A stretch of 29,464 nucleotides of DNA, from the IMG/VR virus record IMGVR_UViG_3300034198_006449, positions 1 to 29,464 of that record. One strand, written 5' to 3'. Positions within the stretch are counted from its first letter, which is position 1. Every line of letters starts with the position of its first letter. Source of the stretch: a virus. The notes beneath the pieces are model-generated. The model ran no database searches. It saw nothing but the letters and a program-made list of their open reading frames with translations, and was not told where the DNA came from. Both the position numbers and the translations under genes were made by a program. Below are positions 1 to 29,464 of the stretch, one piece after another.

Positions 1-135
1 AAACTCGGCATACTTAAAAAGGTCATCCGGTTTACTTGGAGATAGTAATTCTCTTACTACACCACCAGACTCTCTACGATAAACAGTTTTACCATTATCT
101 GGGCTTTCATAAATGTAATTTTTATTATTTTCCAT
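1..135 (-). CDS. Small conserved phage protein, partial (C-terminus off the window)
   Basis: The minus strand reads open from an ATG at 135 to the window edge, giving 45 residues that begin MENNKNYIYESPDNGKTVYR. The phrase 'IYESPDxGKTVYRR' is familiar from short conserved proteins of unknown function in marine T4-like phages. The ATG is 5 bases beyond the stop of the preceding transferase (stop codon 141-143), so it is read as the next gene of the same transcription unit. No strong Shine-Dalgarno is visible; upstream is an A-rich stretch with AAAGA. The downstream end lies outside the window, so total length is unknown. No function is proposed. Confidence 0.7.
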   Translation of the reverse strand, partial: MENNKNYIYESPDNGKTVYRRESGGVVRELLSPSKPDDLFKYAEF

Positions 136-140
136 TATGT

Positions 141-776
141 TTATATATCTTTTAAAATATTATTGTATCTTCCGAGGAAGTTGGGTTTTTCTTTTTGGCT
201 ACCTTTTAAAGTATAAAAAACGCCGTCTGCTATTTTTCCAATACTCATCCAACTATTATCTAATAATTTATAATTAAATTCTTTTGAAAGATGTAATAAA
301 ACTTCTTGATCCCAACCATATGTCCAGTCTTCTATAGGTTTAGATAATAGTTCTTCTTTAAATCTTTTTCTAAACTTATTGTTATTTCCAAAAGTAACTA
401 ATCCTGCTAACAATCTATCCTTTAGTGGATGTTTTAATACGTGTACATCTTCGCATATTAATACAAATTCTAATATATCGATTTTCTTTCTACATATAGA
501 ATCACAATCGATTGTCATGACTAATTCTTTATTAGGAAATATATCGTAACATTTTAAGAACCTAACAGCCTGATAATAAGCAACTTTACATTCTTCGTTT
601 GGAAAACTAATATAATCGTATATGTATTGAACATTTGGTAACTCAGTTATCTTTTCAGGATTTACAATTAGAACAGTAATTTTCATCATAGGAGAATAAT
701 GATGAATACTCTTTATGAGATTCACTGCCCATTTGTTATAATACTGTGAGTCACATGCTAGTAGTATATTATGCAT
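141..776 (-). CDS. GT-A-like glycosyltransferase, DxD type
   Basis: A 211-residue protein that looks like a nucleotide-diphospho-sugar transferase of the GT-A fold. It opens with a beta strand and a Lys/Ser segment typical of such enzymes (residues 1-25). It carries the sequence VMTIDCDS near 87-93, whose D-C-D fits the metal- and sugar-nucleotide-binding DxD motif. A late WDQEVLLHL segment (about 154-162) resembles the DxE/DQ-type acceptor-side motif of GT8/GT34-like enzymes. It is the last of a run of tightly spaced sugar genes and follows its upstream neighbour with a one-base gap. It is short for a complete transferase, so its partner sugar and acceptor cannot be guessed. Fold assignment is moderately sure; exact family is not. 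Confidence 0.6.
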   Translation of the reverse strand: MHNILLACDSQYYNKWAVNLIKSIHHYSPMMKITVLIVNPEKITELPNVQYIYDYISFPNEECKVAYYQAVRFLKCYDIFPNKELVMTIDCDSICRKKIDILEFVLICEDVHVLKHPLKDRLLAGLVTFGNNNKFRKRFKEELLSKPIEDWTYGWDQEVLLHLSKEFNYKLLDNSWMSIGKIADGVFYTLKGSQKEKPNFLGRYNNILKDI

Positions 777-777
777 A

Positions 778-1509
778 TTAAGGATCCGGTTTAACTAACT
801 TTATTAAATCACCTAATCCCCAATGAGTTAGACCGCTTTCTAAATTATCTTTATTTTTTCTCTTGGCTTTGAAATGTTGCATATATTTTCCTATCCAAGA
901 TTTATTCAATGGCGTACTTGATTTAGGAGCTAAAGGATACAAATCTAGATACTTCACTCCGGATTGTTGTACTGCTATTCCTAATAGTTCTCCGTCATAC
1001 CAACGTTCGCCGTAAGGTATGCCATCGGGTCCAATATAGATACTTTCATATTTCTCTTTTATTTTTTCAAAGTCTGGGTGATCTAAGTTCATCCAAATAG
1101 TTCCTGATTCAAAATATTTTGCCCCCCACGATGCTAAAGGGTATTCTCCTAATATTTTATCAAATAGATCTCTTGGAACAGTGTCAATGAATATCACATC
1201 TGCGTCTATCCAAAACATCTTTCCTGTTTTAATTTTTCTCCAAGCAGCAATTTGAGTAATAGCTTTCTTTGTAAACTTCTGATGTCTAGGATGTTCGCTA
1301 AATCTTGTATCTGCCCATATCTTGTAGAGTTCTTGTACGTCTTTCCAATCTTCAACAACTACTCTAGGATCATTAATATCTAATGTCATATCTTCTAAAT
1401 AAAGATGAAGAATATAGTTGTCGGGGAAACGGTTTAGCCAGGTCTTGATCATTAGTTTACCAATGATGTCGTAATAATTTTGGTTCATTGTAGTTACACA
1501 ATGTATCAT
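778..1509 (-). CDS. GT-A-like glycosyltransferase, DxD type
   Basis: A 243-residue transferase of the GT-A type. From the start chosen here it reads MIHCVTTMNQNYYDIIGKLM, then IKTWLNRFPD. The motif FWIDADVIF at about 99-107 supplies D-A-D (102-104), the expected divalent-metal and sugar-nucleotide site. A TTG codon 12 bases upstream (at 1521) keeps the frame open. The ATG at 1509 is preferred because a GGAG sequence lies 5-8 bases before it and the resulting TAATG overlap with the upstream stop is typical here. The opening pattern (TT-x...Y-x-x-x-G-K-x-M...W) is shared with the genes at 3786-4538 and 8552-9361, so the three look like diverged copies. Donor and acceptor are unknown. Confidence 0.68.
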   Translation of the reverse strand: MIHCVTTMNQNYYDIIGKLMIKTWLNRFPDNYILHLYLEDMTLDINDPRVVVEDWKDVQELYKIWADTRFSEHPRHQKFTKKAITQIAAWRKIKTGKMFWIDADVIFIDTVPRDLFDKILGEYPLASWGAKYFESGTIWMNLDHPDFEKIKEKYESIYIGPDGIPYGERWYDGELLGIAVQQSGVKYLDLYPLAPKSSTPLNKSWIGKYMQHFKAKRKNKDNLESGLTHWGLGDLIKLVKPDP

Positions 1510-2198
1510 TATATTCTCCAATTCTTTTCAATTATAGGATTATGTACATAGGAATTTGGTTTACGTTTACCGGCAAAAAATATAATTGATGTTTTTCCTT
1601 CAATATATTTTTTTATACCCTTAATAAAATCCTCTGGACAATAGTTATCAATAAATCCTATCTTTGCAAATGTTGCTACAAATGCTTGATCACCGTGAGT
1701 ATGTTCATCTTTAACATGTATATGCCATCCTTTAGGCGTAGATGTTATAAATTTTTCCCAAAGATGTGTTGGATTCTTTTTCCAAAATAATATACTACTG
1801 TTGAAAAAATGTTTAGGAGTTATTGCTCTTTTGCTGACAAACGGACTTTTTGCACCCCATATCTCTGTTTTATTATCAGTATTATTAAGTAAATTGTTTA
1901 CCATAATATCTAAAGAATTAATTATTACCATATCTAAATCAAAATACAAACAAGGTCCTGATAGTTGAGGAATCGACCTATACATTTGAACTTTAAGCCA
2001 ATATGCTTGAGGGCTTTGTCCTCTTTCATCAAAAGGTATAGTTTCGCAATGATCTAGTTTTTCGTTAGTTAAACAAACATGTTTATGAGGAATTGTTAAG
2101 TTTCTGGAGATTGAGTTTTGAATTTTTAATAACCAATCCTTTGTATAAAATTCGTTTGGTTGCCAAACGGTTAATACTGTTAATTCATTTGCAGACAT
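1509..2198 (-). CDS. GT-A-like glycosyltransferase, DLD motif
   Basis: A 229-residue protein with features of a nucleotide-sugar transferase. It starts with a strand-like TVLTVWQPN segment, followed by a basic region and the motif CLYFDLDMVI (about 83-92) whose D-L-D (87-89) is a good DxD candidate. Later, HGDQAFVATFA looks like the D-Q acceptor/catalytic segment seen in GT8-like and capsule-related enzymes. The gene overlaps the end of the FkbM-type methyltransferase by 14 bases and its stop overlaps the next start, so it is translated as part of a polycistronic sugar block. It differs from the 'YDxxGK' group of transferases in the window, so it is probably an independent family member. Substrate unknown. 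Confidence 0.66.
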   Translation of the reverse strand: MSANELTVLTVWQPNEFYTKDWLLKIQNSISRNLTIPHKHVCLTNEKLDHCETIPFDERGQSPQAYWLKVQMYRSIPQLSGPCLYFDLDMVIINSLDIMVNNLLNNTDNKTEIWGAKSPFVSKRAITPKHFFNSSILFWKKNPTHLWEKFITSTPKGWHIHVKDEHTHGDQAFVATFAKIGFIDNYCPEDFIKGIKKYIEGKTSIIFFAGKRKPNSYVHNPIIEKNWRI

Positions 2199-2826
2199 AA
2201 ATCTTATCTTTTTTAAAACTTGCTACTCTTTCATATCCAAATTGACTAAGAAAATTTAATATTTCTCTATTACTTTTTGAATATTCTACTTCTAAAATTA
2301 GAACCGGTTTATGCTTTACAAGTGTAGTAACACTACCCATTAATACTTGCATCTCAAAATTTTGTGTGTCAACTTTTATTAAATCTGGAGATAACATTAA
2401 AGAATCTAAAGTAATTATTTCAATTTCTTCGGTAATTAAGTCTCCTGTATGATCTTTAAAATCAACAATACTAAACGCACCACAATTAGTACTATCAGAA
2501 GGTACTGATAAAATATCTTTACTAGATGTTGCTCCAATACCTTTTTTAAAGATTTCTATATTAGGAAATGGTTTAGTATTTTTTGTAAGACATTCAAAGT
2601 TTAAACTAGATGGTTCAAATGATTTTACTTCTTCAAATTTTTTTGAAAATCTAACAGAATGTAAACCTACATTAGCGCCGACATCAACTGCTAAATGAAA
2701 ATTCTTTACATATAATAATGCTTCATTGATACAAGGTTGTTGATAGCTAGTATTAGGAAAGTCTTGTACACTTCGCGACAATAAAGTATCTGAGTCTGGG
2801 AATGCCCAACCTAATACATCTTTCAT
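2185..2826 (-). CDS. FkbM-family SAM-dependent methyltransferase
   Basis: A 213-residue class I methyltransferase of the FkbM type, which in other systems often O-methylates sugars or polyketides. The SAM-binding motif I is AVDVGANVGLHS at about 46-57. It is followed by the acidic motif II FEP (about 70-72), with Glu binding the ribose. A later segment LIKVDTQNFEMQVLMGS matches the family pattern I-K-x-D-x-x-G/F-x-E, although the usual glycine is replaced here (TQNFEM). Its N-terminus is short, so it may be a minimal version. It overlaps the cupin gene by the ATGA junction and the following transferase by 14 bases. Methylation of a phage- or host-encoded glycan is the natural guess from the neighbours; the substrate is not visible. 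Confidence 0.8.
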   Translation of the reverse strand: MKDVLGWAFPDSDTLLSRSVQDFPNTSYQQPCINEALLYVKNFHLAVDVGANVGLHSVRFSKKFEEVKSFEPSSLNFECLTKNTKPFPNIEIFKKGIGATSSKDILSVPSDSTNCGAFSIVDFKDHTGDLITEEIEIITLDSLMLSPDLIKVDTQNFEMQVLMGSVTTLVKHKPVLILEVEYSKSNREILNFLSQFGYERVASFKKDKIYVCK

Positions 2827-3188
2827 TTCTTATCCTTGGCAAACCCGTGTGTTTCTCTAACAATATCGTCTGGGTGTTCGTCAATAAGCAGCATCGGCCA
2901 ATATAATTCAAAAGCAATAGTATCTTCAAGAGCCTCAAATTGATGATATTCACCGGGCTTTGCTACGTGCCAGTCTCCTGCTTCAAGCATAGTTTCGTCG
3001 ATTAGATCGTAGTCATTCTTCCAAGTACGAATTAAGAGTTTTCCACTCTCAACAAAGAATCCGTTCCATTTATGTTTATGAAGATGCTTACTACAAACTC
3101 CACCTTTCTTTGTATCGATACGGTGAAATTCAAGTATACCGTTTGCGTGAATAAGTTCTGTTATGCCCCAAACTTTTCCAGATTTCAT
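2823..3188 (-). CDS. Cupin-domain protein
   Basis: A 121-residue single-domain beta-barrel (cupin) protein. The first cupin motif is recognisable as KHLHKHKWNGFFVESGKLLI (about 35-54), with histidines spaced as in metal-binding cupins. The second is represented by LEAGDWHVAKPGEYHQFEA with a proline-glycine turn and a later histidine. Such proteins include sugar epimerases, isomerases and small-molecule binding proteins. Placement between two methyltransferases and among glycosyltransferases favours a role with a nucleotide sugar or glycan, but that is inference. The ATG at 3188 is 12 bases from the stop of the preceding methyltransferase gene (stop codon 3201-3203) and is chosen as the only sensible start; GGAATAC lies upstream. 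Confidence 0.75.
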   Translation of the reverse strand: MKSGKVWGITELIHANGILEFHRIDTKKGGVCSKHLHKHKWNGFFVESGKLLIRTWKNDYDLIDETMLEAGDWHVAKPGEYHQFEALEDTIAFELYWPMLLIDEHPDDIVRETHGFAKDKK

Positions 3189-3200
3189 AAAGTATTCCTC

Positions 3201-3776
3201 TCAACTTACCTTTATTTCAGCAAGTATACATTTTTTAAATTCTTTAATTATAGAAACAATATTTATATTTTCTTCTAAGTCGGCTTGAGATGTTCTTAAT
3301 GTCATAATAATTTTTGTATTTGAGTCTGAATGTTTTAATATTAAATTTCTATATGTTGATACAGGATAGTGAAACCCGCAAGACAAGTATGATGTAATTA
3401 AATTAAATTTTAAATTATTAGGAATTATAATGTTATCAGCATCGACTAAGTGATAATTTTGAGTGTTCATTTTATCTAATTCGGTCTTTAGGTTTTCTAA
3501 TGGTTGATAAAACTTAAAAGTATCTGCTGTTTTGTGATATTTGCGAAAAGATCTATCATCAGAAATATCATCGTTATTATCTTGATTACCATCGAGTAAC
3601 CATAGTTCTGTACCAAAATTCTCATTGAACATTCTAGATTCCCATGCTAATCCACATCCTATGTCTAATAATACTGTTGGAGGTGTCTTTAAATAGTTTG
3701 ATACTAATTCAAAAGTTTCTTTTTTTAAAGACTGGTACTCTTTAGTTTCCCAGATTTGGATCATATTTAAAGCCAT
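3201..3776 (-). CDS. SAM-dependent methyltransferase (class I)
   Basis: A 191-residue Rossmann-type methyltransferase. Motif I is VLLDIGCGLAWESRMF (about 35-50), the standard glycine-rich SAM loop. A following strand LWLLDGNQDN (about 58-67) supplies the acidic residue expected after beta 2. NLITSYLSCGFHYPV resembles the region after motif IV of small methyltransferases that act on sugars or other small substrates. It is not of the FkbM type, so the island holds two unrelated methyltransferases. An AAGGT sequence lies shortly before the ATG at 3776; a second Met at residue 5 is possible. It is spaced 9 bases from the preceding transferase and runs into the cupin gene. Confidence 0.75.
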   Translation of the reverse strand: MALNMIQIWETKEYQSLKKETFELVSNYLKTPPTVLLDIGCGLAWESRMFNENFGTELWLLDGNQDNNDDISDDRSFRKYHKTADTFKFYQPLENLKTELDKMNTQNYHLVDADNIIIPNNLKFNLITSYLSCGFHYPVSTYRNLILKHSDSNTKIIMTLRTSQADLEENINIVSIIKEFKKCILAEIKVS

Positions 3777-3785
3777 AATAATACC

Positions 3786-4538
3786 TTATTCTGCGGATTT
3801 TTTTCTTCCACTATACTTATCATATTCTGTGCTACTATTACGGAATTTATCTTGTCCTGCATCATGCGCCAATATGCCTCGTACAAGTGGATTAGAAAAA
3901 ACCCCTTTGCCATTTTGAGCTAAGTTAAGTACATCTAAACGAAATTTTTGATAGAGATGAGCTATCCAATATCCATCCCATGATTTTGGTAGAGAATGAA
4001 TATCTAAATTATCATAACCCCGTTGAAGCTGATCTTTAAACATAAGCATTTGATTATGTTTCATATTAAAAGAAATAAGTCCTGTTTCAAAATGAAGTCC
4101 CGCTGAGAGACTCTCAAAGTGTACAGCAAACAAATGATCTTTTGCTAAATTTTTTGCCAAGTCTGAAGGAACAGAATTAAAACTATAAGTATCTCCATCT
4201 AGGAATATGAGATAATCTGTACTTTGATTATTTAAGGCATGGGCCATAGCATAAACTTTATGAGACCATCTAATAGCTTTATCGATACGTGTTTTTGATT
4301 TTTTATTATTAGGATCTATAAGTTTTAAACTTTTGTCTTTAAAAATTTGAAGGCCGGGACAAGCATCATTGATATCTATTTCAAATAGCCTAGGATCTTT
4401 TTCGTCTAGTTTAAATCCTTCAGTGTATACTGTTAAGGAGATATCCTTTGGCCAAAACTTTAACCAAGTACTGACCATTTTCTTACCGTATAGTTCGTAT
4501 CCGTCTATGCTGAATGTAGTAATTACTCTCGAAGTCAT
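3786..4538 (-). CDS. GT-A-like glycosyltransferase, DGD motif
   Basis: A 250-residue transferase sharing its opening (VITTFSIDGYELYGKKM then a W-L-x-x-W-P-K-D segment) with the plus-strand gene at 8552-9361, to which it is the closest relative in the window. The motif LIFLDGDTYSF (about 110-120) gives the D-G-D metal/sugar-nucleotide site (114-116). HAxxLxxxSxDYLIF before it is the usual helix-strand unit. The C-terminus is basic (GRKKSAE). It overlaps the upstream conserved 168-residue gene by ATGA, so the sugar island continues directly into the uvsW companion genes. Identity as a glycosyltransferase is good; donor and acceptor unknown. Confidence 0.7.
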   Translation of the reverse strand: MTSRVITTFSIDGYELYGKKMVSTWLKFWPKDISLTVYTEGFKLDEKDPRLFEIDINDACPGLQIFKDKSLKLIDPNNKKSKTRIDKAIRWSHKVYAMAHALNNQSTDYLIFLDGDTYSFNSVPSDLAKNLAKDHLFAVHFESLSAGLHFETGLISFNMKHNQMLMFKDQLQRGYDNLDIHSLPKSWDGYWIAHLYQKFRLDVLNLAQNGKGVFSNPLVRGILAHDAGQDKFRNSSTEYDKYSGRKKSAE

Positions 4539-5041
4539 AATAGTTTGGCGTATTGTATAATCTCGCTCTGTCTACTTATCTCTTTCACAAAATAAGCACA
4601 TGGTGGATCTTCACCAGTTGTCAATGGTACTGCTAATATTTGTCCATTACGCATTTTTGGAAAATACCATTTAAGATCCATATAGATATTTGTAATCTCT
4701 ACATCATCAAAACTAAATTTAAAACCACTTAATGGATTAAAGATAAAACAATCAAAACCTCTATCTGTTAAAGAAGTAAGCGGAATGACTTCTAAATCAT
4801 TTCCGCTTTCTCTACATCCTACAACAATACTCCAATCTAATGGCATTTCTATTTCGTATTTGCCTACCTTTAATACTACAGCAGGCGCATTAAAACTTTC
4901 TAAAAATATCAATGGTTGAAAAAAGAAATCAGGTTCGTTAGGATTAGAATTATCTAACACCGCGAACCTCATACTGTCGTCTACTTCGTCTGGTAAATTG
5001 TTTAAATCAAATGCATGATTATCTAATGTTAATATTTTCAT
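4535..5041 (-). CDS. Conserved protein next to uvsW, unknown function
   Basis: A 168-residue soluble protein with no transmembrane segment or signal peptide. It has a recognisable conserved core PLIFLESFNAPAVVLKVGKY (about 43-62) followed by EIEMPLDWSIVVG, and ends with a D-L-K-W-F/Y-F-P-K-M-x-N-G segment. From memory, proteins with this core occur in marine T4-like phages, but no biochemical role is known to the writer. Its start overlaps the uvsW stop by ATGA, so it is translationally tied to that helicase. A link to replication or late transcription is only inferred from position. Confidence 0.75.
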   Translation of the reverse strand: MKILTLDNHAFDLNNLPDEVDDSMRFAVLDNSNPNEPDFFFQPLIFLESFNAPAVVLKVGKYEIEMPLDWSIVVGCRESGNDLEVIPLTSLTDRGFDCFIFNPLSGFKFSFDDVEITNIYMDLKWYFPKMRNGQILAVPLTTGEDPPCAYFVKEISRQSEIIQYAKLL

Positions 5042-6510
5042 TCTATGTCTACCTTAGTTAATGTAAAGGGATATTTGGCCTCCTTATAATATCTTTTACG
5101 TTCCGTTAGGTGACGTTTGGCATACTTACAAGTTGATGTTATGTCCCATATTTGTACAAAGTCCTTATCTTCGGCTTTGCGAATTCCTCTACCGATACTT
5201 TGAATTACTCTTACAAATGATTTACCTGGTTCTAATAATACTAGGTTAAAGATTCTAGGAATGTTAATGCCCACGGCGGCAACCCCATATGTTGCAACAA
5301 TAATCTTATCCGTGCTTGTTTTAACCTCATCATATTCTTCTTTGCGATCCTTATTCTTAACTTCGCCGCTGACGAAGACTGCTTCCGGTAGCTCATCGAT
5401 TAAAATCTTTCCACTCTCAATTCTATTAACAAGTACTAAAGTATTTCCTGTTTTAGAAATGTCTTTAATTGTTTTTCCAAGCCACTTCATTCGATCTTCA
5501 TCAGTGACTAGATATTTGTATTCATCAGCATAAGCACGAAATTCTTTTACATCTGTTGTCTGTAATACATTAACATGACAATTACTAAGTACGCCTTGTG
5601 CTTGTAATTCGTGGGCTTGAATTCTATTAATCACATCACCAAGACTACATCTGATTGCTTCAAACTCAAACTTTTCTTTTGGAACAGTTCCAGTCAATCC
5701 CCAACGTATTGGAGCGTTAGCAAGATTAACCGTTAATAATTTTTTAAGTACTTCTGCTTTTGCTTGATGTACTTCGTCGACAATAACAGTACAAACTCCA
5801 TCTAAAAATTCAGCAAGAGTAAGTGTATCGTCGTAATGACCTTTCTTATCTAATATGTTTAGACTCTGCCAAGTACAAATTGTATGTGTCTTGTTTAATT
5901 CTTTACGATCTCCGTAATAAACGCCGACATCTAATTGACAGTTACGGAAGTCTTCTTCTGTTTGTTCTACAAGTCCTTTGTTCGGAACGATAGTAAGTGT
6001 GCGTCCGTATTTCTCACATATCTTACAAAGTGTAGCGGTAATGATTGTTTTACCTGCGCCAGTAGCAAGTTCTTGTAATGCTGTTGACTGTTTAAGAAAG
6101 TTGTTAACAGCATCTACCTGATAATCTCTTAATACAATTGGTTCGCCTTCTTTCACATGTCCTTTAGGCCAAGTTAGCTCTCCCCAATAGTTTGCATCGA
6201 TATCTTCAAATTCGATAGCAGAATGGGTTCGGTGGTCCTCTACCTCAATATCGTAATCCATCGCCTCTAAGAGTGGGATGATCTCGTCTAGTTGATTGAT
6301 ATAGCCAGTACCACCGACCCCAAAGAACGCCACGGTACCGTCCCAGCGTCCTAACCTATAAGAAGGTTGATAGCGGGCCCATGGAACTTCAAACTTAAAT
6401 TTATTAGCAAGTTTACGACGTGCTTCAAGACTAAGTCCTTCAATTTTTATGTTCACTTCATCTTTGATAATAAGTTTACAACTTGGCAATTTTTTTATCC
6501 ATTGATCCAC
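5038..6510 (-). CDS. uvsW: UvsW-like DNA/RNA helicase (recombination, SF2)
   Basis: A 490-residue SF2 helicase very close in length to T4 UvsW (about 500). UvsW unwinds branched DNA and R-loops, and in T4 switches origin-type to recombination-dependent replication. Visible motifs in order: an N-terminal UvsW domain with RYQPSYRLGRWDGTV (about 46-60), the Q-type LRDYQ (127-131), Walker A ATGAGKT (149-155), Walker B DEVH (245-248), motif III GLTGT (271-275), and motif VI QSIGRGIRK near residue 440. The start at 6510 is a GTG with no clear Shine-Dalgarno; no earlier ATG is in frame with homology. It overlaps the upstream 394-residue gene by 35 bases, implying translational coupling. Its position inside a sugar-gene island is unusual. 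Confidence 0.93.
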   Translation of the reverse strand: MDQWIKKLPSCKLIIKDEVNIKIEGLSLEARRKLANKFKFEVPWARYQPSYRLGRWDGTVAFFGVGGTGYINQLDEIIPLLEAMDYDIEVEDHRTHSAIEFEDIDANYWGELTWPKGHVKEGEPIVLRDYQVDAVNNFLKQSTALQELATGAGKTIITATLCKICEKYGRTLTIVPNKGLVEQTEEDFRNCQLDVGVYYGDRKELNKTHTICTWQSLNILDKKGHYDDTLTLAEFLDGVCTVIVDEVHQAKAEVLKKLLTVNLANAPIRWGLTGTVPKEKFEFEAIRCSLGDVINRIQAHELQAQGVLSNCHVNVLQTTDVKEFRAYADEYKYLVTDEDRMKWLGKTIKDISKTGNTLVLVNRIESGKILIDELPEAVFVSGEVKNKDRKEEYDEVKTSTDKIIVATYGVAAVGINIPRIFNLVLLEPGKSFVRVIQSIGRGIRKAEDKDFVQIWDITSTCKYAKRHLTERKRYYKEAKYPFTLTKVDIE

Positions 6511-7660
6511 TTGCTTGTTCAGTATAATACAATATTATTGGATGTGAATCAACCAATTTCTGGCTGCTATAATGAACATAGAATATGTTACTGCTTATAA
6601 TCAAACTAGGTATAAAATTTATTTTATATAGAATTTTAGGAATTTTATGTTTAACAAATACAATCTTAGTATTGTTGTCAACGTGATTATTTAATTTATT
6701 ATCTTTAATTGTTTGGTTAAAGTTAACATTCTTATCGCTACGAAATAAAACAGATATTTCAGAATTATCAATACCAGTATCATTAAACGCAGAAATCCAA
6801 TTGTTAAAATCAGATGATAGCTTTTCATTATCATCTATAAACATAAGAATTGGAAAAGCATCTAATTCTTTTAATGTAGCAGCAATATCGATTTTGTTAT
6901 ATTTTGATACTGCGACGCGAGTCTTATCAACTAAAATTAACTTATTAGAAAGCTCTAATAAATTTAGATTTGATATATATTCTTGAATTTCTGTAGTGAA
7001 ATATAGTCCCATTGACTTAGCTAATAATAAGTTTGATTTAATATTTTCTTTTTTATTAGAAAGAAAATATTCTTCAATATTACGATTACAATTTACTAAT
7101 TCTATAGCGTTTTCTTTTATAGATATACTAGGAATATAGTTTTCAGGATGAGATATTATATCTATAATCTCATTGTACCAATCTAATAATTTTGGTTCAA
7201 TATCAAAATTATGTTCTTTAAAATTGTTAACAATTACATTTAAATTTGATTCATTTAATTTAAATGTGTGACAACGTTCATTAATATTATATATTTTACG
7301 ACCAGGGATCTTATCCAAAATTTTATTAATTGAATTGTCAAAAGGAAATTTTATTGCTATAGTTTCTTTATTCAGAAGAAATATTCTACGAGAAGTATCA
7401 ATTACCCGGAAAGGATATTTGTAGATTGGAAATTCAAGTAAACGATCTAAAGTTTCTATTCTTCCATAAAGTGATTTATTTTCTGTAATAATCTTCACAG
7501 ACAATTCAGCTTGACGTTGTGTTAAAGATAAAGGCTTTTTAAGTTGTGAAGCCATACTGAACAATATACTTCTATCACGTGGCGGCAATCCTTTACGATC
7601 AAAGCCATTCATCGGGTCGTAGATGTATAAGATAAGATCTTCAATTGTTTGTGGAAGCAT
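6476..7660 (-). CDS. Unknown 394-residue protein upstream of uvsW, possible HARP-like annealing-helicase domain
   Basis: A long soluble protein of 394 residues. The N-terminal part has a conserved-looking GLPPRDRSILFSMASQ (about 24-39) and a helix SLTQRQAELSVKIIT. Residues about 84-155 alternate strand and aromatic/basic positions (KETIAIKFPFD, GRKIYNINERCHTFKL) in a way reminiscent of the HARP domain of annealing helicases. The C-terminal half has alternating strands like a degenerate helicase lobe but no Walker A or DEAD-type motif, so ATPase activity is not supported. It overlaps uvsW by 35 bases. A replication or branch-processing partner of UvsW is plausible from location and the weak domain resemblance. 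It is more AT-rich than uvsW itself. Confidence 0.6.
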   Translation of the reverse strand: MLPQTIEDLILYIYDPMNGFDRKGLPPRDRSILFSMASQLKKPLSLTQRQAELSVKIITENKSLYGRIETLDRLLEFPIYKYPFRVIDTSRRIFLLNKETIAIKFPFDNSINKILDKIPGRKIYNINERCHTFKLNESNLNVIVNNFKEHNFDIEPKLLDWYNEIIDIISHPENYIPSISIKENAIELVNCNRNIEEYFLSNKKENIKSNLLLAKSMGLYFTTEIQEYISNLNLLELSNKLILVDKTRVAVSKYNKIDIAATLKELDAFPILMFIDDNEKLSSDFNNWISAFNDTGIDNSEISVLFRSDKNVNFNQTIKDNKLNNHVDNNTKIVFVKHKIPKILYKINFIPSLIISSNIFYVHYSSQKLVDSHPIILYYTEQASGSMDKKIAKL

Positions 7661-7667
7661 AGTATAA

Positions 7668-8519
7668 CTATACTATTATTTTCGATGAAAGTCTATCTAA
7701 AGGTTCACCTGATGCTATTTCTTCTAATGTCCACTCAGTATAAGCAAGATCATTTGCCCACTGTTCTCGGTCTGGCATAAACGGATCTTCAATTCTACTT
7801 AGATCAAAACTAGCAACAGGAGCAGCATAACTATCAATCCCTACAAAAGCCGGAACACCATTTAGAACAGCAACAGGTCCAACATTACTATTATGATTCA
7901 CAACTGCCCAGGCGTTTTGTAGTGCTTCATCAAAATCAAAAGAATCATAAGTTTCTCTTAAATGTTTTGGGTATTCAACAATAACATTTACGTGATAACT
8001 GGTATACATCATTGGAGATCTTGGATGCGGACGAACTACAATGTTTCTGTCAGTTTTCTTTCTAATTTCAGCAATCACCTCATCGAACCATCTGCTTATT
8101 GATGGCATACCTTTCCATTGTTGACTGTTAGGATGTTGGCCACAAATATAAATTGTATTTGCTTGTTTCCAAGGTTTAAGAGATAGATTAAGTTTTTTTC
8201 TTCTTTCAGGTCCGTTATTCTCAGATCCAAAATATCCAGCACCGTTAATTCCGTTTAATGCCACTTTCCAAAGGTTACCTCTGTCAAGTGCTCCTACTTC
8301 GAGTACAATTACAGGTTTATTCTTTCTATGAAAGTGTTCCCAAATCTTTTGGTTAGATGCCATTCTTCCTTGCCATAATACTGACCATATAACAGCAACG
8401 TCGGCATTGGTATCGTGATAAGATACTTCCCAACCTTTTCTTCGAATAGCATTCTCAAAGGCAGCAAAAACAGGTTTACTATTCATTGCTCCGAATTTAT
8501 TAAAGACACCAAATCTCAT
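7668..8519 (-). CDS. Capsule-type GT-B-like glycosyltransferase, paralog A
   Basis: A 283-residue protein starting MRFGVFNKFG. The in-frame GTG at 8549 is rejected as start because the ATG at 8519 begins the recognisable fold. Toward the C-terminus are TDRNIVVRPHPRSP, then NHNSNVGPVAVLNGVPAFVG, then RIEDPFMPDREQW. These are the sugar-nucleotide-binding pattern of capsule-polysaccharide (KpsS/KpsC-like) and GT-B enzymes: R-x-H-P, then N-S and a hydrophobic-G-V/I-P element. Two genes at 9358-10281 and 11188-12006 share the same three blocks, so a tandem family is present. It is divergent from the plus-strand transferase, with 32 bases between start codons. Role: polysaccharide or glycan assembly; donor unknown. 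Confidence 0.7.
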   Translation of the reverse strand: MRFGVFNKFGAMNSKPVFAAFENAIRRKGWEVSYHDTNADVAVIWSVLWQGRMASNQKIWEHFHRKNKPVIVLEVGALDRGNLWKVALNGINGAGYFGSENNGPERRKKLNLSLKPWKQANTIYICGQHPNSQQWKGMPSISRWFDEVIAEIRKKTDRNIVVRPHPRSPMMYTSYHVNVIVEYPKHLRETYDSFDFDEALQNAWAVVNHNSNVGPVAVLNGVPAFVGIDSYAAPVASFDLSRIEDPFMPDREQWANDLAYTEWTLEEIASGEPLDRLSSKIIV

Positions 8520-8551
8520 GATTAAATATATATCTTTAAAAGGAACCACAA

Positions 8552-9361
8552 TTGAAATATGCTGTAATAACTACTTTTCACAAACCTGGATATGATTTAT
8601 ATGGCAAAAGAATGATACAAACATTCATTCAAAATTGGCCTAAAGACGTAACCCTTTATGTATATCATCAGGATGTTATTCCTACAGAGTCTGCTCCTAA
8701 TGTTATAATGAGAGATTTAAATCAAGTTCCTGAATTGACAGCATTTAAAAATAAATGGAAAGATGATCCTAAGGCTAGAGGTTGGACAAACGATAGCACT
8801 AAGCGTCACGATGATAAAAAGAAGAGAGAAGGATTTAAATGGGATGCGATTAGATTTGCTCATAAGGTATATTCGATTTTTCATTGTGTTCGAAATTGCG
8901 ATGCTGATACGTTGTTCTGGATGGATGCAGATATGGTTTGTCATAGTCCTGTTAGCATTGAGTTCATATCTAGGATGGCTCCTGTATCTATCGATATTGG
9001 GTACTTAGGTCGTAAAGATAAGTTTAGTGAGTGCGGATTATATAGTTTAAATCTTCGTAGTAATAAGACACAAGAATTTTTAAAGGAGTTTCAACGTGTA
9101 TATGACGAAGCTGAAAATGGTATCTTTACTATGCGTGAGTGGCATGATAGTTTTGTATTTGATGAAGTCCGCTCTCGTTTCCCTAACCTCAAAAGCAATA
9201 ATTGGAGTGATGGGATTATTACTGGTGAAGGGCATCCTTTAGTTAATTGTGAATGGGGAGCTTATTTAGATCATCTTAAAGGTGAAGAAAGAAAGCGTTT
9301 AGGAAAAAGTAAGAGTCCTGATTTAAGAATAAGAAGAACTGAAGCTTACTGGAAACATTAA
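8552..9361 (+). CDS. GT-A-like glycosyltransferase on the plus strand, DAD motif
   Basis: A 269-residue transferase that begins KYAVITTFHKPGYDLYGKRM after a TTG start codon at 8552. An AGGAA sequence lies 8 bases upstream, supporting TTG as the true start; the nearest ATG (8559) is out of frame. LFWMDADMVC at about 121-130 supplies the D-A-D site (125-127). The nearest relative in the window is the minus-strand gene at 3786-4538. The gene is the only sugar gene on the plus strand. Its stop overlaps the stop of the gene at 9358-10281 by three bases, so it is inserted end to end in the island with no spacer. Inversion or late insertion of a transferase cassette is the likely history. Substrate unknown. 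Confidence 0.72.
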   Translation: MKYAVITTFHKPGYDLYGKRMIQTFIQNWPKDVTLYVYHQDVIPTESAPNVIMRDLNQVPELTAFKNKWKDDPKARGWTNDSTKRHDDKKKREGFKWDAIRFAHKVYSIFHCVRNCDADTLFWMDADMVCHSPVSIEFISRMAPVSIDIGYLGRKDKFSECGLYSLNLRSNKTQEFLKEFQRVYDEAENGIFTMREWHDSFVFDEVRSRFPNLKSNNWSDGIITGEGHPLVNCEWGAYLDHLKGEERKRLGKSKSPDLRIRRTEAYWKH

Positions 9362-10281
9362 GATTTTTTAGCCCAGTTTCTCATATGACTCCATGCTTCT
9401 CCTGATTTAAGATCTTCAAAGTTCCAATGACATTGTGCTAATTTTTGCACCCAGAATAATCTTTCTGGCATTATAGGATTTTCAATATCAGTAAGATTTA
9501 AATTTGCAACTTCTGTAGATTGGCTGTATTCAGGATCTAATACAAAGCAAGGAATACCTTCAATAATACTTGCTACACTTGGGCTACTATTATAAACTAC
9601 AGTTGCCCATGCATCTCTTAGATCTTCTATTAAAGATTTATTTGTACTTAATCTAACATTTTTTCCGATAAGTTGTTTTGAATATATTGCTGATTTTTTA
9701 TCTCCAGGGTGAGTACGAACAACAATAGGACGATCAGTATATTTTCTTATCTCATTGACTGTATCTTTAAAAAAATTAACAATATCTAACCCCTTCATAC
9801 TCCAACCACCGTTTCTTTGTAAGCATATTAGAATATAGGTTCCTTGTGTTCTCCATGGTTTAAGATCAATTCTTAAATCTTTCTTAATCTTTTCCCATCT
9901 AGCAGGATTAGGACTATTATAGCAGTACTCTCCTGTATTAGGAAATATTCCATCATAACTTAATCGAAGATACGATTTACTATTTGCGGGATCTGCGTAT
10001 AGAAATAAATTACTATCAATTATTATAGTTCTACTATTATTTCTTTTTTGGAAATCTAATATCTGTCTTCGAAAGGTTAAGTGTGGCGCTTGTTTACCTT
10101 CTTCATGAACATATCCTTGTATAATTGCTACATCAGATTTGATTAAATTCAAATCATCACTAACAACTCCGTTATCTCCTACAGAATTAACACCAGAGAT
10201 AAAGTTTGTTAGAGAAAGAGGTTTCTCTGGATTTCTATTACTAGCAGGTATTCCTTTAAGATATGATATTACATTTAACAT
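9358..10281 (-). CDS. Capsule-type GT-B-like glycosyltransferase, paralog B
   Basis: A 307-residue relative of the genes at 7668-8519 and 11188-12006. It has the blocks TDRPIVVRTHPGDKKSA, YNSSPSVASIIEGIPCFVLD, and a closing L-x-x-I-E-N-P-I-M-P-E-R-L-F-W then H-W-N-F-E segment. The 'R-T-H-P' histidine and 'Y-N-S-S' serines are as expected for a capsule-polysaccharide transferase-like nucleotide-sugar site. The N-terminal half is less conserved and probably binds the acceptor. Its start codon overlaps the stop of the upstream pyruvyl-transferase-like gene (TAATG). A glycan-assembly function is inferred from family features; the sugar is not known. Confidence 0.7.
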   Translation of the reverse strand: MLNVISYLKGIPASNRNPEKPLSLTNFISGVNSVGDNGVVSDDLNLIKSDVAIIQGYVHEEGKQAPHLTFRRQILDFQKRNNSRTIIIDSNLFLYADPANSKSYLRLSYDGIFPNTGEYCYNSPNPARWEKIKKDLRIDLKPWRTQGTYILICLQRNGGWSMKGLDIVNFFKDTVNEIRKYTDRPIVVRTHPGDKKSAIYSKQLIGKNVRLSTNKSLIEDLRDAWATVVYNSSPSVASIIEGIPCFVLDPEYSQSTEVANLNLTDIENPIMPERLFWVQKLAQCHWNFEDLKSGEAWSHMRNWAKKS

Positions 10282-11201
10282 TATGTTGGATTCATCAAAT
10301 TAATAACATCTTCATAAAATTCTTTATTAGCATTTCTACATTCTTTTAACGCATTAGGGTATGATTCTGCTTCTTCTATTTTATCTATCCAGTCCTTATC
10401 CGTAGCCATAGTCGGAGGATGTTTGAACATATTAAACTTAGTTCCCCAGGGAACACAAACCACCTTTCTTCCAAGTAAGGTTGCCCAATAGACTCCATGG
10501 TAACTATTTGTTACAACAGTTTCACCGGAACCTAAAAATTCAATTATTTGATCCATGTTTTGTCCGGTATTAAGCATTCTAGGAGCGGGAAGTAAATCTA
10601 AACTTCTACCATCGATTAATTTCTTTTTATGTTCAAACCAAACGAATTCATTTTTAATTTCATATTCTTTATCAAAAGCAGGATGCATACAACTCGCACA
10701 AGGTACCCATCTATAATCTTCTACCCAGTCTCTCACGCCAACTAGATGAAATCTATTTAGATATGAAGGATAATTTATAAAGTACGAATCTTCTACCTTA
10801 TCACGAGAATTATGTCCTGCTCCCCACAGTATTCTAGGGCCAATTGTTTTATCTAATTGACTTATAGTATTGAGAGTATATCGTTGAACAAATTCTTTCC
10901 ATTTTTGTATTAATTCTTTATTCTCTACAGATATATTCTTTAATTTAGTTTCTATTACATCTACAAGTAGTTGCTCGTCTGGGTGATTAGTAATACGATC
11001 CATAAGTTTTTCAAAATTTTCATTACCTATTAGACCACCACCGCCGACTATTAAAGTGTCAAGTTGATTCCATGTTGTTTTTCTAACATTATCAATATCA
11101 ACTTTTGTAGTTTTAACATCAGGAAAAAAGTAACGGCAAGGATTAGAATATAAGTCTCCTGGATTGTTTTGATCTATTCTATGGAATTCAATTATATTCA
11201 T
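10281..11201 (-). CDS. Polysaccharide pyruvyl transferase-like protein
   Basis: A 306-residue protein resembling the PF04230 polysaccharide pyruvyl transferase fold, which in bacteria adds ketal pyruvate to surface sugars. Two hallmarks are visible: an N-terminal glycine run TLIVGGGGLIGN (about 49-60), and a C-terminal block TNSYHGVYWATLLGRKVVCV with 'S-Y-H-G' and 'L-G-R/K-x-V-x-V-P', the usual nucleotide-binding and catalytic-histidine region. It sits between two capsule-type transferases and overlaps both, so the three are one translational unit. Pyruvylation of a phage- or host-directed glycan is a reasonable inference, but related folds with other donors exist. Confidence 0.75.
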   Translation of the reverse strand: MNIIEFHRIDQNNPGDLYSNPCRYFFPDVKTTKVDIDNVRKTTWNQLDTLIVGGGGLIGNENFEKLMDRITNHPDEQLLVDVIETKLKNISVENKELIQKWKEFVQRYTLNTISQLDKTIGPRILWGAGHNSRDKVEDSYFINYPSYLNRFHLVGVRDWVEDYRWVPCASCMHPAFDKEYEIKNEFVWFEHKKKLIDGRSLDLLPAPRMLNTGQNMDQIIEFLGSGETVVTNSYHGVYWATLLGRKVVCVPWGTKFNMFKHPPTMATDKDWIDKIEEAESYPNALKECRNANKEFYEDVINLMNPT

Positions 11202-12006
11202 TTAACAATCTCCATGCATTTCCGTTTGCTAATTCTTCATTATTAAATTGACCATAAGACAAGTAACAACACCATTTACGAATAAAATCTGGATCAGGAT
11301 AGAAGGGTGTTTCTATCTTCGATAAATCAGTTAGACAAACATGACTAGCAGCATTTGGAGCGAGTGCAAAAGATGGAATACCATATGCTACTGCTTCAGT
11401 TGCTGCTATGGAATTATAAGTTACGAGAGCGAATATGTTATCAGAATCTAATTGATCATAGATAGTATTTCGTAATGCTCGTTCTTTTCTTAATTTTGCT
11501 TTTGTTCTAACTATTATCGGACGATCTGTATATTTTTTTAAAGTGTTAATAGTCTCTTTTAACCATTCGTCAATATTAATACCATAAAACTTACAAGGCT
11601 TTTCTGATGGTGTTACAACTAATATTGCATTACCGTTCTTTTTCCATCCCGGCCATTTTAACTTGGGAAATTCTAATTGTAATTTTTCCCAACGATCACC
11701 AGGACGATCTTCGATATTACCTAAATGCTGAACATTGTTCTTAACAATACGATGCCATCGTTTTACTGCTTTGGGATTACTTTTTGTAGAATAATTAGCA
11801 AAGTATCCAGTATCCATAAAGTAAAATGTTCTTTTAGTTTCCCAACATTTTTTAATTAATTCTCTTTTAGTAATTCCTCGAAAAGAAATCGGAGTATCGA
11901 AATCTTGATCAAAATTAAACTCTCCAGTTACTACAGTTCCTCCAGATCCTTTTGCAAAGCCTGCTAAGAATCCTTCGTCATCACCGAGGGCATAAAAATT
12001 AGTCAT
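11188..12006 (-). CDS. Capsule-type GT-B-like glycosyltransferase, paralog C (altered R-x-H-P motif)
   Basis: A 272-residue third member of the capsule-type family. Blocks: TDRPIIVRTKAKLRKERA, YNSIAATEAVAYGIPSFALA and DLSKIETPFYPDPDFIRKW. Compared with the two relatives, the histidine of 'R-x-H-P' is replaced (R-T-K-A), which may alter or remove catalysis. Its stop lies 14 bases inside the next gene and its start overlaps the stop of the transferase upstream (ATGACTAA junction), so it is translated in a tight cluster. It may be a catalytically changed copy or use another residue. Confidence 0.66.
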   Translation of the reverse strand: MTNFYALGDDEGFLAGFAKGSGGTVVTGEFNFDQDFDTPISFRGITKRELIKKCWETKRTFYFMDTGYFANYSTKSNPKAVKRWHRIVKNNVQHLGNIEDRPGDRWEKLQLEFPKLKWPGWKKNGNAILVVTPSEKPCKFYGINIDEWLKETINTLKKYTDRPIIVRTKAKLRKERALRNTIYDQLDSDNIFALVTYNSIAATEAVAYGIPSFALAPNAASHVCLTDLSKIETPFYPDPDFIRKWCCYLSYGQFNNEELANGNAWRLLNEYN

Positions 12007-12685
12007 TAAGCATATCCATTAATTCTTTAACCCATTCTTTTTTATATTCACAATTACGATATTCTTTAAACCAAGGTCCGCCTAACGTATGATGTAGTCC
12101 TTTTGGCTTTCCATCTCTTGGTTCTTCATAAACACCAGTACCAGCAAGCCAATTCCATTCGTGACTAAACTCACCAATTTCGTGATCTTCTAACCATCCA
12201 AAGCGATGTAAGAACTTTCCTGTTTCTGTATTAACAAGATCCGTAGTTAGTTTAGCATTACTCGGATGTCCGCAGTTAATAAGCATAACTGAGCTCCAAT
12301 TCTTTCTTGGATAAACAGTTTGAACCTTACCATCCATCTTTACTGATTCTTTAACTTCATAATCATGTTTGGCGCACATGATGGCATATTGATCATCTGC
12401 TAAATCAAAAAGGTTCTGTACATCTTCTAAGAAGATGATATCACAATCAGTAAACATAGCCCAGCCCTTATAATTCATAATAGCCGGAATTAGAAATCTT
12501 GTAAAGGTAAATTCTGTACTCGAGAGCGGGTCAGCTGGTCTTGTATAAAGGCCAACAGTTCTTAGATCTGCTTGTACTAATGGACATACGTCGGCATCGG
12601 GGGATCTGGTTAGTATGCTGTGTTCACTAACTTGATAGGCAATATCCTCTCTAGGATCCCATCCTATAAACACTTTATTCTTCAT
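11999..12685 (-). CDS. GT-A/GT8-like glycosyltransferase, DCD motif
   Basis: A 228-residue protein beginning KNKVFIGWDPREDIAYQVSE, a signature opening of phage- and bacterium-borne GT-A enzymes of the 'x-W-D-P-R' type. The motif AMFTDCDIIFLEDV (about 76-89) carries D-C-D (80-82). A late H-H-T-L-G-G-P-W-F segment resembles the end of such folds. It overlaps the upstream and downstream genes by one and eight bases respectively. It has the most typical sequence of the GT-A set and is good evidence that the cluster is enzymatic rather than decayed. Sugar and acceptor unknown. Confidence 0.78.
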   Translation of the reverse strand: MKNKVFIGWDPREDIAYQVSEHSILTRSPDADVCPLVQADLRTVGLYTRPADPLSSTEFTFTRFLIPAIMNYKGWAMFTDCDIIFLEDVQNLFDLADDQYAIMCAKHDYEVKESVKMDGKVQTVYPRKNWSSVMLINCGHPSNAKLTTDLVNTETGKFLHRFGWLEDHEIGEFSHEWNWLAGTGVYEEPRDGKPKGLHHTLGGPWFKEYRNCEYKKEWVKELMDMLND

Positions 12686-13251
12686 TATTTTTCTCTTAAA
12701 ATATACGTATATTTATTTCTCATTAGGTTTGTATAATGAATTATGTAGGCAGTATCTATATTCTCAGGATTGCTACAATTCCACATTAAAGGAAGTTCTT
12801 TAGTTGAAATATTATTTTCATCTAAAGACCATATGACAACACCATTTTCTCCCTTCATAACATATTTTCTAGGACATTCTTTTTCTTTTTTGGAAATAAT
12901 ATCAGTGATAAATTCTTTACCTCTTGAATTAGTTCTAATAGGTAAAAATCCTGAGTTAGGTCTTCCACTAATTCCTAATACGTAGTATATAGAAGATTCA
13001 TTTATAATCGTCTCTAAAGGAGGACATTTATTAGTAATTTCACAATCGGCATCAATTATTACTACAATATCATAGGTGTTATAAAATTGTTTTACTCCCT
13101 CGATTTTTTTCCAATAATAATTTTCAGAGATTTTATCATCTAAAAGATAACTGTAATTATTTTTTTGACAATACGTCTTTTGACTATCTATACATAACTG
13201 ATATTTTGTAATATAATCAGGTGATGCTACGCAATAGAATATAATATTCAT
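12685..13251 (-). CDS. Short GT-A-like glycosyltransferase, DAD motif
   Basis: A 188-residue, AT-rich protein with the pattern of a compact nucleotide-sugar transferase: NIIFYCVASPDYI at the start, then a helix and DIVVIIDADCEIT (about 61-73), whose D-A-D (67-69) is the metal-site candidate. Further on, SGFLPIRTNSRGKEF resembles a substrate loop. It is short, with roughly half the usual acceptor domain, so it may be a reduced enzyme. It is the first gene of the island downstream of the membrane protein and overlaps both neighbours. Confidence 0.6.
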   Translation of the reverse strand: MNIIFYCVASPDYITKYQLCIDSQKTYCQKNNYSYLLDDKISENYYWKKIEGVKQFYNTYDIVVIIDADCEITNKCPPLETIINESSIYYVLGISGRPNSGFLPIRTNSRGKEFITDIISKKEKECPRKYVMKGENGVVIWSLDENNISTKELPLMWNCSNPENIDTAYIIHYTNLMRNKYTYILREK

Positions 13252-13508
13252 TTTATTGTTTTCTTAAATTCTTCTCTAATTTTAATTTGATATTCGGGAT
13301 TAGGGTGATTATAGAGATGCTGATAATATATTTCAATTATTTTATTAGCAGTTGTACCTTCAAATAAGAAAGGAGCAATGCCATGAATAATACTTGCAAT
13401 GCCGATAGAAATTAACAAAAATCCAGAATAGATTGCCCATTTAAGATGATCAACATAGGTAACCTCGCTTAATTTTAAATGTCTTTTAGATCTTTCTAAT
13501 AAATTCAT
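13248..13508 (-). CDS. Single-pass membrane protein, DUF6356-like
   Basis: A protein of 86 residues from the ATG at 13508. An upstream ATG at 13538 is in frame, but a strong GGAGG (13519-13523, read on the minus strand) sits ten bases before 13508, so the shorter start is chosen. The sequence HLKWAIYSGFLLISIGIASI then IHGIAPFLFEGT contains one clear hydrophobic helix. The C-terminus has YNHPNPEYQIKIREEFKK. The pattern 'HLKWA...G...L...GIASIIH...P.LF.....A...I' plus 'HPNPEY' fits the DUF6356 family, seen in bacteria and marine phages and of unknown function. It ends at an ATGA overlap with the following transferase. Confidence 0.72.
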   Translation of the reverse strand: MNLLERSKRHLKLSEVTYVDHLKWAIYSGFLLISIGIASIIHGIAPFLFEGTTANKIIEIYYQHLYNHPNPEYQIKIREEFKKTIK

Positions 13509-13535
13509 AAAGAAGCATCCTCCATACCTGCTACA

Positions 13536-13543
13536 CATAAATA
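13536..13543 (+). promoter_or_regulatory. Late-promoter-like CATAAATA before the homing endonuclease
   Basis: Plus-strand CATAAATA followed by ATACT and the ATG at 13549. The sequence ATAAATAATAC is identical to that before the 756-residue gene. No Shine-Dalgarno precedes the ATG, so a leaderless late mRNA is suggested. Confidence 0.5.
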
Positions 13544-13548
13544 ATACT

Positions 13549-14235
13549 ATGAAGCACTATATTTACAAAACATCTTCGCCAAGCAGTAAATTTTATATCG
13601 GAAGACACTCGACTAAAAAAGAAAATGATACTTATTTAGGTTCAGGAAAATGGATTAAACAAGTTAAAGATAAATCTATTTTAACTGTAGAAATACTCGA
13701 GTATGCTAATTCATTTGAAGAATTATTATTGCTAGAAGAACAATATATTTTACAGCATATTAATGATCCTAATAATATGAATTATAATAATAAATCAACA
13801 GGATGGGCATCTGGTGAGTTAAGTTGGGCGCACACTGAAGAAGCAAAATCATTAAGAAGAAAACTTAGATTAGGTAAATCTTTCGACGAGTTATATGGTA
13901 AAGAACAATCTGTAATTATTAAAGAAAAAATAAGAAGTAAGGCAAGAGGTAGAAAGAGAGACAAAGCATGGAACACTGGATTAACTAAAGAAACCTCACA
14001 ATCGATTAAGTCTATGTCAGATTCAAAAATAGGAAAAATTCCTTGGAATAAAGGAATAAACACTGGTATTTCTACATTTAGTGGAAAAGAACATACAGAA
14101 AGTTCTATCAAAAAAATGAGAGAAAAACAAAGACTGAATAGAATTCAAAACCGTATAACCTGTGAGAATTGTGGTAAAACTTTAGATAAAGCTAATTATG
14201 TAAGATATCACGGAGATAGATGTAAATCAAAGTGA
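13549..14235 (+). CDS. GIY-YIG homing endonuclease with NUMOD3-like repeats and C-terminal zinc finger
   Basis: A 228-residue free-standing homing endonuclease of the T4 Seg type. The catalytic domain is at the N-terminus: YIY (4-6), KFYIGRHSTKK with Y-I-G (16-18) and the catalytic-position Arg19, then TYLGSGKWI. After it are basic, repeated segments (WAHTEEAKSLRRKLRLGK; PWNKGINTGISTFSGK) typical of NUMOD3 DNA-binding motifs. At the end is a C-x2-C-x12-H-x3-C zinc finger (Cys205, Cys208, His221, Cys225). The gene is on the plus strand between minus-strand genes, is AT-rich, and overlaps the end of the opposite gene by nine bases. Its own late-promoter-like motif lies five bases before the ATG. 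It probably cuts an allele of a nearby gene lacking this insertion. Confidence 0.88.
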   Translation: MKHYIYKTSSPSSKFYIGRHSTKKENDTYLGSGKWIKQVKDKSILTVEILEYANSFEELLLLEEQYILQHINDPNNMNYNNKSTGWASGELSWAHTEEAKSLRRKLRLGKSFDELYGKEQSVIIKEKIRSKARGRKRDKAWNTGLTKETSQSIKSMSDSKIGKIPWNKGINTGISTFSGKEHTESSIKKMREKQRLNRIQNRITCENCGKTLDKANYVRYHGDRCKSK

Positions 14236-14682
14236 AGCGTCATCGAGTCCGGCTATTCTAAGTTTAATGACATTAGTCAGTTGCCACTGTTTAATATCAA
14301 GACTTTTAATAACGCCTAACCACTTATTACGTAGTAAGGCAAATTCATTTATAATCTTTTCATATTCACATACATCTTCTTCACCGTCGACATATTTTTC
14401 TACATCACGGCTACTAAGTGCTCGTTGATAATTTTCTAGATATTTTCTAAAAAAAGAACTTCTTATTTTTCTTAATTCTATATTAAGGTATTCCAAGATA
14501 GCTTCTATTTCTTGTAACTGTGCGTATCTTAGTTCTACTATTCCTGGCATGTTAGCAGAAGCTTTTTCAATATTCCCCGATATCTTTACTTCTTTTCGAG
14601 CTTCTAATAACTCTGCTTCAAAGTATGCCATAGCATGGGGAAGATTGCTTAAATCGTTGCTGCACTTGGAATACCAACTCAT
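14227..14682 (-). CDS. Conserved helical protein downstream of uvsX, unknown function
   Basis: A 151-residue protein predicted to be almost entirely alpha-helical, beginning MSWYSKCSNDLSNLPHAMAY. Conserved-looking blocks are LRYAQLQEIEAILEYLNIEL-like (the sequence here begins ELRYAQ), then FFRKYLENYQRALSSRD, a short acidic VDGEEDV, and a closing helix LLRNKWLGVIKSLD-IKQWQLTN. The same order of blocks is recalled from conserved proteins of marine T4-like phages. T4 UvsY, the mediator that loads UvsX onto gp32-coated DNA, is a similar-sized helical protein ending in a comparable pattern, so a UvsY-like role is possible but not demonstrated. Its 3' end overlaps the homing endonuclease. Confidence 0.7.
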   Translation of the reverse strand: MSWYSKCSNDLSNLPHAMAYFEAELLEARKEVKISGNIEKASANMPGIVELRYAQLQEIEAILEYLNIELRKIRSSFFRKYLENYQRALSSRDVEKYVDGEEDVCEYEKIINEFALLRNKWLGVIKSLDIKQWQLTNVIKLRIAGLDDASL

Positions 14683-14685
14683 ATA

Positions 14686-14922
14686 TCACTCATCGTCGTA
14701 ATCGTTATAGTTGTCTTCTTCTTCATAAGGATTAATATCTAACAAATCTTTTATAGCATGATCTAAGTCATCATTGTGACCTAAAACATGTTCAAGATCA
14801 CGATCAGTTGCTCCATGATCTCCCAAAAGAGCAACATACTTTTCTGCTATCACTGCTTGATGTTTCTTGTCAGTATAGTCCTTGAATAAGTCCCACATCT
14901 CTACAATTAAACTTTCATTCAT
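14686..14922 (-). CDS. Small acidic protein after uvsX, unknown function
   Basis: A 78-residue protein with helical N-terminus (MNESLIVEMWDLFKDYTDKK) and a strongly acidic tail (NPYEEEDNYNDYDDE). The middle GDHGATDRDLEHVLGHNDDL is a conserved-looking helix-turn region. It overlaps the uvsX stop by eight bases and is followed after three bases by the 151-residue gene, so it belongs to the gp32-uvsX recombination unit. Acidic tails of this kind often contact single-strand binding or polymerase-associated proteins. No specific function is claimed. Confidence 0.7.
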   Translation of the reverse strand: MNESLIVEMWDLFKDYTDKKHQAVIAEKYVALLGDHGATDRDLEHVLGHNDDLDHAIKDLLDINPYEEEDNYNDYDDE

Positions 14923-16000
14923 TTACCGTTTCCTCAGTTTGTTCTATGACAACCATTTCTTCTTCGACCGATTCTTCGACGGCCTTAGGCTGTATTAGTA
15001 TATAGTCGTTCATAACCATATTTAAAAGCTCACTTTTCCACTGTTTACGATACTCAAGATGTTCTTTACCTTTTGAGTCTATATACTTTAGTCGGTTGCC
15101 TTGCTGAGTAATTATACCTTTCTTCTCGAAGAGGTCTAGTATTCCTGAGTAAGGATCCATACCTGTATCATAAGGAATCTTAATCTGAACACCTTCAAAA
15201 GGTTTAGCATAACGTGTTTTCATAATCTTACATGCGGCACGAATACCATTTACTTCACTAACCTTATTACCTTCTTCATCTTCTTTTAACTTTAATTTAC
15301 GCATTGCGACAACAATCGAACTTGCGTAGATAAATCCTTGTCCGCCACTAATCTTATCGTCTGGATCAAACATATCCTGTGAAGCATAAGTGTGATTAGT
15401 TGCTACAAGTCCAACATTGTAATTACCAAACATGTTAACACAATTACGAACAAGAGCAGTAAGAGCCTTTGGCTTTCTACCCATGTCACCTTTTAAGTCA
15501 CCTGCTTCGAACTGATTGATATCTGTAGGTGTTAGTAACATACCAAGTGAGTCGACAACAAAAAGAACCTTAGGACGATCTTCTGTTGCCATTTCCTTAT
15601 ACTCTTTCATAAACTCATGAATAGTTTTAGCAACATCGTCGATCATTGCCATGTTGAGTTTGAGAAGTTTATCTTCACTGGTATCAACACCTAAAGCATG
15701 TAACCATGCCTCATCAAGAGCGTTTTCACTGTCAATTAGAACAACAAAGATACCTTGCTCTTGTGCGTTCTTAATAATGTTACCTGAACAAATATAACTC
15801 TTACCAGCACCAGATTCACCTGCGAATACAGTAACCTTGCCAAGTGGAATGCCTTTATAAAAGTCACCGCTAATCAAATAATTAAGAGCATAGTTTCCTG
15901 TTGAAACCCAATCAGTGGGGTCGTTAAATCCAACGCCTAACCCGTCAATGCTTTTTGTTAATGTCTTACGAAACTTTGTAATATCGAATGTTTTTGCCAT
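14915..16000 (-). CDS. uvsX: UvsX RecA-like recombinase
   Basis: A 361-residue RecA/Rad51-class recombinase of the T4 UvsX group (T4: about 390). It forms a presynaptic filament on gp32-coated ssDNA and drives strand exchange in recombination-dependent replication. Motifs: Walker A GESGAGKS (61-68), the catalytic-base region VLIDSEN (Glu92), Walker B VLFVVDS (145-151), and the L2-type ISGGQGF (218-223). A C-terminal acidic tail rich in Glu (EEEMVVIEQTEETVNE) is typical. AGGAG ten bases before the ATG sets the start. It follows gp32 after a strong hairpin terminator (16022-16040), so part of its expression must come by read-through or from an internal start. Confidence 0.95.
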   Translation of the reverse strand: MAKTFDITKFRKTLTKSIDGLGVGFNDPTDWVSTGNYALNYLISGDFYKGIPLGKVTVFAGESGAGKSYICSGNIIKNAQEQGIFVVLIDSENALDEAWLHALGVDTSEDKLLKLNMAMIDDVAKTIHEFMKEYKEMATEDRPKVLFVVDSLGMLLTPTDINQFEAGDLKGDMGRKPKALTALVRNCVNMFGNYNVGLVATNHTYASQDMFDPDDKISGGQGFIYASSIVVAMRKLKLKEDEEGNKVSEVNGIRAACKIMKTRYAKPFEGVQIKIPYDTGMDPYSGILDLFEKKGIITQQGNRLKYIDSKGKEHLEYRKQWKSELLNMVMNDYILIQPKAVEESVEEEMVVIEQTEETVNE

Positions 16001-16021
16001 GAGGAATCTCCTAAAGAAAAT

Positions 16022-16040
16022 GGGGGAGATTAACTCCCCC
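16022..16040 (-). terminator. Hairpin terminator between gp32 and uvsX
   Basis: On the minus strand a seven-base-pair GGGGGAG/CTCCCCC stem with a five-base loop is followed by a T-rich TTTTCTTT. It lies just after the gp32 stop (16047-16049) and before the uvsX Shine-Dalgarno. The form is that of an intrinsic terminator, which would set the gp32:uvsX ratio if it leaks. Confidence 0.8.
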
Positions 16041-16046
16041 TAAGTA

Positions 16047-17027
16047 TCAGTTCTTGTTCTGACGTGCGCGAATCATAGAAAGGATATCTTGTGCCTTACT
16101 ATCTCCGCTTGTGGACTTCTCTGCTTCTGGAGCCTTAGCAGCTTTTGGTGCTGCCTTCGGCTCTACCTCAAAAGGGGCGTCCTCTTCCTCCGCCGGCGCT
16201 GCTGGAGCAGCCTTACGAGTGTTCGGATCGCCTGTCGCGGCACTCATACCACTTGGGCGATAGTACTGGCTCCACTTCTCAGCATCATATGCCTCGCCAT
16301 CAACAGATGCTTCAAACATCTCCTTGATAACCTTAAGCTCAACATCAGTTGGCTTCTTTGGCAAATAATCATTTAACTTAAACAAGCCATGTGCCTTAAC
16401 AGCATTTGACTCTTCGTCAGTTAAAGCACGTTCACGACGTGACCACTTAGAAGCACCGTAGTCAGCATATCCACCTTTGGATCCTTTGCTAATACGGAAG
16501 TCAACACCATGTACATAATCTGTTGGAAGATCTTCCATCTCCGGATCAAGTAGTGCTGAACGAACAATTTGGAATATCTGAGGACCAATAATAAATCTAC
16601 GAATTGGATTCTCAGGTGTAGTTTCTTCTTTAAGAGGATCTTCAGTAACTAACCCTTGGAAGAGATAAGAACGTTTCTTCCAATACTTACGACCCATGTC
16701 TTCAAGGCTCTTGTCCTTGAACCAGCCACGCACCTCACTTAGAATCGGGCAAGTCTCACCCCACATTTCAACGCAAGGAACTTGAACCTGAACAGGCTTT
16801 GCGTCCCCACTTTTTACACCTTGGAATGGAAGTTTAATCATCGCACGTTCAACCCAGAAAAATGTATTATCGGGATTGCCATCTGGGAGGAATCTAACTA
16901 CTGCTTCCTCGCCTTCCTTAAGGTTCCAGAACGGATAAATTCCGTTATCTCCGCCACCTTGTGAATTGCCTGATGATTTGTTTTCTTGCTCGCGAAGTTT
17001 TGCGCGAATTTCTGCTAATGATGCCAT
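16047..17027 (-). CDS. 32: gp32-like single-stranded DNA-binding protein
   Basis: A 326-residue single-strand DNA-binding protein of the T4 gp32 family (T4: 301). It coats ssDNA at the fork and during recombination, and recruits UvsX, helicase and polymerase. N-terminal B-like helix is basic (AEIRAKLREQ). The core has the family's IYPFWNLKEGEEAVVRFLPD, then VPCVEMWGETCPILSE with two cysteines (85 and 93), the position of the zinc site in T4. Only two of T4's four zinc ligands are evident here, so zinc binding is uncertain. The linker is Ala/Pro/Glu-rich, and a short C-terminal helix AQDILSMIRARQNKN ends it. AGGAGA eight bases before ATG sets the start. Upstream lie a late-promoter-like motif and a hairpin that may control it. 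Confidence 0.93.
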   Translation of the reverse strand: MASLAEIRAKLREQENKSSGNSQGGGDNGIYPFWNLKEGEEAVVRFLPDGNPDNTFFWVERAMIKLPFQGVKSGDAKPVQVQVPCVEMWGETCPILSEVRGWFKDKSLEDMGRKYWKKRSYLFQGLVTEDPLKEETTPENPIRRFIIGPQIFQIVRSALLDPEMEDLPTDYVHGVDFRISKGSKGGYADYGASKWSRRERALTDEESNAVKAHGLFKLNDYLPKKPTDVELKVIKEMFEASVDGEAYDAEKWSQYYRPSGMSAATGDPNTRKAAPAAPAEEEDAPFEVEPKAAPKAAKAPEAEKSTSGDSKAQDILSMIRARQNKN

Positions 17028-17069
17028 TGCCTTTTCTCCTATGTTGTGCCTGGCTTGTGCCTAAAATAA

Positions 17070-17097
17070 AACTGCACTATATTACTATAATGCAGTT
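17070..17097 (-). terminator. Hairpin in the gp32 leader: terminator or translational control element
   Basis: A seven-base AACTGCA/TGCAGTT stem encloses a second four-base TATA/TATA stem with loop GTAA on the minus strand, followed by TTATTTT. It stands between the end of the 756-residue gene and gp32. It may end transcripts arriving from upstream. Alternatively it may be the leader structure that gp32 of T4-type phages uses for autoregulation. Confidence 0.6.
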
Positions 17098-17098
17098 C

Positions 17099-17106
17099 TA
17101 TTTATC
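17099..17106 (-). promoter_or_regulatory. Late-promoter-like GATAAATA upstream of gp32
   Basis: Read on the minus strand this is GATAAATA, the T4-late-type -10 element with one change at the first base. A transcript started about six bases beyond it would begin in the first arm of the 17070-17097 hairpin, so late transcripts would lack the intact stem. Confidence 0.5.
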
Positions 17107-17131
17107 ATGTCAATATCTATTTTGGTATTTT

Positions 17132-19402
17132 TTAACTTACGCCTGCTAACTTACGCATACGCATGATATTTTCATCAAAGCTCTGTTTTAAGTTCTCAAT
17201 AACAGACTGGGCAACTGGAACTGCTCTTTCGCCGAATTTCTTTTCGACGCTTGAAAGGACACCAGTTTCACCTCTTGGAAAATTCCCAGTGTGGCGATCA
17301 TAGAGGCTCTTAACAAAGTCTTCAACTTCGTTTATTGGTTTATCTACTTCTTCTGCCTCTTTTTCATGCGGATCAGACATATCGTCTGCTTCTTCTGGTG
17401 CCTTATTAACCTTAGGCATATCTACGCCTTTAACATCTAATTCACTCATTACATCAGGAGCATGTTGCTGTACCCAAGCCACAATCATTTGACGTGCGTC
17501 GCCAGCAGCATCTTCCTGACTCATTTCTTTAAACTGATTAAACAAGTTGCCGTCATCTATGATGCCGCGCAAGCTCTCAATAGCATTTACACCGTTTGTC
17601 CCAACCGGGAATTCGTCACTCATTAGTTGATTTAATTCTCCAAGTGCCCTCGATTTGACATCCAAGTCTGTGCTTAATATATCACTCTTTTCATGTATAG
17701 TTGCGTCTAATAAATTAGCATATTCATCAACAGGATCAACTCCTGTCGAATGTGAAGGAGCACTAATAGGTGTATCACCTAACATACTTTCGAGTTCTTC
17801 GAATGAAGTGCTTTCCGCTGAGAACATAGGAACATACTTTGCCTTCTTTAACATAGCACTAATCATGCTATTAACTTCTTGACGCTCTTGCTTTGACATT
17901 TCACTGTAAGCATCAGCTACACGAGAAAGTATCAATGAAAGTTTATCATCTTTAACATGCTTTGAAAGATGATCAATAAATAGACCAACTTTTGTTATTG
18001 GGTTTCCACCTTCTACAGAAGCTGTACCCATTCTTGCCTGAAGTAAGCCTAAACGAGCCTGTGCCTTTTCGAGACCATATTGCATTTTTTTATCTTTTGG
18101 ATTATCAGCAACGGCCTTCTCGAAATCCTTAATTTCAGCATGGACTTTGTCCATTGCTTTCTGGATCGATCCCTTATCAAAAGGCTCAATTCTAACTTCA
18201 CCCATTCCTTTGAGTGCCATGTGTAAATCACCAACGTCGTCACCGGCACGACCCATAAATGGAATTTTACCAATTGGTTCAGCCGCAGCATCAGCAGCAG
18301 TTGGTTCATCTGTGCTCTTAACATTAGCAGGTGCTGCCTTTGAAGAAGCAGTCTTCTTTGGTGCTTCTTGCATTTTATTCTTACCAGCAAGCATCTTGCC
18401 AATTTCAGCAATACCGCCTTCTGTAACAGTTTCTTCACCAATTAGATCACTAATGTATGGGAAGAGATCAACTAGTTCCTCATTGAATTGTTGAATTGTG
18501 AATCTATTCTTAAGTGCTTCTAGAGTAGCATCATCTAATTCTGCTCTCTTATATTCTGTAAAGTTTTCTTTAATTGCTTCGTATCCGCTTTGCTTCTGAA
18601 GACGCTCAATAACTTTCTTAAGGCTAATTGTTTTATCTTTAGCAGCAGAAGCAATGTTTGTAAGTTCACTATTTTCTAGGAAGGCATTTCTATGCATTAG
18701 GTTATTAAACTTACGAAGATTATAGACATTTTCACTGAGCCCTACAATGTATTGTCCAAAACTATCATATGGATTACCGCCATTAGCAAGATGTCTCATC
18801 ATTGCTCTAGCACCACTTAAGTGATTGAATGGATAACGGAATCTTTCGCCCTGAGCATTTTCTACATAGATACTATCAATGTTTCTAGTTCTGCTATTAG
18901 CAGTTTCTTCTTGTACCTTTTGAGAATGTCTAATAATTAATCTAGCATTCTCGAGCTTTTGATAGCTCGACTTTGTCGAACCGTATAGGGCTGATTCGTT
19001 CATTTTATCTTCCTCAGTTTTATTAGGGCGTGCCTCTGCGGACATCTGCTCATAATCTCTTTTATCTAAATTCTTTTTAGTAATATCACTCGGGTCAAAA
19101 TTCATTAGTTTTTTCTTAGCAAATAATCTCATATCTTTTAAGAAATCAAACCACTTAGCTTTAACTACCTCATCTTGATTGTTTAAAATATCGTTACTGT
19201 AAAATAATTTTAAAGTATTGTCGTCGACAATTGATATGCTTACAGAAGCAATCTTCTCACCCTGAACGATAAAGTCAAAATCAAAGAATACAGCTTCTTT
19301 TGGATCAACAGTAGTTACACCGTCAACATTTCCCATCTTAACTGAAGGAAAGCGGCTCTTTAATTTCAACAAAAGATCGTTACTGGTTAGTTCTGTAGCC
19401 AT
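17132..19402 (-). CDS. Large protein of unknown function between gp17 and gp32, probable virion-associated
   Basis: A 756-residue protein with no recognised catalytic motif. Residues 1-100 are an alpha/beta segment (AVFFDFDFIVQGEKIASVSI). Residues about 120-325 are helical and conserved-looking (PYDSFGQYIVGLSENVYNLR). Residues 345-376 are a low-complexity Ala/Pro/Lys linker. The remainder is helical and highly charged, ending RMRKLAGVS, a tail form recalled in several marine T4-like proteins. It is placed after the large terminase and preceded by a GATAAATA motif, so it is probably late-expressed and related to head or packaged content. The leader has no Shine-Dalgarno; GATAAATA is seven bases from the ATG. 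It may be cut by the prohead protease. Function unknown. Confidence 0.75.
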   Translation of the reverse strand: MATELTSNDLLLKLKSRFPSVKMGNVDGVTTVDPKEAVFFDFDFIVQGEKIASVSISIVDDNTLKLFYSNDILNNQDEVVKAKWFDFLKDMRLFAKKKLMNFDPSDITKKNLDKRDYEQMSAEARPNKTEEDKMNESALYGSTKSSYQKLENARLIIRHSQKVQEETANSRTRNIDSIYVENAQGERFRYPFNHLSGARAMMRHLANGGNPYDSFGQYIVGLSENVYNLRKFNNLMHRNAFLENSELTNIASAAKDKTISLKKVIERLQKQSGYEAIKENFTEYKRAELDDATLEALKNRFTIQQFNEELVDLFPYISDLIGEETVTEGGIAEIGKMLAGKNKMQEAPKKTASSKAAPANVKSTDEPTAADAAAEPIGKIPFMGRAGDDVGDLHMALKGMGEVRIEPFDKGSIQKAMDKVHAEIKDFEKAVADNPKDKKMQYGLEKAQARLGLLQARMGTASVEGGNPITKVGLFIDHLSKHVKDDKLSLILSRVADAYSEMSKQERQEVNSMISAMLKKAKYVPMFSAESTSFEELESMLGDTPISAPSHSTGVDPVDEYANLLDATIHEKSDILSTDLDVKSRALGELNQLMSDEFPVGTNGVNAIESLRGIIDDGNLFNQFKEMSQEDAAGDARQMIVAWVQQHAPDVMSELDVKGVDMPKVNKAPEEADDMSDPHEKEAEEVDKPINEVEDFVKSLYDRHTGNFPRGETGVLSSVEKKFGERAVPVAQSVIENLKQSFDENIMRMRKLAGVS

Positions 19403-19409
19403 GGTGTAT

Positions 19410-19417
19410 TATTTATC
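19410..19417 (-). promoter_or_regulatory. Late-promoter-like GATAAATA, seven bases before the 756-residue gene
   Basis: Minus-strand GATAAATA followed by ATACACC and the ATG. It overlaps the stop codon of gp17. No Shine-Dalgarno follows, so a start at about the ATG (leaderless) is suggested. Confidence 0.5.
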
Positions 19418-20984
19418 ACAAATAGCTACTGATGAATATCGGCATGGGCAGCTCTTCTTCCTCAAGTCTATCGCTTATGCTTTGATAAATTGTTGGATCC
19501 CAGTCTGCTAATACACTAGACATTCGACATATTAATAAAGTAGCCGATACAAGATCATCATGCTCACCTACTTTAGCTCTAAATCCAATACCAGATGCTA
19601 CATACGTCTTAAGCTCCGATATTAGAGGTTTACTGTATATTGTCATTTTACGAGATTCAATTAAAGATTTAAGTTTCACACCAGCGGTCATCTTTGACTT
19701 GTGCGTAGTATTAAATCCTTTGCGGAACCTTCTAACATGTCCTTTACGTATTGGTTCGCTTAGGAAAAATCCAGGAATATTTTCTTCGCCTATATCCTTA
19801 ATACAAGTTAAACAAGCCTCACCGATGGCATTGTTTTCACAAGACCAATATAGCTGAGGATCACCTTGTGCTTTGATATATGTTGTAATATCCTTTAATA
19901 ATCTAATCTGTTGATTAACTGGAGTAGTATTATGATGCCACTCTCCAATTTGTTCAAAACTAGGTAGTTCAAATATTTGAATAGCGGAGTAATCTCCTCC
20001 CGTTCCTGTAGAAGGATCGAGTGCTACAAGATACGTAGCATTAGGTCTAATCTTACCGTACCATCTAACTTGTCCTAATCTCTCCTTAGGATCTATACCT
20101 TGTAATTCTGCTAGACAAACTGAACTAATAAGTGTTTCATCAAATACTAAGAACTCACACTCATACTCACGACGGAAACGTTCTTCGCCAATTCGTCCAA
20201 GTTCCTCACGCATCCAGTTTTCATCTCTATCTGGATGTTCTGACCAATGCGCTCGATATGGAAAAAATCCATTAACACCTACTTCGCGTTCTTCACCAAA
20301 TTCATCAAACTTATTATTTGCCTCAGTCCAGATAAGAGCAAATGTATCTTCGTCGCTGTTTGGAGTTGAAGTAATAATTGCTCGACCACCAGTTGCTAGT
20401 GTTGGAGATATAGAAGTCCAAAATTCTGTAGCAATGTTAGGAGCAACGAACGCAAACTCATCACAGTATAAGAGTGATATGGACATACCGCGTCCTGTGT
20501 TTGATGTAGTAGTTGCTGAAACAATTCTACTACCATTATCGAACTCTATACTGCCTTTGTTATAAGATACAACACCACAGCGTATATGATCAGGGCAAAG
20601 TTCGTAAGCATATCGAACACGTTGCATGATTTCTTGTGAACCTGTGTACTTATGAGCAGCAATTAGAATTGTTACGTCAGGAACAAACATTGCGTACCAC
20701 AACAAATAACCCGCCGCACAGGTTGTCTTCCCGCTCTGGCGTGGAAGCATGTTAACATTAAAACGATGTCCGTGATAACTTTGTACAAGTCTTGTTTGAT
20801 AATCAAAAGGCTCGAATAAAAGTTTACCTTTAACAGGATGTTGGATATAAAAGAAATGTTCCATAAAGTAGAAAGGACCGTTATCAGGATCCATACATGC
20901 TGACAATTCTTCTACTTGTTTTTCCGTGAAGCGTTCTTTTTTATTCGCCTTTTTGACAAGGACGCCGTCGAGACTTTTACTCAT
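19416..20984 (-). CDS. 17: Large terminase subunit gp17-like
   Basis: A 522-residue DNA-packaging ATPase/nuclease (T4 gp17: 610). It docks on the portal and pumps concatemeric DNA into the prohead, then cuts it. ATPase domain: Walker A LPRQSGKT (80-87), Walker B LLYCDEFAFV (171-180) with catalytic Asp-Glu, and coupling motif ITSTPNS (204-210). RNase-H-fold nuclease: first Asp in LVALDPSTGTGGDYS (Asp323), Glu in CENNAIGEA (about 382-390), last Asp pair GEHDDLVSATLL (476-477). It is shorter than T4 because the extra N- and C-terminal arms are missing. The ATG has no Shine-Dalgarno and sits four bases after a TATAAATA motif. In T4 gene 16 lies directly before gene 17; here two genes separate them. 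Confidence 0.96.
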   Translation of the reverse strand: MSKSLDGVLVKKANKKERFTEKQVEELSACMDPDNGPFYFMEHFFYIQHPVKGKLLFEPFDYQTRLVQSYHGHRFNVNMLPRQSGKTTCAAGYLLWYAMFVPDVTILIAAHKYTGSQEIMQRVRYAYELCPDHIRCGVVSYNKGSIEFDNGSRIVSATTTSNTGRGMSISLLYCDEFAFVAPNIATEFWTSISPTLATGGRAIITSTPNSDEDTFALIWTEANNKFDEFGEEREVGVNGFFPYRAHWSEHPDRDENWMREELGRIGEERFRREYECEFLVFDETLISSVCLAELQGIDPKERLGQVRWYGKIRPNATYLVALDPSTGTGGDYSAIQIFELPSFEQIGEWHHNTTPVNQQIRLLKDITTYIKAQGDPQLYWSCENNAIGEACLTCIKDIGEENIPGFFLSEPIRKGHVRRFRKGFNTTHKSKMTAGVKLKSLIESRKMTIYSKPLISELKTYVASGIGFRAKVGEHDDLVSATLLICRMSSVLADWDPTIYQSISDRLEEEELPMPIFISSYL

Positions 20985-20988
20985 GGAC

Positions 20989-20996
20989 TATTTATA
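20989..20996 (-). promoter_or_regulatory. 17: Late-promoter-like TATAAATA, four bases before gp17
   Basis: A perfect T4-type late -10 element on the minus strand, TATAAATA then GTCC and ATG. The spacing would place the RNA start at about the initiation codon, consistent with the missing Shine-Dalgarno. Confidence 0.6.
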
Positions 20997-21000
20997 GAGC

Positions 21001-21861
21001 TTATTCGCCTAGTTTGAACTTTTCCCACTCGTCTCGAACAACAGTTTCCATAGCCATAGGATTATCACCCTGCTTATAACTATTTGGATACATTGTCTTT
21101 GGCTTGTTTAAGCCGCCAGCGATCTTCTTTGTCATGTAGTTTGTGTCGCTCATCTTTGGATCTGGCTTATTGGCGAAATCTTCATCTTTTTGCTTTAGTG
21201 CTTGATCAATTTCTCTTAGGCGATCATGAATATCCTTGTAAGAACTATTCATAGTCAAAGCCTTTGACTTGTCACCTTCGCCGTGTGCTGATCCCATTGC
21301 TGGATCAAGTAGTGATTCATCTTCCTCTTCATTATAACGATGATCTGGAATATCATCAATAGTGTCAAATGGATTATCGTCTTCTTCATCATCCTCAGGA
21401 TCGCCCTCGCCTAATCCTAGGTCATTTTCAGCATCACTAATAAGTGCTTCTAATTCTTCTTCTGATCCACCCATAGTTGCTCCACCTGGTTGTGATGAAG
21501 TTGAAGGACCACCTGTTGGCTCTTCACTTGGATCAGGCATCATAACGCTCTGACCGATTGCCTCGGGAGCAGTATGTGGTGCCATGTCACCTGGAGGTGC
21601 TGGAGGAACTGCTGGACCATCGCCCTTACCAACAATGTCAATAGCCTTTACCATTGGCATTGGAGGTGGAGCAGATGGTGTTGGCATCATGTCAGGAGTG
21701 ACTGGACGTGGGCTTGAGAGGTTGGTTACCTTCGCCAATACCTCACCTACGTCGCAGGGGGAATCACCACTAACATTGATGCTTACATTGACACTTTCGT
21801 CAATGCGTGCCTTATCGCCAGACTCGTCTACAATTTTTAATAGTTTTTTCATATCACTCAT
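21001..21861 (-). CDS. Acidic Pro-rich protein between terminase subunits, unknown function
   Basis: A 286-residue protein in three parts. Residues 1-50 form a short N-terminal unit with MKKLLKIVDESG, which resembles the N-terminal leader of phage head-targeted proteins. Residues about 50-120 are a Pro/Ala/Met-rich flexible linker, and about 120-190 are a strongly acidic segment (many Glu/Asp, e.g. GDPEDDEEDDNPFDTIDDIP). A helical C-terminal part follows (SYKDIHDRLREIDQALKQ...). The mixed composition suits an internal head or scaffold-associated protein, but this is not proved. It overlaps the upstream gene by ATGA and the next gene starts 16 bases on, so it is co-expressed with both terminase genes. 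Confidence 0.65.
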   Translation of the reverse strand: MSDMKKLLKIVDESGDKARIDESVNVSINVSGDSPCDVGEVLAKVTNLSSPRPVTPDMMPTPSAPPPMPMVKAIDIVGKGDGPAVPPAPPGDMAPHTAPEAIGQSVMMPDPSEEPTGGPSTSSQPGGATMGGSEEELEALISDAENDLGLGEGDPEDDEEDDNPFDTIDDIPDHRYNEEEDESLLDPAMGSAHGEGDKSKALTMNSSYKDIHDRLREIDQALKQKDEDFANKPDPKMSDTNYMTKKIAGGLNKPKTMYPNSYKQGDNPMAMETVVRDEWEKFKLGE

Positions 21862-22424
21862 TTTCTAACACCTTTCGGATCTGGCATAACTTTAGTTGCT
21901 AATAGGCTCTTAGTATTGTCGGCTTTACCGGCATCTGCCATATCAACATTTAATTTCTCATTCTTATAGTTTGTTAAGTCCTTAAATAGACTTAGAATTC
22001 TTTTTTCACCTACTGCTTCTTGTGCTTCTTTTCCATGTGGGTTTTCAAGCTCAGAACCTAACTTTACAATGTAGCCTTCTTCTGCTGGCTCTTGGTATGC
22101 TTCAGTAGGTTCACAGCATCCGCGAACAACAAAGCAACTTGTACTTAGATGTGCTCTTTCTTTAATCATATTAGTAATTTCAGGAGCAGTAACAGGATAG
22201 TTAGCAACTACCTCAAACATATGAACTTCTTTATTTTCTAAATTTGGAAAATCTAATGGTAATTTTTGAACTGGTGTAGTCCCACTTGAACTTACCGTTG
22301 CGTCCCACTTACTAAGAACAGTTTTTAGAGTAGATTCAAATTTTTCAGGTAATTCTCCTGCGACTTTAACTTTAAAAGTCCAATTCTTCTTACTCTCTGC
22401 TAGATATTCATGTAGATTCTTCAT
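21858..22424 (-). CDS. Protein with possible capsid-targeting N-terminus, unknown function
   Basis: A 188-residue protein starting MKNLHEYLAESKKN. The N-terminal pattern M-K-x-x-x-E-(F/Y)-(I/L)-A-E-(S/A) resembles the capsid-targeting sequence of T4 internal-head proteins, which is later cleaved by the prohead protease. The rest contains two FKVKVAGELPEKFESTLKTV-type alpha/beta pieces around residues 17-100 with several cysteines (about 116-122), and a helical charged C-terminus. It lies after gp16 and before the acidic protein, in the packaging block. A GATAAATA motif stands 17 bases before the ATG, with AGGAAA nearer. The targeting claim rests on a short pattern and needs testing. Confidence 0.6.
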   Translation of the reverse strand: MKNLHEYLAESKKNWTFKVKVAGELPEKFESTLKTVLSKWDATVSSSGTTPVQKLPLDFPNLENKEVHMFEVVANYPVTAPEITNMIKERAHLSTSCFVVRGCCEPTEAYQEPAEEGYIVKLGSELENPHGKEAQEAVGEKRILSLFKDLTNYKNEKLNVDMADAGKADNTKSLLATKVMPDPKGVRK

Positions 22425-22440
22425 GGTTATTTCCTATGAA

Positions 22441-22941
22441 TTATTTATCCATTTTTTTAAGTTTCTCAAGAAGACTATTGCGATCAGTAACTACATATCC
22501 AGTTACATCAATTGGAGCACCGCTGCCATCTTCTCCTTGAGCATCCTGATCTAATTTTTGTTTTTTAAGTTGTAAGTCTACAATCTTTAGCTTCTTATCG
22601 AGCTTGGCAATTTTAGCATCTAAAGCATTCTTTAACATGCCGCCTGCTACTTCGAAGATTCTAGCAGAATAGCGCATTTCTACATTCATACCAAGATCCA
22701 TTAGATCTTCATATGCTTTTTCTGCTTTAGCAGCAAGATCGTCTAATTCCTTATCTGCTACATGCCCAAGACCGTCTACTGGGGGGAGTGCTTGAGAGAT
22801 TTTATCAAACTCACGCATAGTGTGTTCAATCTCTTCTTGCTTTGCTACTACAGTAGCTTGGGCTTTTATTTCTTTTTCGACTGCTTTAACTGTTTCCTTA
22901 TGCTCAGGTAGATTTAGCAGTTCTTCTAATTTTTTAGTCAT
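22441..22941 (-). CDS. 16: Small terminase subunit gp16-like
   Basis: A 166-residue protein (T4 gp16: 164). The small subunit forms a ring, recognises viral DNA and regulates gp17 ATPase and nuclease activity. A central helical region ELDDLAAKAEKAYEDLMDLG (about 65-84) then RYSARIFEVAGGMLKNALDA (about 90-109) is the gp16 core of two helices, followed by a Lys-rich coiled-coil (KLDKKLKIVDLQLKKQ). The C-terminal TGYVVTDRNSLLEKLKKM corresponds to the family's final strand-helix. T4 gp16 is adjacent to gp17; here two inserted genes separate them. The start at 22941 is preceded by an A-rich leader with AAGTAAAA. Confidence 0.82.
   Translation of the reverse strand: MTKKLEELLNLPEHKETVKAVEKEIKAQATVVAKQEEIEHTMREFDKISQALPPVDGLGHVADKELDDLAAKAEKAYEDLMDLGMNVEMRYSARIFEVAGGMLKNALDAKIAKLDKKLKIVDLQLKKQKLDQDAQGEDGSGAPIDVTGYVVTDRNSLLEKLKKMDK
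22442..22449 (-). promoter_or_regulatory. Late-promoter-like GATAAATA before the 188-residue gene
   Basis: Minus-strand GATAAATA that includes the final codons of gp16. A spacer of 17 bases with AGGAAA leads to the ATG at 22424. Confidence 0.5.
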
Positions 22942-22948
22942 ATTTTAC

Positions 22949-23389
22949 TTATTTTCTTTTCGAGCCCTGATGGAATAAATCGTTCTCATTTATGATTCGA
23001 AAATATATCCCTCTTTGTTTACACCAAGCCCTTGCTGATTCCCATTTAGCCATATTCTTTACATACTGAAATTGATTTACTTTATTCTTTCCAACTTTTT
23101 CTAATAATTGCTGGTTGCTTGGTTTGATCTCAACAACTTCTACATGTTGCTTACCGTTCTTATCACCATATACAATAAAAAAGTCAGGTACATAGATTGT
23201 TGATTTTCCTGTTGTGGGATCTCGATAAGGTATTTGTACAGCTTCGCTTGCCCATTGTGTGACTGCTGGATTTTCATCACACATTTTCATAAACACAAAT
23301 TCCCAACTTGAACGATATTTTGGTAACTTTGTGCCTACATACTTTTCTGGATTTTTTGGTTCAAATTTTCCTTGAGCAAAACGTCCCAT
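22949..23389 (-). CDS. 4: Head completion protein gp4-like (PD-(D/E)xK fold)
   Basis: A 146-residue protein related to T4 gp4 (also called gp50), which joins tail and head during head completion. The opening MGRFAQGKFEPKNPEKYVGT is the familiar family start. A PD-(D/E)xK/TnsA-like nuclease pattern is visible: Glu30 in SSWEFVF, Asp69 in VPDFF, and E-I-K at 87-89 in VEVVEIKPS. The gene starts directly at the stop of the 132-residue protein. Its position far from a portal gene differs from T4, where gp4 is in another cluster. Confidence 0.85.
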   Translation of the reverse strand: MGRFAQGKFEPKNPEKYVGTKLPKYRSSWEFVFMKMCDENPAVTQWASEAVQIPYRDPTTGKSTIYVPDFFIVYGDKNGKQHVEVVEIKPSNQQLLEKVGKNKVNQFQYVKNMAKWESARAWCKQRGIYFRIINENDLFHQGSKRK

Positions 23390-23787
23390 TAGGGTAATAT
23401 ATTTCTCTTCTCGTATTCAACGTTATTACTATTATCAACTCGATCACCTAGAATACTAATTCTTAATCGATTATAATTTAATACTTCTCTAACGATACGA
23501 CTTAGTTGAAGAGCATTTAAACCTTTTAATGTATCAAGTAATGTAAAAACGTTAATTTGATCAATTTTAGCTTGAGCTAATAATACTGTAGCTATAGATT
23601 GAGATGCTGTAGTACTAAAGCCTCTACTCTCAAAAAATCCCACAGTAGCATCTAAAACTTCAACAGGAATTGATATTCCTGAACTATAATAAGTGCTAAA
23701 AAATTTCTTTGCGATATAAGCACTGTCATTTGTTCGTTGATTTGATTCATTCGGTAATGGTAAGTTTGATATAGGGGTAATAGACAT
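23389..23787 (-). CDS. Small structural protein, T4-like marine phage family
   Basis: A 132-residue helical protein beginning SITPISNLPLPNES. Its core LLAQAKIDQINVFTLLDTLK and an N-terminal ISIPVEVLDATVGFFESRGF resemble a conserved set from marine T4-like phages that follow the tube-like gene. From the position between a tail-tube-like protein and gp4 it is probably a virion neck or tail component, but no direct motif shows this. AAGGATTAAC stands immediately before the ATG at 23787. Its stop overlaps the gp4 start codon. Confidence 0.68.
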   Translation of the reverse strand: MSITPISNLPLPNESNQRTNDSAYIAKKFFSTYYSSGISIPVEVLDATVGFFESRGFSTTASQSIATVLLAQAKIDQINVFTLLDTLKGLNALQLSRIVREVLNYNRLRISILGDRVDNSNNVEYEKRNILP

Positions 23788-23795
23788 GTTAATCC

Positions 23796-25169
23796 TTATT
23801 CGAATGGATCCTCAGGAATATCAGCTGCTTGAGGATTGTTGTTTATAAGTTCATTTACTAAAACAGCATTATTCTGTATATCATTTGTGGTAAAGTAACT
23901 CATATCTACCGCTCCGGTTGTTTCTGGTAGAACTTTTCCAGTGTTTGTGTTACTAAAAACTTGAGATTCATTAGATGATAATGTTGTTCTTGGTAATGTA
24001 GAATAGTAAGCATCTGATATAATAGGATCACTATTTCCTACTCCAGGTAATGCTGTAGAATATTGATCATTAATTGCTTGAGCTCTTGCTACTGATCCGT
24101 TATTAAATGATTCGTCAATTGGTGCTGTTACATATGGTTTATAATTAGTAGAATTTATTGATTCAGCAAGTGTAGCCGATGTTGAAAAATTATAATTCTG
24201 TAATCCGCTAGTTGTATATGGAGAAGCATTTGAATAGTTTAAAATGTTTTGTCCATACCCGTATGGTGCTCGATTGTTGCCGTAATATCCTGCTTGTCTA
24301 AAAGTAGATAACATGCCTATTGATGTATCAATGGGATTAAATGTATTATTTGAGTAAAGGCTGTATGAATCATCTATTGCGGCGCCTTGTAATACTGCTT
24401 GATTTTCTGGACCTAAAGGACTTTGTGCTTGATCATAATGTAAAGAAGCAAAACCTGTAGGATTATCTTGTGATACGGTTCCTGTAGTATAAATTACTGC
24501 GTCATATGCTAGTGACATTGTACTTTCGACAATACCATTACCTTCTGATTGATCCATTGTATCATGCTGCCATGATGTAACTTTAGGATGACATAAAAGA
24601 TAACTTGTAAATTTATGTTTAGATAAAGTTAAAAGTTGTACACTTTGAAAAAATGGATTTACTGCTTTAGTATCTAAACCATATCTATATTGCCAATTAT
24701 CTTTTCTATCATAAGCATGTGGTGTATATGCTGGAGGATTAACTTCAGTATAAGGTGATGCTGAATTCCATCTATCAGCAAAATAATATCCATAATACAA
24801 TGCCCATAACGCATTTGTTACGCCGTTATTATCATCGTGAAATGTTAGATTAACTGGTTCATATGTAATCTTAGTATAGGTAGTAGTTTTACGATTATAT
24901 TGATTTAAATTTTCTATATTTAATGTATACTTAGGAAGATCCATTCTCTTAACTAGATAGTTAAGTTCTCTTTGATTTTGTTCTTGGAAAGATGTATTTC
25001 CAACAGCGTCAGAATTTAAATTAAAAACAACATAAAAAAGCCATTTAGGCTTAGGTGATAACCTATGTGCGTCATCAACATACAGACGAGCAGCATGTTG
25101 CCAATCTCTAAAAAATATTCCTTCTGCGCTGTTACCTAAGTAACCATTTATTCCAATACCTGTAGGCAT
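23796..25169 (-). CDS. Tail-tube-like structural protein (baseplate/tube family)
   Basis: A 457-residue protein. Residues about 17-140 hold a tube-like fold: FFRDWQHAARLYVDDAHRLS, KWLFYVVFNLN, LVKRMDLPKYTLNIENLNQY, KITYEPVNLTFHDDNNGV and LWALYYGYYFADRW. This arrangement is typical of large gp19-relative proteins in marine T4-like phages. A second conserved unit follows (FKFTSYLLCHPKVTSW-type then STMSLAYDAVIYTTG), and then a long Asn/Ser/Tyr-rich C-terminal extension. It may cap or begin the tube or join it to the baseplate. It starts with no Shine-Dalgarno just after a terminator and an ACTAAATA element, so it probably has its own late promoter. Confidence 0.8.
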   Translation of the reverse strand: MPTGIGINGYLGNSAEGIFFRDWQHAARLYVDDAHRLSPKPKWLFYVVFNLNSDAVGNTSFQEQNQRELNYLVKRMDLPKYTLNIENLNQYNRKTTTYTKITYEPVNLTFHDDNNGVTNALWALYYGYYFADRWNSASPYTEVNPPAYTPHAYDRKDNWQYRYGLDTKAVNPFFQSVQLLTLSKHKFTSYLLCHPKVTSWQHDTMDQSEGNGIVESTMSLAYDAVIYTTGTVSQDNPTGFASLHYDQAQSPLGPENQAVLQGAAIDDSYSLYSNNTFNPIDTSIGMLSTFRQAGYYGNNRAPYGYGQNILNYSNASPYTTSGLQNYNFSTSATLAESINSTNYKPYVTAPIDESFNNGSVARAQAINDQYSTALPGVGNSDPIISDAYYSTLPRTTLSSNESQVFSNTNTGKVLPETTGAVDMSYFTTNDIQNNAVLVNELINNNPQAADIPEDPFE

Positions 25170-25174
25170 AATAT

Positions 25175-25182
25175 TATTTAGT
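25175..25182 (-). promoter_or_regulatory. Late-promoter-like ACTAAATA, five bases before the tube-like gene
   Basis: Minus-strand ACTAAATA differs from TATAAATA at two positions and is followed by ATATT and the ATG. It stands just behind the terminator at 25183-25222, so new initiation for the tube-like gene is likely. Confidence 0.4.
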
Positions 25183-25222
25183 CAACAAAAAAGACCAGGT
25201 TTTTACGCTGGCCTTTTTGTTG
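25183..25222 (-). terminator. Intrinsic terminator after gp19
   Basis: An inverted repeat of 15 base pairs: outer CAACAAAAA arms and an inner GGCCAG/CTGGTC part (one G-U pair on the minus strand), with a loop of about ten bases. On either strand the second arm is U-rich, so it can act in both directions. It ends the sheath-tube transcript. Confidence 0.85.
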
Positions 25223-25241
25223 TCTAGGATTGTAAAGTATA

Positions 25242-25886
25242 TTAGAATCCGATATTTGTACCACCACCTGTTGATAGTACGCCTGCTGGACGTGGGCTAA
25301 TCGGAATACCAAGACCAGCTCTATCAAACGGTGTTTGGATACAGTTATCAAACTTAATTGAAAGTGTAATTGTTACCGGAGCACTTTGATCATATGCTAA
25401 TGTGTTATAGTTTGCGTTCTGAATATAGCAACCATACATTTCAGTTGTTTCTAAAACACCTGGAACGTTTACACCATTACCACCGTCAAGTATTTCGATA
25501 CGTAATGAGAACTTGTAATCTATACCAGATGCTGCTGATGTTTGCTCATAGAAGTCAAATTGCTTCTGAAGCTGTTCACCAACTAGTTGCTGTACGTTTC
25601 CGCCAACATCTTCACGAATTGTAAGCGTAATCGGATCCCAAGTATGCTTACCTGCTAGATAAATGCGGCTGTTATAAACATCTAATGTAATATCATCAAA
25701 TGTTACATTTGGACGAGTTACATCAATAACTTGTTTTGTTATTTCTGTTGAAGGAGTTGTTACTCCAAAGTGTGAAAAAGTGACCCTAAAGCGATATTGT
25801 AGCTTTGGCATCAATAGAGCTTGGTTTGGAGAGCTCACATCTGATGCTAGGGGAACTGTAAATCTTGATAGTGTTGCAATTGACAT
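25242..25886 (-). CDS. 19: Tail tube protein gp19-like
   Basis: A 214-residue tail tube subunit (T4: 163). It forms the hexameric rings of the inner tube. Recognised by the tube fold pattern KLQYRFRVTFSHFG (about 28-41), VIDVTRPNVTFDDITLDVYN (about 53-72), then HTWDPITLTIREDVGGNV and the C-terminal strand VTITLSIKFDNCIQ. The extra length is in loops and the ends. A perfect TATAAATA late element lies 23 bases before the ATG, with AGGAG in between. It ends just before the 25183-25222 terminator. Confidence 0.9.
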   Translation of the reverse strand: MSIATLSRFTVPLASDVSSPNQALLMPKLQYRFRVTFSHFGVTTPSTEITKQVIDVTRPNVTFDDITLDVYNSRIYLAGKHTWDPITLTIREDVGGNVQQLVGEQLQKQFDFYEQTSAASGIDYKFSLRIEILDGGNGVNVPGVLETTEMYGCYIQNANYNTLAYDQSAPVTITLSIKFDNCIQTPFDRAGLGIPISPRPAGVLSTGGGTNIGF

Positions 25887-25909
25887 CCTAGACTCCTAAA
25901 TCCTCTATG

Positions 25910-25917
25910 TATTTATA
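25910..25917 (-). promoter_or_regulatory. 19: Late promoter TATAAATA upstream of gp19
   Basis: A perfect T4-type late -10 element on the minus strand, followed by C and a 23-base leader containing AGGAG. The spacing is as expected for a late tail gene. Confidence 0.75.
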
Positions 25918-25934
25918 CATTATTAATCCTTGGT

Positions 25935-25962
25935 ATTCAGGGGCTTAAACTAGCCCCTGAAT
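25935..25962 (-). repeat. Stem-loop spanning the sheath stop codon
   Basis: A perfect ten-base inverted repeat, ATTCAGGGGC and GCCCCTGAAT, with an eight-base loop that contains the sheath TAA stop. No U-tract follows on the minus strand, so it may act in mRNA processing or stability, or in weak termination. Confidence 0.7.
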
Positions 25963-28900
25963 TTCTCCTGTGTTCTTTAATCTTAGTGGAATGTAAATGA
26001 ATTCAATTGCCTTAACAGGTTCGATAGCAATATCAAGCCATAGCTCGTTACGATCGATTCTGCTTGGAGTATTGTTTGTTTCATCACATACAGTTAAGAA
26101 GTCGTAGATTGCTCTTTGACCAACTAACCCTAGCATTAAGCTATCTGCTGCTGATTTAACTTCGTCTCTTGTGATCTTATCATTTGGTTCGAAGATATAT
26201 GGCTTGCAGAGCTTATCTAGCTGTCCACGTAAGTAGATAACTAGTCTTGCTACGTTAACTCTATCGAGTGCGCTATCTGCTCTAGCACGAGTCTTTTGAC
26301 CGAAAATAACAAGTCCTTGTGCTGTAAGGAATGTAATTGGGTTAACTTTAGCAGCATAAAGAACATCTCTTTGTCCTTCATTAAGCGCAATACTTCTAAA
26401 TTCACCTTCTCTAGCATCAACATAACCGATACTGGTAGCATTTGTAACACCACCGCGTCTAATACCTGCTGGAGCAAACCATGGATGACTTACGTTGTCA
26501 CTAAGCGCAATAGTTCTTAGAACCATATGCGAAGGAGGAACAACAATGTCATTACCTAGGTTGTCTGAAGTATAACCACTTGGATAATAAACAGCACAGT
26601 ACGGATCATAAGTTACGAGTCCTTCATCACCATTATCTACAGCAAGTGAAGCGTTTGTTGCCCAATTCTGTAGTGTAGTGCTATCATTAGCAAGTCTGAA
26701 CGGTGAATCACCGATAACAAATGCTGTTAGTTTACGATCACTGTTTAGTGTATTCATGTTAGAAAGATTCTCAACATAACCTGGTGTAGCAATTAAGTTG
26801 AAAGTATATCTTTCAAAATCACGTATTTCTTGGTTACTATTTGTGATTGCCTTAAGTCTCTTAACAACAACCTTACGTTGTGCCTTGCGACCAAATAGAC
26901 CAGCACCGTTAGCAGCATTACCGCTTTCGTTTACCCAACGGTGTGGATAATATCCGTCCATGCTTTCACCATTGTTAAAACGTTCGTTATCTAGATCATT
27001 GTCGATATAATTACGAACAAATCTCTTAACGTTAAATCCGCTACGACGTGTGTTGAATAACAACATACCACGTGGATAAAGGTCTGGATCTGGAGCATCA
27101 AAGTCTATGAAGTTACTAGTTAATAGATCTTGAATAGTTCCTTGTGAATCACTGTTAGCACCTGAAGTATTAAATCTTGCGTCAGCAAAGATAATGCCAT
27201 CTTCAGTTGTTTGGTCAGTTGTGTCAACTGGTACCCATACTAGGTTAAAACCATCGTACTTATAAAGTGCTGGATAGTTTTCAATATCACCGGAATCAAT
27301 CCAGAGATCACCGTGTCTTAGTGAAGTTCCATCGCTTTGTAGTGTTGGTTTTGTTGCTTGAACAATTGGACCATTTGGATCTGTTTGGAATTCTTCATTT
27401 GCTTGATAGTATGGACTTGGGTCTAAATAGTCAACAGGTCCAGAACCGGCACCTTCGTAAAGATAACCTACCCATGTACGACCATTGTGAACCATAATAT
27501 CAACTTCGTCAAGTGTTGACTTGTACCATAGACGACCGTCTGCTGGTAAGCTCTGTGGTGGATCTTCACTTGCTGTATAGCTTAGTGGTTTCCAGTTAGA
27601 AGCAATATACCAAGTTGTATCACCAAAGTCTGGATCTGGATCAAATGGATCTCTATAAAGATTTGGTGTACCGGAATTTGCTGATAGATCATATGGATAA
27701 AAGCCCATAAATGCCATTGGAGTACCTGTTCCATCTCTTAAACGGAAATCGCCACCTAATTTATGAGTGATAATTAATCTGTTCTTACTATCAACACTAG
27801 CTTCAATATTAATAAATGGAGCATTATTAATAGCTTCTGAGATTACATCAGCATCGTCCATAGCGCCAGTTAATGGAAGAGTAATTGTTTGAAATGCTTG
27901 TAAAGTAGCTACAGTTGCTAATGTTTCAGCAATCTGAAGTGTATATGTTCCAGAAGCAAATGTTGAAGCAGTAATAATACCACTTGTGATTGATGTTGGA
28001 TCAGGGCGAACACGACGCATAATCTTGAAATTTGCTACACGAGGAGTTGAATCTGTTCCTGAATCTTCATTGAAATTATACTGAACATATAGTGCGCCTG
28101 TTGGAATATTTCTACCACCTTGAGCACGATCTAGTCTATAAAGTGCTTCTTCATTGTTTGAATAAACAGGAGCATTAATTGGATCCCAATCGCGTGTAGT
28201 TGTATTCCATAGCTTAACTCTCCAACGAGCACCTAAGTTTACGTCAGTAGTCTTAATCCATACAGAACCTGTTGGACGTGGAGCAACGTCAATTGTAGCT
28301 CCGTCAATGAGTCCTGCTTTCCAACGTGGAACACTTGTATGTGGACTAATTTGTAATGCTGGACCGTAATATGTACCTACAGCAATACCAAGAGCACTAG
28401 CACTAGCTGTAGCTGCTACTAGTGGTGTATCTCCAGTATCAGTAAATCCTTCTGCGATAACAATAGCATTTGATGTTGTACTGTCCATTTGTGGACTATC
28501 TACAGCACCGTTACTATAAATTTCTAATTTACCGTCAACTACTGCGGCTGTAATACCACGTATGCCTGCTAAATTAATATCAGCAGCAAGAGTAGCAACT
28601 GTTGTTCCGCTTGAAAAAACTTCAGTACCGTTAATAACCATGCTTGAAGTATTAGCAATTGCTGTTGGATTAGTTTTGCCACTTGTGATAGCTGGCCAAG
28701 AAGCATGCCATTCGTTAGTACCAACTTCGACCCATGTACTTACTGAAAGGTCTGTAGCACGATTCTTATAGTATAATTTGTTTAAATTACTTACTGAAAC
28801 TAAAGCATAATCACCAGCAACTCCAATCGAACCTTTTGGAGCACCACTGAGTTCATCTAGTTTAGTAGCGTCTGTAATAATTAATGGAACTCTGTTTGTA

Positions 28901-29385
28901 AACTTCTGTCCACCGGAAACAGTTGACGGAGAACCATTCCATTGGAAAATACCAACACGAGTATTTTGTGTATCTAACCAATATGTACCTGCTGCTGGAT
29001 CAGATCCTGGTGGATCATACTGAGCAATAAGTTCCTTAAGATCGATATCAGCGCGAATAACATAAGCTGAATTTGCTATACCTAGGAAACTATAAGCAGC
29101 TTGTAGTCCGTATTCGTTGAGTTCACCACCGTGAATTGGATTTTGACTTGGATCTTTATAGAAAATCGGTGTTCCAAAAAGATCAACTAGTTCTCTTTGA
29201 CTAGCTACTAATTGAATCTTATTAGCGTTTGCTGCTAATGTTCCTCTAGCAATACCTGTGCCGCTTGCGTTAACTTTGTCTTGGGCAGTTGCTAAAATGA
29301 TAAGTGGGCGTGTAGACGGTTCTGGAGAGACATAAAAGCTCTCATCAATTACTTGTACCTCTACTCCTGGTGACATCAACGTCAT
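25945..29385 (-). CDS. 18: Tail sheath protein gp18-like, enlarged with surface repeats
   Basis: An 1146-residue contractile tail sheath, far longer than T4 gp18 (659). The core is shown by LMSPGVEVQVIDESFYVSPE (3-22), the conserved SYVIRADIDL-like strand (about 105-116) and the C-terminal sheath core (about 955-1146) ending DIAIEPVKAIEFIYIPLRLK. Between about 130 and 720 are extra modules. Five are copies of a G-x-x-W/Y-x-(D/K/S)...-(L/I)-(F/Y/K)-x-W/Y/H-(N/D)-G-x-x-W pattern (about 133-151, 191-222, 373-400, 617-640, 692-718). Two resemble the flagellin 'hook IN' motif (about 249-293 and 500-552). The inserts are presumably on the sheath exterior. The ATG is set by AGGAGAACC. A stem-loop spans the stop codon. 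Confidence 0.94.
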   Translation of the reverse strand: MTLMSPGVEVQVIDESFYVSPEPSTRPLIILATAQDKVNASGTGIARGTLAANANKIQLVASQRELVDLFGTPIFYKDPSQNPIHGGELNEYGLQAAYSFLGIANSAYVIRADIDLKELIAQYDPPGSDPAAGTYWLDTQNTRVGIFQWNGSPSTVSGGQKFTNRVPLIITDATKLDELSGAPKGSIGVAGDYALVSVSNLNKLYYKNRATDLSVSTWVEVGTNEWHASWPAITSGKTNPTAIANTSSMVINGTEVFSSGTTVATLAADINLAGIRGITAAVVDGKLEIYSNGAVDSPQMDSTTSNAIVIAEGFTDTGDTPLVAATASASALGIAVGTYYGPALQISPHTSVPRWKAGLIDGATIDVAPRPTGSVWIKTTDVNLGARWRVKLWNTTTRDWDPINAPVYSNNEEALYRLDRAQGGRNIPTGALYVQYNFNEDSGTDSTPRVANFKIMRRVRPDPTSITSGIITASTFASGTYTLQIAETLATVATLQAFQTITLPLTGAMDDADVISEAINNAPFINIEASVDSKNRLIITHKLGGDFRLRDGTGTPMAFMGFYPYDLSANSGTPNLYRDPFDPDPDFGDTTWYIASNWKPLSYTASEDPPQSLPADGRLWYKSTLDEVDIMVHNGRTWVGYLYEGAGSGPVDYLDPSPYYQANEEFQTDPNGPIVQATKPTLQSDGTSLRHGDLWIDSGDIENYPALYKYDGFNLVWVPVDTTDQTTEDGIIFADARFNTSGANSDSQGTIQDLLTSNFIDFDAPDPDLYPRGMLLFNTRRSGFNVKRFVRNYIDNDLDNERFNNGESMDGYYPHRWVNESGNAANGAGLFGRKAQRKVVVKRLKAITNSNQEIRDFERYTFNLIATPGYVENLSNMNTLNSDRKLTAFVIGDSPFRLANDSTTLQNWATNASLAVDNGDEGLVTYDPYCAVYYPSGYTSDNLGNDIVVPPSHMVLRTIALSDNVSHPWFAPAGIRRGGVTNATSIGYVDAREGEFRSIALNEGQRDVLYAAKVNPITFLTAQGLVIFGQKTRARADSALDRVNVARLVIYLRGQLDKLCKPYIFEPNDKITRDEVKSAADSLMLGLVGQRAIYDFLTVCDETNNTPSRIDRNELWLDIAIEPVKAIEFIYIPLRLKNTGEIQGLV

Positions 29386-29464
29386 ATTGGTTCTCCTGTA
29401 TTACAGACTTCAGTAATATTTAGCTGATGGTCCTTAAAAAACGAGGTTACAATACCAATAAAGG
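29382..29464 (-). CDS. Possible C-terminal end of an upstream gene, partial
   Basis: One minus-strand frame is open from the window edge to a TGA at 29384-29382 that overlaps the sheath ATG in ATGA, the usual junction in this genome. It reads FIGIVTSFFKDHQLNITEVC followed by NTGEPI. Only 26 residues are visible, so it may be chance in a leader that also holds a GCTAAATA element and the sheath Shine-Dalgarno. Confidence 0.4.
   Translation of the reverse strand, partial: FIGIVTSFFKDHQLNITEVCNTGEPI
29417..29424 (-). promoter_or_regulatory. 18: Late-promoter-like GCTAAATA before the sheath gene
   Basis: Minus-strand GCTAAATA, a variant of the late element with C at the second base, 31 bases before the sheath ATG with AGGAGA between. 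It is weaker than the gp19 element. Confidence 0.4.

Follow-up and report, generated by a model that had tools for sequence, protein, structure and literature searches.

The 29,464-base window analyzed here is the entire virus record IMGVR_UViG_3300034198_006449, and a carbohydrate island occupies its positions 141 to 13251. All 14 open reading frames that an earlier, sequence-only reading had assigned to the island are present, 13 on the minus strand and one (8552 to 9361) on the plus strand, with uvsW and two companion genes in the middle, as had been described. The island reaches the edge of the record, so its downstream limit may lie outside the record. The assignment to a T4-like phage is borne out both by the kinship of TerL and uvsW and by uvsX-uvsY-uvsW synteny. 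The nearest cultured kin are the Arenbergviridae (PA5oct group), with 56% (TerL) and 54% (uvsW) identity to PA5oct-type phages, and a megablast comparison of the window with cultured phages gave no match. Close relatives are found on contigs of up to 383 kb, and the group consists of jumbo T4-like phages.

The island was found to be bipartite. A core of six genes (g16, g15, g13, g11, g12, and g05) surrounds uvsW, and the eight genes outside it make up a hypervariable cargo; the earlier description of the 14 genes as a single unit was dropped in favor of this division. The uvsW helicase gene (5038 to 6510, minus strand; PF04851 and UvsW_N) is the backbone anchor of the insertion site and stands outside the glycan pathway. 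Its neighbor g10 (6476 to 7660, minus strand), which is about 7 times as divergent, always adjoins uvsW, also in island-free phages, and is therefore backbone, as is g08 (4535 to 5041, minus strand; phrog_11279), which is present in 79 of 80 relatives. Within the jumbo T4-like phages, the core is characteristic of a single clade: it is present in 38 of 41 members, whereas 43 of 45 members of the sister clade do not, and its presence changes 5 times on the uvsW tree, compared with 28.7 times after shuffling. It is neither missing nor scrambled in related phages but keeps its gene order and invariant motifs, being syntenic in dozens of them. Taken singly, the core genes correlate in their distances with uvsW at 0.5 to 0.8, which is weak evidence because these values come from 11 to 12 taxa only. 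The eight remaining genes are swapped among phages 93 to 97% identical in uvsW, and a GIY-YIG homing-endonuclease-like gene lies at the island edge. Both observations would suit a mostly selfish or neutral accretion of cargo at a recombination hot spot beside uvsY-uvsW, with no joint function. However, the retention of the core in order across the clade with invariant motifs, together with the gene fusions and promoters described below, makes such accretion very improbable.

The GT-A catalytic motifs are present. As the sequence-only reading had claimed, seven GT-A-like proteins (141 to 776, 778 to 1521, 1509 to 2198, 3786 to 4538, 8552 to 9361, 11999 to 12685, and 12685 to 13251) have a DxD motif behind a hydrophobic stretch; the strict pattern is matched by six of the seven, and the joint chance for all seven is 6e-6 in shuffles. 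The core protein g16 (11999 to 12685, minus strand) is GT8-like, with a DxD motif, a weak match to PF01501 (E value, 3.9e-4), and a match to phrog_28018 (E value, 1e-44). The core protein g12 (8552 to 9361, plus strand), which is encoded on the opposite strand in most cases, contains an invariant WMDAD, and its AF2 model matches GT8/GT6-type GT-A structures (E value, about 1e-7). The variable GT-A proteins are all encoded on the minus strand: g03 (1509 to 2198) matches the glycosyltransferase family phrog_1962 (E value, 3.9e-13); g07 (3786 to 4538; DxD) has 68% identity to its counterpart in locus L003 and about 30% elsewhere; g02 (778 to 1521; DxD) has 56% identity to L003; the GT-A-like g01 (141 to 776; DCD) has 37% identity to locus L048 only; and the GT-A-like g17 (12685 to 13251; DxD) has no homologues among the first 80 relatives. 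In clustering, g07, g12, and g02 fall together.

The g16 gene is the first of a pair, overlapping by 8 nucleotides the core gene g15 (11188 to 12006, minus strand), which encodes a GT-B-fold protein. A same-strand g15-type gene adjoins 93 of 98 g16 homologues, and the two are fused in 15 relatives' loci, locus L002 included. The g15 and g16 distances correlate poorly across loci (0.09), a result that probably reflects the mixing of tandem g15 paralogues.

The products of g15, g13 (9358 to 10281, minus strand), and g11 (7668 to 8519, minus strand) form a single paralogous family (profile-profile E values, 3e-40 for g11 with g13 and 3e-26). The g11 frame, which carries an invariant RPHPR, opens at 8549 (7668 to 8549), and the likely start at 8519 is taken from an invariant Met11. 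Sequence profiles of g15, g13, and g12 gave no convincing match to PDB chains, and the fold search alone worked: the top 27 PDB matches of the g13 AF2 model (pLDDT, 89) are KpsC, WbbB, and KrkA (best E value, 5e-8; TM, about 0.5). Because these are β-Kdo transferases of capsule and O-antigen synthesis, the earlier label of three capsule-type GT-B-like proteins is right for the fold; it does not extend to the catalytic nucleophile. The retaining β-Kdo transferases of GT99 (WbbB), GT107 (KpsC), and GT140 (KrkA) have in common with g13 an overall divergent GT-B fold, and their (K/R)XHP CMP-binding motif is kept in g11 (RPHP) and g13 (RTHP) but is absent from g15 (RTKA). The Asp of QXXXD is the sole absolutely conserved catalytic residue of the retaining β-Kdo transferases, and it is replaced by Gly in g13 (QRNGG) and by Ser in g11 (QHPNS); g15 has neither QXXXD nor HP. 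For this reason, g13 is not placed among the retaining β-Kdo transferases. Judged by their residues, the island GT-Bs could be noncatalytic. CMP-Kdo synthetase is absent from the island-bearing records, its one instance being in an island-free record, so that Kdo as the sugar is unsupported by gene content. A Kdo-transferase fold minus its conserved catalytic residue is a mechanistic puzzle, for which close bacterial relatives bearing the nucleophile are available for comparison: the SAR11 relatives of g13 (L170 to L177) keep QXXXD.

The last core gene, g05 (2823 to 3188, minus strand), lies downstream of uvsW-g08 and encodes the predicted cupin (WbuC/FnlC-like), matching PF07883 just below the cutoff (E value, 5.9e-6) and the WbuC cupin (E value, 3.9e-4), with 57 to 95% identity in relatives. 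Among the variable genes, g14 (10281 to 11201, minus strand) was upheld as a polysaccharide pyruvyl transferase by a PF04230 match slightly above the cutoff (26.7 bits; cutoff, 25.3) over the C-terminal part only, and it occurs in eight other loci. The two proposed methyltransferases fared differently: the FkbM assignment of g04 (2185 to 2826, minus strand) is firm (PF05050; E value, 2.6e-11), and that of g06 (3201 to 3776, minus strand), found in four other loci, is putative, with a weak match to phrog_4752 (E value, 6.5e-4). The cargo of relatives includes GDP-mannose dehydratase (GMD), UDP-sugar dehydrogenase, and GT25, a lipopolysaccharide (LPS) family. In most relatives, the operon is led by a sugar-activating gene, an HldE-type nucleotidyltransferase plus PMI cupin. 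No sugar-nucleotide synthesis genes, this nucleotidyltransferase-cupin gene included, were found in the window, and the phage would therefore draw activated sugars from its host. No hydrophobic membrane-like segment was found in the island enzymes.

In cyanophage S-PM2, the motif NATAAATA serves as the late promoter (PMC2984593). This T4-type late promoter motif lies within 65 nucleotides upstream of the operon-leading gene cl7 in 50 of 68 glycosyltransferase-bearing loci and in 0 of 5 loci in which cl7 stands without glycosyltransferases, against a background of 0.5% for this positional count. It is found at the same distance before the operon-leading gene cl16 (19 of 27) and the putative structural gene cl15 (27 of 34), and it is absent upstream of uvsX (0 of 78), uvsY (0 of 107), and uvsW (0 of 92). 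In the window, a late-promoter-like AATAAATA (12710 to 12717, minus strand) stands 32 nucleotides before g16, and TATAAATA precedes the g16-g15 fusion in L002. Across the whole window, TATAAATA is not enriched (3 versus 5.4 expected), and only the positional analysis over relatives is informative.

Glycosyltransferases of aquatic phages are usually read as modifiers of host LPS or of DNA. Modification of the infected cell's surface glycans, whether LPS or another, which would exclude competing phages or stop progeny from readsorbing to debris, is the main rival explanation for the island and is a possibility that we entertain tentatively. It would account for GT25 and the capsule-type folds and is the interpretation given in the literature for both pelagimyophages and cyanophages, with O-chain modification preferred in the pelagimyophage survey (PMC7029224). 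The promoter motifs are late rather than early, a poor fit to superinfection exclusion, although late expression would also suit a masking of host receptors late in infection. The envelope-polysaccharide families PF02397, PF01943, and PF01061, which cover the lipid-priming transferase, flippase, and ABC exporter, are absent from 18 island-bearing records (fragments of about 1.7 Mb in total) in a search with positive controls; such machinery would be needless if the enzymes merely edit host precursors. The absence of all three exporter and lipid-carrier families also speaks against a sugar product that is secreted or diffuses away, for example as a signal or an antibiotic, as does a core made of transferases, not tailoring enzymes. 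Other jumbo cyanophage clusters have been suggested to yield a metabolite derived from sugars and amino acids (PMC7824862), but for this island a secreted product is the least probable of the uses considered.

There are known cases of DNA modification by phage glycosyltransferases, and the island genes flank recombination genes, as might be expected if a sugar chain were placed on modified phage bases to block host nucleases. We regard such hypermodification as improbable: the dCMP hydroxymethylase/thymidylate-synthase family (PF00303) is absent from 16 related records, with positive controls, the promoter motifs are late, and methyltransferase, pyruvyl, and cupin cargo and the Caulobacter phage context (see below) are a poorer fit. 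A TET/JBP dioxygenase search gave no match, which counts for little since no control was detected in it either.

SAR11, an abundant aquatic bacterium, carries a collinear chromosomal counterpart (L187 and L188) with homologues of g16 (60 to 61% identical), g15, g12, and g13 in a single cluster. This cassette, which differs from the phage island in containing a TPR protein and in the QXXXD of its g13 relatives, favors host-surface modification, as its product might be a cell-surface glycan. In one bacterium, a g16 homologue adjoins a TPR-GT41 protein of the O-GlcNAc-transferase family (PF13844; E value, 1.3e-49). SAR11 was not adopted as the host, since other Pseudomonadota have g16 homologues, one of them 63% identical to a phage copy. 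Among phages, cousins occur in structural modules, which argues against host-surface modification: in podovirus ctDrO704, g16-like and FkbM genes sit between capsid and stabilization genes, and in ct7QV12, a homologue adjoins the terminase gene. Those in Mosig and DLP_6 lie outside structural modules.

The description of the island as an undescribed system was too strong, because phage glycosyltransferase clusters are already known (PMC7824862, PMC7029224, and PMC2984593). Like the island, these P-SSM2-type cyanophage and pelagimyophage glycosyltransferase/LPS clusters belong to T4-like phages, where they occupy hypervariable regions and combine many glycosyltransferases with cupins or methyltransferases. 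Unlike them, the island has a fixed six-gene core at uvsY-uvsW inherited across a jumbo-phage clade, paired or fused GT-A/GT-B genes, and late promoter motifs, and the window lacks a sugar-nucleotide pathway.

A coordinated glycan function is supported, albeit with a conserved unit of six of the 14 genes, GT-Bs without the nucleophile, and no sugar-activating gene in the window. In our reading, to which we give about an even chance, the island encodes a cytoplasmic module that is expressed late and assembles a glycan, most likely on a virion protein. Of the three uses first proposed, decoration of the virion is favored because of the late promoters, the lack of detected envelope-polysaccharide machinery, and the cousins in structural modules; the clade-marking core, the enzymes' lack of membrane-like segments, and the GT41 neighbor of a g16 homologue point the same way. 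The GT25 cargo, the SAR11 counterpart, the missing GT-B nucleophile, and the cousins outside such modules count against it, and a search for Ser/Thr-rich acceptor regions was uninformative, with no difference between an island-bearing (G013) and an island-free (G015) phage. The core enzymes would add sugars in succession to a virion protein produced in bulk at the same late time, building a constant stem, and the swapped cargo (other glycosyltransferases, FkbM and other methyltransferases, and the pyruvyl transferase) would add variable ends, as would the GMD, UDP-sugar dehydrogenase, and GT25 of relatives. The likely result would be a variable sugar coat on the capsid, tail, or fibers, which would change adsorption or conceal the virus. 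More speculatively, the jumbo-phage clade may inherit this late virion-glycan machine, with its constant stem and swappable ends, and exchange it with SAR11-type hosts, with Kdo-fold GT-Bs that lack the nucleophile using another mechanism or other donors.

Virion glycosylation in mycobacteriophages (Freeman et al. 2023, as cited in PMC12619734) likewise relies, so far as that citation describes it, on transferases encoded by the phage, with the virion as their proposed target, although those phages are unrelated, the island has far more enzymes, and its virion glycan is a prediction. The island offers a testable alternative to the usual reading, in that a clade-inherited core with late motifs, without the tested envelope and DNA-hydroxymethylation families, leads one to expect virion proteins that carry sugars. 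A safe laboratory system for deciding the matter exists, because paired genes occur in the cultured Caulobacter phages CcrColossus and C1 (Dolichocephalovirinae). In these members of another phage group, g15- and g16-type genes with 26 to 36% identity are adjacent, as in the island, and C1 also has FkbM; the cassette lies between tail and lysis genes, in the order tail genes, glycosyltransferases, g15, g16, a GT9-like gene, and endolysin/lysozyme.

All 14 carbohydrate genes that the sequence-only reading had placed at 141-13251 are present in the window, itself a fragment although it is the entire 29,464-base virus record. Window genes are numbered from left to right, from g01 (141-776) to g33 (25945-29385). 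The island encodes seven GT-A proteins with DxD motifs, three GT-B-like proteins, a pyruvyl transferase, a cupin, an FkbM methyltransferase, and a second methyltransferase with a weaker match; none of these enzymes has a membrane-like segment, and their genes surround uvsW and its neighbors g08 and g10. The nearest cultured phages are the jumbo PA5oct group (TerL, 56%; uvsW, 54%), and contigs of close metagenomic relatives reach 383 kb.

Relatives were sampled through uvsW (80) and through a g15 profile (80). The g15 family is common in viral contigs, since at least 584 candidate stretches were confirmed there. The genes of the proposed 14-gene island are real, but they do not form a single unit: eight (g01, g02, g03, g04, g06, g07, g14, and g17) vary in presence, even among phages with 93 to 97% uvsW identity, while the order of a core (g16, g15, g13, g12, g11, and g05) is shared. 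Island-free phages have the order uvsY-g10-uvsW-g08, compared with uvsY-cl7-g16/g15 (one to three g15-type genes)-g13-cargo-g12-cl16-g11-g10-uvsW-g08-cargo-g05 in island-bearing relatives, where g12 is mostly on the opposite strand. Cargo in relatives includes GDP-mannose dehydratase, NAD-dependent epimerase, UDP-sugar dehydrogenase, GT25, and GT17. The cl7 product is a 254-amino-acid fusion of an HldE-type nucleotidyltransferase and a mannose-6-phosphate-isomerase-type cupin, and its gene is missing from the window and from L002, the window's closest relative. Six phages (L011, L014, L015, L016, L019, and L025) carry cl7 without glycosyltransferases between uvsY and g10, either an island relic or a precursor. 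The cl16 product (L063, 7466-7867), a conserved 133-amino-acid protein without a Pfam match, is absent from the window; in relatives its gene heads a minus-strand operon with g12.

Mapped onto a uvsW phylogeny of 86 phages, island presence required 5 changes, versus 28.7 with shuffled labels, and the island was found in 38/41 members of one clade versus 2/45 of its sister clade. Core-gene distances track uvsW distances (Spearman, 0.5 to 0.8; 11 to 12 taxa). In this tree, the island-bearing L002 and L003 join the window first and the empty L005 next; losses therefore occur. In one 195-kb island-bearing contig every core gene lies at a single locus, and one 194-kb island-free contig has no core gene anywhere.

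Core gene motifs are invariant. In 93 of 98 cases, g16 and g15 are same-strand neighbors; fusions of the two, at several lengths, occur in 15 loci, including L002. The predicted g12 structure is that of a GT8/GT6-type GT-A. The genes g11, g13, and g15 are paralogues, and the predicted g13 model (pLDDT, 89) matches the retaining β-Kdo transferases KpsC, WbbB, and KrkA, whose nucleophile is the Asp of QXXXD and which carry the nucleotide motif (K/R)XHP (PMC10148158, PMC12887879). The fold is shared with these transferases, but the QXXXD position reads QRNGG in g13 and QHPNS in g11, each retaining HP, and g15 has neither motif; SAR11 relatives retain QXXXD. The GT-B-fold proteins therefore fall outside the Kdo transferases and, as judged from sequence and predicted model, must use a different mechanism or donor or be noncatalytic. 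Four proteins of the giant algal Tetraselmis virus 1 have the same fold (BFVD hits A0A2P0VNK4, VP54, VP72, and VP74).

In cyanophage S-PM2, the motif NATAAATA is the late promoter, and the T4 late promoter is close to it (PMC2984593). Counted within 65 nt upstream of gene starts, it precedes cl7 in 50/68 glycosyltransferase-bearing loci and cl16 in 19/27; these genes head the plus- and minus-strand glycosyltransferase operons, and the motif precedes the putative structural gene cl15 just as often (27/34). It was never found upstream of uvsX, uvsY, uvsW, g08, or g10 (background, 0.5%) or where cl7 stands without glycosyltransferases (0/5). P-values for this enrichment are overstated because related sequences are not independent; the enrichment agrees across several unrelated gene families. 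In the window, AATAAATA lies 32 nt before g16, a spacing much like that of TATAAATA, 31 nt before the tail tube gene, and in L002 TATAAATA precedes the g16-g15 fusion. The island would thus be expressed late in the window phage.

Phage glycan clusters are already known, and the window island is a variant of such clusters. Its enzymes probably build a joint glycan product, for which a virion protein may be the acceptor. Lipid-priming transferases, Wzx-type flippases, and ABC-2 exporters were each absent from 18 island-bearing records (controls positive). Cousin genes occur in structural modules: Caulobacter phages have adjacent g15- and g16-type genes flanked by tail genes on one side and lysis genes on the other, podovirus ctDrO704 has g16 together with FkbM between its capsid and stabilization genes, and g12- and g11-type genes adjoin terminase in ct7QV12, whereas those of Mosig EXVC030M and S-SCSM2R are located elsewhere. 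Three observations lead us to favor virion decoration, to which we give roughly even chances, over a change of the host surface by the island enzymes, the less likely main rival: the late-promoter motif, the lack of the envelope-export families tested, and the cousins in structural modules. Late expression alone is compatible with receptor masking that frees progeny. No thymidylate synthase/dCMP hydroxymethylase family member was found in 16 records; a TET search gave no match, its positive control being equally silent. The S-SCSM2R cyanophage cluster (L084, 9995-13520) contains a g16 homologue, two hypothetical proteins, and KdsB and KdsA side by side.

Among bacteria, the g13 profile matches in 62/162 Pelagibacterales genomes, two of which hold g16, g15-, g12-, and g13-type genes and a TPR protein in one chromosomal cluster, with g16 60 to 61% identical to that of the window. 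One SAR11 chromosome carries a lone g13 homologue (L169; L168, 9992-10900; 45%) flanked by guaA and a thioredoxin-like gene; because it has the phage-type QRNGG, phage-to-host transfer is likely. Matches to g16 occur in 26/398 other Pseudomonadota, in one case adjoining a TPR-GT41 protein.

At the island edge, adjoining uvsY, a GIY-YIG homing-endonuclease-like gene (13549-14235, plus strand; phrog_314, 6e-22) occupies the place that cl7 has in most relatives and may have helped displace cl7. A DUF6356 protein with one membrane-like segment (13248-13538, minus strand; PF19883, 1.5e-11) was not found in the first 80 relatives. The unknown 394-amino-acid protein g10 (6476-7660, minus strand), whose gene always adjoins uvsW and overlaps its start, diverges about 7 times faster than uvsW.

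Follow-up and report, generated by a model that had tools for sequence, protein, structure and literature searches.

Late promoters and predicted leaderless messages

Late transcription of phage T4 is a textbook system, the promoters of which are taken to feed mRNAs led by a Shine-Dalgarno (SD) sequence. The T4 late element spans positions -13 to -6 (PMC1524935). Messages without leaders are known from the Thermus phage phiYS40, where they make up most of the middle and late mRNAs (PMC3594737), and from Deinococcus-Thermus bacteria, where a -10 element some 6-7 bp ahead of the ORF, in most cases lacking a -35 element, gives a leaderless product (PMC12340547). On such messages 70S ribosomes initiate at an AUG that stands at the 5' terminus; initiation weakens as the AUG moves away from this end, and a change of AUG to GUG makes it less efficient (PMC9031893). 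A search of the open-access literature found no on-point report of leaderless late mRNAs in T4-like or jumbo phages.

Late gene block of the window

The stretch of DNA analysed here (the window) is a fragment of 29,464 bases with a GC content of 35%, and its source is the record of an uncultured T4-like virus. The late block runs leftward in the order sheath, tail tube, tube-like protein of 457 residues, 132-residue protein, head completion protein (gp4-like), 166-, 188- and 286-residue proteins, gp17, 756-residue virion protein, gp32, uvsX, 78-residue protein and uvsY. All late genes of the window lie on one strand, except for the gene of a homing endonuclease on the opposite strand. A T4-type late octamer (TATAAATA-like) was found before the gp17, tube, sheath, tube-like and 756-residue genes. 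The start sites with late motifs are listed below; the gap is the distance from the octamer to the ATG.

20982..20996, minus strand: gp17 (terminase large subunit), late promoter TATAAATA, motif 20996-20989, gap 4, ATG 20984, arranged as TATAAATA-GTCC-ATG; predicted leaderless
19400..19417, minus strand: 756-residue virion protein gene, GATAAATA, motif 19417-19410, gap 7 (ATACACC), ATG 19402
25167..25182, minus strand: 457-residue tail-tube-like gene, ACTAAATA, motif 25182-25175, gap 5, ATG 25169, arranged as ACTAAATA-ATATT-ATG; predicted leaderless
13536..13551, plus strand: homing endonuclease gene, CATAAATA, motif 13536-13543, gap 5, ATG 13549, arranged as CATAAATA-ATACT-ATG; predicted leaderless
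22939..22953, minus strand: 166-residue gene, variant motif AATAAGTA, motif 22953-22946, gap 4 (AAAT), ATG 22941; predicted leaderless
25886..25917, minus strand: tail tube (gp19-like), leadered late promoter TATAAATA, gap 23, SD AGGAG
29385..29424, minus strand: tail sheath, leadered late promoter GCTAAATA, gap 31, SD AGGAG
22424..22449, minus strand: 188-residue gene, leadered late promoter GATAAATA, gap 17, SD AGGAA
17027..17106, minus strand: gp32 (ssDNA-binding), distant motif GATAAATA, gap 71, SD AGGAG

The sequence-only reading of this DNA had placed late motifs 4 to 7 bases before the starts of gp17, the 756-residue gene, the tube-like gene and the homing endonuclease gene, and both letters and spacings were confirmed. 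It had also described these four genes as devoid of SD sequences, and none was found between motif and ATG; the AGGAG or AGGAA that it ascribed to gp19, the 188-residue gene, sheath and gp32 is present in all four. The 166-residue gene is a fifth close case of the window, absent from that reading, and its variant motif is supported by gp17 orthologs, since those without TAAATA carry TAAGTA at gap 5.

Taken alone, the window gives a suggestive and modest result. The frequency of TAAATA predicts 0.07 close genes over 33 starts, against 4 seen (Poisson P ~1e-6), while dinucleotide-preserving shuffles of the upstream regions yield a mean of 0.36 close genes, and four or more in 5 of 2000 shuffles. 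The question is settled by comparative evidence from relatives rather than by the window itself.

Two spacing classes in relatives

Relatives were collected in two IMG/VR scans with terminase and sheath queries, which gave 160 loci (159 after the removal of one overlap) and 1.93 Mb, and gaps were measured from the late octamer NNTAAATA to any ATG that begins an ORF of 60 residues or more. The motif-to-ATG distances in the 159 loci form two clean classes: a sharp peak (281 cases at gap 5, 89 at gap 4, with 45 at gap 7), a trough at gaps 9-13 with 2-7 cases at each position and, beyond it, a wide hump spanning 14-36. At least one gene of the close class is present in 154 of the 159 loci, the five exceptions being fragments of about 4-6 kb. 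A motif-free hexamer scan before 1759 gene starts recovered TAAATA at gap 5 in 254 cases against 0.9 expected; this combination ranks first among hexamers at any distance, with SD hexamers below it.

About ten large, conserved families of proteins account for most of these cases, with smaller families supplying the rest, so the raw counts overstate independence. The split nevertheless holds after collapsing proteins into homologous families, with 17 families at gap 4, 19 at gap 5, 0-4 at gaps 9-15 and 4-8 at gaps 16-24.

These counts bear directly on the possibility that the motifs are chance matches in an AT-rich genome, which the sequence-only reading had named as grounds for abandoning its idea. 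The low GC content of the window and the close genes arising in its shuffled upstream regions speak for chance, but the 254 occurrences in relatives do not, nor does the absence of the two-class pattern from every A/T-rich control octamer tried in them, nor the single close case among 96 motifs of T4, a genome of equal GC content. Chance is thus already refuted by the comparative counts, and its remaining probability is negligible. The interpretation offered earlier, a mix of leaderless and leadered late mRNAs, is supported by the split, for which it appears to be the only simple explanation.

Usage of the two classes among orthologs

Close or leadered usage is gene-specific among orthologs. 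The 756-residue gene is close (gap 4-8) in 95 of 98 orthologs and gp17 in 78 of 105 with TAAATA, or in 91 of 105 with TAA[AG]TA. Tail tube orthologs are close in 0 of 115 and leadered in 102, all 102 with an SD, and sheath orthologs are close in 0 of 101, with an SD in all. The distant motif of gp32 is found at this place in only 3 of 76 orthologs. In family clustering, the classified members are always close for gp17 (78/78), an HNH-like protein (73/73) and a virion protein (36/36), and always leadered for the tail tube (102/102).

The tube-like and 188-residue families occur in both classes. Tube-like orthologs lie at gap 4-5 in 50 of 66 cases and are leadered in 11; an SD accompanies 7 of the 50 close members and 9 of the 11 leadered ones (P 3e-5). 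The 188-residue family changes class among relatives (13 close, 70 leadered), and the SD follows the class, being present in 0 of 13 and 51 of 70, respectively (Fisher P 7e-7).

Signatures at close starts

The signatures of LEADERLESSNESS found in relatives include scarcity of SD sequences, AUG starts and a pyrimidine before the AUG. SD frequency is 10% at gaps 4-5 and 2% at gaps 6-8, against 67-75% at gaps 14-24, and within the post-motif leader it is 0% at gaps 4-8. Among 375 starts at gaps 4-5, 370 are ATG, 1 is GTG and 4 are TTG. A pyrimidine (C or T) directly precedes the ATG in 97% of cases at gap 5 and 93% at gap 4, compared with 44% in the leadered group and 55% among genes that lack the motif; after family weighting the values are 91% for close and 28% for leadered genes. 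A pyrimidine before the A of AUG matches the -1 pyrimidine/+1 purine pattern that is typical of transcription starts, which suggests that transcripts may begin at this A. In 94% of gap-7 genes the base at motif+5 is an A, mostly with a pyrimidine before it; these genes therefore probably carry a 3-nt leader (ACU or ACC) that would make them near-leaderless, and for the 756-residue gene of the window the predicted leader is ACC. Codons 2-6 of close genes are no richer in CA than those of leadered genes, a point against the leaderless reading, and CA-rich early codons were rejected as a trait of the close class.

Since the AT-rich element occupies the usual place of the SD, and the SD is missing there, it might act as an SD-independent translation enhancer on an ordinary polycistronic mRNA rather than as a promoter. 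This is improbable: the same octamer recurs 14-36 nt upstream of late genes that have a separate SD, and an enhancer would leave both the empty zone at gaps 9-13 and the -1 pyrimidine unexplained. The base preferences of the octamer (G at position 1, A at position 2) are common to both classes, which indicates one and the same promoter. Moreover, the Deinococcus element of equal placement was tested and proved to be a -10 region, not a ribosome binding site (PMC12340547).

A wrong assignment of start codons, with the true starts lying downstream behind an SD, would also produce apparently close motifs, and the weak N-terminal alignment of the tube-like family could be read in this way. It is extremely unlikely as a general account, because 100 of 107 gp17 orthologs can be aligned starting at residues 1-3, an in-frame ATG or GTG with an SD occurs within the next 30 codons in only 3 of 327 close-class genes, and depositor starts in the pelagiphage HTVC008M match close-class ATGs.

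Finally, the motifs may be real late promoters of secondary importance, the genes being translated for the most part through coupling or re-initiation on transcripts that start further upstream. The co-orientation of the late genes of the window fits this, as do gp17 and the 756-residue gene, which begin 13-16 nt past the stop codon of the gene before. However, the homing endonuclease gene is on the opposite strand, the median distance from stop codon to ATG in relatives is longer for close genes (56 nt) than for leadered ones (31 nt), and an exact spacing conserved among orthologs is unexpected for an unused promoter; we consider this account unlikely. The same longer distances led to the rejection of genome compaction as a cause of the close class.

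Distribution among T4-like phages

Occurrences of [AC]TAAATA at gaps 4-8 and 14-36 were counted in individual genomes. Cultured phages with little or no close class have close/leadered counts of 1/35 for T4, 0/30 for syn9, 3/52 for P-SSM2, 6/49 for Paride and 2/56 for Atu_ph07; the counts in two uncultured relatives are 17/34 (G001) and 9/13 (G002). HTVC008M has 16/12, Mosig 8/28 and Melnitz 4/24, the last being too weak alone and rejected as a separate close-class case. A coarser count without ORF filter (gap 4-5 against 16-36) gave 0/47 for Phosso, 0/46 for Vibrio phage 2.275, 0/18 for phiM12 and 1/48 for 121Q.

In HTVC008M the close-class ATGs are the deposited CDS starts of gp2, gp3, gp4, gp48, gp25, gp13, tape measure, CsgF and others. 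The terminase tree requires at least two state changes on well-supported branches, with Mosig and Melnitz labelled leaderless on weaker counts; the case for a second origin of the close class rests on HTVC008M. In this SAR11 phage the class apparently arose independently of the window clade. No paper reporting its late genes as leaderless was found in the open-access literature.

Genes for a gp55-like late sigma were found in 4 of 6 relatives searched, the other two being partial contigs; the 29,464-base fragment contains none for the window's own phage. A late-transcription search with phrog_260, a guessed family number, gave no match in 21 records, and GTDB contigs searched for host identification contained no relative. 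Phage-encoded ribosomal protein S21 was considered as an enabling factor and rejected: it is present in HTVC008M and G001 and was not found in G002, and it does not discriminate, because Paride and Atu_ph07 also carry it and are essentially without the close class.

Proposed mechanism and role

T4-type late mRNAs of these phages very probably fall into two classes, one leaderless (0-3 nt) and the other SD-led. In the proposed scheme a gp55-like sigma would read the -10-only element of TATAAATA type, as in T4-type late transcription. Late promoters of this type need no -35 element, so the promoter can sit wholly against the start codon. With the late element at -13 to -6, as in T4, a gap of 5 would make the A of AUG position +1; we infer the start from this placement together with the -1 pyrimidine/+1 A signature, assuming that the T4 spacing holds for a diverged sigma. 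At a fixed subset of late genes polymerase would then start either directly on the A of the start codon, for gaps 4 and 5, or 3 nt ahead of it, for gap 7, and 70S ribosomes would probably bind the 5'-terminal AUG for initiation. The remaining late genes, most notably those of the high-copy tube and sheath proteins, would use the same promoter at a distance of 14-36 nt, together with a normal SD leader.

Most of the genes predicted to be leaderless in the window clade and HTVC008M encode virion or packaging proteins of low copy number. Tube and sheath, by contrast, are leadered, and dose may therefore be set by the mode of translation. An AUG without an SD would be poorly used in read-through transcripts, which may restrict translation to late initiation. 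Low-dose, late-only translation is perhaps the purpose of the arrangement, although this is speculative. A broader proposal, to which we give slightly less than an even chance, is that a two-tier late regulon evolved at least twice, in the uncultured clade and in SAR11-type Kyanoviridae: one sigma would serve leaderless low-copy virion and packaging genes and SD-led high-copy tail genes, with translation mode setting dose and tying the leaderless genes to their own late promoters.

Comparison with known systems

A large environmental clade and, separately, a SAR11 phage appear to make leaderless mRNAs from a T4-type promoter at specific genes, which would offer a natural comparison of two translation modes inside one late regulon. 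Transcription starts are thereby predicted to the base, and start-site calls in many viral contigs could be corrected. The question raised is why these genes are chosen, and how host ribosomes accept leaderless messages late in infection.

Among described systems, Thermus phage phiYS40 uses an unrelated transcription system in a Thermus host, without a T4-type sigma promoter. It provides the phage precedent for leaderless middle and late mRNAs (PMC3594737). The -10 elements next to Deinococcus-Thermus ORFs are alike in placement, but belong to cellular genes and are read by RpoD, not by a phage late sigma. T4 itself shares with the relatives of the window a gp55-type sigma, and its late promoters (gp55/gp33/gp45; TATAAATA) are -10-only elements of late structural genes; the close class is essentially missing from it at gaps 4-8, its motifs lying at leadered distances, mostly with an SD. 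The jumbo phages of PA5oct/Paride type are the closest cultured ones by terminase (56%) and share the gene block and late sigma family, but their late motifs lie almost only at leadered distances, with 6 at gap 4-8 and 49 at 14-36 among 265 motifs in Paride. HTVC008M, a T4-like phage of the Kyanoviridae distant from the window clade, has close-class late motifs at annotated starts, as the window clade does.

Leader of the 166-aa gene

Leadered orthologs of the 166-aa gene, in which the late motif lies 14-36 nt before the ATG, share a conserved leader between motif and ATG, ATAGTAGCATATAATGG, in about 50 relatives, and most of these leaders lack a Shine-Dalgarno sequence.

22441-22941 (window equivalent), minus strand: 166-aa gene; leadered orthologs with the conserved leader, for example in related loci L137, L136 and L150

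The leader is possibly an operator. Alternatively, it may be packaging-related, since the gene weakly matches a family of terminase small subunits.

Other genes of the window and its relatives

The CAT that opens the late motif of the homing endonuclease gene (window 13536-13543) is also the ATG of a 96-aa ORF on the other strand. This ORF is a mechanical call, and its true start is probably a more internal ATG with GGAGG before it.

5038-6510 and 1509-3776 (window): second gene block, including a DNA helicase

Other genes of this block (glycosyltransferase, methyltransferase and cysteine dioxygenase-like) are likely auxiliary.

L089:2915-3256, minus strand: HNH-like zinc protein, 113 aa, MSRPMCICGFRP..., also in 72 relatives

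This gene belongs to the close class (late motif 4-8 bases before the ATG, predicted leaderless or nearly so) in 73 of 73 cases (L089 and 72 relatives), with gaps of 4 and 5.

Comparison with other phages

Carriage of ribosomal protein S21 does not track the close class among pelagiphage HTVC008M and the uncultured relative G001, which have it, and Paride and Atu_ph07, which have little of it: all four encode the protein.
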